Source of the DNA: Branchiostoma lanceolatum
Lineage: Eukaryota; Chordata; Leptocardii; Amphioxiformes; Branchiostomatidae
NCBI RefSeq assembly: GCF_035083965.1
Contig: NC_089724.1
Coordinates: forward strand, 9,294,910 to 9,358,909
DNA: 64,000 nt
Direction: 5' to 3'
The translations under genes were made by a program, and so were the position numbers. This document shows positions 1 to 64,000 of the stretch, one piece after another; the stretch's first letter is position 1, and each line of letters starts with the position of its first letter. The notes beneath the pieces were generated by a model. That model did not search any database, was not told where the DNA came from, and saw nothing but the letters and a program-made list of their open reading frames with translations.

Positions 1-296
1 ATGGGAGCGTGCAAATAAAAAAAAGGTTGAACATTAATGCCTTAACACACAGAGAATGGTATACCAATGAATGGATTCTTCATTTTTGTTCATTCACATC
101 TTCATCTTTGACTTTGGAATTCTATGACATTAGTATCCGTTTTTTCCGAAATTTCTTTTTGCAACTCACGGCATATATTTGCTCATTTTGTAGCTGCTTT
201 GCACGATTTACAGGATGGTCGAAAACTTTTTTTTATTTTGGGGTGAAAATTGATGCGCGCCGATGTCATCCATATAATCAAATCATCATGGCCTAA
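1..296 (-). mobile_element. Family A MITE, copy 1, cut by the window edge
   Basis: The right end reads GATGTCATCCATATAATCAA and ends CATGGCCTAA, the inverse of the start of the copy at 23579. The interior (TGACATTAGTATCCGTTTT and the start near GGAGCGTG) also matches that copy in reverse complement. The element lacks its left terminal inverted repeat because the window begins inside it. It holds no convincing gene; the 95-codon open frame across it is AT-rich repeat sequence. Confidence 0.8.
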
Positions 297-772
297 ACAG
301 CATAATTGGAGAAGATGGCTATCATGGCTTAGGAGCAAATATTGATAGCAGACCTATGGAAACAAATGTATGTCTTCTCTGTTGATTTTCTGAGAGTTAC
401 GTATTGTATTGTCTATCCCTAGATCTCTGATAGGGTCATTGGGAGTGTTGTCTAAAATGAGTACCACAGTCAAACCTGTACAAGTGACCGCCTCTACATA
501 AAGACCACCTGTAGCTGGCCAACATGACCACTTTTTGGTGGTCCCTTATATATTTTTTCCTATTGACACAAGCAACAAGCATCTATAGCAAACACCTGTC
601 CATATAAACCAGATTTTATTGGTTCGTCTGACTGATCTTCTCTAGCAGTTTTGACTGCATGTTGTAATAGAATGTGTTGAACATAAGCATGTGTGGTCCA
701 AGCTTCCAGAAAAAAGATAGCTCACAATGCTATTATGTTGAAATATCTTAAAATCATATTTTTCTGCTACAG
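297..772. other. Non-coding, probably intron
   Basis: No exon with usable splice signals was found. Around 503-545 there is a small GACCAC/GTGGTC inverted motif of the kind seen in dispersed repeats. The stretch most likely belongs to the intron upstream of the first visible exon of the helical-protein gene at 773. Confidence 0.4.
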
Positions 773-3700
773 TGAAGATAAGGAGCTGACTGTAGATTCA
801 TACCTGCACTGTCTACAACTGCTGTCAACTACAGAAAACGGAGTGCAGGCTTTAGGTGGGTAAATTTGAAGCAAGTAAGTAGGTTATTGAGGACACCTAG
901 CAATGAAGGATAGAACTGCAGCCAGGTTTCTTTACATCAGACACAGCTTTCAACCTTCTCTCTGCTGCCTAACTCTTTAACTAATAAGGAATTGGGTGAC
1001 AAACTGCCACTTCAGTGTGCTATAGGTTAAATCATCGACTTTATTACATTGCCCATGAAACAATCGGCTACCGTCATGAATACAGTAGTTACATAAAATG
1101 TGTGCCAAAAAATAAAACTGTTACATCAAATGTTACAGTGAATCATGATACTATATACATCCGTGAATAGTTCCATTAGGTTGGTAAGTCACTGATTAAA
1201 AAGACTCTTTGTACACAACCAAAGGATTTATTCAAACGAACACAGTATAACTTATAAACTACGCACAAAAAGTTCGGAAACTTTACTTTGGTTGATCATA
1301 TTTCCGTTGTTTCTTGATCAATTTCAATGCATTGTATATCGTTGGAAAGCCTGTGTAATTTTCTTTCCTATGATACCCAACTCATTATAATTGCAATCTC
1401 ATGGAGCGAGCACCAGGCCTGCTTACGCGAGTGGGTTGTAGAAAAAAAGTGCCCAAATTTCCATGCTAGTGTCAAACAGTCAGCGCAGCGCCAAACCCAT
1501 TTGTGGTGGTGTTGTCCACAACGTGAACGGAACAGTGTGTGGAGGAATGTTATGTTCACAGCTACAGATAAGAGTAGATTTATTTAGAATGTTGGATGGG
1601 TAAATGAAAGTGTGGGCAACGAGGAGAACCCTACGCTGACTGTTGCACAGATAGACAGTCGGACTGACTGATTGTTTTGTTGGAGTCAGTGCCATGTGTC
1701 ATAGTGTGGGGCAGTACAACGTTAACTGCCAGAGGAAAAACCAGACTAATCATCCTATGCAACCTCGACGTGTCAAGACATAGAGACACCTTTCTCAATC
1801 CAGTCACATTTCCAAGATCCTTACTTCTGCAATATGCAAGATCTGCAAGATGATGATGCACGTCCATACAGAATGAGAGTCATTTTAAACCACCTCCAGG
1901 ATGCAGGAATACAGAGGATAGAATGGCCCTTCTGCAGCCCAGATCTCAACACAATTGAACACAGTCTCAGACTCACTGATCAGCTTGGGCGAGCTGTGCA
2001 TGCAAACATGATCAACAGAGCAGCACTGGTCGACCTGCGACGACTCCTTGTGGAATAATAGCCAGGGGCCGCGTAACAAAACTTGTGACAAGCATGAGGA
2101 GGATGTGCCGGGCTGTGGTGATAGTGCATGGCGTGTGTACTCAGTATTAAGCCACCTTCATCATAACCTGAGGCTCCTTTACGCATTTTTTTTTGTTTGG
2201 ATGAAGAATATCCTTGGCTTTCATATTAATGTGTTTTGTTGATTCAAGTTTCATATTACCCTCGTACAAAAGCCACGTGCTACCAGCAGAAGAAAAAATT
2301 ACTGAATTGAGCGTTTGACATCAGTAGGGTAATCTGGGCACTTTTTTCATGTGACCTGCTCGCATAAGCAGGTCTGGTGATCGTTGTATTAATTCACAAC
2401 CATATCAAGTTTGGTAGCATGGGAAAGAAAATCACACAAGCTTTGTTATGATATATAAATCATTGAAATTGATCAAGAAACAACGGAGATATGATCGACC
2501 AAAGTTAAGTTTCCAAACTTTTTGTGCGTAGTTTATTATTAACTATAAGCCGTGACACGTACCTGTGCTGCAGTGCAATGTGAACCAGTCAGAATTGCCC
2601 TAAAGAATGTGGTAGATGGTCACGGAAACATGGACTAAATCACTTGGTTGTGTACAAAGAATCAATTTATTCGATACTACATACATTTATATATAAGTAT
2701 ATCCTAAACCACACATTTTAAAACCATCCAATGTGTTCCTGTCCAGTGGAGTGTACAGGTGTGTTGTTCCCGCGGCTGACAGCCCATGTGGCCAGGGTGT
2801 GTGGTGAGGACGTCATCGCGGTGGGGGGCAGGGAGAGGAGTCTGGCCTCCGCCATGTCTGTACTCAATGTGCTCTTCTCTTCAGCTGGGGAGGAAGGACT
2901 AGTTCTCCTGGAGAAAAGTGAGTTCATACTTCCCTACCTATCATCTAAAGCAAGTGAAAGGCAGTGATCTCGAACCAGTTTAACTGAAACTAACTCAATG
3001 AATAGTTGAGCTACTCTTCCACTGTTTGTGACAGAGAAGACAGACGCTATATATGGTATTTCCACGTTTATTTGTACCAGGGAAATTTTCCTAGCTCTTT
3101 TTGACAAGCACAATAAACACCATGGCTTAATGTCCTGTCCCAAAGACTGTGACTCTTTCAAGTAGGATGCATGTTGGGTAAGCTTGGTCCAGACTGAGGC
3201 ATTGTCGCTAACCACTAGACTACGCATGCTACCTGTAGTTACATGAAATTCAAGAAGAAATATTTCTCCAAGCACGGCAAACATTCTCTGTGCTCGAGAC
3301 TGACTAGGAATCAATACGCCAGGCAAACACCGGCAGATTTTGATATACAAACAATAGTCTCAAGATTTCATTTTTTAAAGGAAAACATTGCAATGTAGTT
3401 ACTTGGTGAGATACAATGTAGGCTTTTCCACACAAAAATTTTGATGGTATATACAGTATTCCAAAAATCTCAAGCTGTGAATGTCACACCAATTAAATAG
3501 ATTTCAAAGGAGCTGGATAATGCTACTTCATAAAGTAAATGGAATTATGTTTGTTTCACATTGATAAAGTAATTAAAAGCTTCTTTATTATACATATATT
3601 GTTGTATTGTCCTCATGACAGATATGAATTTATTTCAATAAAGTCAAAGAACTATTGTAACCGTACAAAGCTTGTTACTTGCAGATGGATAGGTATAGAT

Positions 3701-6700
3701 CTTCACTGTCTTACAGTGATTGTGTTTAATGTTACTCATATTTTACATGTGATGAACATAGACATACTAGAAGTACACAATCATTTACATAGAATTGGCC
3801 ATACCTACTTCTGTTCAATTTGAGGGGACGAGGTGATTTTTCTTACACATCCTCCTGAGGAGCTGGATCTTCCAACTCCTTAACCAGATGAACAGACCCT
3901 GGGTCTTCCTTCAGTGCATTTAGAAATATTTCAAATGCCTTATCACCCCTTGTCTGCAAAATCTTCAAAAACTCGTCGACCTTTTCCATCTTGCTAGTAC
4001 GGCCGTCAATCCTCTCTTTCATTTCAGCGGTGATGATGTTGGCCTCCTCTAGGGCAGGTAACACTATGCCAAGGTGCAAGTCCTTCTTCAGCTGCTGCGA
4101 AGCTAGCTTCCTCCTGTGTTCATGTGTCATTGCTTTATCTGTTGAATTGGCAGGCCCTTTTTCAGGAGAAGTACCTGTTGTTACAATGGCACGAGTACTA
4201 CTAGTAGTAGAATCAGTTAAGGCTTGAGCAAAGCTGCTCTTTGATTCCAGGTGGTATAACCTTTGCTGGACATTTTCACTCTCAAACTGTCGATCTCTTT
4301 GAGAAGTCTTAAACAGCTCAAACATCTGCTTCAAGTCTTTCATCTCCTGCTGCATGTCTGTTACCATTTCCTTCATGTTTTCCGATTCTTTTTGCCAAAT
4401 GGACAGATCTGCTTTTAGTGATGCATTTTCTTGCCACAAGTTTGTTACGTCAGCTTCAAGTGAGACCACTCTTCGGAGGCATTCCTCCATCAAGCCTTCT
4501 GAGGCATGCATGTTTGCCAGGCTAGTCAGAGGCCTTGCTCTTTTGTTTGTTTTTGTATCCTCTACAATGGTCTTTGCTTGCTGCATCTTGATTTTGTCCT
4601 CCTGGTCGGTATTGTTATACGTGCTGTCAGAACTTCTTGTGCCCTCTCTGGGACCTTTGGGTTCACGAGATGACGGCTGAAGGCTAGCTTTTCTGAAGAT
4701 TTTGAAGACGTAACTTTCGGACAGCATTTTTGTACCTGCAAAGGAGCACCGGTTTGTTTTATAACATTTGATGTTGATATATGATTGTTTATTCAAGGAG
4801 TGGTTTTGGGCCACTATGTTTGACCGCACCTTAAATTTAAACATACAATGTAATATCACAAATTCAAGGTTTACAATTTGATGATATCCCGTTACTTGCA
4901 GCATTCACCAAAAAACTAAAGTGCTGGTGTACAGATTAGTGTACCTAGTACCTTGAGATTTTTCTGCACATGTATTGATCAACACTATGTACATTGTATA
5001 CATATTCAATCATGTGTTTTCCAGGTTCAAAATCAATATGTGGAGAGTCACAAAATAGCTTGCTTTGTCACTCAAAAATCTCCTGCTACTTAAAAGACTG
5101 ATTTCTAGTCACTACTCCTAAATCCATAATATAACAGATATAAAGGAGGATGTACCTTGCACTTTCCTGCCCCTGAGCTCCTAAAACCCTGATTCACAGA
5201 TGAACAAGTATATGTTCACCTTGTTAGTGTCAGCTAATAGAGCTGAGTAGAACTTTAACCTGACACAAAGTGCAAACTCAATGTTCAACAATAAGTCACA
5301 GAAATGATAACAATAGTTACAGCTATTCTAAATTTAGCAATGCAATAACTTAATATGTTTAATAATGATACTCAGCAAGCATAGCAATGAAAATCAGAAA
5401 CAAAAGCATGATGATACTACAAAATTGGAAGTTTTACCAAGATTGCTACTCTTTTAGTTTTTTAAAAGGAGAGTAGTACTTGATGATATACTATAGTATA
5501 GTACAAATGTAATGTACTTTATAGCATGATATACATTGATAGCATACCTTAGAAATTTGGCTATGGATTCTTATTTTCAGGTCAAAGTGTTACTTTGCTA
5601 TTACTGTCATGTTGCTTGATGACTTTTCTTACATCTCTTTTTTCCTTGCTTTCAGACTCCTGTTGTGTTGAGTGTGTCATGCAGCTATTTGAAGTGATAC
5701 AGGAAGATCGCAGGACAAGTATGACTCTAGCTGTAGCAGGAGCAAGTCAGAAATCAACTCCAGTTTCAACCCCACGTTCCACCAGGCACAGAACTGAAGA
5801 AAAATCTGAGTCGGACGTGAACGGAACAGGCAGGAGAACTTGTGCGGAGGGCAGCCCTAGAACAGACACGAGTCAGTCTCAGGATATGGAGGCTGGCGGT
5901 TCAGAGGATTGTGGGAAATCCCAAGATGCCGTGCCAGTTGTGAGGAACTTGATGGAAGTACATATGCTGTATAGTGTGACGGTGGAATTTCTGGCAGACA
6001 TTGTCAAGGCATTGCCAAAGGTACGATTGTTTAAAAAAATGCTGATGTGGAACTAAGTCATTGCAATTTCACACCAAGCCTATGATGCGAAGGTCCCAAT
6101 TGCCCCGTTGCCCGTAGGAGGTGTAGTCCTGTCTGGGCCCTGAAGCCAAACATCTGTCCTGGCAGACTGCTGGGTACCAGAAAGGGACCTGCCGATGTTT
6201 GCACGATTAGCTCACAGCACCTATTTATTACTGGGTCCTGCATTGCATTTAACTCTGACTTAAAATGATTTGTTGTTCCCGCCTGGCCCAAAAATAGCCC
6301 GCCAGCCACAGGGTGCCCCACAGGGTCACGCTCGAAAGTGCAAAAAAACAGCCCGTCAACTACCCAGTGGGACCCCTTTTTACAATTGGGACCTATTAAA
6401 GCATATAAATAAAGCTTGGCAAACAAAATCAAAGACAGGATCACAGATAAAAGGATTAGCAACATTCAGGGCTGTCTGCAGTCTTCTAAAAACAAAGGGG
6501 ATTATCAATGTGACAGGCAGAAAGTTGTGGTTTCTTTGTACTGTACATTTACTTGTTGTACCTTACAGGGTGAGAGCCAAGTTGCAGGATATCTGAATGG
6601 CTGTACAAGAGACCAGATAGAAAGTATGGTACTGGCACTACAGGACCACACCGATGACACACTGGTATGGTCTTCATTTCAATAACTTTTTATCATGTGT

Positions 6701-6980
6701 TTTTTCATGAATCATAATTTTCCTACCGACTGTCAGAAAATGCATAAAACAGTCAAAATTGTTGTTGAAAGTACATGGATTCTGTTCCCTTTTCAACTTT
6801 AGTACTTGAATTTCTTTACCAAATCAGAAAATGCAATTTACGAATAGTATGATGCATGAATGAATGCTGTTTATTTCCAACTTATTCTTCCTACAGATTC
6901 CCCACCTAGAAGAAGTTTTGTCTGGCTCTGAGGACAAGTACCCACGTTTGGCAGCTGCAATAGGAATGGATGCAAGTTAG
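773..6980 (+). CDS. C-terminal part of an unrecognised helical protein (five exons)
   Basis: Exons: 773-855, 2747-2917, 5656-6020, 6569-6664 and 6897-6980. Each has AG before and GT after, and the phases agree at every junction (1/1, 1/1, 0/0, 0/0). The chain ends at a TAG at 6978-6980, after MDAS. The visible part is about 240 residues. It is rich in amphipathic helices (LHCLQLLSTTENGVQAL; VECVMQLFEVIQED; NLMEVHMLYSVTVEFLADIV), as in HEAT/armadillo-type repeat proteins. A Ser/Thr/Glu-rich low-complexity linker lies inside the third exon. I do not recognise the family, and the start of the gene is outside the window. Introns carry a nested transposon (1164-2680), an antisense CARD gene (3843-4727) and a family B element (6092-6393). 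The exon chain is well supported; the helical-repeat label is inference. Confidence 0.62.
1255..2535 (+). mobile_element. Tc1/mariner transposon, decayed
   Basis: Long terminal inverted repeats begin TAAACTACGCACAAAAAGTT at 1255 and are mirrored to GCGTAGTTTA at 2535. They extend about 75 bp with a few mismatches, through TTTCTTGATCAATTTCAATG. The ends abut TA, the Tc1/mariner target. The interior carries a broken transposase on the same strand. At about 1.28 kb it has close to full length for a Tc1 element, but it cannot be autonomous. Confidence 0.9.
1480..2058 (+). pseudogene. Tc1-type DDE transposase pseudogene
   Basis: Fragments of a Tc1 transposase appear in successive frames. One has W-R-N-V-M-F-T followed by DKSRF, which is the region of the first catalytic Asp. 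The last begins at 1834 with QDDDARPY (second Asp of the DDE triad) and goes on to WPFCSPDLNTIEH, the signature SPDLNPIEH block. A frameshift after about 1590, a stop near 1640 and loss of the usual W-D-L after IEH break the gene. It is not expressed as an enzyme in this state. Confidence 0.85.
3843..4727 (-). CDS. CARD protein with a central coiled coil
   Basis: A 294-residue intronless reading frame. The ATG at 4727 lies eight bases inside an exon that begins after a clear acceptor (TTTGCAG, about 4735), so an upstream 5' UTR exon is likely. Residues about 80-162 are heptad-like and rich in Leu, Glu, Lys and Met: a coiled coil. Residues about 205-288 match the caspase-recruitment fold, with LKKDL, then LEEANIITAEMKERI, then the hallmark RGDKAFEIFLNAL. 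CARDs assemble homotypically in apoptosis and innate immune signalling; coiled coils commonly drive oligomerisation. No caspase, kinase or NACHT domain is present, so an adaptor role is inferred. A minus-strand AATAAA at 3634-3629 could serve as the polyadenylation signal. The gene sits antisense inside an intron of the helical-protein gene. Confidence 0.86.
   Translation of the reverse strand: MLSESYVFKIFRKASLQPSSREPKGPREGTRSSDSTYNNTDQEDKIKMQQAKTIVEDTKTNKRARPLTSLANMHASEGLMEECLRRVVSLEADVTNLWQENASLKADLSIWQKESENMKEMVTDMQQEMKDLKQMFELFKTSQRDRQFESENVQQRLYHLESKSSFAQALTDSTTSSTRAIVTTGTSPEKGPANSTDKAMTHEHRRKLASQQLKKDLHLGIVLPALEEANIITAEMKERIDGRTSKMEKVDEFLKILQTRGDKAFEIFLNALKEDPGSVHLVKELEDPAPQEDV
6092..6393 (-). 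mobile_element. Family B GC-rich MITE, copy 1
   Basis: The ends are GGTCCCAATTG and CAATTGGGACC, a perfect short inverted repeat. The interior aligns in reverse complement with the copies at 33917, 36103 and 57232 (shared blocks GGGGCACCCTGTGGC and AGTGCAAAA). Antisense open frames across it are by-products of its GC content. Confidence 0.85.
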
Positions 6981-7367
6981 AACACCTCTTTATACAAACT
7001 GTCTTCATAATTTTGTTTATTGTTTTGTACTTTAGTTCCATCATATTGACACTGATTCTATCCTAGTTTTGTTGAGTATTAGTTGAAATCTGTGGTATGC
7101 AGTGTTGGGATATTTTTGCATTAGTATTACTATTAAAGTATTAGTAGTAGCTTATACTTCCCTTTTGATTAGCTTTTGTACCAACAGAAGATAGACATTA
7201 AGCCTCAGCATTACTTATCGCAAGTTTCATTCAAGTCATAAATGAATCTTTCTCAAACATTCCAGTGGTGAATTGAAGAAGCATGTAAAAATTTTATACT
7301 TTTGTTTCCCTCTAGTAACTTTAATGATCATGTTTAAGAAAAGGGTTAAGGTAAGTTGTCATGTTCA
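6981..7367. other. 3' flank of the helical-protein gene
   Basis: AT-rich, with no exon signals or recognisable repeat. It probably contains the 3' UTR, but no polyadenylation site was assigned. Confidence 0.4.
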
Positions 7368-7368
7368 A

Positions 7369-8161
7369 TTAGACCCCGTTCACACTCATTTTTTTCAATC
7401 GCGATTGAAGTATAATCGCGATTGTTCGATCCGATCGCGATTGAACGCAAAGAAACTTTTGCGTTCACACTGCTTTTCGCCAAGTGGATTAAAGTACGCC
7501 GTGATCCGATCGCGATTGAACCACGATTGAGGCATGCTATCGGCGATCATCTGGTAAATGTTGTTGTTGTTGTTGTCCTTGTTTTGTGTCTATTTTTCCG
7601 CTAGACATTGTCACTTGGTGCGGTAAATGTCCCTCTTTCGGTGACATTTCCCCAGTTTCGCCTGCACCTCCTCTCTCCCCCAGATTGCGATGAGGACCCT
7701 GGTCTCCTCATCGCGCCATCTGCCACCAACTGAAGTTGCTGACGGAGTTTTATCCTTCTTCTTGGGCATTGTTGACGATGAAAAGTTGTTGTTGTTGTAA
7801 GAGAGCGATCTGACGTGCGGCTTGGGTTTGTTTTCCCGCGCGATGCGAACTATGACCCCACGTACCCGCATGTATGACCTCCCACCCCCGGAACCAGTCG
7901 AAATCTCCGCCGATCGCGATGGAATGAATCGTAGTTGTGTTCACACTCAAAATTTGATAGGATTGGATTGGATCCGATCACGATTAATCCAATCAAACTA
8001 CCTCCGGAGGTAATTACAATCCAATCGCGATTGGATCGTTTTGGATCGTTCCAATCGCGATTGGGAGCGTTCACGCTGAAAAAATCAATCGCGATCGGAT
8101 CGATTCAATCGCGATTATACTTCAATCGCGATTGAAAAAAATGAGTGTGAACGGGGTCTAA
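7369..8161 (-). mobile_element. Harbinger-like non-autonomous DNA transposon
   Basis: The ends TTAGACCCCGTTCACACTCA and its mirror (TGAGTGTGAACGGGGTCTAA) bound 793 bp. The subterminal zones are packed with ATCGCGAT(T) motifs in both orientations, probable transposase-binding repeats. A minus-strand open frame inside encodes the start of a Myb/SANT-like protein, typical of PIF/Harbinger elements. No DDE nuclease is present. The terminal TA could be a 2-bp target duplication or part of a TWA type, so the superfamily is inferred mainly from the Myb-like fragment. Confidence 0.75.
7611..7769 (-). pseudogene. Truncated Myb/SANT-like transposon protein
   Basis: From an ATG at 7769 the frame reads MPKKKDK, a short linker, then RWRDEETRVLIAIWG and a basic helix, before stopping after about 52 residues. 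The W..EET..LI..W pattern is the first helix of the trihelix/Myb-like DNA-binding domain of PIF/Harbinger accessory proteins. The rest of the domain is missing, which fits an internally deleted copy. Confidence 0.65.
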
Positions 8162-9125
8162 GTGAAGGGTTATTTCAGATTAGAGATAATTTTCCCCCCC
8201 AAAAAAAGTAACAAGGTCATATACTAGGGGGCCAAAGTCGACCCTGACTTTCGTCTTCCACATAACAATCCACAAGACTTATCCACATAACAAATATCAT
8301 TGTAGTCCATCCAGAGGTTCTTAAGTTATGATGACTAAAACATCTGGAGACACACAGACAGGTCAAAAACTAATATTAATATTGATTGGCGAAATGGCCA
8401 AAATTTTGTCCCCTCAAATACAGATTTAAAGGTTTGTGTACAATCTAGTGTGCGATCAATAACAAATACATGTATATGAACTTACATTTACCACATACAA
8501 GGAATATGCAACATGGATGGTTATGAAATGTCAAATGTTTATTTGTGCAAAACAAAATACATTTACTTGAAGATCATCAGCATTAATGCAAGACAATAAA
8601 ACAAGACAATTGTTAATGAATCATAGCAGCATTTGTGCTTCAGCAAAACAAGCTCAATGTGAAAATCTCAAGCATTTTTACAATAAAAAACTGTTACAGC
8701 TACCACATATATTTTTCAAGGTAATGATGCAAATACACGTAGTTTATACACATAGTAAAAATAGACATTTGTGCGTCACTCTGACGTTCACAACATCTTT
8801 GATTTTTATATCCAAGTTTTTGGTATTGTGATACAAACAAGCAGTGTGTTAATCTCAATTATGCAATGTGCTAAATATGTGCGAAGCAATGTAGGGTTTA
8901 CATCAAATAAATTTGACCCTTTGTACGATATAGTAGTGCAATCTTATTTGTTATAAGCACCTCCTCTTTGAAGAGTTGGAAGTAACACATTTTTGTACGT
9001 AAAATCTCTTCACTTACAGCTTAATTTTTCTTACTATAAAATCTCTTTGGCATTCTTCGCTAGCAGTTCTTCGTTCTTCAACACATACTTCAGTAAGTAC
9101 AGTCCTTGTTTTGGTCCTCATGTTC
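8162..9125. other. Intergenic, no gene seen
   Basis: AT-rich sequence with only short chance frames. Around 8220-8400 it resembles dispersed non-coding repeat sequence, but no second copy could be aligned confidently. Confidence 0.4.
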
Positions 9126-9356
9126 TTCTTACGAAAGACCAAAACGATAAGGAGAAAGGGCTTCTTCATGCCATTTCCAATCCTTTCATACGCATTTCCA
9201 ACCCTTCTTAACCCATTTCCAACCGCGCCGAGGCATGATTCCAACCGCATCGCGGTGCCAAAGCCCCAAACGATAAGGAGTAATTCATGGGTTTGGAAGG
9301 GTTGGAAATGGCCCGAAGAAGCCTTTCTTGATTTGGTCTTTCGTATCTTCTAGGCT
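9126..9356. repeat. Fold-back element at the end of a gene
   Basis: The left part (CTTACGAAAGACCAAAACG, then GGCTTCTTCATGCCATTTCC) is the imperfect inverse of the right part (GGAAATGGCCCGAAGAAGCC, then GGTCTTTCGTATCTTC). The spacer carries several TTTCCAACC-type repeats. Its right edge reaches the stop codon of the minus-strand gene at 9350. Confidence 0.7.
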
Positions 9357-10075
9357 GTAATTCTGGGCGCCGATACTTTAGGATGTGAGTACCCCTCCTT
9401 GGTGGTCTGGTACAGCACCGTCTCCGCCTTCCACGGGAACCTGTTGATGAGGTGTGAACTCATCTGGTGTCGGCCCAGCACGGCGAAGTAGTCCTCCGGC
9501 ACGTCGGACCGGAGCTTGGCGCGGGTCTTGTGCTCGGGTCGTCCCGTGAACCACGGGTAGGGGATCCTGGGCCAGCCGGACTGAGGTTGGAGGGACCACC
9601 AGAGTTTGTCACCCTCGGGGTCGTGTACCTTGGTCCCGCCGAAGTAGGGCCCCGGGCCGGTGGTGACGGCGTTCCAGGACACCCCAGACCTCGGCCACGG
9701 CAGACTCTTCTCGCCGATCTTGGGGACTGGATCCCTGGCCGTGTGTGGCGTCGGGGCCGGGTGGCGATGGTACGCCGGCCACTGCTCCTCTGGAGGCCAC
9801 TGCGGCCCTCGGGGATTGCCGTGCTCGGGTCGGAGCCTCGGATTTGGAGCCTCGGTTGGCCAGGAGTAGCTGGCTCCCGGTCTGGGCGGTGAGAAGTTGG
9901 ACCAGGGTCTCGTTTGGTTCCGATAGGACCAGTCCAGCTCGATGGGCCGGGGAGGGTCGATGAAGGGGAAGTTTAGGAGACGCTGTCCTGCCTTGATGGG
10001 GTCCAACTTGGGTCGGCCGAACATGGGTACGGGGACGCCCTCGCTGTCCACTGGGTTCAGTTTGTTTGGCATCAT
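9350..10075 (-). CDS. Pro/Trp-rich protein, 241 residues, function unknown
   Basis: One coding exon with ATG at 10075. A clear acceptor (CTTCTAG) lies just upstream at about 10084, so the 5' UTR is probably spliced. The TAG stop (9352-9350) touches a fold-back repeat. The frame is long and GC-rich in an AT-rich region. It encodes a protein full of Pro, Trp, Arg and Tyr, with no signal peptide or membrane segment (blocks such as ELDWSYRNQTRPW, QWPPEEQWPAYHRHPAP and WPRIPYPWFTGRPEHKTRAK). This composition recalls small microtubule inner proteins of cilia and sperm tails, but I cannot name a family. The next minus-strand gene (12920-14992) has the same character, so the two may be related. If the upstream exon is coding, the true start would lie further up, since the exon begins in phase 1. 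Confidence 0.6.
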   Translation of the reverse strand: MMPNKLNPVDSEGVPVPMFGRPKLDPIKAGQRLLNFPFIDPPRPIELDWSYRNQTRPWSNFSPPRPGASYSWPTEAPNPRLRPEHGNPRGPQWPPEEQWPAYHRHPAPTPHTARDPVPKIGEKSLPWPRSGVSWNAVTTGPGPYFGGTKVHDPEGDKLWWSLQPQSGWPRIPYPWFTGRPEHKTRAKLRSDVPEDYFAVLGRHQMSSHLINRFPWKAETVLYQTTKEGYSHPKVSAPRITA

Positions 10076-10149
10076 GGTCTCAGCTAGAAGGCAGAGAAAA
10101 ACAGTAAATTCTTTATCTCACCAGATACAGATAAAATCCACAAACATAG

Positions 10150-10415
10150 TATTGTTTTTTTTGTGGCTTCTAATTAAGTCTATGTCTGCTAAGAGGTCTG
10201 GAAGGTCTGTACAAGGAGGTTTAACTATGGTACGTGCTATAATGTAGAATCAAATAAAAGAATGTATTGTTACAATCTACACACGTAGTGTTTGGTACCA
10301 TTGTGGCTTCTGATTAAGTCTATCTCTACAAAGAGGTCTGGAATGTCTGTACAAGGAGGTTTGAATGTATTATGTGCTATAATGTAGAATCTAAATAAAA
10401 GTACAAAGAATGTAT
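10150..10415. repeat. Direct duplication of about 120-bp units
   Basis: The segment at 10158-10265 (GTGGCTTCTAATTAAGTCTA through ATAATGTAGAATC and AAATAAAAG) recurs at 10302-10410 with a few differences. The order of all shared blocks is kept, so it is a simple local duplication rather than an inverted-repeat element. Confidence 0.8.
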
Positions 10416-12770
10416 TGTCCCTAGTCGAAATGACATGGAGATTTGGTTGCCCCGTAACCACATATAGGACACAACATGACAATCCAATTTGAACACATGG
10501 TGAAATGGCCATAGAACTAGATCTCAGTGCTAAATAATTTATACCAAAGGGACCTCCAATACAAATGGGGGTTTTGTACATGTATAACAAATGTATGCTT
10601 CTATGTCGGATGCCTTGCCAGTTTCTGTAGATAATCCATCAAGGCTTGTTAATTATTTAGTTGTAACAGAACTGGAAGTATTCCGACTGCCTCTTATAAG
10701 TATCACCGCTGCAGTATTTTAGTTTACAGCTTTATCTTTCCAATCTGAAAATGATCGTTCGTAGTCTCTGTCTTTGTTTAAGATTCACTTAAAGTTGTCT
10801 TCTTAACGACCAATTTAACGTAATTACAGTCCGCATTCGTATTAAATGACTTGCCTTTAGCAATCGTAGTGCCCATTCATATCAGTTGATCAACCACAAC
10901 AGTAAAGTAACAACAACAACACATACTTGGCAACGTGTAAAAGACCAGTCAATGAAAACAACACCGTTCTGTCATTTTTACGGATTCGCGTTTGTCTTTT
11001 CCGAAATTTTACTCCTTGGTCCCCACTTCAAGAAAACAATTGTTTATGAGCAGAGAATGGTATAAGATTTTCCACATATTATATGAAAGACAACGTCCCA
11101 CGCTATGGGTGAATGTTTCGGACCGTAACTGTATCTTCATTCGCCACGGTCCACAGAAACACTAAAGAAAAGTTTTGCCAAAGTGCCAAAGAGGAACGAA
11201 AATTCTAACTTCAACCCACCTCGCCAACGGGAAAGAGATAGACGTGAAAGTACTTGTCAGTACGTGCTTCCGGATTCAGACCTTGCAGTGTGTTATCGGA
11301 ACATGTAAAACTAGGATCTACATAAAGGCTTTGTTTACGGTAACCAAGGACGCTTGTAAAGCTTTTGGGAAGTCGTGAGAATGAGATTTAGACCCATGTC
11401 GACGACTTTATGCCTTCCTGAGCAGCTCTTACAGTAACTGGTACACACAGAGCGCTAACATGATATGGTTTACGGCTTTTTTTGCATGGATCGCTGTATA
11501 TATACGAAAGCGCCAGATTTCCTAAAGCGAGCGCACGGGAATGTTTGTGAAAGAAATGACGACAAACTCGCCGTAACTATGGACGTATATCTACAGAAAG
11601 TGCGACAAAACATACTCCCAACACTCACCTTACAATCCCCACCAGTCGAATATTCTATACAACGAAGCTACAATCCCCTTGCACTCTTCGTACAGACTTC
11701 GCAGCGTGAGTTTTACCGCGAACCCTAGAAAAACTGGTCGTACCGCTATGCTAATACATTCCACGAGACCTTTCTCTCGCGACAGGTGTAATAAATACGC
11801 AACACAATAGGGTAAAAGGTCAAATGTTACCACCTCGCCATTTGTGAAGCCTTTGTACACACCTGTTATACGATACGATGTTTGCCATGGCGGGCTATTT
11901 GAGATAAAGGGGCCACGCAACGCTCATTTAACTTGAATAGGGACAGGATAAAAAGAAAACATTCTGTGGGAGCTACACAAGAAAAAAACAGCTTGGATGA
12001 AGTTGACACAGTGCTCTGTCAAGTTTTTGTTGGCAACTTGAGTATGGGGACCTTTAGAGTATCACTTTAGTTGATATTTTGTGAGCTACGTTGCTATGTT
12101 GTCTAAATTTTGTCGTTGTATTCTGTTCTTTGCAAACAGGGCGCCACAATTTGCACGAAATAAGATAAAAGTCATTCACGTTTTTTTTTTCACCCTAAGA
12201 TATGCTATTTCGTTAAGCTAGAGATATGTTATGCTAGTTTTAACAATTACTTTACTTGTGAAGTTTAGAATATACACATGTGCAATATCAAATATGTATA
12301 TTTGGGACTGAAACCATAAACGGATTCGAACGACGCATGTCACACAACAACTTCAACCAAATTATTTATTCAACAGAATCTAGTATGTACATTTACATAT
12401 ACAGTTGTCAAATGTTGTTTGATAACTTAATAGAGTGGACTTTACGGTTGATTAATGCCATTTACTTCTGACATTTTGGCATAAGGTGGCGTAGGACTAT
12501 CAATATAGCAAAAGTACATCTACACAACTAGCGTACGTGCACACGGCGTTTTCTCTTATGGATCCTGAATACAACTTTAACACTACTAACTATAGTGTCC
12601 TGATTAATATATTCTAAAATGTACAACACTTAATTTCATTCAACATATATTTTACATATTTTTGCTGCAAAGGGTATTCTATGCTAAACGATATGTTTTG
12701 ATGAGAAGTGCTACCAAGTAAAATCAATGACACTGCTGTATATAATCTAGAATAATAACACTAAGTAAAA
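10416..12770. other. Intergenic, nothing firm
   Basis: Mixed AT-rich sequence. Short open frames on both strands lack splice context and recognisable motifs. The promoter and upstream exon of the minus-strand gene ending at 10075 should lie here but were not located. Confidence 0.4.
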
Positions 12771-12774
12771 CTTA

Positions 12775-12780
12775 TTTATT
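12775..12780 (-). terminator. Candidate polyadenylation signal AATAAA
   Basis: AATAAA on the minus strand, about 140 nt past the TAA of exon 4 of the Pro/Tyr-rich gene. No such hexamer follows closely after the alternative stop at 13311. Confidence 0.5.
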
Positions 12781-12919
12781 CTAAACATTTCTATGTCAAT
12801 AGTGATTGCATAGTTGGGGTAGGATGTTTTTTCATGGTGACACACATTTTACAAGTGTGACGTTTGAAACACAAAATGATAACCTATTGTTCTACATATA
12901 TGATGTGTTTGTAAATTGT

Positions 12920-14992
12920 TTATGCTGGGATGAGAATGGGTTCTTCCTTCTGCGGTTTGTCGAGGTCTCTCTCCGGTGGATAGGGTAGATTCAGGGGTTC
13001 GTTCGGTCGCGCTGTATCCAGGATCATCTGAATGGATAAACCAAAAGTGTCGTGCTTTAATGACTAAGAAATAAAAGTGCAGAAAACAATACAAAACAAA
13101 CCGTATATCAATGATTCTTCAAACTGATGTAATGCAAAAACTGGAAGAAGGTAGTAGTGTGGCGTGGAGGCAATCATTGTATTTGCAACAGCGAAGAAAC
13201 TACAAAACAATGTAGCTATAATGAAAGAAACAACCAGCAAGTTTGTTCCAGATAGGGCAAAAGAAGGTTCAAGTAATATTGTGGATAAAAATAAGGGAAA
13301 AAAAAGAAACTTAGCGAGGACGCGGCTTATTAACCTCGTGGAATGCCTCTTTCCGTTCCGTTCTGGGCTGTGCTAGCGGTGGTTCCGGATTCCGGTACTG
13401 CCAGGGCCTGTTGTTGGCTTCGGGGAAGGGCGGGTAGGGCTCCCGGGGCTCGATCCACGCCGGCCAGTCGGGCTTCGGGTCGAAGACGGGCCCTCGCGGG
13501 TCGGGATAGACTCCCTGCGGCCAGCGGGTGTAGTAAGGGTTCGGCGGCAGCATCATGGCACCGTACGGGGACTGGACGCTGCAGTCGTCTCCGCCGGCGA
13601 AGGAGCGGAGGCTGTTGGCGTGCGGCAGCTCGGTGATGTCGCCCCGGCTGACGTCCGGGTTGACGAGCGGGCGGTGGCGGTGGGAGATGTAGTCGGGATC
13701 GACCTTGACGTACCGCGCCCCCGGCTCCGGACCCAGACCCTTCCATGGCTGGGGACGGGTGGCTGTCGGCTCGTAACGGTCGTAGATACGGGAACCTTTA
13801 TATACGCCTTCCTTCACGGTCGGACGGTCTCGCCGTACCTGTAAATGCATATATAACTGTAATCAATCATAAAATCAAACTTTTGGTTACGCCTGTAGTT
13901 ACGATACTATATAGACTTGGAAACTTATAATCAATTCTGTGTGTAAATTTTGACATAAAATTCTGTTTCAACAGTCTTTCATCAACCACATGTCATTTTT
14001 AGTGTGCTAAATATTGCCAGAAATGAAATTGTGCCTCGATCCTCCACAAATATCTACTTTCGGCACAACGATACCGTATACGTAACATCTTTTTATTTGT
14101 TAACAGATTATCTTACATATGATATTCATACCCCCTCCCCAGCAAGTTATGAAAAATATACATGTTATTCCTTAGTCTCACCTGAGGATCTGGGACGACC
14201 TTTTGAATGTTGCCTGCGCCCCCTAGCGAACCTATCTTTATCCATTCCTTGTAGATGGGTGTTCTGTGGTTCTCCAGCGATCTCAGCTCTTCTTGTCTAT
14301 AACTTGTGCCTGTAGTGTCGAATGAACAAAGTGTTGTTACAAGACTGTAAGTACTATTAGAGACATAGGTGTGATTTCTTCCCTTGACTTCGACGTATAA
14401 CATAACTGCAAGTGTGCATACCGCCGTATCTTTCTCTGTTGTACTGCAGGAATTAATATCTAAAAAAGGAAACACATCGCCTGTAGATTAAGAGCCACTG
14501 AATATAGCTTATACCAATCTACCACGCACCTATATTGACAGTAAACAGAAAGCAAAACACGTGGGGCTCCGAGGGGAGGGGCGACTGAAGCCAGAAATAT
14601 TCACCCAGGCTCATTCATCGTTGAACATATTAGAACTCATGTGGCAGAGGGACGTAAAATTGTTACAGTCAGTGCCAATGTACAATGTACAATCAAAACG
14701 CCTTTGACATGCTTTGACAATACATGTCTTATCCAAGGGCTTATCTTGGATTCAAGTGCTAACCACATAGGGCCTGTAGTGAAAAGCCCAAATGTACCTG
14801 AGCACAACTATACAGGATATCCAGGGCACGGCTTCTTCTCACATTCATAATCGTTCTACTCCAGACTACGTACGCCATTGACGATTGTATGTTGACCTTC
14901 GCGTTGCTAACATATTTCCTATACAGGCGACAGCGCCTCGCTACGTACGTACCTGTTTCTGGATAGCGTCTTGCACTGGTAGATATATCCAT
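12920..14992 (-). CDS. Pro/Tyr-rich protein, four exons, function unknown
   Basis: Exon 1, 14992-14953 (MDISTSARRYPET, phase 1 donor GTACGT); exon 2, 14309-14182 (includes YKEWIKIGSLGGAGNIQK, phase 0); exon 3 from 13838; exon 4, 13027-12920 (starts MILDTARPNEPLN, ends TAA). Phases agree throughout. Exon 3 can be read two ways: straight to its own TAA at 13311, giving 231 residues, or spliced from a weak GTTAAT donor after 13335 into exon 4, giving 259. A minus-strand AATAAA at 12780-12775 supports use of exon 4. The protein is cytosolic-looking and rich in Pro, Tyr, Trp and Arg (KGSRIYDRYEP; PPNPYYTRWPQGVYPDPRGP; EPREPYPPFPEANNRPW). It resembles small axonemal or sperm proteins in composition only. 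The start is the first ATG of the frame; the upstream extension has only a TTG. Confidence 0.65.
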
Positions 14993-14999
14993 GGTTTGG

Positions 15000-16970
15000 C
15001 CGTCTTTTCCAACTGACCTAACTAAAATCCTCCCAAAAGACGGACCTTCCCTCAAATGTACAGCCCACTGTCGGCTTTTGGAGTATTAAAACCCGTGAGT
15101 TTGTCGCAGAGAGCCCTCTCTCGCGCAATCAATGAAATCTGTTTACCTCCGCAAACAAAGCGTCACCTGGCGCCGGGGCAACGACCCGGAAGTAGTTACC
15201 TGAGCCTCGCGTGCCGTGTCAGGGGTCACTTGAGTTGACACAACAAAACCTGGAGGAGGAGGCGGGCTTAGTATTTGCGTGGGTCAGCCGCGGGTGGTAC
15301 GGTCGCTACTATGCCTCAGAACAGTCATAACAGGAGGAAATTGTCATGATTAACATGTTTTCCTGATTCAGAGCCTAGAGCCATTGAAAAATGTACTCAT
15401 TTGTGCCATTGAAAAACGATATTAACTTATGCTTACGCTTATGAGACAGTGATTTTGAAATCGGCCAACCTCTTTCACTATATCACACATTTTTACACTT
15501 CTTCGATTTCAGCACCTCATACTTTATTATATATACTATTCAATTTTTTTTTAAACCCGAAGAAAAATATAGTTAACGGCCACCATGCCTTCATGATAGA
15601 TGATGAAAGAATTAAAAATTGACGCCCCTTGAGTCAAGAATGGAACTATTATTTAGTTTATAACGTAAATGTGATTATCTTTACATGTATGGAGATTCGT
15701 ATTGTTTGATCAACTGCAGACCCCTCAAAATTGAACCCGTCCGGTGAAACAGGTGACAATCACGGTGACGTATGGTTTACCTGCGCATTGTCCGACGATC
15801 TGAGTCAACGGCAAGGGAAGTAGGATGTGGTAAAATAAACGTCGCACATTACTTCCGGTAGATTATAAATATACGCCTAAACGATGAAAACAAAACTGAC
15901 GACATAGGATGTGAGTAAAAATAGAGCAACGTACTACAAGGTGGGTCCGGAAACCTACTACTACTAGTCTTCATGTTGTGAGGTCGCTGACTTAGATTGT
16001 TTGGGCCCCTCAGTCACACTTGTGCGTATATTCATGCGCGCATACGTTGCGCATGAACAATGTTTTGCTTTAGGTAAAGTTTGCGGGGAAGAAGTTGTTT
16101 TATAATTCAACGCACCTTTGTGCAGCTTGGTTATCGAACCAAAGAAATTAATTTTTCGGTCGTAAACTTTATCTAAACCAAAAAAGTGTTAATACGCAAC
16201 TTATGCGGACTCTCATATACACACAAGTGTGAGGGCGCGTTTTGGTGCACGGAGGCTTGCATTCGATGCCCGTTCATTACCATTTCTATTAATCCTTTAA
16301 TCTCTCAACAATATGATAGAACAAAAATAGATTGCTAGAAGCAGCCTAGCTGCCTTTCAATATTCAAAATTTAGTTCTCTTCACATGTTTTTTTTATGAG
16401 AAAGGGGATTCCAGGAATTGCAGGAACTGTCGTGCGGCCTATAGTTACATGACGTCACACAACAGACGCCTTGCGGGTCATATTTCAAGGGTGGTTGTGC
16501 AGTGGGGAGTGGGTACTAAAGGGCATTCACCTTCCTCAGTATGTATTGCGCAAAACGGGACCTTTACCTATAGAAATAAAGGTACATGTACAGAGACTGA
16601 GCATGTCACTTATACTAATGATTACAGTTTGTTTACGTTTTGTGTATTTGTTGTCGTTTATACAATACTTTTCGTTTCCGCAAACTGCCCGACCGGGCCC
16701 CGGTTTGGACATGTGACTCTAGCATAACCCGTCAATTCGCCAAATTTAAAACTGTAAACGAAGAAGTCGCTCAGACAACCTTCGTAATTGATGTTTGCTT
16801 AATTGATAGGGATGAACTTCAATATCTTGATATAATGTTCGAATTAGGACAGAAAAACATCGTTAGGTCTTTTTCTACTTTGTTATCAGATTTATTGGTT
16901 ATTCAAATTCAATGAGAGCCAGAGATTTAACCCAGAACAAAACGAATCTAGGAAGACTGATGCAAATTAC
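15000..16970. other. Upstream region of the Pro/Tyr-rich gene; otherwise empty
   Basis: 15060-15260 is GC-richer than its surroundings and probably contains the minus-strand promoter. Beyond it no exon, RNA gene or repeat could be supported. Confidence 0.4.
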
Positions 16971-17092
16971 ATCTCCTGATCATAACATCACCATCATGAC
17001 ATAACAAATCTCGTGAAATACATGTATATACATACATACATGTTTTTCACGAGATTTGTTATGTTATGATGGTGATGTTATGATCAGGAGAT
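16971..17092. repeat. Near-perfect 48-bp hairpin
   Basis: The left arm 16971-17018 starts ATCTCCTGATCATAACATCA and ends TCTCGTGAAA. The right arm 17045-17092 is its reverse complement with one mismatch. The loop of about 26 bp is itself alternating ACATGTATA-like sequence. Probably a very short fold-back transposon; there is no coding content. Confidence 0.85.
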
Positions 17093-18270
17093 GATCATAT
17101 GCGTATGGCATGAATCGGATTTAAGAGATTGGGTTGTACATACAGTTTGTGGTTGTACTCGCCTATCGCCATCTTTATTGAAGCAGTGCTAATCACAAGA
17201 CTCTTCCGGGATTCTGAGAATCGCGGGATGTTGTTCAGATTACATGACGTCATTATGACGCTACGGGGATCGGGTAACAATAACAATAGCCTCCACCAGG
17301 CCTTTCTAAGGGGTTACCGGGATCGCAGAACTCGGCCAGGAGAGTCAGTCCGCGGTAACTGTCAATCATTCTAATAATCCCCCCCCCCCCCCCCCATTGC
17401 CAGCCTAGTTTCTAAAGTAGAGACTAAGTGACTAAAGCTTGGACAAATGAAGACTGCTCTATCATGGAAAATACATGAATCGTCCCTCATAATGAATTTG
17501 GAGCACAATGCTTGAGTCATTGTTCTCCCGTTCCATATCGGCCAGAATTTGCGGGTTTTCCTGTCTTCGTCAAACAGAGGATAGGAATATACACGATAGT
17601 CCTTCCAGTTTGATACTTCACAAGTTCACACACCAGCACTCGGAAGCAATGCGACCCTCCTATAATCCCCTTGCAGTCAGTAAACACTAAATAAGAAGTG
17701 TTAATTGTGTATTTGTCCTCTTGGTTGCCATATTTAGAAAATCTGCTTATCGATGGAGGCCAATCAGATCTACTGGTTTTGTTTAATGAGCTGAAAAACA
17801 GCTTGGACAGTTTTCCGAGTCAATATTTTCGGAAGTACGATGTTAAGGTAGTGGGTTTGGAAAAACAACAACATCCCAATCGTACAGCTTGGGTCTATTC
17901 TTACTAAAATGGAAATCATATATTAAGCAAACGTGAGATTTGGAAACTTGCATTTGAATTGAAGGACAAAGTCGTTATTTGAATATCTTCTGAATAGCAA
18001 TTACACTAGGCCCCATGTGATACTCCTGGCAAACTTTACTTTCAATTGGTAGTCTCAGCAATATCATATGCGTTTGTTATCTTATTATCGTGTGGAATAT
18101 AAAGATTCTTGCAGCAGTGAAATAAAAGAAAAAGAATGAGTGTATAAAAGAAGAAAATTTGCCAACTCACGGCACATCCGGCGGTGATCCGAGTTGGCTG
18201 GCCTCGATGGAGGCGGACCTTACTGGGAAGTACCTCAGTGCACCCTGTCTGACGTCATACATGTAGTGAC
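17093..18270. other. Intergenic; contains a poly-C tract
   Basis: A run of about 17 cytosines lies near 17379-17395. Short open frames have no recognisable content. Confidence 0.45.
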
Positions 18271-18272
18271 AC

Positions 18273-18356
18273 AATAAAAGGGCCGGTGGTGACGAACCGT
18301 CAGTCTTCAGTGATATAGGTGTCATCGGCTGTCCACACTTCTTCAAGTCTCTGAAG
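18273..18356 (+). promoter_or_regulatory. Candidate promoter and 5' UTR exon of the NAT16-like gene
   Basis: A TATA-like AATAAAAG at 18273 is followed about 25-30 bp later by GC-richer sequence that ends CTGAAG before a consensus GTAGGT donor at 18357. It lies 0.8 kb upstream of the acetyltransferase ATG on the same strand. The link to that gene is inferred from position. Confidence 0.4.
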
Positions 18357-19183
18357 GTAGGTTAGATTCTTTTTCTTTCTTTCTTTACAATGGTTATGGC
18401 CGCAAATTTTCCCGAGACTATTCATACTTTTTTACTTATGATTTTTAGGGTGGACAGGGCAAAGATATATAGTCTCCACCACCAGAGTCCTTACTACAGA
18501 GTCCTCTGCGAACTACAAAAGTAGTTGAAACTGGACGAATAGAGAGAATAGTTTGCGGAGGAATGTCAACGTCACTATCAAGCTACCACATCATAAACTT
18601 CTCTGACAAATTGTGAGGCCAATTTGCTAGATTTTGTTTTAGTATGTAGATGACTCTGTTAGAGACGTTAAGTCTCTGCGCGTACTGAAAAAAAAGTTGT
18701 AGCTCACCCTGAACAAGGGCCAAGGCCTTCTGTCCTGGTTATTTTACCCTGGAGGCCAGCCTTAGCCGAGGGCTCTCTCCTGGCCTTGCACGGTCCAACC
18801 AGCCGATCACATCGAGCTTATGCCTGCCCTCGTCTACTTGTATCGGACGTACAGTCACAAAATTGCAATTGGCTATTATACATATGACATTGTGTAATTT
18901 TACAGTTTTCATAATGTCGACATTAGGAATATATAGTATGGTCTGAATACGAAAGAGAATGTGAAGCCCTACCAAACGTTTTAAAGAACAGATTCAAAGC
19001 TCCGCTATCTTCAGAGTTTGTTCATTCATTTTCACAAAAACAAAATCCTTCTTATGTTCCCATTCCATTTCTACATACATTAACCTCATGATATACATTT
19101 CATTATAGAAGAAATCATCAACAACAAGTAACTGTGAAAAAATCACCTGAACACCGCAAGGTAGACACCACAGTGACGTCACT

Positions 19184-20815
19184 ATGCCCAAGGACTGTCT
19201 AGAGTTTCGCCTCGCTACCCACGAAGATTTCCACGAAGTAGTGCGCATGTCCGAGGGAGTTTACGGCGGGCTGGACTACCTGCCGTCCCACTACCACGCG
19301 TTCATAGACGACCCACACAGACTCGTCGTACTGGCGGAGTTGGACTGCCAAATCGTAAGGGCAGCTTCATTTTCGTGTTTGTTGATGTTTATTTGTCAAC
19401 AGTTTGGGGGGGGGGGGATGGCATTTTGCCCTATATTTTCTTTCCTAAGTCGTCAAGTCAATGCCTTTATTTTTCTTCGAACATAGTTTAGGCCATGTTG
19501 ATTTGATTATATGATGACATCCTCTGGGACCCCAAAACTGATGCGAGCGTGTGAATAAAAAAAGTTTGGCACAAAAAAAATGTCGGTTACAGGATCACAG
19601 CGGTTACAGGATCCCAGGCAGATACGGGGCTTCAAGCAGATACGGCCCCCAAGCCAAAGAACCTGGACTGAAAAATGGAGTTGAAAAATTACTAGTGGGA
19701 AAGCCTACATCGGAGGCTAGCGCGCGCGGAAGTCACCCATATAATCGAATCAACATGGCCTTATCCTTTCATTTAACTGAGTCTGTTAAGATATCTTTAC
19801 ACTTTTGCTAGCGTTAAGTTGCAGAACATTCTGTTATAAAGACGTCCATATGTTGACGTTGTACTTAAATGTCATGATTTACTTTTCGCTAGGTGGGGTT
19901 GTCGTCCGCCTTTATCGTCGACGGAGGTGAGGTGTACATAGAGAAGGCGTTACGTGTGGCCGAGTCGTGCCGAGGGCTCGGAATCAGCCGCCGTCTCACC
20001 GACTACGTCGATCAGGTGGTCCGGTCACACTTCCCGGCCGTGGAACGCAAGAGGAAGCTGGTTGTTGACGCTGGGAAGATCCAGTCCCTGAAGAAAAAGG
20101 GCATGGAAGTTGTTTGTAATCTGGTGAGCTGAAATTATGAACTTATGAATGTTTTTTAATATTCATTATGTTATGCGCCCCCATTTACTTTAAAAATGAA
20201 TTTTGACCTTTTTGAATGGAGTGCTCATTTTGTCGTTCTTTTTTTTCCTCACAGCAAACGACTTCCTTTGTGGACGAGCCACACGATCGAAGCAACCAAC
20301 GCGCATGCGCCATACGAGCAGCAAACAATCTCCCGGCCGTTCCGACTCTTCCAGAACTCCGCCGACTTAACGAAGACGACCTCCATTCGGTTCTTCACCC
20401 CGAAGTTTCACGAAACCTATTAACCAACGGACTCATGAGCGGGCGATGGGACCCACTCAATTTCTGCGAAGAAAACTTCCTGTACATGCTGAACAATGGT
20501 CATTCTTTATTCTCAGACGACACAAAACCATTTGTAGAAAGCTTTAGTTTTGGAAAATGTTTTGAAGTTCCGTCAGGTTTGCAGTATTTTGTAGACCTTC
20601 ACGTATCAGACGTAAAACACCTGAAATCTCACCTGTTGAAACACTTTGTTGAGATGTGTAGGTGTTACACACAACTCCCTATCTACCTCACAGTGTCTGT
20701 CACAAATGAAGCCATGGTGGAGGCGGTGGAAAGATTCTGTTCAGAAGTGCTGTGTTTGCGCCAGTTCGACTTGCCTTATGCCAGTCTCGGAGTAGTGGTA
20801 GAAGGGAAACTATGA
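19184..20815 (+). CDS. NAT16/histidine N-acetyltransferase-like protein
   Basis: Three exons, all joined in phase 0: 19184-19354, 19893-20123, 20255-20815. Together they give 320 residues, against about 370 for human NAT16, whose N-terminus is longer. Residues 24-45 (GVYGGLDYLPSHYH, then DDPHRLVVL) match the NAT16 signature. The GNAT acetyl-CoA loop follows in exon 2, RVAESCRGLGISRRL. Fish NAT16 (HISAT) acetylates histidine on its alpha-amino group using acetyl-CoA; that activity is only inferred here. The C-terminal half (exon 3) is the less conserved NAT16-type extension. Intron 1 holds a family A MITE. A perfect CRE palindrome (19174-19181) sits three bases before the start codon, and AATAAA is at 21150. 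Confidence 0.87.
19489..19762 (-). mobile_element. Family A MITE, copy 2
   Basis: Bounded by TTAGGCCATGTTGATTTGAT and AATCAACATGGCCTTA, an inverted repeat of about 30 bp. Its left part (CTGGGACCCCAAAACTGATG) equals the reverse complement of the right part of copy 3. Inserted in intron 1 of the acetyltransferase gene. Confidence 0.85.
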
Positions 20816-21202
20816 TATCATTTAGTCTGTTGATTTCAATCAGAGGTTATGATATGCATAATATAGTCACAATTGCGCTCATACATTGTGCCTATTGAAA
20901 GGGAATGCCGTGAATCATGAACTCAGGGAAAAGCAGAGTTGCTTGCCATAGATATAAGTTGGTTTTGGAACTACGGTAAAAAAACGAAAGAGAAAATATT
21001 AAAGATATAAACAAATATCAGAGATGATAATATATTCTGTATAAAGAATTATATATTTATCTAATTAGGTCAAACTGGCCGTATAGATTTGGTTGCAGAT
21101 GTTAATGTCTCATTATGTACGTTCTTCTTTATTTGAGGTTTGTATTGTAAATAAAAGATTCACAACGCACTTCCAGCATTGTTTTCTGCATGTGTCTTTT
21201 TC
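20816..21202 (+). other. 3' UTR of the NAT16-like gene
   Basis: AT-rich with no reading frame of note. AATAAA at 21150-21155 is a plausible polyadenylation signal 335 nt past the stop. Confidence 0.5.
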
Positions 21203-21304
21203 TACTCTCCAAGCAGATGTTGGGGAGAAAATAGTGACCTTCTTATCATATGCCCGGTTTTCTGTCGGCTGTCTCTTCTCCCCCAACCTCTGCTTGGAGA
21301 GTAT
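21203..21304. mobile_element. Family C MITE, copy 1
   Basis: Ends TACTCTCCAAGCAGATG and CCTCTGCTTGGAGAGTA. Arms extend as an imperfect hairpin (TTGGGGAGAA / TTCTCCCCCAA). The same subfamily appears at 51317. Confidence 0.85.
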
Positions 21305-21589
21305 AATATTCAACTCATGATGAACGACATCCAGATACAGGTCTGTGGCTATATGGGCCCGTCGGGCTGTATCATAAAAAGTCGTTTGAAATGAAATTAT
21401 CTTTGCAATCTCTCGTCCCACGTTTGGCCAAGGACGATTAATCCTTCAGGTACAGAAACAGTGCTATACCTTACTTAATTGTCGAGACTTCTGAACACCA
21501 TTTTGTAATTCACGATCTGGTGTGCGAACATCTTATTGCTGATTGTATATACTGTTATTCTTGACATTCCATTTGGATAAGTGTTCTCT

Positions 21590-21880
21590 TATTACCTTCG
21601 CGACGAATGGTTTCGTCGAGTAGGTTATTCGATGATGCTTGTCTGTGTGTCTGTTAGTGAACAGAATAAGTCGAGAACGCCTGGATGGTTTGTTGTCGTA
21701 TTTGGTGTGTCGGTGTGTATGTGGGAAATCTCAAGATGATTAGATTTTGGGCGAAGTGTTTTGCATAATTAACGAGAAAAGTGTAAAAATGTGTTAGATT
21801 GTATGCTCATACTATGCTTTCTGGTTGCGACGTGTGGGCTGTATTGTTTCAGGGGATATTGACACGGGTAAATGGGTGCA
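21590..21880 (+). repeat. Family F repeat, copy 1
   Basis: Begins TTACCTTCGCGACGAATGG with an adjacent palindrome (CGACGAATGGTTTCGTCG). It continues GTCTGTGTGTCTGTTAGTGA and ATTAGATTTTGGGC, which recur at 22352-22480. Confidence 0.65.
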
Positions 21881-22344
21881 AAGTTGGTCATGAGGGGTCA
21901 TGAGGCAGGCAGGAAACGTCAGTTACTGCCAGGGACAAATTGGCTATCAGCCAGCTGTAGGGCAGATACAAGAGATAGACTTGCCCATATGGGCAGTAAT
22001 GCTTTAAAGCACTAAAACAAGGGCTCAGAAAAGGATTCACCTTAATTGCAAGCCCCCAAAATTCTTATGCACCAGAAAGCCACATCTGTCTACTTTAGAA
22101 TCATGCAAAGAAAATAGACAGTTGACCAGCTCGTTCTCTCGTAACAGCTGACAGACGAAAACAATCGTCAACTTTGACCTACTCCCAGCCTGGAAGAGTC
22201 CACTCGGAGCATGTGAAACCAAACCACAAAGATATCTCCTTACACCAATTAAAAGACTGAAACATACAAATTTTGACCAAAGTTGGATATACACGGCCTT
22301 ATATGAGTAAGAACAGTCATTAATGCAGTGCCACAGCATGGGAA

Positions 22345-23060
22345 TACCGAGCATGTCTGTGTGTCTGTTAGTGAACACGATAAGTCGAGAATTCTTGGAA
22401 GGATTGTCTTGGTATTTAACCTCCTTGGTATTTGGTATGTTGGTAGGTCTCGATGAAACCTGAAAATGATTAGATTTTGGGCCCCCTATCGGCTTGTTAC
22501 GGTACTGCAGCGGAACTTCCTGTTATGATATCACGTGTTGTGGACATGCTATGGAACTGATTTTTGAGTGGTTGGGCAGAGAGTAAGTGGTATAGGTTTG
22601 GGCCCCCTAGCAACTTTTTTGGAACTGCAGGGGTAGGTTTTGCTTCAGACTTTGAAAGGGAATAACTCAAGAAGGGCTTGATGGAAGGTCATGATTTTTT
22701 GCATGTACATAGCTTGAGCGATGATGTACATGAAGAGAGAAATATTAATAGATATCAGCTATGCAAATGAGAACCTCATTTACATAATTAATGAGAAAAT
22801 AATATAACTCGAGATGGGCTTGATGGATGGTCATGATTTTTGGTATGTAGATAGCTTATGTGATGCTTTGTATGATTGGATGATAATTATGCAAATCAGA
22901 TTATAATTAATGAGGCAATTTTAAAAACCTGCTGTGTTCCATGATAAGACTATTCAAATATGTGACATTTGTAACTGAGGAAGAGAGGAATGTCAATAGA
23001 TAGAAATTATGCAAATGTAGGCCTAATTTGCATAATTCATGAGAAACTACTATCATTCCA
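22345..23060 (+). repeat. Family F repeat cluster with repeated AT-rich units
   Basis: The start matches 21642 onward. Then a unit (GGCTTGATGG, GGTCATGATTTTT, ATGTA, ATAGCTT, ATGCAAAT, TAATTAATGAG) is repeated with divergence about three times up to 23050. Related single copies lie at 45155 and 56180. No protein is encoded. Confidence 0.6.
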
Positions 23061-23578
23061 TACTAGTTGCTTTTGCAATAATGATATTTTGTATGTCTAT
23101 CCCAGTATTCCTTGTTTGTATTATTCTTGTGGCTATGGATTTTAAGACTACGTAATTCAGCCGGTTGTACAACAAGGTATCATTGGCTGCAATGTTGTTT
23201 TAGGTTTCGTATCTGTCAATCTGTTGATAAACCATTTATATCATATAATCCACACTGGTTGCAATAGACGTACAATCGGGTGCAGTTTGTGTATTTGTGC
23301 AGTTTTACACAAAAAAAGGCGTTCTTACTAAATGACAGCTAAAACAATGAATCAACTAACATTTGATTTCGCAGGAAGCTTCCTTCTGTAATCTTATGAA
23401 CGTTGTTTCGTTTGGCACGTGGTATACTCTGAGGAAATATCTGGATATGATTACAACTCAGCTAGCAATTCATTATTTACGAGTATGAAGGGAGAGAAGT
23501 GCACAAGGTTCGTCAGGGGCAGTCTGAAATGGAATGTACCAGAAAATCACATCAGAAGTCAGGAATTCCCTCAAGTCT

Positions 23579-23954
23579 AAGGCCATGTTGCTTTGATTAT
23601 ATTGATGACATCGGCGCGCGCATCAATTTTGTCCGTTTTCGGCCATACTGTAAATCGTAAAAAGCAGCTGTAAAATGAGAAAATACATGCTGTGAATTGC
23701 AAAAATATGTATATATATATTATATATTTCGGAAAACGGATACTTATGTCGTAGAATGTCAATTCCAAAGTCAAAGAATCTATATTTTGGTATACCATAC
23801 TCTGTGTGTTGAGTTTTGTTCATCCTTCCTGGTCAAGTAGATTTCATAATGAAGGCAACTTTTATTTTGCCAAACTTTTTTTTAATTCGCACGCTCGCAT
23901 CAGTTTTGGGGTTCCCAGAGGATGTCATCCATATAATCAAATCAACATGGCCTA
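23579..23954 (+). mobile_element. Family A MITE, copy 3 (most complete)
   Basis: Bounded by TAAGGCCATGTTGCTTTGAT and ATAATCAAATCAACATGGCC. Directly next to the termini are ATCGGCGCGCGCATCAA on the left and GCACGCTCGCATCAG on the right. It serves as the reference for the copies at 1 and 19489, which lie in the opposite orientation. Confidence 0.87.
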
Positions 23955-25025
23955 ACTAATCCTAAATATGTATTGATTTCAGCTTTATGATTGATATCAA
24001 ATCCTGGAAATGAGTAGGTTAAAGCTAGCTGTAATGCTGTTATTTCGTGATTTGAAAAACAAACTGTAAAATTTGTCTTCATCGCGATAACCTCTTGTAC
24101 AAATTGCAACTACCATGCCAGTTGTGAATTTTGGTTATTATTGAAAAACAGAAACGTTGTATATTCTAGTCAGCTAATCTGATGGATTCAAACGTGCTGT
24201 ATTGTATTGTCGAATTAAAACATGCCGATATGCGTTAATGTTATAACTATTCTATATACTATCGGGGAAACACTTGACGACAAAATCAAACGCGTTGTTT
24301 CGTATGATTGAATATTTCCAAAGAGTCTCCATGGGCTTAGGAATAAATATGATATAGTTGACTCACGGTTATAGATATGAAATAGATCATTTTCTTGGTA
24401 AAACGAATATCGTAATAAACATCTTGTACTGGCTCTGCGCGTTATGTGCATTTCATCTTCATTATGCGGGGGGAAATCGTATACGAATTTTGTAAGAAAA
24501 GGACACTTTACAATTTGCATGCCAGCCTTATTAGATTACGGGATTAATTAATGTATTTGGATTCCGCATAGAGTAATGGAAATCGGTAATAATGGAATGA
24601 TGCCAGCCCGACAGTTCGGTTACTCTACAGATTCTTGGCAACTTGCCCGGACAGCACTCTCGTAATGAACCTGAAACGGCGATATCGAACACTTCAAAGC
24701 ACTCTGCAAACATTACCTTCGGAGCCAGGACAAGTCCTAGAAGTGACCAATGCCAGTTTCATCGATACACAAGCGGTCAACTCAAACCCGGTTACACGAG
24801 AAAACTGTCCCGTGCCAATTTAATTTTCCAATGAGTCCATCTCATATTAAACCGGCGCTGGCCCATACATAAAGCAATAAAGCCTTTGGTCAAATTAATA
24901 CCGATGTATGGATTGGGTGAGTGGAATCGACAGAACGGTAATAAATTTGGGGAGGAGCAAAAGCGACAGGAGTGCTAAGTGGATAGGAAGACGTCGCCTA
25001 CACAGAGAGAGAGTGATTTTCGGTG
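23955..25025. other. Intergenic, upstream of the CTHRC1-like gene
   Basis: No gene or clear repeat up to the TATA box at 25030. Confidence 0.4.
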
Positions 25026-25029
25026 GCCT

Positions 25030-25035
25030 TATATA
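25030..25035 (+). promoter_or_regulatory. TATA box of the CTHRC1-like gene
   Basis: TATATA, 60 bp before the first ATG at 25090. This spacing fits a transcription start near 25060 and a short leader. Confidence 0.6.
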
Positions 25036-25089
25036 CCTTGTCGGCCACAACCTCATCCACCCACGCAAACACACACACACACCAAAGAG

Positions 25090-28000
25090 ATGATGAAGTC
25101 ATCGGCGGGCAATTTCGCGGGAGTTTTCATCTTGGTGACGCTGGGCTGTCTGCAGATCTCCGCGCAGGTTGGTAATCCGGTTCATTGTTTTCATTTGTGT
25201 GGGCACACATCGGGAGCAAGGAGTCGGCCACGCCCATTCCTGTGCTTGGTTTAATGTTCTTCGAGAGGAAAGTGATTGGGAGTATATATACTGTAGCAGT
25301 TACAAATTGCTCTGCTTAAACATAAAACAGCAGGTGGTTACCAAGTGGTATGAATTGAAACTTTAGAATTTCTTAGATATGAAAGAATATGAGAATACAG
25401 TAGCAGTCAATACCCAGTATATCAATGGACGTACATGTAACATACCATGTGAAAAGAGTTAAGTAATTTTTACATCACATTCTTGTTTTAAAAAATCTGT
25501 GCATAGAAGAAGCTTCATTGAAGTAACAAAAAGTACAGTGGCTTTCGTATACAGTCAACTACAAACTATGAAATAGAAATACAGAATAAGTCTTAAAACT
25601 CTACTAGCTAAGCAATGCTATAAAAATGCAAGCTAATTTGAGTACATCCGTAATATTATGTTACTATCAGGTAGGGCTAAACATGGTTTTCAGTATCGTT
25701 CCTAATAACAAATTGTTCCTTGGCTTTAGAGAATGTCTCTTGCTGATTGATTTATTATGTATCATATCTATATCTTTATGTGTCCATTGGAAAGTTTAAA
25801 ACGTATAGATTTTATCATAACTTACAGTTAATCAAGATCTGCATTCTCTTTCCCCCATGAAAACTATGTATGACAGCATAAGCTTATTCAACATTTCAAC
25901 AGTGCCAATGATAAGATCTGACGCCTGGTACAAAATGATAATGACGATTTGAACAACGACAGCAATCCGGGATGGCCTTCACAAATAGGAGTTGAAAACG
26001 TATCAAAAGACTTGATAATCATTGAGACTGTAATTATTGATTGATACTTGTATATCACAAGTATGGCAAGACCCAATCGTAGGGATGATGGTGCATAGAA
26101 GAGTTATTTGGCAGAAGCAGCCATGACCTTTGACCTGTCGTAAACCTACTGTGTACGTAATGGGTTTCACCTAAATTGGATACAGTCTGCATACATTATC
26201 TCGTAAAGTGTTTCTTCTTTCTCGAGGTTTTACTTATCATAGAAAACATCATATCGGTCTTATATGTCTTCATTGATAGATGAGATGTCACTTACTTTAT
26301 CATATACTTTATTATCTAGGATAAAATACATGTATGCCCTCACCGAATGATACCATAAGACAGTCGGACTATTCATACCTGTATAATAGCTTGATACGGC
26401 TCTTGATTAATACAAATAAGGTATCGAAATTGAAAGGCAGGATAAAGTTTGAAGATGGCACACTGTCATTTCATTCAGCTTCATCATTTGTATCTGCCAT
26501 GGTACGGTTATCATATTCTCTGTGAAGACAACGCCGTGCAGCTGACTAGACAGTAGAACGCAGTGACTATATGGATGGTGACAAAGTAGAGTTGATCAAA
26601 TGACAAGATAACTCCCTAGGGTCACTGGACACAATGATGAGCATGGTGATGAATCAGACAGAGATAGTGCTTCGTGAACTTTCCACCTGGGTGGATTGTG
26701 CGTATGTAAACAATAATTACATGCCACGTTTTGTCCAGTCAATCTGTAATACCTGTTCCTTGAGAGATCGCTACTCTAAACGAAGATAATCATAGACTCT
26801 TGAGACTGGTAGGAAATGAAAAAAGGGATCTTCCTTCAATTCGAGATTGACTGTCAAGTCAATCATGTGAATCCTAATGGATGAAAGCCAGGATGTTCCC
26901 GATGTTACTCTCCAAGCAGAGGAATGGGTCCGGCCGGTTTTTGACGTGTTTTAGGCGTTTTTGTTGTGTTTTTAGTCCCGTGTGGGTTAGCGACACACAC
27001 ACACACAAAAAAAAACAGGACAAAATAAAACGCCCGACAAAAACGCCTTAAAACACGTCAAAAACCAGATGGACCCATTCCTCTGCTTGGAGAGTACCCG
27101 ATGTTGCTTCTTCAAAATGTCTATTTCCTGGACTAGTTCCAAACAGGAAAAGGGATCAGTAGAGGGGCATTTTGATTCATTATAGATTTAGAACGAGTAG
27201 CCAAGTGCTAGCGGTAGATTTATTTGAGCCCATTTGGCATAGCAACAATTGTTACGCAATAAAGTAGTAGGACAAACTGTGGCCCCCCGACCCCATGTCT
27301 GAACGTTAGCACCATGGGGGTCCTTTGTCAGGTAGGTACGGTACACAGTAATGAAACTGGCTGATCCTACTGACCGGGACTTCCCACAGCGAACATTACC
27401 AAGACAGGATGTTCTGAATTTTGGAATCATGTTATTGAATGGTCAGAAGATCTTTGTAGATTTTTGCAAAAGCTGTTATACATATTACGTAAGTTGAGTG
27501 TAGGAATACGCGTACGTGATCACATTGATGTAGCAGGTGGACGCTCGACACAACAGAAATACAGTAACTCTCGCACGGCAAATTACAAAATAGATTAAAA
27601 CAGGAAATGCGTAGATCTCTAATATCTTGATATAACCAGCTCGGGCTAATCCTGAGTTTCGGTATCTTTTTTAATAGCAAAGTAATGTTTTCATGTATTT
27701 GCCTATTTGCATTTTTATAGTTAGAATATAGACTCAATTCTACATATAAAGGTGATGTTTTATCTTTTGCCTTCTGTTTCATCATGTAATGTGATCACAA
27801 GAAGTGATAGCTGTAATGTCATGTGCATGAAGACTTAAGATATGAAACAAAACTTCTTCCGACATTCTACAAGCTGACTTATTTGCATCTAGCTACAAAA
27901 CATTATTCTCTCAATGTACTAACTCTATTGTGATGCACGAGTCTCTCCATGTGCACACTTGCTCATGCAATGTTAGAGCTGCGAATGGCCTTTTATAAAC

Positions 28001-31000
28001 TCTTCTGCATTGAAGCCGAGGTAGACCTTTAAAATAATTTCCAACCACTTTAATATGAACTTTTTTACAAACCTTTAACAAAACAGTTACTTATTGAATA
28101 ATACGAAATTTCGACAACTTCAGAAATAAGTCTTCCTGGTGAGCAGAATGTCATATCCATTGTTAAAGGAAATACCAGGGCCCGAAAATCGAATTTTGAA
28201 AGTCAATTCATTAGTCATTTCTATATATGATTATTTCAAACAACACTATCGCAATGTATAGCGACGTACATCAAGCAGATCTAGAAAAAACGACGTCGTT
28301 ATGATGTGCACGTGAGAACTCGCTGAAAATCGTCGCCAGGGTTTTTGTAGGCTCGCGAAACTAAAGGAATCATCGTACGGCACGATTTTGCGCGGTTCTA
28401 AAATGCTCAAAGTATGAAGTTATTGCGCAATGTTACTAAATGTCACCAACATAAAGATTTCAGCATTCTTTTAGTTCCATTTTTTGGGCCCTTATATTGC
28501 TTTGCTTTAACACCTGGTCCAGTAGGTTCAATGTACTTACAAGTTGGTAATGATTGATGCTTTTGACTGAAAATACAGCCAGAAGAAATTGCATCTGGAG
28601 GGGAAACTGCACGGCAATGGCATTGCACCGGCGTTCAATTACAGGAATGGCCTGCACTCATCAATTTCAATATCATGCGGTGTAATACAAGATAGAGGAA
28701 ATGATAACTCATTTTAGAATAGAGGCGGGAGGCTAGAAAGGTCAATATCATTTCAATTATTGTGAAACGGTACTGTATCTTATTTTTCTCAGGACAATGT
28801 TTCTAAAGACAATGATACAGGTTTGTATTTTAAGATGGAGTTAAGCCCAGTTGATCATTAGTGAGTGACTATGCTCTTCATCATAATGTGTATTCCGGAG
28901 CTACATGAGTTCGTACCTTCTTTGATGGGAACACATACAGGCCTCTTCGAGAATGAAGGACTGCCAAAAGGAGCCCGCTGTCGAAGCCAAATTTCAACTA
29001 CGTAACTAACCTGCTAGATACAAACAAACATAATTATAAGATTTTAACGCAGTGACTAGTCTTTGCTAGGAAACAATCAATTTTTTTTTTATTCCTATAT
29101 CCTGCGTCACCTGGAGAAGTGGTTGAGAATGGCACTTTTTGCCTAGTTGAAGACGGCAGAGGGTTGTATCTTAACCGAATAAGCAGACACGATTACGTAG
29201 TGTTACATATAAAACAATATTTTCATTTCTAGATCCTGCATCATCTAGGGCAGTGGCTGCTGAAAAAGGCACAATAGAATGTTGCCATGAAAAAGGCGAC
29301 AACAGGTTGTATCTTAACCCTTGTGAAATCTATCTTCATCATATTTCGCAATTTCACTGCGAACAACTTAACAAGACGGATGTCCTTTTAGAATTAGTAC
29401 GGGTGATTGCTTCAAGTTTGAAGGATTCGTAAATACAGGTCAAAGTTTTGCTCAATTGCTTTGCGGTTTTGCTCTCTGCATCTTCGCACGACTTGATTTG
29501 CAAAGCGAGGGAATGTATCCCTGATCCAATCATCAATTCTGCGATAACGACACCCCAGAGATCACTGGGCAATACCGGTATACATAGTCCGGGGAGGCAA
29601 CGCTGTGTGGTAAGTATGATAGAAAGGTGGCATTTTGAAAGTCTCTTATGCGTATCTTGTTGACAGACAAAAATATCAGACAGGACAATTTTGAAAATAA
29701 AGTTTGATAGACACAATGGGCATAATGGTATCAAGCTATCATTTCCTCGTCATCCCCTACTGATCTTTGTTTTCTCGTAAAGGTTTACTTTCATTATGGT
29801 GTATTTTTGTCATGTATAATAAACGAGATCTCGGAGTCATAATCATCATTCTGGCTTGAACAAAGTCTTCCAAAAACGAAGACGAGAAAGCAATAGCACA
29901 AATCATTGGCTTATGGGGAGTAGCAAGCTCATTGTGAGCTGGCAAAGCCATGGTGAGCCTCAACTGTTGGCTGAAGATAAAACCCAATCATCGTTTTCCC
30001 GTCATTTCCTACCAACAGAACATCTCTCAATGTCTAATGAAGACCCTTATCTCATTGTGGTGGCTTTTGAGGTCTATAATGCTGAGTATTGTTAATGGTA
30101 TTCTTGTCGGACAGTGACGCACAGGGTGATTAATTAGCATATTACAGCCCCTCCATCTGCATTTCATGCGCGTTCGCGGCGGTACATAAAGGATAGCAAA
30201 CAGAGCTCTGTGCTGCTCTGACCGTCGCTACTGGCACCCGGACGGCACTCTTCTCCGACCCGTACCATCAGGTTAGACATCTATCTCTCCTACTTTACTC
30301 AATATCGCCTTCATGTAACGTCTTTATGCAATATTAGATACCAAGTTGCCATTACAATTTGTCTGTGGGTAAGGGCCCTTTGGATAACTAGATTTTGGTG
30401 TTCTGTCAAGGATATATTGATTAAGTTCTTTGGCGCTCACATCTCTTGATCTGATCAGTGGTTTTTGCTGTAAGATACGTTATTTAATTTTGAAAAGTTC
30501 TCCGGGAAAGTATCTTGCTGCCAAGGCATCTAGTGTTTTTAACTTCCCAAAGGAAGGGTTTTACCATTTGAATAGTTTTCGGACCGTAGAAGGTCATACT
30601 CGTGTGTATACGCTGTTAGAGGCAAAAGAGTGTACGCATGTCTTCGGTGTATTTGTCACTTCTATATATTAGCTAGTTAGATAATTCTGGCCATGGAGTC
30701 TATAGTGTACTGTGTCACCGCCGTTAGAATTTAGGAGAACGAGACAAATTACTCAGTGTAGCTGGACATTTACTCCAAGAAAAGAAGATACAGCTGCAAC
30801 ATGAAAAGCCGTTGCATGCCGTACTCCATTGCTTACCGGACGACATCGTTGAGCAAATAATGTTCTTAATGCATTGTCCTAATTCTCCCAACCTTCTTTA
30901 GTCTATCATGTAGATGATTTCAAACAGCATCGATGAGTAATGGCTATGAATAACCCGTCGCTTTGTCTACTTTTATTGGACTTTTACTGCACAGTCATCA

Positions 31001-34000
31001 TCGATCTGCTGCAATGATACAAGCATGTTTCACTTCATTTTGAAATTGGCCTTTTGCTCGTAAAACTGCCCCCTTGATTCTAGCTGTGTAGGAATATCAA
31101 TGGTTGGCACATTTCTACTTAAGGTCCTTACTTGAAGGTGCTTTGAAGATCATAACTATGGTCTTTATTGTTATTGTTTTTGTTCATGATAGGACGTGTG
31201 TATGGTCAATGATCATTTCAGGTCCAACACGACCGGACAATTGAGCGGATCTGATGCATGTAGTGCTCTGCTTAATCCTTCGTCGCATTTGAAGGAAGTT
31301 TGAATGGACAGATTCATTTGCATTACATCTATTAAATGAATAGCAAATGTATTTTTGATGCACTAAAAAGGCATTGCTCTGACAGAGTACACCGGTAAAC
31401 TTATCTGAATATATACATATAGGAACAGTACCTTTACTGATGGTACCTATTATGTAATGTTGAATGTACGCGTAGCATTGCCACCTGGGTGCCAGTTGCC
31501 GGACAGAGCAGCGCTTCAACCAGCTTCATTACAGAAAAAAACAGGTTCTTATGGTGTCTCAACTGCTCAATATCCGTCTTCAAAGAGGTTAGTGACATTC
31601 ATGCTTTGCTCATAGCAACAATCATAGAATAGATGAAAGGATTATCAGATTTGTTTTTATCTTAGAGAGGTATCGATACCATCAATGCCATGTCATGACT
31701 ACATTGTTAAGTTAGTTATGATATCTTTATAGCTATATATACGTTGTTGAACTGATGCTGATTTGGTATTCAGCACCACGAAAACCATTCCATTATACAG
31801 TTAGCTAAATTCTTATCTATAACTTAAAAGCTATATGTTAAAAGCTATAGATTTAAATACGTACACCTTTGATTGAAATGTCTCTGAGCTTGAGACATAG
31901 CGATGCTTGCCTTAAGTTCTAAGCACCTTATTGATCTACCTTTAAACTGCGTACAATTACATCATAAAAAACAAATATCAAAAGGAATTATTGATGCCCA
32001 GGTGCAGATGTCTTCTATTCACTTCTTTATAGAAAACATGAATCATTTATAGAATTTCGCTTTCGCCGTTTTGCGATGGCATTTTGGCTGTAAAGTCCTG
32101 AAGTGAACAGCCTGCCCTGGTGACCTTTCACGGGTAACGACTCTTTTCAAGCGAACAAAACGCTCTAAGCGTCACAAAAGGCACTGTCTCCATTGCAGGG
32201 AATATTTGTCGCAGATGTACCTTCACAAAGGGCGTCAATTTCCTTTTCATCTCGATAAGAATGTGTGATTTACCACGCGGTTCACATATCAGTGATCAAG
32301 GGGATTGGGGTTAATAAGAGCAGGACCATAACGGCTAACGTCCTGGAAAATTTATGGCAAAGTGCTGTCTTCAGAGACGCTCTCCTAGAATGGATGTCAT
32401 TATGCTCATCGTTTCTTAAATATAGATTGAACAGTTATTGGTGAAGCATCATCAGTTTTTCATCCCGAGAGTGAACGGAAGAGCCCCACGGGGCCTGCTC
32501 GATCTAATCTATGGTTGATATATCACGCGTATTACAGCCGACTGCAAATGACCAATTACGTTATTCGCAAAGGACCGGAGGGGAATTACCCAACGAGCAT
32601 GTTGTGGGAAATGGGGGCGATTCAAAGCATTTGGAATATTTACGATGATGACCTGCCTATACATCTGCCATGGCCGTGCCTGTCAGCTCTAAGATGTACA
32701 ACGTGTAGCTTTAGTACGTCTTTGATTTCGCTTGCACGTTTTTGTGGTGGTATTATGAAGTCGCATCATGATTGACCTACTTACATACAAGTATTCCCAA
32801 GAAACATACTACGAATAGTAAATATGTACAACTGTAACGGTGGTTAAGACATATCAGCACGTTAAGAAAGCACGAAACTGCATGGTTGTCGTGTGGTGGT
32901 GGTCGGTCAGGTCATGGGTTCGAATGCTCTGACATGCCACCGATGTTGTGGCCAGGTGTAAAAATGGGTACCTGACTTCGGTTGGGGAGGTAAATGTCGG
33001 CGGAAGGAGACTCACTGACTCACACCACTATACTGTACAACTACCAGCCTCAAAGTCATTCTACAGTAACAGCTTTTTTCCACGAACAGCAAAACTATGG
33101 AATTCCCTCCCAACCCACTGCTTTTGACTATAACCCCCGACTATAACCTACAAACCTTCAAAACAAACATACACCGCTATCTCTCACCTTAGCCACATTC
33201 AATTTAAACCAATCACGTCAATTAGTTCAATGCTTAAAGAAGTGTCCCCTTCGGCCCTGCATTGAGTGAGATCGTTAAAGAAAAAAAAGAGGGATGGGCT
33301 CCGCCTTCCAATACCGTGCTTTAGACACAGTGGATAACAACTCGATTCCCCTACGGCCTCAAATGCTGTATGGGACTACCAACCTTATCCTTTTTTTAAG
33401 TAAACTATTATCAAAAAAATATATTGCCCTAATGTGAAGCGCACACAAGATGCCAAGTCCGCACGCGAATACTCGAACAGAAAATAAATGCAGGCTTTCA
33501 CTTAATCCATAATCCTTTATCCCGGGGACCTCTGAGATCAGGCTTAAAGGATTAGGGTTTTTAAAAGGGCTAATGCACCCCTGCTTAAAAGAGAGAGACC
33601 CTATATGTTATATGCAATCAAGGGAAGGCCAACTGTTCCTGCAAGCTTTTGTGCTTGTAGTGGATTGATGGGTTTCAAGCCGCTCCTGGTAGCGAACATG
33701 ATACTGTAATTGAAGACTGAGGTACTGGATTTCCATCACCGGAAAGGACAAGGCAACCGTTACTCACTCATAATCCTTATTAGGTATTGACCTTTAAGTT
33801 CCCTCTCAGAAAGTGCGTGATAGATTATTCTGTCTCAGGCATCAGTTATACGGGGCGGGACTTTCTACGGGCTTAGAGGTAATGGCTCGTGGATTTGGTG
33901 GGAGTACTTATGCTTTGGTACCGGTTGGAAAAGGTGCCCTGCCGGGTAGCTCACGGGCTGTTTTATGTGCACTTTCGGGCGTGACCCGTACGTGGCCCCG

Positions 34001-37000
34001 TGGGACGCCCTCCGGCTACCGGGCTATTTTGGGGCCCGGCCGGGACCCCGAATCATTTTAGCCCGGACTTAAAATCGACGCGGGAGCCGGTAACAAATAG
34101 ATGAAGTGAGCTAACCGTGCGGGTACCCGTCAGTCCACCGGGACAGATTTGTCGGGACTACACCACCGACGGGCACCGGCGCAACTGGGACCATAGTATA
34201 AGTTGGGAGTGGTGCAGAATTAATACACATTCACATATTTTCGATCACACAAAGTACTAATACTCTGTTGTGTGTATTGTATGTGTATGTAAGTCTGTGA
34301 AGGTTTGGCCTTGTCATTCCAAGTATAAACTTGGTCATATATTCTTGAACTATTTTCGTTTTAGATATACATTTCTAACTGTGTAGAAAAACTGTGAATC
34401 TGGTTGCCTCGAGCTGGACGAACGCAAGTCTATTTGATAATAAAATTAAACTAAAAACTGAAAGTAGTTCAGTCACATATAAGCAAGATATTAATACCCT
34501 TAGCTTATTCCTAACGTGTCTCCGGGTAAATTGTCAGTACTAAAATGGCGGAATGTGACTTGATTACAAAAATCTATGTTTTATTTTGTATTTCAATTTT
34601 GTAGTTTTCCTATTTTGCTAACGTACGAAAGACACTGTTATTTCGTTTTGTCAAATATAAAGCTTCGATCTTTCTATAATAGCAGATTATATCCTGTTGA
34701 AATGAATGAAATCATCATCCTATCCTCATGGCAACACAGGTCAACAGTGTACCCTATCAGAACAGCAACAACATGATGCCAAACGGAAATGAAGACAGAT
34801 GTTCTTCCGGATTAAATGGCATCCCGGGGACTCCTGGGATACCTGGCTCGCATGGACAGCCGGGGAGGGACGGCGGTAAGGTAAGTGTGATGTCGTCATT
34901 TCATATCACTTCGCAAGTTCACATGACCTTGAATAGAATTCGAAGCGGCCTTGATTTGAATCAACTCCTTCCCTGTACTTAATACGACAGCAATATTGGT
35001 GTAATGTACCAGGATATAAAGCAAGTGTTGATATAACATCTTCGAATTCATTTATAATTTTTTCCGAGTGCACAGATACAAGCAAAACATAGTAAGAATG
35101 TTTCTTGTGTATCCCAAACTTTGAAAATCACACATGTATCCATCTTACCCAATACTCAACTATACAATCAACTCTAATCGCTTTTTTCTAATGACCTTTT
35201 TCATAAAGTTTGAGTCAGTGCATCGAGTGAGAACAAGTACCAACATTCACTTGAAAGTTCATCTGTGTTCAACTTGGTAGAAGTCATTCTGAGTCAAAGT
35301 TGAACTTCAATTGCCAACACAAAAACTGGACTTTGGGCTGATCAGCTCCAGTCAAGGACTGAGCAATCCACTTTTTTGCAAGTGTAATTAAAGAGGCCAC
35401 CCGGGCTTTATAAACATCCCTCAACAGAGATGGGGGGGGGGGGGGGGGGTAGTTGGCGCCATAGACTTTCTGCAGCATATGATCCACTGCTCAGCGAGTC
35501 ACGTGTTTTGTCTGCATAACGTGACGTCACAAAGACAGTGGATTGCTCATTCCTTGACAAAGACTGGAGCTGATCAGTCGAAAATTTGGATAAGTCCAAT
35601 TTCCGTGCTGGTAATTGCAACACCAACATTGTACCATTATTCTGAAACAAGTTTTAACCGTGATTTCCAACACAAAAATTGGACTTACCCAAATTTTTGA
35701 CTGTACAACACCAGTCTTTGTCAAGGAATGAGCAATCAACCGCTGAGATGACGTCACGTTATGCAGATAGCACACGTGACTCTGTGAGCACTGGATCATC
35801 ATGAGTTGCAGAAAGTCTGTGGCGCCCCCCGTCTCTATTGAGGGATGGTTGCAAGGCCCCGATGTAAATTATGTAATTGTACCATTACATGATACCTCTA
35901 GGGCGAGATTGGGCCGATTGGGCCGAAGGGTGACAGGGGAGACCGCGGCACCCCGGGGAAGTGTTCCTGTACCAAGGCATCCACCATGAACTGGAAGCAG
36001 TGCAGCTGGCCGAACCTCAACAACGGGGCAGACGTGGGAGTCATTCAAGTGAGTTCGATCATCTGGGGCCTTTGTTGTTCTTGGTAAAACCAGTTATGCT
36101 TAGGTCGCGATTGGGAAAAGAGGCCTTGCCAAAAAGTTCACGGGCTGTTGTTTTGTACATGTTGTACTTTCAGGCGTGACCCTACGTGGTGGCCCCGTGG
36201 GGCACCCTGTGGCAACCGGGCTATTTGGGTGCACGGTCGGAGACCTCGAAGTTTTTAACACGGAGTTAAAATCGAGGCGGGACCCGGTAACAAATTGGTG
36301 TCGTGGGCTAATCGTGAAAACACCGACAGACACCCTTCCGGTGTTCGGCTGTTCACCGGGACAAATTTGTGTCTTCAGGGCCCGGTGCAAATGTGACCGT
36401 AGCATTAGCTGTTAATAGTACCTTTCAGTGTTTCTCAGTGAGGAAAATCAACCTGTTTAGTGACAATATTGTACCTTAGTTATTTAACACCTAATACGCA
36501 TCATCCAAACCACGAGTTGATGACTTTTGAAACCTCCATACCAGGATGCTATTCAAAACGAAGCACTTGTTGAGCTAATAAGGATTCTCTGTTTATAAGT
36601 TCTGTCCAAGAGTTAGTAACCTAAACAAGGGTTGCCTGTCTTAATATGATTATTCACTGCCGTTTACTTATAAGACTACGCACAGTCTGCCTATGCATCA
36701 TTGTCCACATAAAACAATAATCATTGATTTTATTAAAGAACAGTCTCCCCTGACTATAATACGGCTATATCGATTACTTGAAAAATAGATTATAAATGCA
36801 TAATCCAAAGTTTATTCAGTTTGTATCTTTTCCCTACCATGACCATTCGCTCTTTATTGACAGGAATTAATGGTTATAGGGATGGTATACATGTACGTAT
36901 CCCAATAAATATATTGATCTAAAATTAATGAATTACATAATACGATGTGGCCTTCGCCATAACAATTTAGTTAATCATCAATGTAAGTCTTGATTTGAGT

Positions 37001-38852
37001 CATATTCAGGAAATAGAACAATTATGGCTTATCGACAATACTAAATGTGATAAATCACTAAATGAAAAAGTTGCTGCAAACTAGAATATTTTCTGATCAG
37101 CATGTTAATTTGGCCAAATGTTTCGCCTTTATATCTTATGAGTTTGTCCCTTTTTCGCTTATATGTAATCCATTATAGCTAAGGTTAGATTAAGGAAAGC
37201 ACAAGTCAAGAAGAATATTGATCATGGTATCATTTCCCTTTTTTATGTCGTCTCATCTATCACTAAGTCTGACTATTTGACCGTTGGGGCACCACAGAAG
37301 ATCTGGCAACCAGTTTGCTCCACCCTTCTTGATTTTCTGTTTTTCTTAATGTTTCACTTTCTCTGATGTTATTCTCCCATCTTTTCTGGATGTTGTCTGC
37401 GTCTCTCTCTTCTTTCCTGGGCGATTCGAATTCCTTGCATGACAGCTTTCCATATTCTCCAAGCAGAGGTTTCGGTCGAGCGGGCTTGGAATGTCCGCGG
37501 GATTTTTAACGCTTCTCTAATCCCCTCCAGTGAGAAACGTCAAAACTCCCGGACACTCCTAGACAAAACCAAAACCGCTGCTTGGAGAATACGTTTTGAC
37601 TAGTCCCGATGACCGTGACACGCGGCCGAGCAGCCCCCCCCCCCCCTCTCACTGGACCCGCGGCACGCTGGCGGCGTCGCTGCGTCCTAAACTGGCCTCC
37701 TTTGACTTTATTATAAAAACAAAACACACAGAGCTTAAAAAGATTAATTTCTTGTCGATGAAATTCTTTGAGTGCTTTGTTAATTAGATCGGCCACACTT
37801 CTCTTCTTTTTCAGGGGTGTGATTTTGTTAAAAATAGTAACATGTCGTCCCTCCGTGTGTCCGTGTCGTCCAACTTCTACGTGGCGGGCGTGTCTGCCTG
37901 TAAGAGATGGTTCGTGACGTTTAACGGTGTGGAGTGTCGGGACCCCATCACCGTGGAGGGCGTTCTATGGGTGCCCAGTACGGAAACAAGAAGCCACAGG
38001 CTGGGCCAGTTTGAAGGTAAAACTTTCTAACAGTTTGATATAACGTTAGCTGTGTATAATTAATGTGTTCATTCTTTTGGTCATAAGAATTGGTCAATTG
38101 ATGGACCACGCTCAGATTGCCCTGACCTGCCTAAACAGCGTTTCCACTGAGTCAGCACTTTTTCTAGGCACTGATTGTCCAAATTGAATCTAATTGGTGC
38201 GAAATGAAATCCAGTAAGCTGATTGGCTACTCCTAAGAGCACTCCGCTCTAACTAAAGCAGGGAGTTGAGTACCCTGATCGAACTGAATAGAAGGGTATA
38301 GAAGGAAGTGCGGTACCACTCTTTGTCTTGTTGAGGTGAGCGCTGTGACTTCGCCGCGACCTAAGTTGGATTTGTGTAACCAATGCATTTGACTTCATGG
38401 AATATCATGCGAAACGTAAAAGTGTGACTGAAAAGACAGCAAAACACACATGAGTTTCTTTGCTACAAAACTCGTTTAGTGATGTGTCAAATCGCTCGGT
38501 CGCAGCAAGGTGGAACGGGGTTGTAGGGAAAAGGCTAAAGCTAGTAAAGGCAACAAACAAAAAACAACGGGGCAGCTAGAAAGCTTTACGATTTTCATCA
38601 CAACATATTCTTGGAGATAATTATAAGCAAGAGGGAAATTGCAGACCATATCTTTCCAGGTTTGTCTTTTCCTATAAAACATAATTTGCCACTCTATACA
38701 TTTCAGGGGTTTGCAACGATCTGAAAGCCGGCATCATAAGAGTGGACTTCAACATCGGCAACTGTCCCGACTTCGGCGACACCAACGGTTACACGGGATG
38801 GAACAGCGCCACCAGGCTGTTCATAGAGGAACTGCCCCCTCCTCAACAGTGA
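25090..38852 (+). CDS. CTHRC1: Collagen triple helix repeat-containing protein 1-like
   Basis: Five exons in matching phases: 25090-25167, 34740-34880, 35902-36048, 37815-38016, 38707-38852. The product is 237 residues, close to human CTHRC1 (243). Exon 1 is a signal peptide (MMKSSAGNFAGVF, then a hydrophobic core ending at ISAQ). Exons 2 and 3 carry a short collagen stretch (GIPGTPGIPG, then GPIGPKGDRGDRGTPGK). Next come the hallmark WKQCSWPNLN, in exon 4 CKRWFVTFNGVEC, and in exon 5 IGNCPDFGDTNGYTGWNS and LFIEELP. Vertebrate CTHRC1 is secreted, acts in matrix remodelling and Wnt/planar polarity, and ends in a C1q-like globular domain that trimerises. Intron 1 is 9.6 kb and the other introns are full of MITEs. 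A TATA box lies 60 bp upstream of the ATG. Confidence 0.94.
26906..27096. mobile_element. Family C MITE, copy 2
   Basis: Ends TACTCTCCAAGCAGAGG and CCTCTGCTTGGAGAGTA. The arms stay complementary far inward (GGGTCC / GGACCC; TTTTTGACGTGTTTTAGGCG / CGCCTTAAAACACGTCAAAA). The centre is a CA/A-rich loop. The interior differs from other family C copies. Confidence 0.87.
27097..30165. other. Part of CTHRC1-like intron 1
   Basis: Mostly unique AT-rich DNA. 29090-29320 contains a diverged duplication of about 130 bp (blocks CCTGCGTCACCT / CCTGCATCATCT and GGTTGTATCTTAACC). No exon was supported. Confidence 0.45.
30180..30272 (+). promoter_or_regulatory. Possible alternative promoter and leader exon
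   Basis: A TATA-like ACATAAAGG at 30184 is followed by CT-rich, GC-richer sequence ending CCATCAG before a GTTAGA donor. It may be an alternative non-coding first exon inside CTHRC1-like intron 1, which would drop the signal peptide, or simply chance. No transcript evidence. Confidence 0.25.
30290..32880. other. Part of CTHRC1-like intron 1
   Basis: Nothing recognisable: no repeat with a second copy in the window and no frame with family features. Confidence 0.4.
32885..33005 (+). mobile_element. tRNA-derived SINE fragment
   Basis: Contains a B box-like GGTTCGAATGC, preceded by a diverged A-box region. A SINE-like body follows: GGGTACCTGACTTCGGTTGG, then GGAGGTAAATG. It cannot fold as a working tRNA. 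Next to a LINE tail, as SINEs and LINEs often are. Confidence 0.5.
33041..33250 (+). pseudogene. LINE ORF2 C-terminal remnant
   Basis: The frame from about 33053 reads KSFYSNSFFPRTAKLWNSLP then THCF and a stop. The SFFPRT..LWNSLP motif is the typical end of reverse transcriptase proteins of CR1/L2-like non-LTR retrotransposons. Everything upstream (nuclease, RT) is absent: a 5'-truncated insertion. Confidence 0.7.
33917..34192 (+). mobile_element. Family B MITE, copy 2
   Basis: Starts GGTACCGGTTGGAAAAGG and ends GCAACTGGGACC. Shares GCACTTTCGGGCGTGACC and GGCCCCGTGGGACGCC with copies 3 and 5. Lies in CTHRC1-like intron 1. Confidence 0.87.
35252..35850. repeat. Family D fold-back with CRE and E-box motifs
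   Basis: Arms 35415-35605 and about 35665-35850 are inverted copies of one sequence. From the outer end inward each reads: CCCTCAAYAGAGA, then GGCGCC, ACTTTCTGCA, CACGTG, ATAACGTGACGTCA, GATTGCTCATTCCTTGACAA, AAGTCCAATTT. A third, partial unit lies at 35252-35350 in the same sense as the right arm. The left arm contains a run of about 18 G. Perfect TGACGTCA at 35522 and 35749, CACGTG at 35500 and 35773. A single half-unit recurs at 49035-49280. Lies in CTHRC1-like intron 2. Confidence 0.82.
36103..36398 (+). mobile_element. Family B MITE, copy 3
   Basis: Starts GGTCGCGATTGGGAAAAG and ends GTGCAAATGTGACC. The interior matches the other family B copies (CACGGGCTGTT; GGCCCCGTGGGGCACC; GGTAACAAATTGG). 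Lies in CTHRC1-like intron 3. Confidence 0.87.
37453..37592. mobile_element. Family C MITE, copy 3
   Basis: Ends TATTCTCCAAGCAGAGGTTT and GCTGCTTGGAGAATA. An internal inverted block (CCGCGGGATTTT, CTCCAGTGAG) is less regular than in the other copies. A C-run of about 17 lies just downstream near 37630. Confidence 0.8.
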
Positions 38853-39777
38853 TAGTTCCGTCCACCAGAAAATCAATCAATCAACCGCTGTCGTATACAC
38901 TCATATATGCACCTATGCTAAACGTCCTTATCATTATTCCACAGGGCTGCTAGTGATGTAAAAGAAATGATCGCAACATTGGATGACTTTTCTGTACAAA
39001 GAAAAAGGAAGATTTGCGTGTAAGTAAAGAGATCTCTACCTCTTGGTATATCACTAAAAGGGCTTTTGAGGAAAGCTCATAGATAAGGAGACATTTGAAA
39101 AGCGCAGAAGACGGTGTGGTCATTTAAAAGACTGGGAAATCAGTTATGCAAACTTAGAGTAAATATGAGATTACACAAATTGTTTATATCATGTATATGT
39201 ACATCATCATCAACACAACTAAACTGCACAACATTTATCAAGCACGTATTTATCAGTTGATATACCTAAAAACCATTACCACAAAAGCACTCGTTTCTGC
39301 ACGAGTCACCTGTCATTCTGCATTCAAGGCTGTGGTGAAACTTTGGCAACTACAAAAAAGCAAAGAAAAAAATTCCAAAAGCCCCATTGTACGAACAAGG
39401 TCTAGTCTTCCATCCTATCTCGAGCAGATGCACACAATGAGCGCAAGTGCAAGACGATTAAAGTGTTTGTCAGTAGTCTTTTATAGTGAAATGGCGGTAA
39501 TTGGCGTCCAAACTTCTCCCAAAATTGAACCTATCAAAATTTGAAATTTTCTAAAAGCCGCAGTTTTTTGGGTGTGGTTATGGCAGGGGTTCGTGCAGCA
39601 GTGTCTAGTCAAGTACAAAACACAACATGTCAGATAGACGTGTTTTAGACGCCATACCACTGATATAATTATAAGATAACGTACACTTTTGACCGTTATT
39701 CTCACTTGAAGATGCAAACGTTGTGATGAAGTGGTAAAGACAATATGCATTATACACACATTAAGCCTTCCTACTTT
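38853..39777. other. 3' flank of the CTHRC1-like gene
   Basis: AT-rich; presumably contains the 3' UTR. No repeat or further gene found. Confidence 0.4.
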
Positions 39778-40060
39778 GCTCATGTAAATGGAGCAACTGA
39801 CTTGACCTATCTTTTTATTGGGCCTTTTGTACGTTGTGGTGTTATTTGGTAAGTTTGAATGTAATACGTATGAATATATTTCTATTGGTTTGCTGAGATG
39901 TAGCGAAGTAACGTTGACCATAGTCACGTGAAATAGAACAACTGATTAGACCCATCATTTTATTGGGTTTATGTAGTGTTGTTATTTGGTAAGTTTGAAT
40001 GTAATGCGTATGGATATATTTCGATTGGTTTGCTGAGATGTAGCGAACTTACGCTGACCA
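39778..40060. repeat. 140-bp tandem duplication
   Basis: The block starting GTTATTTGGTAAGTTTGAAT at 39841 recurs at 39981, a period of 140 bp. The flanking part (ATCWTTTTATTGGG) is also shared, giving two nearly complete units. The copies differ at about 10% of bases. Confidence 0.85.
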
Positions 40061-40594
40061 TAGTGTGCCATACATGTACGCAAATAATTTATATATTTAG
40101 GCAACAACTCATTTCATCTCACGCAGTGCATAGAACACTTTTGAATATATGGAACATTGAACTGTTACTAGAACGTTGATATACTGCAGTCCCTTAATGC
40201 ACATGTAGTACGAGTACCAAAGGAACCAAAAGGAAGAAGATTTTCAGGGAGGCATAGTGAAAGAAAACTATCCAAGACGAAATAGGAAAGCAGCGCTTAT
40301 AACTACAGCCAGCATGGATAGAACGCGTTTTGATAGAAACAAGCAGGGCCTACTAGAGAGTAATGAACCGTCGTCATTTCTACCAAGTTGCCTGCGAGGA
40401 CATTTTTCTACCATCAGCACATGTATTGAATGTTTACTGTCACTCGTATAATCAAATTAGCTACATGATACCGAGGTAATTGAACGAGGAACGATTTCAG
40501 AAAGAGAGGTTGAAGCTTAAAGATGTGTGTGCAGAATTCTGGGGTGATGACCGGGAATCGACAAAACTGAAACATTATAACATGTACATTTGTA

Positions 40595-40745
40595 TGCATA
40601 GGCGGCAGGCCAAGGAATTGTTGTTGAATCGCCCGTGCTGAACTGCCCTGATTGGTGCATAAGTTCCGAGCGTGACCCGAAATGGACGGGGGCGTCCCTT
40701 GCTCAACAACAATTCCGAGGCCTATCGCCTCTGGTGTATGTCGTT
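40595..40745. repeat. Short fold-back repeat
   Basis: CATAGGCGGCAGGCCAAGG, then AATTGTTGTTGA, is the imperfect inverse of TCAACAACAATTCCGAGGCC, then TATCGCCT. Arms of about 35 bp around a GC-richer centre. Probably a small DNA transposon. Confidence 0.65.
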
Positions 40746-42035
40746 TCCTTCCGTGGTTGGAACACATATATACTTATTGTATATCAAAACACATAGGCCT
40801 CAAGGATATGTAGAATATTTATGTTGTATAATCAAACATAGCAATGTCACAAGCAGGGAATAACGTGTCAATGGATATGCATGTATGCATGGCTGTGAAT
40901 GTCAAGTAAAGTATTGTCAAAAACAAAATGAGTTTGCGTATTTGATACTAGTTGGAACAAACAGATCGTCTTGAAAGTAATTGCACTTACTAAGAGCTAC
41001 AAGTAGTTACATACACAAGTTTTACACAAATACATTTTTAGATTTAAGTTTTTTTCAAGAACATCTGGAGATAGCTTATCATCTGTTTAGGCAGTTTCAA
41101 TTGCAAACAGACATCAACAAACATCGACGATAATCAATAGCTAGGCTTTATATGTATCTATCTATCGACCTGTATCAGCCCGGACCAAGTTAGTACATAT
41201 TTTAATCCCGCTTAGCCCTGTCGAGCATTGTTTTCAAGTTCTCATATTCCAATATCTCTACTTAAAAGTGCCAATAAAAGTCAGACTGCTGCAATGGTCG
41301 GTGCACTCGGCCTCTTGGCTTTTATAGGATAGGAGGGCGGAAGAAACTACTTCGTGCTTAAGCAAATCTGCCAGCCTCTGTTCTAGGACTCATTCAGTTC
41401 GTGTAATGGAAACGAGTCCCAAGTGCGGTGACATTTCACGTTTTGATGTCGTGGGATCATTTCGCCATTAGAAAATGTACAGTTAAGTCTCCCATTGGGA
41501 GGTATGGGACGTAGTTCTCACGTATATCTTTCTGAGGCACATCTTTCGAAATACTTCTTTTGATTCAACGGTCAAAATTGAACACCTATAGAAGATCTGA
41601 ATAAAGCAAAACAAAACAATCGGACAAATAAGCAAACAAACTGTTATGCCTTGTTTCGTCGCTCTTCTATCATCGTTTTAGCTGAAAGCTTTACCACGAA
41701 AACCCACCGATGTGACTGGAAACGTACTGTACACATTCGTGAACATTAGTAGAAAGCCTCATATCCACTAAGTGCCGTTTTCGCTCCAAGACATTTTCTA
41801 GGTTGTGTAAGGTCGACCTGGTGCAGTAAATCAAGTTACCCCATTTCCGAGCGGGTCATCGTAAATGGAAATAAAAGTGCACAAAATTGATGAAATTGAC
41901 TTTTTTTTATATCTTGCGGTTAACCATTGAAATATGCTGCCCGTCAAATTACCTAAAATAAGGCTCATATGTTATTCTAATGCTCTCATGCCCCGAGAGC
42001 ATGAAAATAAACATACAGAGTGAGATTTCTGTTCC
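40746..42035. other. Upstream region of the GPCR gene
   Basis: No gene. The promoter of the receptor gene should lie near its right end, but no TATA box is obvious. Confidence 0.4.
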
Positions 42036-42039
42036 ACGG

Positions 42040-42185
42040 GCATGCGCCCTTATTTGAAAGAGCCGATTCGCAGACCTTCCCAGAGGCAGATCAGTAGTGT
42101 CTTCTGTGGTATCATGGCTGTACGCAGTGCCCGTATGCTGGAGAAATGATCAGCACATCTTCTACATTGCTCTCCACAACATCAG
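42040..42185 (+). promoter_or_regulatory. Candidate 5' leader exon of the GPCR gene
   Basis: A GC-richer segment ends CAACATCAG before a consensus GTACGT donor at 42186. It contains a short upstream reading frame (MAVRSARMLEK, then stop), which would restrain translation of the receptor. The start of the exon is uncertain. Confidence 0.45.
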
Positions 42186-43084
42186 GTACGTTTGTTTGTC
42201 AGATATGAATAGCTAGTTAAGGACGAGTCACTTTTATATATAATGACAGACAACAGCTTACAACAAAACTCGTTCTAGGAAGAGCGAAGAGACATGAGAG
42301 ATAGATCTAGTGATAGCATAGCTTTATCTGTTTTGTTGTTCCAATTATTCACTGGCAACGATATGAGCAATGATCCTTTACCTTTAGTCTTTCATGCAAT
42401 ATTTAGTACTGCATTTAGCGCATGTTGGCAAGAACGCGCAAAATAAAGATCATCATCAATATATCACTTCTCTCACGTTTAATTTCTTCGACATTATTCC
42501 ACCTATAGCGTACGTACATTCAATGAGACGTGATTTTCCTCCGACAGTGATGAGTATCTATAACTGCTTTTTTCATCAAATTTGAAAAGGAACTTTTTAC
42601 GTCAAAGAATGAACCTTTATCACTTCTTCTCGCCAGCTGGCGAGCCAACACTACAAAATGAATGACACCTTATTCATGCAAACCCCATAGACTAAATGTA
42701 GCTAGTGTGCTTTTCATGTTCTGTATCTGTATCTTTATAGCCGGTATAACCGCCCTTCGGCGTAACATATCAGATTTACGTTGGTCATAAACCATGTGTT
42801 GCTAAGAGTGCGATACTTCACCATTCATGACTTTTTTGTGTCAGTTGACATGTAATGTACAATATAAAATGATCCAGCACTGATATACTATTGAAGGACA
42901 TTGGCGTTGATTTGATCATCTCTGAAGAGTTAGTACTGCAGTGAGCTTTATATATATGAATACGATTGAACGTTACTCTGACGTCATACCGGTTCACTGT
43001 TTGATCCTGATTAGTGAGACCTTGGTTCGTTTTGAAATACAATATTATACGGGAATGAGGATGCCTCAATAGGCAATGGTAGTT

Positions 43085-43325
43085 ATCAAAATCACTAAAA
43101 TCCTACCACATTAATGCTATCTAGATTACAAAGATCCAATCATAGCAATACATGTATATCGTATTAATACACGTTTATCTAAATCACAAAGATTATATCG
43201 TACCATTCCTATCAAAATCATTCAAATCCTATCTTCTTAATTCACGTACGTCACATAAACACACGTTTATCTAAATCACTAAAATCCTATCTTATTGATA
43301 CACGAATGTATAGCTATGTATCTCT
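43085..43325. repeat. Diverged AT-rich tandem units
   Basis: The motif ACGTTTATCTAAATCAC, then AAAATCCTATC, TTA and a variable spacer recurs about three times with drift. It lies in the first intron of the GPCR gene and is non-coding. Confidence 0.5.
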
Positions 43326-44341
43326 ATTTACAAAGAGTTCAAGACCCCTATTAGGGTATTTCACAGTCGTAACTTTATTCCATGTCGTACATGGAACGTC
43401 ATACCCAGAAATTGTCAGGTTAGGTTTCTGAGATAGAGCTTGGCTAATCTGCGAATGATTCTAATCAAGAAAACCGATATGCAAAATCCGCATGGCAGCT
43501 GTGATCTAATTTGTGCAAAACGACATGAACTCTCATCATTTGTGAAATGTCACTTTAGTATATTCTTAGTCATCGTTATTCTCCAATATTCTTTATATTG
43601 CTAATCACAGCATTTCATGTTGCTACAAAATACGTGTTTTGACATAACATTATTAATCTACGCTTGGATTCAGCAAAGCCCGGTGTGTGGATTTGACACA
43701 GGTAACATTTGATATTCTTTTTATTTTGCCATTCTTTTAACTTAAGAGGCAGTGTTATGGGAATAATGACTTGCACATTTTTTCAAAACATTGAGCAGTG
43801 CCTCCACTGCCTGCCTGGAAAAGGCTTTAGATGATATTTGCATAGCTTCAATGTGGCATTTGATGTCGTTAAACGTCAAGCAATTCAACTCTACTCTACA
43901 TCATGCAAAAGGTGTGTTGAGATTAGATACTGCTAAAGCCAATGTCTATAAAGTTCATTGAACAAACGAGAGATACATTTTGTATCAAATCCCGCTGAGG
44001 TAGCTGACCTTGCTTAAATGGTTTAGCCTTTACCTAATCTCAACCCACCTTTCGCATGCTGTAGGGCAAAGTTGAACTGCATGTTGCGAGACGAAATCAA
44101 CCGCTGCATTAAAAGCTGGTCATGACCTGTAATGTTTTTCATCCATCTGATCTCAAAACTACCTGCCAAATGGATGTCGAAGCTCTGTGAATGACGTGTG
44201 TGTAATACGTCATGAGAATGTAAATGAGCATATGTACCAGTGCATCCAACATGTACATGCATTGCAACAAGCGGTACTGCTTATAGAGGTTCACTGGCAC
44301 TGTAGTGGGATTTTACATTTTTCTTGATAGTCACTACTGAA

Positions 44342-47300
44342 ATGAGACGAGCGCGGAACGACACTGTCAGCGCCGGTAACATCACAGACTTCACCGTTGC
44401 GGATGGGTTTGAGACGGCGTTCGCGGTGTCCGTAGGCACGGTCGGCCCTGTGGCGAGTATTCTCGTGATTCTCGGTGAGTCTCAAAGCATGATATATTAT
44501 TAATAATCTCTCACGTATTACTTTATAAAGGATGCTTGCATTTTCTTAAAGCCAACGTGTTACAATTTTTGGTGCCACATTTGTCATACTGCTAAAAAAA
44601 AGGTGATGATTTACGACTGAGTGCAGATCTAGAGGACAACATTGTCTCCTCATTTCAGCTACAGTAAAGACCCGGAACCTCCGCACTCCCTCCAACGCCA
44701 TAGTGGCCACACAGTGTACCACCGACCTGCTGGCCGCCATCTGCATCGGTCCTGCCCAGACTGTAGGCATCATTACTGGAGGATGGCCGCTAGACCCAGC
44801 AGCATGCACGGCCATTGGTAAATATTCTAAATTCAATTATGTTCTAGAAGGAGATAACTCTTACTGTGTACAAATAGGTAGATATATCAAATATTGTTAA
44901 GAGCTTAGAACTAGTAGTATACGTGATACGTCAGACTCAACATTTTTCATTCATATACTTATACTAGGTTAGTTTATTTGTATCCACAATTGTTCGTTCG
45001 TATGTATAGTAGTATAAAACCTTAATTATGAAGTGGCTGTACTTTTTTAATTTTGTTGTGTCATGAAGATTGTTGTATAGTCACTGCAGATTTGAATACG
45101 GCTGATGGTAGTTACTGTGTCGTGTAAGTTGTAAGTCTTGAATTAGATTATTTATTACCTCCTTGAAAACGGAGGTATTGCTCTCGGCCTTTTTTTTGTC
45201 TTGGTGTGTGTCGGTACGTAGTTATTTGAATATTGAAGAGTGAGAAGATTTGAGGCGGAAGATGGTGTAACCAGAGCCTCTCAGGATGGAAAAGGGGTCT
45301 TGGCCGGACCCCGATTTGCATAGGCAGGAAAACGCATAGGCGAATCAACGGCAAATTCACCATAATTATTAGAACAAGAAATCTACTCACGGAGGCAAGA
45401 TATAGTCAATTTCTTGTTCACTATATGGAACTAAAGAAGTTGGTAGATATCACTATATCTTAGGGATGCTGAATCACTACCCAACATATGTTAAGATATT
45501 CATGTTACCATTACAGAGGCTTCGTTATTCATCTTAAATGCATTTTTCACATACTAACAAGTCTTCTTTTCCGTCTTAGGTCTGGTCCAGCTGGTTTGTG
45601 TCGTGATGTCTAATATAACTCTGACCCACATTGCCATCAACCGGTGCGTCATCATCACCAAGAACATCAACACGTACGACACCATCTTCAACTGGAAGAC
45701 TACAACACTCTTTCTGGTGGCTTCCGCGATTGCCAGCTTCATCTTGGTGTTGTCTTTCTACGCTGGAGGGGTGGAAGTAGGGTACAACCCCATCACCAGG
45801 CGTTGCATTATCATACAGGTAAGCATATCACAGGTTCTCATATTGGTGTGTCACGACTGCCCTCATGTAACTGGTCAATTGGTTAAGAAGTGATTGGTAT
45901 GTTTCTAATAGCAGCAATGCCAGCTGTCTTGTTTTCTGAATAAATATACTCTTTTTACACAACCAAGTGATTTATTCAACCAACGTTTCGGTGACCATCT
46001 GTCACCTTCCTCAGGGCAAGTTAATAAATCACTTGGTTGTATAAGAGACAGTCTTTTTATTCAGTGACTTACCAACCTGATGAAACTATTCACATATGCT
46101 TTTTTTCATCTTGTTTTCCATCAATCTTTTCTTCAGTGATCTGAAAATACTACAAGTAATTTTCAATCTCTGTATTGTGGTCACCAAGTCGTATTTGATG
46201 TGTGCTCTACTGGAAATATAAACAGTATCAATGTACGAAAAGTCCATTGAATATTTAAGCCCTCCCTTGCCTTTTCAATTCAAGATCATCGTTGAGCCGG
46301 AAATTTGATTTAAGTGTCAAGCCGATTAGCCTGAACATATCTATTGTGCTGATCCTACTTAGGACCTGGATTCAGCGGTGTACATCGCCTTTGCCCGGAC
46401 ATGGAGCGCGCTCAGCGTCACCATGGTCATCATCAGCGTGTTGGCTTACATCAAGATCATTGTGCGCGTGCGCCGAAGTGGGGAGCAGGTGCAGGGATAC
46501 GTGAGAAACGTTCATTTTCTCAGACACTTGGAACATAAGACCAACGATATAGCATGTTTCATAATTGTGTTTCGTGATTGATACTTGCTTATGATTAGAT
46601 ATGAGCCACTATTACCTGATACATGAACACCATATCAAGTAGACATGCATTAGACTTTTTAGAATCTATTTGATTTGAACTCTATCTGGTTATCGCGTCT
46701 GGAATCATAATTTTAGTTTACGTGACATTCCCGACCGGGTCCCGAAGCCAAAGATTTGTCCCGATGGACTGCCGGGTAAGGAGATACCTCCAGGTGTTTG
46801 CACGATTTGCTCATGGCGTCTATTTATTACCAGCCCCGCGTTGATTTTAAGTCTGGGCTGAAATGATTCGGGGTCCCGGCCGGGCCCCAAAATAGTCCGA
46901 TAGCCGCAGGGTGTCCCACGGGGCCACGCCCGAAAGTGCAAAAAAAAGCCACTACCTGGCGGGGCCCCTTTTCCAATTGAGACCTAAGCATTACTGCTTT
47001 TTATTTAGGCGTCGAATGTCCGTAAGCGCACCGAACTCCGCCTGACTCGGAATTGTGGACTGCTGTTCCTGGTCTTCTTCGTCTTCTGGCTCTGGTCGTC
47101 CATCACGTTTGGCATCATCGTTCCTGAGGTAAGATATAAGCAAAACAACTTCCAAACGTCCTGATTAAGCATATTATACCATCGCACTTTTGAGTTTTAT
47201 GAAATAGCACATCCAAATTCAGGCTTCGTGTAGACGCCTTCTTCATAGAAATTGTCTTGTGTCTTGTGTAGAATTATGGTACAAATACGTCGTGTAGGTG

Positions 47301-48765
47301 TTGTCACAGTGACAGTAGTGCCGTTGTCTTGTATGAGAAGTCTTTCTTCATACAAGTAGTTGTAATGTATTCTCCAAGCAGAGGTTTCGATCGGAGGGCC
47401 GCAATTTTCAACGCCCTCCCTCCACCTCTGCCGCAGAAACCATCAGTGTGGGTCTATCCTTTCAGCATCGGAGTCGCTGAAATAGAATAAAAAAACATTG
47501 CGGTCACTATAGCCCCCCGATCGGAACCTCTACTTGGAGAGTACGTTGATGAAGGTTAGACATCCAGGTAGTAAGATACCCCAAAAATAGTTACTCAAGC
47601 AACTGGATTAAATTTCGAAACAGTCAGACGTTTCAGACAGCATCCGCTATCTTGTAGTGTCACTGACGAAAGATAGCGGATGCTGTCTGAAACGTCTGAC
47701 TGTTTCGAAATTTAATCCAGTTGCTTGAGTAACTATTTTTGGCGTACTAGGAGAGTAATTGTACCTCACGTGCCTTGACAAGTTTGCGTTGTTGTACCAC
47801 TGTAGAGCAAGGTCCTCCCCGTCCACCTGATACGACTGGCCTCCGACCTGGTCTCGGCCGACACCATCGTCAACCCGCTGGTGTACGGCATCATTAACAT
47901 CAACTACCGAACAGCCATCTCCAACCTGTGCCGCTGCCGCAGCAACGCCGTGCACGTGGGGAACTCCTCAAACGCGACGATACCCGGGAAGATAAAGGTA
48001 CTTCGTTTGAATATTCATGCTCACTTTGTGTTAACACACCCTCCTCTAGCAGTGCTGAACCCTGCTCGGCAAATGCGCGGCAAACCCTCTTGCCGAGCGG
48101 GATTCAGCACTGCTGGAGGAAGGTGTGTTACCATATCCATCTCGCAAACTGTGATCATTTTTGGCGAAGCTTCAGGAGCGAGCCTAATAGTGTGATGACA
48201 CGACTGAGGTTAAAATTCTTGCCTGGAATTAGGTCCAATGCGTCCCCGCCTGACGGGATCACTGGCCAGACCAGATTTATGACTCATAATTTCCAGATTG
48301 CCTAACCAACTGACTGTTTTGTAATTTTGCAAACGGTCCATTGCATATTCCTTATCTGGCAGCCACCAAAGAGTCAACATTAGGCAAATGTAAAACGCAC
48401 AGAGTACAATGTAATGTAAAGAGCTCAAAGTCATAATACTGGCCTTCTCTTCGTGAAACTTGATCATCAAACTCATTGTGCGCTAACCATATGTTCCCAA
48501 ATCTACGATAGGAATTTAATGATTATAATCGGCATCAAAGGCATTTTAACCAGATTAGAATCACGAATGTGTCAAATGAAGTCTGCATCCTGTCCAACAG
48601 GTCACGGTGTCTTCAGCTGCACAGTCTGCTGGTGGTCCAATGAGCGGTACCGTATCTCCAGGATTATTTCACCAGCCAGCTTCACCAATGAGCGGTGCCG
48701 TACCTCAGGGGCAGCTTAATAACCGGCTATGGGTGGTGCCACAGGTACAAGATACCAGCTGCTGA
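44342..48765 (+). CDS. Orphan class A (rhodopsin-like) GPCR
   Basis: Seven coding exons, phases matching: 44342-44474, 44659-44817, 45580-45818, 46363-46500, 47009-47128, 47806-47997, 48601-48765; 381 residues. The N-tail has two N-glycosylation sequons (NDT, NIT). TM1 about 26-46; TM2 carries TTDLLAA (D67, position 2.50); W87 and C94 mark the first outer loop, with C173 as its disulphide partner. TM3 ends in INRCVI, so NRC replaces DRY. TM6 is FLVFFVFWLW; TM7 ends NPLVYG (NPxxY intact). TM1 lacks the usual Asn at 1.50. The tail holds a repeated SPMSG(T/A)V-like peptide. NRC and the loop around YNPITRRC faintly recall melatonin-type receptors, but I cannot assign a ligand. An untranslated exon probably lies near 42185. 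Confidence 0.9.
45155..45405. repeat. Family F-type repeat
   Basis: Starts TTACCTCCTTGAAAACGGAG with an adjacent palindrome and GTCTTGGTGTGTGTCGG. It ends near TCACGGAGGCAAGATA, an inverted echo of the start. Lies in a GPCR intron. Confidence 0.55.
45936..46093. mobile_element. Family E MITE, intact copy
   Basis: The left part (CTGAATAAATA, then ACACAACCAAGTGATTTATT) mirrors the right part (AATAAATCACTTGGTTGTAT, then TTTTTATTCAGTGAC). The centre is the block AACGTTTCGGTGACCATCTG. The older copy at 1164-2680 has the same ends. Confidence 0.85.
46717..46984 (-). mobile_element. Family B MITE, copy 4
   Basis: The right end TTCCAATTGAGACC corresponds to the usual left end in reverse complement. 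The left end begins near TGACATTCCCGACCGGGTCC and lacks the last few bases of its inverted repeat, so it is slightly truncated. Lies in a GPCR intron. Confidence 0.83.
47368..47543. mobile_element. Family C MITE, copy 4
   Basis: Ends TATTCTCCAAGCAGAGG and CCTCTACTTGGAGAGTA. The arms extend through TTTCGATCGG / CCGATCGGAA. The interior is unlike copies 1 and 2. Lies in a GPCR intron. Confidence 0.85.
47584..47744. repeat. Long perfect hairpin, about 70-bp arms
   Basis: CAAAAATAGTTACTCAAGCA through GACAGCATCCGCTATCTT is repeated as an almost exact reverse complement, around a spacer of about 15 bp (GTAGTGTCACTGACG). Such complete symmetry suggests a recent fold-back insertion. Lies in the intron before the TM7 exon of the GPCR. 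Confidence 0.9.
48035..48128. repeat. Hairpin with about 36-bp arms
   Basis: CACACCCTCCTCTAGCAGTG, then CTGAACCCTGCTCGGCAA, is mirrored with a few mismatches by TTGCCGAGCGGGATTCAG, then CACTGCTGGAGGAAGGTGTG. GC-rich spacer of 17 bp. Lies in the last GPCR intron. Confidence 0.85.
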
Positions 48766-49034
48766 TGGTAGTACAAGCTACTGCGCATGTGTCTCTTCGG
48801 CAACATCAGGGGAAGAAGAAGAGATAGTCAGCCATTTAATCGAGTGATTCGCTGTGAAGGTGTGGACAAAAAGAACTTCTCCGACTCAGTAATGCCTGTA
48901 TCAGTAGCGTGAAAATTGAATTAAAGGACAAAGCCCATTGTCCGAAATATGTGTACACCGATTTGTTGGCTGTAGATATTCAGCCGAATTCTACAAGATT
49001 AATGACAACGGAGAAATCCACATGCTACAAATTA

Positions 49035-49280
49035 GTTTAGCATGAAAGTTCATCTGTGTTGGTAAAAGTCATTATGAATCGAGGACTAAATTTTACGTCC
49101 AACACAAGAATGAATTGGGACTTACCCAAATTTTCGGCTGACTCCGGCAACCTTGTTCACGGAATGGACCCATCTACTCCTGAAACGTGACGTCAGAGAC
49201 ACGTGACCGTAGTAGTGGGCCGTTCCGTGCCAGATAACATGTGTCGCCCCCCGTCTCTGTTCAAGGTAGGTCTGTGAGCT
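49035..49280 (+). repeat. Family D half-unit
   Basis: Shares with the right arm of the 35.3-35.9 kb repeat: GAAAGTTCATCTGTGTT, CCAACACAA, GGACTTACCCAAATTTT, a CRE (TGACGTCA, 49188), an E-box (CACGTG, 49200) and GCCCCCCGTCTCTRTT. No inverted partner lies beside it, so it is a solo half. Confidence 0.75.
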
Positions 49281-49289
49281 CTAATGTAG

Positions 49290-51095
49290 ACCGCCTCCAT
49301 CACTCCTCTTGCAAAGAAATCCGGTTCCGAACCGAGGATTTTGACCCCTTCAAAAGATACAGAGTGCCCCGGAGATTCAATATTAATATGTTGCGAGACC
49401 TCTGAGTTAATGGAGCTGGGACAAATTAGTTTAGTCCTACTGATTTAGCTAGCTATTGTGCCATCGTGATTAGACTACACCGCTATCTATCTATCTAAGA
49501 ACCCAGAACAGTAAATGAGGGGAGACACATATGGTCACCATCAAGAACAATGGACAAGCAAGGTGCCACATGCGAACTATTTCATCTGGTGTCATTATCT
49601 GGTGTGATAAACTAAAATTGTGCGGAATATATCAATACTAAATTGCAAGGTAGGTTTAATTCAAAAGTGGAGGCTTTGAAAGCTGTGGAGGCTTTGAAAG
49701 CTTTTATGACGATCTACGTATTTTCAACTTAACCGTATTGAGCATTGGAGGTCCTATGTGTTTTTTTCGACGCACCACTATCGTGCGCTTCCGTGTAACT
49801 CAAGACATGAGTTCATGTACTAGTATTCCGGATCTCTGTACAATTGTATGAGATACAAATGATAAGGAGATGAATAGTGAAAACAAAGCGTGTATAGTGT
49901 TTCCATTCCTTGTATGACGAAACAACGCGTGCCGCGGTCAATACGTACTGATGTTGTATTTAAACGTAACGACTATGAAATCGTATGCGATGTACGTATT
50001 CGATATCATATTACGTGGCTCGTAACCAGCGATACAATGAGATGTGATGCTCTTATGCATTGATATTGATACATGTATGTTATATCGTGACAATGGTAAT
50101 AAAAATACGTGCCCAGCTGCAGTAGGCTTTCTATTGATGTTGTTTGCTCAGTTCGACACGCACATGTTCCAAAGAGGATCACGCCATCATAGAAGCGTCG
50201 CCTAGTGACAATCACCGACACTGCATGTATTGTCGGTTTTGCATTCAACGCAAAGCCGGGTTTGACTCTGTTCTGCTGTCAGCAAGAGATATGATTTAAT
50301 TCGTCATCTCCAACTGTAATTTACCACCGCCAGCTACGGATGGATGCGCTTCAACAAAGACGCGCCCTTCATACGCATTATTCGTAATAGACAGAAAAAA
50401 GTCTAGACTTCTATTGTATTCCACTCTCGATGCCACCTTGATATAGCATAAACTCAACGCTAACTTTACGAATTATGCACATATGACACAACGTGTATTT
50501 ATAGCAGATATATATTTATATATATATGTATATGGCCTCTTTCGGTCAGTATTGAAATGTTGGATATTCGGTCAATATTGAAATATTGCACCGTAGAATA
50601 ATCTATTCTGGAGGCTGTTCAGATATGCCCTGGGGAATATCTTAAGTGTCCCATACATGTATATAAATGGAGGACATTCTGAAGAAGTAATTTCGATAAG
50701 TGACCGGGCGTGGCGAGGCAACTGTCAAAGGGCTTTATTTCCTCTGACGGTTGACTGATTCTTACATCTGAGTTAAGTACCAAATCTCACCAGACCTAGG
50801 AGAGGGCCTGCATGCTCGTTTCCGTAAGGCGTAGGCAGCCTATTTTTATTTTCCGTAATTCGTAGGGAAAGGCATCTTTTAGTCACGTAATTCATAGCGT
50901 GGCGACCAAATTTTGCGCAATCGCTTTCCTTGATTTTAGCGTGATACACAAGGGGTTCTTCTGAATTCGTTGTCGGGACGATCCCCCATGCAGACCCTCC
51001 TAGAAATGAAACCAGACTACCCAAGGTTGCGAAGGTATAGTTCCAAGAATTAGGCAAGGGTGTCGACGTCTGGTATCTACACTTTAACAGTGGGA
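49290..51095. other. Intergenic, between the GPCR and the channel gene
   Basis: AT-rich. An 18-bp direct repeat (GGAGGCTTTGAAAGCT) lies at 49670-49705, and TATATA-rich sequence near 50505-50530. No gene was found; the channel gene's promoter is unassigned. Confidence 0.4.
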
Positions 51096-51100
51096 GTGCA

Positions 51101-54100
51101 ATGGTTCGCAGCCGTATTTCGGTAGCCTTTCTACTCTGTGTGGCAGGGCAACTACCATACGCCTATGCACGTAAGTACTCGATCAAACAAACATTCTGTA
51201 TATATGCAGCCGGTGTATAGAATATTGACGTTAACATGGCAGTATAGTGTTTTACATGAAATATATCACTATATGTCGAAGACATTGAAGATTTGACTAT
51301 TTTAACCAGTGTCCTAAACTCTCCAAGCAGAGGTTGAGGGAGAAGATTGTGACTTTCTTATCTTATTTATGTATACTTTTATATCTCTCTCCCCCAAGAG
51401 AGCCGACAGAAAACGGGGCATATGATAAGAAGGTCGCAGTCTTCTCCCCTCAACCTCTGCTTGGAGAGTATCTTAATTAATAAAACTTCATGAAAAATTG
51501 AACCAGCAAATGCATAAGAATACACGCCGAAAGGATGATCTTATATGCTGGATGATATGCACCGAAATCGCACGTAAAATGTTAATGATAGATAATATAG
51601 CAGACTTAGAGGACATGCTGACAAAAAGTTGTAACACTTAGTTTCAATAATCTCTGTACTGTAAACAAAGACCTGACTTATCTATCTGTCTATATGCATT
51701 GTACCTCTAGTCCTGTTGTTGTAGATCTGTGTAGCAATATATGTCTTATTATCTGAGTAAGGTAAATATGCATAAATAAATAGATACACAACTCACAGAC
51801 AGTAATCGAACTGGTTTGGTTCTGAGTTCATATGTTCCTAAGTTCCAAAAAATTGTTACAACTTAGAGTATACAATGGGTTGTCATTTCATTTCTACATT
51901 TTGTACAAGTCCTAGAACTTCTTCATAATAATGAACACATCTCGATATTTTAATTAAGCATTTGTGCTTTTTTTTAATCTCATGATCTCATTCGTATCTG
52001 AAAAAGAAAACTAATATTGTTTCCTTTCTGGAATTGTCAGAATGCGCCACACCGCCCCCACCTGTAGATGGCGGTTACCCACTGTGCACTTCCCAGGCGC
52101 CGTTCCCGTATAATTTTTACTGTTACTATGAATGTAACCCGGGATACAGTCTATCGGCGCAAACCTTCACAATTTGCTGGACTGGTGGCTTATGGGTGCA
52201 TCAAAGCCTTATTGTCTGTACACGTAAGTATACACAACAAAACACAAAACGATGTTTGAAGAAAGGGCATTATAACATTTGATTAATTACTGCCATGTGC
52301 ACTTTTTTAACAGTAAGGATGACCTATACAAGTCAGTGAACAAAAGATGAAATGTCATAGATGTAACCACATAAGACGACATGTACAAAGCTTAATTTGA
52401 AAGCTATGTCATAGATGGATGTTAAAAAACATATACTTCAAGATATGCAAGTCTGAATATATCACACGCCAAATTTATCAAAAACAGACGTCAAATTGCG
52501 CATTGCCTTAAACTTAATGGAAGGCAGATTAGATTTTATAGTTTATATATGAAGGTACAGACAGATACTAGTTTATCCTAATTTGTCCACGCTGCATGTT
52601 CAATCTCCCCCTGATGCGCCCATTCTACTAGGGCGGTGACCTCGCTGTGCTCTCACTGCGACCTAAATTTGACCAGAGCGCTCAACGAATTTCGAAGAAC
52701 GAATCTTTTTACGCTTTGTGTGTTTTCCATTTTCATTGTGTTTCAGTCATACTTTTACATTTTGCATTCTATTCCAATTATGACATCTATCTTGATGGTT
52801 ACACAAATCCAGATTAAGTCGCACCGAGGTCGCAATGAGAGCGCTGTCTAGTGGAATGGGGGCCTGAAAGCTAATGTAAATTGCCTTTCGTTTACAGTGC
52901 TAGATTGTCAGGCTCCACCTTCCATACCTCTCACGTCAAGTATCACCAGTTCCCCGTACGCGGTGGGAACCCAGACCGTGTACGAGTGTGTAGCAGGCTA
53001 TGAAGTGGTCAGTGGTGACCTTGTCAAGACCTGTGAGATTGGACCTTACTGGTCAGGTGAAGACCCAGTCTGTCAAGGTATCTAAAGGTCATCATTATAT
53101 ATTATGATATCTAGAAATACTTTGATGACTTTTTTAGATGTCCAACATACGTGATCACGAGTGCTTGGCGTAAATGACATTTCTTGAATGCCATCTCTAA
53201 CCTAAACCTCACTAAGATTCTGTAATGAAAAATTGAATTCACATGTTGGCCAGTGTATGTACAATGTATAATACTATGCACGAGAGAAACCGTGTCATAA
53301 CAATGCGAAACGTACTACTCAATTATATCATGTATTGAGTAATGAGGTCAGATTAGCACACTAGTATTCAGTTTGTAGTTATCAATAATCCATGTTATTA
53401 ACCATACATTTCACCTGATGCAATTGTTGTTCAATAAACTTTACTTTGAATTGACGTGACTTTTTTCCAAGGCTGTCCTGAACCACCGGTCGTTGCTAAC
53501 GCCAGTTGGTCCGGATGTCAAGCCCCCTATGAACTGGCCACCCTGTGCACCTACACCTGTGACGACGGGTTCATCATCGACGGAGGGGACGAGGTGAAAA
53601 CCTGCTCCGCCGGCCTCATCTGGGCAGGAATGGACTTGATCTGCTGTAAGATTCTTACTTGTCGACATTTCATGTCGGTTTATTTTTTTTACAGTTTCTT
53701 TGTGTTGCATCCCTCTATAGAAATTGCACAAGGAAGGTTTCTCGTGATGATTAGGGTATCTTTTTAACGTTCATTGTGATGTATCCCTCAATAAACTGCA
53801 CAATAAAGTTTTTTCTTGATGATTAGGATGAAGTCATCTGTGACGATAGCTGACACTATCTAGTATGTGTTTTAACAGTCTTTGGCCAAACATAAAGGCA
53901 GGCGTGTCAAACACCAGCAATAGATCTAGATTACTGATTTACAGCAGCTTCATGTTTGCCTGGCTAGGTGTTAGCTACATTAAATATAGCACAACATTTT
54001 GGTACACCCTCAGGTGTACAAGTTGAGTATCTACTTTTATTATCTAGATCTACTGATCAAAATTTGACTCTATAAGGGAGTTTTGCGGAAAATCACCGTT

Positions 54101-56098
54101 AAAAATACAATAACATTCGCTTTTATAATGTCAAACAGTGATTGACGGCAGCTGGGGCGACTGGTCCAGTTTCTCGGCCTGCAGTAGCGGCTGTGGGTTC
54201 GGGCTGCAGAGCAGGACCCGGACCTGTACCAACCCGGCTCCGGCCGGCGGTGGGGCGGATTGTGCCGGGGCAGCAGGGTCCGCGATACTGTGTTTTCAGA
54301 CTCACCAGTGTTCAAGCCAAGGCGGGCCACTCGGTAGGACCTCTTTAAAATGTGCTTATGGTGATGGATATCTTAGCTTATGACCTGCAAAACTACTCGA
54401 ACAAATGTCTTGTGACCTAACTGTTTCTCTTTTAATTCCTACACAGATCCGTCAGATGGTGTAACTAGTGACGTAAGTACTGTATACCAAAATATTTTCA
54501 TCCTTATCACTGCACAGGAAGAGGAGGGGAAAACAAGTCATTTCTATCATTTTCCGCTCTCTTTTCCTTAAAGAAATGCCAGGTACAGTATAAAGTATGT
54601 TGCATCGCTTTCATAATATTGTTTGGTAAAGCCATAGACTGCTTGTCAACCAAAATAACATAAATCCCATCAGCTGTTCACCGCAATATCAATCGATGAT
54701 ACTGTCTATCGAATAGGTATACAAGGACCGTGCCCCAAAAATGTTACACTTACTAACATATTAAGTTATTTCAACCAATTAATAATCATTCCAGCTGGGA
54801 GGCCTGAATCTTGCTGAGAGTAACGCTAGTCTTGTGGATGTCTTGAAGTGGAGGGCGGGGCAGCCTTTACCCGACTCTTATGAAAACGACGAGAGGCCAA
54901 TACCCGAAGGTAGTAAAACTAATACCTTGTACGTGTACGGTGTGGGGCCAATCAATCATTCCCGGACATCAACTGCTGATGCAAACTGTAGACATCTTTC
55001 CAGGGTGTTGATAGGCGTGTTTGGGTAAAAGAAGAAAAATCAATCGTACTGTTTTGAGACCCCGTGTTTATTTTTTATAACCTTGTGGTTATTGTATGTC
55101 TGTGATTCGAAAAAAAGCCTCACGTGTGCAAGTGCGCACAGGACTTTGTTCACAATTCTGGCATACTTTATTTCGGAATACTTTTTCTAGATCTTTGTCC
55201 ATTTACATTTTCAGTTCCAATGTCGCTGTATTAAACCAAAGCAATGTGAGATTTGCCATGTGTCGCCTAGCTTGGGTATATGTACGATACCTTGTACGAG
55301 TGTGGTGTGTTGGTCAGTCAATCATCTGAGGGCATCAACTGTTGATGCATGGCGTGCCATTTGGGTACAGGTAAAGTAATCAATCGTACTGTTTTGAGAT
55401 ACCATGGTGTTTATTTTCTATTTTCTAACCTTGTTGTTATTGAATGTCCCAGCTCGGTGGTTTGAAACAGCCTCACGCGTGCACGTCCTTCGTCTCAACT
55501 CTATCTCCGAGGACCACGCCGTAAGATTTTACATACCAAATTACTACATATTTTGTGGTATCAAAAACAGCACACCATTCTGCTAATTTCATTGAAAGGA
55601 GTTTAACAAGAAACCCCATTCTGTATGGTTCTAATGATACGGTTATAGGCACGTATCTCCATATGATAGATCACTTATTAGATGATCATATTAAGGATAT
55701 GGACAATGTCGTCATATCAAACTTGCTAGACTGGAAGACTCGGCCAAATAAAGGTCAAGTGTCGTTGAAACCTAAACGTGTTTCACTATTCTCTGTCCAC
55801 AGAATCTGTCCATGACAGTTCAGTATGAGTTGGCGTGGTTTGACCCACGTCTTGTCCAGCTCACCACCACGTGGATGCCCGTCCCCCCGGGCATCCTGTG
55901 GTCCCCACCCCTCCAGTACGGACGGACCGTCCGTGGGGCCACTACAGTGGGGGAGGAAGGGACGACCATGTGGCTGAACAGCAACGGGATGATTGTGTAC
56001 AAGATAACGTAAGTAGTTGCAGCAATCATCGGGCTTATTGGTTATTTGTTTAGGGAACAGACCTAGACTCCATAAAATCGTAGGCATTGTTTTTTTTT

Positions 56099-56132
<34 letters not shown>

Positions 56133-59100
56133 TGTGTGTGTGTGAATGTGTGTGTGCATGTGTGTGTGTTTGTGTTTCCGGATTTTTGTAGTCAGCATAA
56201 CTCAAGAACCTCTGGATAGAGTATGATGATATTTGGTATGTGGCTAGGTGTTGGAAAGACAAAGGTCACTTTTGATTTTGAGCCCCCTGCTATGTGATCT
56301 TGGTGCTGCAGTAGAACTTCCGTTTTTGTATATTTTGACCTGGACGTGCTATTGTATTTTTATGATTTGTTTTAACTATGATTTAGAGCGTGAGGTTCAA
56401 GCGTGAAATCAAAATAGTTTCAAGGCCAGCTGTTTAAATAAGGTAAAGAAACTGACACTCAGTGATAATGGTAATCAAAGCGACAAAATTCAATGCACTA
56501 GTAATTTTGTCCTGACATCTCAATATGTTTTCCAGACGGAAGTTCAAGTTGACATGTGGCTTAGAACTTGCGAGATTCCCGTTTGACACACAAGTCTGCA
56601 GTACTCAGTTACACGCCTGTAAGTATCATTTGTAATATGATTGATGGATACAATAAGTTTTCATTGATGTGTTCATGAATAAACCGTTAAGATGGTGGTC
56701 CTGGTTGAGTTTATTTGGGCCTACCATTACTTCGTCAATTATATCAGTACAGTTGTGCTCTGATATGTCTCGATGCTTGTTTATATCTTAACAACGTAGC
56801 AAAGACATCTTCATAGGCTGATCTGTGATTTTTTTACTCTAGTGCCATGTAGGCTAAAGGTGATATAAGATATAGTCTTACCTAGAATGATCCAATTTTC
56901 CCATGTCACAATCAATGTGCCTGATGTATTCCTAAGTTAGAGATTATTTATACCTAATTAGAAAGTAGTGCGGATGCTTCTATCTTCTACCTTCTATCTT
57001 GAGTATGTAAGAAGTACATAAAAGTATTAAGGACAATATGTATCATCTTTGATTATCTCCTAGACAACGGAGTCCGGCTCCGGTTCTTTCCGTCCAGCAT
57101 CACGGAGAGAACTCCCGTGAGAACGGACATCCTTGGTGTGGTGTCTCAGTACAGGCTAACGGGCGTAGAGCTGCATGCAGGATACAACTCTCTACTAACC
57201 AACACTTCAGGTAATTTGCTGTTAATGCTTCGGTACCAATTGGAAACAATTCAAGGGCTGTTCTTTGGGCACTTTCGGGCGTGACCATTACGTGGCCCCG
57301 TCGGACACCCTGCGGTTGCCGGGCTATTTTTTTGGCCCGGTCGGGATTCCGTATCAATTTAACTCAGACTTAAATTGACCGCGGGAATCGGTAACAAACA
57401 GACGCCGTGAGCTAATCGTGCGTCCACCGGGACAAATTTGTGGCTTCGGGGCCCGACCGGGACTACACCCCTGACGGGCACCGGCGCAATTGTGACCGGT
57501 TTCATTTCTTATCTTTAGATGATGACATGAAATATATATATATGGTTTGTGGAACTTCGACTGAAGGACCAATGCATATATTTCTTACCTACATTCATGT
57601 TTTCATCAGACTTGATAGCCATTGCCATTGTTTCCCAGGAACACTGTTTGGATAAAGACTCTGTAGCTGATATCAGTCCAAATTTTCTCGTTTATCCTCC
57701 AGGCTGTGATTACTTCGCGGAAAAGTGCGACTATAACAGCGTTGATGAGTGCGAGTTTGTGCTGTTCCATGACTGTGATGATGCACAGTGTCACCGTTGT
57801 AAACAGCTGATAGGAGAATGTCGGTACGACTTTGGAGACTGCTCAGACTACCCGCTAGGTAAGGCCTTTGGGCTAGCAGACGTTGCATGATCAAATCATT
57901 TGCACATGACACAAATTATATGATCTAAAAATCAACCAGAATATTGCTAGGGTTTCTAAATATATATCTTGTTGTTGTTGTTGCTATTTCACTCCTATAC
58001 ATATACCTTCTGTGTCTCTTGGATACAAACGTTGAGTTTTACTGATCTCCAAGCAGATCTGATGGCGGCGAAGAATTTTTTTTCTAATTTGGGGTACCTT
58101 CAATGATAGCCATACTGGTAAACAACACTACAATTGAGTTCCTACCTTCACCAATGAAACTCTGTCACAGTAATATGCTCAACTATTGTTTCCAAAACTT
58201 TAATATGCGCTCATGATAAATGCAAATATTTCACCACTGATGATGCATGCGATTCACAGGGTCAAGCACTTATAGCACTGTTGGGATAAAGCTACACTTG
58301 AGACGTCGGTTGTGGCGTTACACCTTCACTCTGTTCTTCCCGTCAGTCGTGGTCGTCTTGTCGTCTTTATTTCAAACATGGCTGCCACTAACGACATCCG
58401 TCATATCCGCGCGGGTGGTTCTGGGAAGTACGTCACTGCTCGTCATGGTGAAACAGAGCATTGGTGTCCACCGCGTTCTGTGGGTCAGTGAACTTTGAAT
58501 TAAAAAAAAAAAAAGATGAAAGAGCTTTTAAAACAGATGCCAACCTTTAATATTTTAGATACGGAGTATAAACTTTGGATATACCATGACAAACAGTTTT
58601 GCAGTGAGGTTTTTGAGTGAGTGAGTGAGTGAGTGAGTGAGTGAGTGAGTGAGTGAGTGAGTGAGTGAGTGAGTGAGTGAGTGAGTGAGTGAGTGATGAA
58701 ATCATACGTGTAACTACTTATCAATTCCACCAGGGTGCATAATTCCCTCACCCTGAAAAGATACGTCCAAACAGATCTCCAACCCAATATCCCCCCAGTA
58801 TAATGCACTCCTGTATATCCAAACTATGCATACCTGGGAGGGTACCGGTGCTGGACTAGAGATCTCTCAAGCCCCTTTTTTTTAATTCAAAGTGTCGAAT
58901 TTATGTAACCCGGTGGACTATATAAACTTTACCTGAAACGATTCATTCGTTGACATCCACGGTGCGACATGGTTACTTGTGATTGCATATTACGTAAATT
59001 GTAGATTGACAAAATAAAGCCATCAGCCAATATAAGACATGTTGTGTCCCTATATATTCTTTAGGCCACTGAAGCCCAAGCCAGAGACATTTGGCTCTTT

Positions 59101-60099
59101 GGGTGCCTTGCACTAGTGATTGTAGCATTGCTGGAGACAGCTATCGCACACAACATATACTGTTGGGAGGAACGTCAGGTACGTTTATTTCTGTTATGTT
59201 TATGGTTTGGAATTTTGACAGTCTTGAAATATTTACATTCAATGTCTACGCGTTCAGATTCTGATCCACAACAATCTTTGCATTTTATTTTTCAGAAAAA
59301 GAAAAGAGTGGAGGAGAAAAAGGTGTTTGCTAAAGTTCGCATTCCCCGGCCTAAGATGCACAACCCGTACCTGGTCGTTAACAGTCCGTCGTTGGAGGCG
59401 GAGTCTGGCACTGAGGAATTTTTGTGGAGTCCACGTCAGGCCGAGAAGCCTCGGCGCCAACGGACCAGCAAACCGAAGAGCAGAAAGCGCAAGAAAAGTC
59501 AGAGAAGGTATAAGTCAAGCAAGGCCGACGTCGAACAGTCAACAATACAAAATGACGTTACGGAAAAGAAAGAGGAAGAAGGATTGCCTGATCCTGTCCA
59601 CTTCCACAGGCCAAGGAGGTACAGTCAAAACGTCATCATAACCTTCCTTGGGGCTGAGGTGGAATCCGGCAAGGAAGAATTGTTGTGGGTCCCTCGCGAG
59701 AATGAAGAGTCGAAAAAGCGACAGGGCAAGAGACTTGCTCACAAGAAAGGGAAGAAAATTGCGCGTAAGTTGTCCAAACATGGTGCAAATACCGCTTCAA
59801 GGGACCGCATCACATCGCGTAAGAACGCTATGGCCAACAACGCTGAAACGGCAGCAGGACCAGCCAATTCCGTTCCAACAGTTCCCAAGACCTCCGCAGA
59901 TCCAGCCAGTAAGGCGCATGCGCTACCAGTGTTTATTCCCCGCAAGGAGCCAAAGTTCAAACAACCGGAGCCGACAGCAGAGCCAGTAGAGAAGCCTAAA
60001 GACATTACCCATAGAATAGACGAGATTGCTAGACTGTTGCTGCCTTTGTCATTTATGATATTCAACATCGTATACTGGGTGCATTACATGCGTTACTGA
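51101..60099 (+). CDS. Sushi-TSP1-Cys-loop receptor channel (domain fusion)
   Basis: Fifteen phase-matched exons: 51101-51170, 52041-52223, 52898-53077, 53472-53645, 54139-54333, 54447-54472, 54795-54909, 55453-55520, 55803-56008, 56536-56618, 57064-57210, 57703-57858, 58260-58483, 59065-59178, 59296-60099; 914 residues. Residues 1-23 signal peptide; three sushi domains, 25-84 (6 Cys), 86-144 (4 Cys), 146-202 (6 Cys); TSP1 206-260 (W208/W211, six Cys, RTRTC). The pentameric channel ectodomain starts near 315: WFDPRL (349-354), Cys-loop C413-C427 with FPFDTQVC. Residues 484-534 are an eight-Cys module at the loop C position. TM1 about 555-577; TM2 with ISARVVLGSTSLLVM, close to the SAARVALG pore of anion-conducting GABA/glycine receptors; TM3 about 617-640; basic loop 645-885; TM4 891-911 (FMIFNIVYWVHY). 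Ligand unknown; anion selectivity is inference. AATAAA at 60308. Confidence 0.94.
51317..51471. mobile_element. Family C MITE, copy 5
   Basis: Ends ACTCTCCAAGCAGAGGTTGA and CAACCTCTGCTTGGAGAGTA. The interior (GGGAGAAGATTGTGACTTTC; TTATC; GAAGGTCGCAGTCTTCTCCC) is closely related to copy 1 at 21203. Lies in intron 1 of the channel gene. Confidence 0.87.
54925..55450. repeat. Direct duplication within a channel-gene intron
   Basis: 54925-55095 and about 55288-55448 share, in the same order, ACCTTGTACG, CAATCATTC/CAATCATCT, CATCAACTG.TGATGCA, AATCAATCGTACTGTTTTGA, GTGTTTATTTT and TAACCTTGT.GTTATTG. The two copies lie about 360 bp apart, just before exon 8. Confidence 0.75.
56094..56178. repeat. 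TG-rich microsatellite
   Basis: A stretch of (TG)n with TTTG interruptions after a T-run. It lies in intron 9 of the channel gene and leads into a family F fragment (56180-56330). Confidence 0.9.
57232..57497 (+). mobile_element. Family B MITE, copy 5
   Basis: Starts GGTACCAATTGGAAAC and ends GCGCAATTGTGACC. Shares GGGCTGTT, GCACTTTCGGGCGTGACC, TTAACTCAGACTTAAA and GGGCACCGGCGCAA with the other copies. Lies in the intron just before the eight-Cys exon. Confidence 0.87.
58612..58697. repeat. (GAGT)n microsatellite
   Basis: About 21 uninterrupted copies of the tetramer GAGT in the intron between the TM2 and TM3 exons. The open frame seen across it is a by-product of the repeat. Confidence 0.97.
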
Positions 60100-60489
60100 T
60101 TGTACTTCATCGACACATGACAGAGCATAGTTGCTAATCAGCTATTAGTGGATGCGTTTTCTTTTTCGGATTTAAGGCATTGTGGTGGCAACAAAATGTG
60201 TCTACGTAGCTACGTAGGTTACAAGTTTTGCTTTCTGTCTTGACTTCTTGATGAACTCCGTAAACATTTCATTGCCCTCCAGGATTGAGCCACACTACAT
60301 TGTAAAAAATAAAACTACCATGCCAACTTAAATTACAACTCGGTGACTCCTCATTGAATTACTCTGTTGTATAAAAGTATTCGACAGCTTGAATGTATGA
60401 AAGATCCCTAAAAAGGAGAACCTCGGTGTTGATTATACCAGGGAAGACTGTCAAGAGCCCGTTACTACACTCGCACGCTAGCTTTACTT

Positions 60490-60566
60490 CCTCCTTTGCA
60501 GGCTTTCTGGCCGGTGCTTTATAAAATAAACGCCGGCGCCGATCGCGAGAAAGCCTGCAAAGGAGG
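60490..60566. repeat. Small hairpin, 19-bp perfect arms
   Basis: CCTCCTTTGCAGGCTTTCT (60490-60508) is exactly mirrored by AGAAAGCCTGCAAAGGAGG (60548-60566). The GC-rich spacer itself contains GCCGGTG / CGCCGGC. Either a tiny fold-back transposon or a structured element just past the channel gene. Confidence 0.8.
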
Positions 60567-60879
60567 CTACCATATCTAGCTTATTACAAAATGTTGGAAC
60601 TCAATACGACGATATTGCACGTCAAAGACTGTCTGCTCATTTCCCCAGGGATAGTACTAACCTTGCCATGACCCCAAACCATTAGCTGATTGAAGCGTCA
60701 TTCAACGAAAATAAGACATGTGAACAACATCATTTTTTTCGAACATGGAAGGGCCACTGAAATAAAAAACAATTTATCTGTGAATAGGAAAAGAAGAATT
60801 CTTTATTTTTCTGTTGATGTTCCGAAAGGTATATCATCTATACAAATTCATGTCAATGATCAGAAGATAGCGTGTGTGG

Positions 60880-60996
60880 CAACCACCTGTTGGTAGGTCA
60901 ACGCCCCTGTTTGAGACAACTCGCTATGAGACCACAGAGACTAGACCACAGTGGTATGAGACCCAGTGTTTTGGTTCTGTGTCAAAGGTCACAATG
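60880..60996 (+). promoter_or_regulatory. Candidate leader exon of the zinc-finger gene
   Basis: Sequence ending GTCACAATG before a consensus GTAAGT donor (60997), followed by a YY1-type CCGCCAT. It is on the same strand, 0.75 kb before the acceptor at 61735. Its left boundary is not defined. Confidence 0.45.
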
Positions 60997-60999
60997 GTA

Positions 61000-61735
61000 A
61001 GTCCGCCATATTTTGTTTTGGTCGCGCCACGCTGTTTTTGTTCCACTACAGTCTTCGTATAGCTATCTGCTTGGAGAAAGTCGGAAAAGTGGTTTTAACT
61101 GAAGAATGTTTCATCATGTAAAATGTTCCAAATTATGTATAATCTGTTCAATTTCGGAGTAGGGTTGTGTGTGTTCTCAGCCGAGTAGTGCCCTAATTAG
61201 TTTGGAGCGATGTGTATGTTTTCTTTTCTTCCCTAACAGCTCAGTTACCGCTATGTAACATTACTTCTATATATGATTACGCACTGAATTCAAGTATATA
61301 TCTTCTCCGAGCATGTATAATCTCTCACTTTGTTGTTCCTAATAACATCTAATAGCGTACATGTTACATGGTGTGTGACATATGTGTTGGGGAGGGGGGC
61401 GGTATTGATAAATATTCCTGGCACTGCTGTCTTTTACCTTTCAATACACAACAATAGCAACTGACTGTAAATGTTTACAGCTTGAAATAGAATTATAAAA
61501 TTCAGTGCAAGAAGTAAAAGAGTTGTATTGCTATCCTCCCAAGTTCTCTGTAAATGTGTAATGCAGAGACTCATTGTCTAAATGTTAAAACTTTAGGCTG
61601 CAATTGTAACATATATATAGATTATGGGATCCAGTAGTGATATTTCTTACCTCTCATAATCACGATCTTCCCCACAAACCTCTGCTTGGAGAGTAGTATT
61701 TCTTCACCATTGTTTACTGTAATCTACCCCCAGGC
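61000..61735. other. Probable leader intron of the zinc-finger gene
   Basis: AT-rich. Isolated ends of family C elements (GCTTGGAGA) lie near 61070 and 61690, but no complete copy is present. Confidence 0.45.
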
Positions 61736-61750
61736 TACCTGACAGTGAAG

Positions 61751-63907
61751 ATGGCGCCTGTAGCAGGAATATGTGGCTTGTCTGAGGAGGTAACTCTCGC
61801 CGTGCTGCCTCGCCTCTTCTACGAAGAACTGCAGACCGAACTGAACAGGAGAGGAATGAACATGGACAGTTCCACTTTGGATAAGAGGGACCTAGTGTCT
61901 CTGCTGCAGGATTTGATGGTGGAAGAGTACTTCACCCTACAAACATTGGTGGACCCACCCTCCCTACAGAACAGTGGTACATCCCCTAGGGGGGTAGAAG
62001 TGAGCAAGGATGGATTTGGTTTTCCTGGTACAGAAATTGAGCCTAAGAACATTGCCAGTGTAGTTCAAATCAAACAGGAAGTTGAAGATTCATTTCCTAT
62101 GTATGCTACCTGCATTGGATCAGAGAGAGCTGACATCGGCACCCTTCTCACAGCAACAGAAACTTTAGAACAGTTTGAAGACACTTCTGAGGTTGGACTA
62201 CACGCTACTGATGAGATAAATGTGAAAACCGAAAAGAGTGATGACGAAATTTACGATCACTTTGGTTGCACAGACCTTGCATTCAAGATTTTACCGCAGG
62301 AGAATGCCTATCAGGATATCGTCGATGAGAATCACAAGAAAGGTTTACGACGCTGTCCACATTGTGCCTACACCACCGTTCATGCAACAACAATGAAACG
62401 CCACATGTTCACTCACACGGGCGAGAAGCCATTTGCTTGCTCCTTGTGTAGCTACACGACTTCAAGGAAATACAGTCTGGACCATCATATGAACAACCAC
62501 GCAGATTGGGAAAAAGACTCTTTGCAAAAGGATGCCAACACTATTGGTGCTCCTGCATCAGGCAAAAAGATGGAAGCCAGGAAAAATGCAAAACAGAAGT
62601 GTTATTTTTGCCCCTTTACATCAGGTACAAAAAAGTCCATGACAAGACATCTTGCTGAGAAACATGCCAGGCAGCACAGCCTACAGGAAAGAAATCATCA
62701 ACATGACACTGCTGCCAACAATTGCAACAGCTCTGTAAGCAATAACAGGGCCTTTTTGGAGACTGTAGACTCTTTTGACAACCAGACAGGTTTAGAATAC
62801 GGAGCAACATCCCCTGTTGCATCTAATGAAATGCCACAAACCTCAGAATGTAACAGTGTTCACAACAGTACTACCGGTAGCGGTGCAAAACAGGAGGTAC
62901 TTTCCTGCCCTTTATGTAAGTACACTTCCAGGTTAGTTAAACAGATGGAACAGCACGTCCGCTCTCACACCGCCAAAGGGCCCTTCAAGTGCCCGGAGTG
63001 CTCATTCCTGGCCGTGGAAAGGTCTGAGCTGTTTCTACACATAGAGACACACATTAAGAATGGAAGGTTCTCATGCCAAGTCTGCGGCTACCGTGCAGCC
63101 ACCTGTGGGGGGTTGACAAGGCACAGAATGAGCCAACACTTGGGAAAGGGGGACAACTGTAGCAGCCTTGATGAAGGGATTCAATCAGGGATGTCAACAG
63201 GCAGCGAGAAAACAACGTTGGAGTGCCGGAAGTGCTCCTACTGTACCACGAATAGGTCCCGCTTTGAGGAGCATGTCAAGATGCAGCACAAGAGTCCAGG
63301 CAGGTTTACATGTCAGGTCTGTGGCTTCTGGGCAGTGAACAGAGCTGGCTTACAGAAACACATGAAGCTCCACAAAGGGAAAGGTAGCGGTACTGCAGGT
63401 TCACAGGAGGTAGTTGTGCCTGATGGTTCACCTTTACAAGTTGAACTGGTGAGCTATAGATATGATGACCAGATGTCTTCTGATAAGAGAGGTAGGGACA
63501 CTGAGAGTAAAGATATGACTGTGCCAAATCATAAAGTAACAGTTCCTAGTGAAAAACCTTTCGCAGACATTGCTGCAAGTAAACAGGCTGTGTCTATAGA
63601 GACAGAGGAAAAGACAGAAGAAAATGTAGCAACAGTTCAGCAGAAGGGGGGGAAGCCCTATGTGTGTGGAGAATGTGGGTACAGGGTGGCTACTAGAAGC
63701 ACCCTTTTCACTCACATGAAAAAGCATCAAGGGAGAAAGGTATATAACTGCCAAATCTGTGGGTTGCAACCTAGCAGCCACAAAGACTTTATTCTTCATA
63801 TGAGAACTCACACGGGCGAAAAACCCTTCAAATGTCCACAGTGTACCCTTTCCTTCGCTCGCAAACAGAATCTGAAGAGGCACTTGCAAGTCCATGAAAG
63901 ACAGTGA
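61751..63907 (+). CDS. C2H2 zinc-finger protein with 11 fingers
   Basis: A single 718-residue coding exon. The ATG at 61751 sits inside AAGATGGCGCC, about 15 bases after a CCCCCAG acceptor; a GTG six bases earlier is not needed. The first 65 residues (GLSEEVTLAVLPRLFYEELQ, then a helix) look like a helical N-terminal module but match neither KRAB nor SCAN as far as I can see. Fingers: a tandem pair at about 200-250 with TGEKPF linker, one near 282, three near 384-465, two near 490-555, and three near 637-715. Many are the C-x2-C-x12-H-x3/4-H type with aromatic CxYC-like variants (CPHCAYTT, CSLCSYTT). The TGEKPF linkers, tandem fingers and acidic linker regions suggest a DNA-binding nuclear regulator. 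The family (REST-like or other poly-zinc finger) is not resolved. Confidence 0.93.
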   Translation: MAPVAGICGLSEEVTLAVLPRLFYEELQTELNRRGMNMDSSTLDKRDLVSLLQDLMVEEYFTLQTLVDPPSLQNSGTSPRGVEVSKDGFGFPGTEIEPKNIASVVQIKQEVEDSFPMYATCIGSERADIGTLLTATETLEQFEDTSEVGLHATDEINVKTEKSDDEIYDHFGCTDLAFKILPQENAYQDIVDENHKKGLRRCPHCAYTTVHATTMKRHMFTHTGEKPFACSLCSYTTSRKYSLDHHMNNHADWEKDSLQKDANTIGAPASGKKMEARKNAKQKCYFCPFTSGTKKSMTRHLAEKHARQHSLQERNHQHDTAANNCNSSVSNNRAFLETVDSFDNQTGLEYGATSPVASNEMPQTSECNSVHNSTTGSGAKQEVLSCPLCKYTSRLVKQMEQHVRSHTAKGPFKCPECSFLAVERSELFLHIETHIKNGRFSCQVCGYRAATCGGLTRHRMSQHLGKGDNCSSLDEGIQSGMSTGSEKTTLECRKCSYCTTNRSRFEEHVKMQHKSPGRFTCQVCGFWAVNRAGLQKHMKLHKGKGSGTAGSQEVVVPDGSPLQVELVSYRYDDQMSSDKRGRDTESKDMTVPNHKVTVPSEKPFADIAASKQAVSIETEEKTEENVATVQQKGGKPYVCGECGYRVATRSTLFTHMKKHQGRKVYNCQICGLQPSSHKDFILHMRTHTGEKPFKCPQCTLSFARKQNLKRHLQVHERQ

Positions 63908-64000
63908 AAAGTGAAAAGTTTATGAAAGTTATAATGGTTTGAAAATATGTTCCTGTTCATTCTCAGATACTAGTATGTGCAGCTGCCAAAATTGTTAAAC

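Follow-up and report, generated by a model that had tools for sequence, protein, structure and literature searches.

A candidate anion-type Cys-loop receptor subunit with N-terminal sushi and TSP1 modules and a cysteine-rich cassette in loop C from amphioxus

This work describes a gene model at positions 51101-60099 of a 64,000-nucleotide stretch of the Branchiostoma lanceolatum genome (referred to here as the window), in which three sushi domains and a thrombospondin (TSP1) repeat precede a Cys-loop receptor channel. The model consists of open, phased exons with matches to each of these domains, an extra block before the final strand of the ligand-binding domain (LBD), and identifiable pore and binding-site residues. 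These features are best read as an anion-type subunit that is distinct from glycine receptors and has an extracellular arm of its own, which would serve for anchoring. With moderate confidence, we propose that this is a single gene, encoding an anion-type Cys-loop subunit with extracellular modules probably gained by exon shuffling, an anchoring arm, and an altered lid over the agonist site.

The 15 exons, all on the plus strand, splice in frame to encode 914 residues (2742 coding bases without a stop or frameshift), with GT donors at 14 of 14 introns and AG acceptors at 14 of 14. Exon 1 (51101-51170) encodes a signal peptide (MVRSRISVAFLLCVAGQLPYAYA; best 9-residue hydrophobicity, 2.98) and ends in a phase 1 donor. 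Three phase 1-1 exons follow, each encoding one sushi/CCP module: exon 2 (52041-52223; 6 Cys), exon 3 (52898-53077), and exon 4 (53472-53645; 6 Cys). Exon 5 (54139-54333), also phase 1-1, encodes the TSP1 repeat, recognizable by WGDW and RTRTC, and a 26-nt micro-exon of phase 1-0, exon 6 (54447-54472), supplies the linker PSDGVTSD. The LBD starts in exon 7 (54795-54909), where an N-terminal helix is visible by eye, and continues through exon 8 (55453-55520), exon 9 (55803-56008; loops D and A), exon 10 (56536-56618; Cys-loop), and exon 11 (57064-57210; phase 1-1), which runs from loop B to the first half of loop C and carries TNTSG at its 3' end. Exon 12 (57703-57858; 156 nt, phase 1-1) encodes a 51-amino-acid, 8-Cys cassette within loop C. 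The last LBD strand, M1, and M2 lie in exon 13 (58260-58483), M3 lies in exon 14 (59065-59178), and exon 15 (59296-60099) encodes a basic M3-M4 loop of ∼240 amino acids with an internal duplication, followed by a putative M4 and the stop codon. The first candidate polyadenylation signal 3' of the stop codon is an AATAAA at 60308-60313 (plus strand). G+C content is 0.46 to 0.66 in exons versus 0.31 to 0.47 in introns, with slight overlap. Acceptor scores are weak at exons 5 (0.3), 7 (3.0), and 8 (3.0). No significant paralogs of the gene were found elsewhere in the window, where matches outside the gene had E values of 0.36 or worse. In viral contigs, two stretches fit a peptide pattern, and neither of the two encoded relatives.

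Scanned as a whole, the protein scored above the Pfam cutoffs for Sushi (60.9 bits in three stretches; cutoff, 20.7), TSP_1 (29.5 bits), Neur_chan_LBD (56.1 bits, residues 301-434; cutoff, 26), and Neur_chan_memb (57 bits in two stretches; cutoff, 28.1). When scanned singly, the three sushi modules also exceeded the Sushi cutoff (24.5, 39.0, and 31.2 bits for exons 2, 3, and 4, respectively), and by eye the four canonical sushi cysteines are kept; the piece encoded by exons 5 and 6 alone gave 35.5 bits for TSP_1. The NCBIfam ligand-gated channel model TIGR00860 scored 97.2 bits, under its own cutoff of 280.2. Exon 15 alone matched positions 121-233 of the 233 in Neur_chan_memb at 21.4 bits, below the cutoff of 28.1, and its C-terminal sequence looks like an M4 by eye. 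A previous sequence-only reading had assigned these coordinates, with 15 in-phase exons and 54333-54447-54795 junctions, and the intact frame and intron borders agree with that assignment at the level of sequence. The same reading had called for a Pfam check of its three-sushi, TSP1, and channel architecture, which the four domain matches bear out. It left unmentioned the cysteine-rich loop C cassette of exon 12, a block unlike ordinary channel sequence, as well as the anion-type character of the predicted pore, the missing amino-acid-binding Arg, and the M3-M4 loop duplication.

By its domains and motifs, the channel appears to belong to the pentameric ligand-gated Cys-loop superfamily. The Cys-loop itself is a C-x13-C element containing FPFD (residues 413-427; CGLELARFPFDTQVC). 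Both W349 in loop D and W370-S-P372 in loop A are present, matching the loop D Trp and loop A W-X-P given as receptor motifs in PMC4006026 (in excerpt). Likewise, S584-A585-R586, without Glu at -1', agrees with the A-R/K that precedes M2 in anion channels (PMC549065, in excerpt), and the pore is therefore predicted to be anion selective. Relative to the glycine receptor alignment, the M1-M2 linker has two extra residues before M2, and M2, with L9', has unusual residues at 2' (Val) and 13' (Lys). A Pro before A-R (P-A-R) is typical of anion-selective Cys-loop channels and is also found in the aligned glycine receptor rows, whereas Ser584 takes its place here. The glycine receptor has a second disulfide in loop C; the Cys pair of alpha-2 aligns with Asn475 and Thr541, and cysteines in this region come only from exon 12. 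In the alignment with the glycine receptor, Glu346 stands at the position of the loop D Arg, a residue that holds the agonist carboxyl and that GABA-A beta subunits are without (PMC4006026, in excerpt).

The cassette of exon 12 falls between the Cys-loop and the last LBD strand, where loop C forms a lid over the agonist site. Searches at E values of up to 10 returned no match in the PDB, nor in Pfam, where HMMER filters drop most weak matches. Its Cys spacing is, in our estimation, reminiscent of ShKT and Notch-repeat motifs. AlphaFold2 prediction of the exon alone, run with no alignment, gave a mean pLDDT of 58.1 and a pTM of 0.30, too poor for a fold search. With exon 12 removed, the match to glycine receptor alpha-2, otherwise broken in two, became a single stretch, the best PDB match rose from 76.9 to 83.8 bits, and the Pfam LBD match grew from profile positions 8-147 to 8-215 of 216. 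In a profile scan of equal-length deletions, in which seven of nine variants were covered (starts 450 and 500 being left out), removal of exon 12 was the best of the seven, at 65.7 bits versus 57.7 to 62.3. A pairwise scan of all 52-residue deletions gave scores of 228 to 232 for the 12 best, which start at 443-458 or 486-489, and 228 for exon 12; the insertion point is thus unfixed by pairwise deletion scanning. When splice-site scores are summed, exon 12 (9.7 and 9.8) ranks first among the internal exons, and on both strands of the window it is the sole open, phase 1 candidate of 90 to 300 nt with such strong splice sites. Like exons 2 to 5, it is a phase 1-1 unit that corresponds to a single module or cassette, and it could be skipped in frame. 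Exon 11, part of the core LBD, is also phase 1-1, which means that an inserted exon cannot be recognized by symmetry alone. In the open-access literature, including PMC4006026 in excerpt, no insert of this kind in loop C of a Cys-loop receptor was found.

The weakest link of the model is the join between the TSP1 repeat and the channel, which depends on exon 6. Were the gene model to have fused two neighbors, exons ∼1 to 5 would encode a secreted sushi-TSP1 protein, and a separate channel gene would begin from exon 7. Such an arrangement is rather unlikely, in our judgment. It draws on the dependence of the join on 26 nt, on a second possible exon (54518-54594) in the same gap, on a TATAAA variant signal at 54589, and on the one alternative first exon found (53672-53755), which would join exon 7 in frame. 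However, the latter is weak, with a donor score of 3.5 and a hydrophobicity of 1.8, below that of exon 1. The gap between exons 5 and 7 (54334-54794) is merely 461 bp and contains no AATAAA, ATTAAA, or AGTAAA, the open frame of exon 7 has no upstream Met, and no phase 1 alternative to exon 6 exceeded the donor threshold of 3. Among 216 background chunks, 5 carried splice signals as strong as those of exon 6 on both sides, and 20 did so by summed score. Alignments to GABA-A alpha begin inside exon 7, at about residue 300. A single transcript across the sushi-TSP1 and channel exons is the arrangement that these sequence features favor.

The arm might instead be a ligand sensor rather than an anchor. 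Because the modules are of the complement-regulator and properdin kind, the channel could respond to ligands of microbial or complement origin, or to other proteins, perhaps extrasynaptically, although we regard this as improbable. The sushi part is nearest in the PDB to complement receptors and factor H, properdin is among the matches of the TSP1 part, and a binding site with Glu346 for the amino-acid-transmitter Arg and an interrupted loop C would suit an unconventional ligand. However, complement proteins are abundant in the PDB, which biases these matches; the best PDB match of the TSP1 part is thrombospondin-1, which, like UNC5B, scores above properdin; and there is no sign that the arm is coupled to gating. 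A further possibility, to which we give a similarly low probability, is that loop C bears a folded, disulfide-rich module that could be switched by leaving out the symmetric exon, while the sushi-TSP1 arm engages a matrix or protein ligand, such that the channel would be gated or silenced by protein contact instead of a small transmitter. Far less probable is a gene that is in decay or seldom used, or one in which exon 12 is included only in a nonfunctional form. The abnormal binding site and loop C, V2' and K13' in M2, and the two extra residues before M2 would fit decay, but the coding sequence is intact over all 15 exons, the Cys-loop cysteines, W-X-P, and canonical sushi cysteines are retained, and the splice sites of exon 12 are, in sum, the strongest of the internal exons.

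Among solved channels, the glycine receptor alpha subunits are nearest, and 71 identical residues are shared with alpha-2 over 245 aligned positions. Without exon 12, residues 47-308 of the 363-residue query align in one piece, starting inside the LBD and reaching M3, and A-R before M2 is shared. In addition to the residue differences described above, the sushi-TSP1 arm and the loop C cassette set the present subunit apart. A second point of comparison is GABA-B R1a, whose membrane part is unrelated to that of a Cys-loop channel. It too is a neurotransmitter receptor with sushi domains at its own N terminus; these direct its trafficking and placement, and the first of them binds APP, AJAP-1, and PIANP. 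However, it is G-protein coupled and has two sushi domains, with no TSP1 named in the excerpted PMC9083331. According to the same excerpt, sushi, CUB, and TSP1 modules cluster transmitter-gated receptors in Caenorhabditis elegans (LEV-9 [sushi], LEV-10 [CUB], and MADD-4 [TSP1]) and in Drosophila (Hig and Hasp). These organizers are separate proteins acting in trans, as the sequence-only reading had stated for LEV-9 and LEV-10, whereas here the modules lie inside the channel chain. Its statement that known animal subunits are without such N-terminal domains is in keeping with PMC549065 (2004, in excerpt), which ascribes "stereotypic domain architectures" to known family members and extra N-terminal domains to bacterial and archaeal forms. 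In those prokaryotic channels, extra domains (PBP-I, Cache, and MCP-N) likewise sit between the signal peptide and the LBD; however, they are small-molecule sensor domains from bacteria and one archaeon, and the excerpt mentions neither sushi nor TSP1 and describes no loop C insertion. A Cys-loop channel with sushi or TSP1 was not found in the open-access literature, in which "sushi" in Cys-loop papers is a cited GABA-B title or food; databases or closed journals may hold one, and a public annotation may well include such a predicted protein already.

Under the single-gene reading, exon shuffling would have placed the phase 1-1 exons for three sushi domains and one TSP1 repeat between the signal-peptide exon and the LBD, and a further phase 1-1 exon into loop C. 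The sushi-TSP1 arm would most likely fix the receptor in place via a matrix or surface partner, as an in-cis counterpart of the in-trans sushi, CUB, and TSP1 proteins of C. elegans. The cassette would alter the agonist-site lid, making the subunit either a non-binding partner or a receptor for a nonstandard ligand. With its own adhesion-type modules and an extra cysteine-rich loop block, the subunit may therefore anchor or gate unusually. If this is true, one molecule would do the job of separate extracellular proteins at worm and fly synapses. Animal Cys-loop receptors have been described with a single stereotyped layout (PMC549065, in excerpt), from which a subunit with sushi and TSP1 modules departs. 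For agonist-lid function, such a large cysteine-rich insertion into loop C would amount to a natural experiment, in which the symmetric exon allows comparison of the receptor with and without it.

The gene model comprises 15 exons placed from sequence on the forward strand (positions 51101 to 60099), and its spliced form of 2745 coding bases, stop codon included, encodes 914 residues. This frame is free of stops and breaks, with 14 of 14 GT donors and 14 of 14 AG acceptors, which bears out the sequence-only reading of fifteen exons in perfect phase. The G+C content is 0.46 to 0.66 in exons versus 0.31 to 0.47 in introns, and the first AATAAA past the stop codon lies at 60308 on the same strand. 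The order of three CCP modules, a TSP1 repeat, and channel domains proposed in the same reading was recovered with Pfam, which returned Sushi (three times), TSP_1 (once), Neur_chan_LBD, and Neur_chan_memb, all above their curated cutoffs. Each of the three sushi modules also exceeded the Pfam cutoff when scanned singly; M4, from exon 15 scanned alone, gave 21.4 bits for Neur_chan_memb (cutoff, 28.1). Among solved structures, the sushi modules come closest to those of complement receptors and factor H, the TSP1 repeat to those of thrombospondin-1 and UNC5B, and the channel part to those of glycine receptor alpha. The sushi-TSP1-channel architecture is real, well formed, and unusual. Judged by the sequence features tested, the protein belongs to the Cys-loop superfamily but is not a glycine receptor. 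The NCBIfam channel model TIGR00860 scored 97.2 bits, below its own cutoff of 280.2.

The most doubtful joint of the model links exon 5 (TSP1, ending at 54333), exon 6 (a linker micro-exon at 54447 to 54472), and exon 7 (54795 to 54909, where the ligand-binding domain begins). The dependence of this joint on exon 6, only 26 bases long, speaks for two neighboring genes. Using approximate weight tables, we scored the exon 6 acceptor at 6.4 and its donor at 7.0; of 216 background chunks of 461 bases (both strands of positions 1 to 50000, real exons left in), 5 contained an in-frame candidate that equaled or exceeded exon 6 at acceptor and donor alike, and 20 contained one that reached its summed score. 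The gap between exons 5 and 7 also contains a second candidate exon (54518 to 54594) and a variant signal, TATAAA, at 54589, both of which suit a split. However, AATAAA, ATTAAA, and AGTAAA are all absent from 54334 to 54794, the open frame of exon 7 has no Met upstream, and the search for alternative first exons in 53646 to 54794 gave a single, weak one. Direct in-frame splicing of exon 5 onto exon 7 would use a poor acceptor at 54802 (score, −1.2). A single gene across exons 5 to 7 is favored over two, though not proved.

Exon 12 (57703 to 57858) is a cassette of 51 residues, including 8 Cys, set in loop C, the lid of the agonist site. The full query matched glycine receptor alpha-2 in two stretches flanking this exon; with exon 12 removed, the match became one stretch and rose from 76.9 to 83.8 bits, while Pfam coverage of the ligand-binding domain extended from profile positions 8 to 147 to positions 8 to 215 of 216. 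Among seven equal-length deletion variants, the one lacking exon 12 scored highest against this profile (65.7 versus 57.7 to 62.3 bits). In a pairwise scan, removal raised the score from 182 to 228, and the 12 best deletions (scores of 228 to 232) started at 443 to 458 or 486 to 489; because of this spread, the insertion point is based on exon borders and the profile. Exon 12 falls between T481 and Y539, which align with the loop C Thr and Phe, respectively, of glycine receptors. Both borders are in phase 1, matching the end of exon 11 and the start of exon 13, and the frame therefore continues with or without exon 12; such symmetry is no proof of insertion, since exon 11 is likewise phase 1-1. 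In the whole window, exon 12 is the sole open phase-1 candidate of 90 to 300 nucleotides with splice signals this strong, and it matched no Pfam family or PDB chain.

The channel part retains the Cys-loop (C-x13-C), the loop D Trp, and the loop A W-x-P, motifs described for these receptors (PMC4006026). Its loop B residue, Tyr434, is of the inhibitory type, for which a published passage gives PheB or TyrB. Before M2 stands S-A-R, without Glu at −1′; A-R without this Glu is an anion pattern (PMC549065), and the M2-flanking residues thus suggest an anion-type pore. Compared with glycine receptors, Ser replaces the usual Pro before A-R, and the M1-M2 linker is longer by two residues. Position 13′ of M2, which faces the pore in known structures, is K599. 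The M3-M4 loop, encoded in exon 15, appears strongly basic by eye and carries an internal duplication (within 59296 to 60096) with a local score of 97, reached by 0 of 500 shuffles (maximum, 62). In loop D, Glu346 occupies the position at which receptors for glycine, GABA, and glutamate have an Arg that grips the carboxyl of the agonist (PMC4006026), so these agonists in their standard pose are unlikely if the subunit supplies the complementary face. According to the same source, this Arg is missing in four named anion channels whose agonists are amines or acetylcholine, and likewise in GABA-A beta subunits, which contribute the principal face only.

Repeats and other coding stretches lie in the channel gene and elsewhere in the window. 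Inverted repeats in intron 1 (51318 to 51469; 23-nucleotide arms, 100% complementary) and downstream (60490 to 60566; 22-nucleotide arms, 95% complementary) are probably MITE-like. In intron 13, the unit TGAG is repeated in tandem 20.8 times without a mismatch (58614 to 58696). A single interspersed repeat is present in copies of ∼74 to 88% pairwise identity at 6135 to 6395, 33951 to 34121, 36094 to 36316, 46800 to 46928, and 57251 to 57422, the last in intron 11 just before exon 12. Upstream, 45558 to 45890 is a piece of a seven-transmembrane receptor gene (7TM_GPCR_Srx, 24.2 bits; cutoff, 23.8), whose end 47806 to 48192 resembles by eye only, without Pfam support. A CARD domain (3846 to 4904, reverse strand; 52.3 bits) and a histidine N-acetyltransferase C-terminal domain (20216 to 20812; 55.8 bits) lie farther off, and a long open reading frame encoding C2H2 zinc fingers (61697 to 63904) adjoins the channel gene.

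Exons 2 to 5 each encode one module in phase 1-1 behind a phase-1 signal peptide exon, the classical setting for exon shuffling, by which these sushi and TSP1 exons may have been gained. The mixed chain stands apart from described family layouts; according to PMC4795631, channels of this type joined to other domains are so far known only at the genome level. Domain rearrangement has been described in amphioxus immune proteins (PMC2575513), which makes such a fusion more credible and less surprising if the window comes from a lancelet. In GABA-B R1a, the receptor's own sushi domains bind surface proteins and direct trafficking, and worm and fly receptors are clustered by sushi, CUB, and TSP1 proteins (PMC9083331); by analogy, the sushi-TSP1 arm would most likely fasten the receptor outside the cell.
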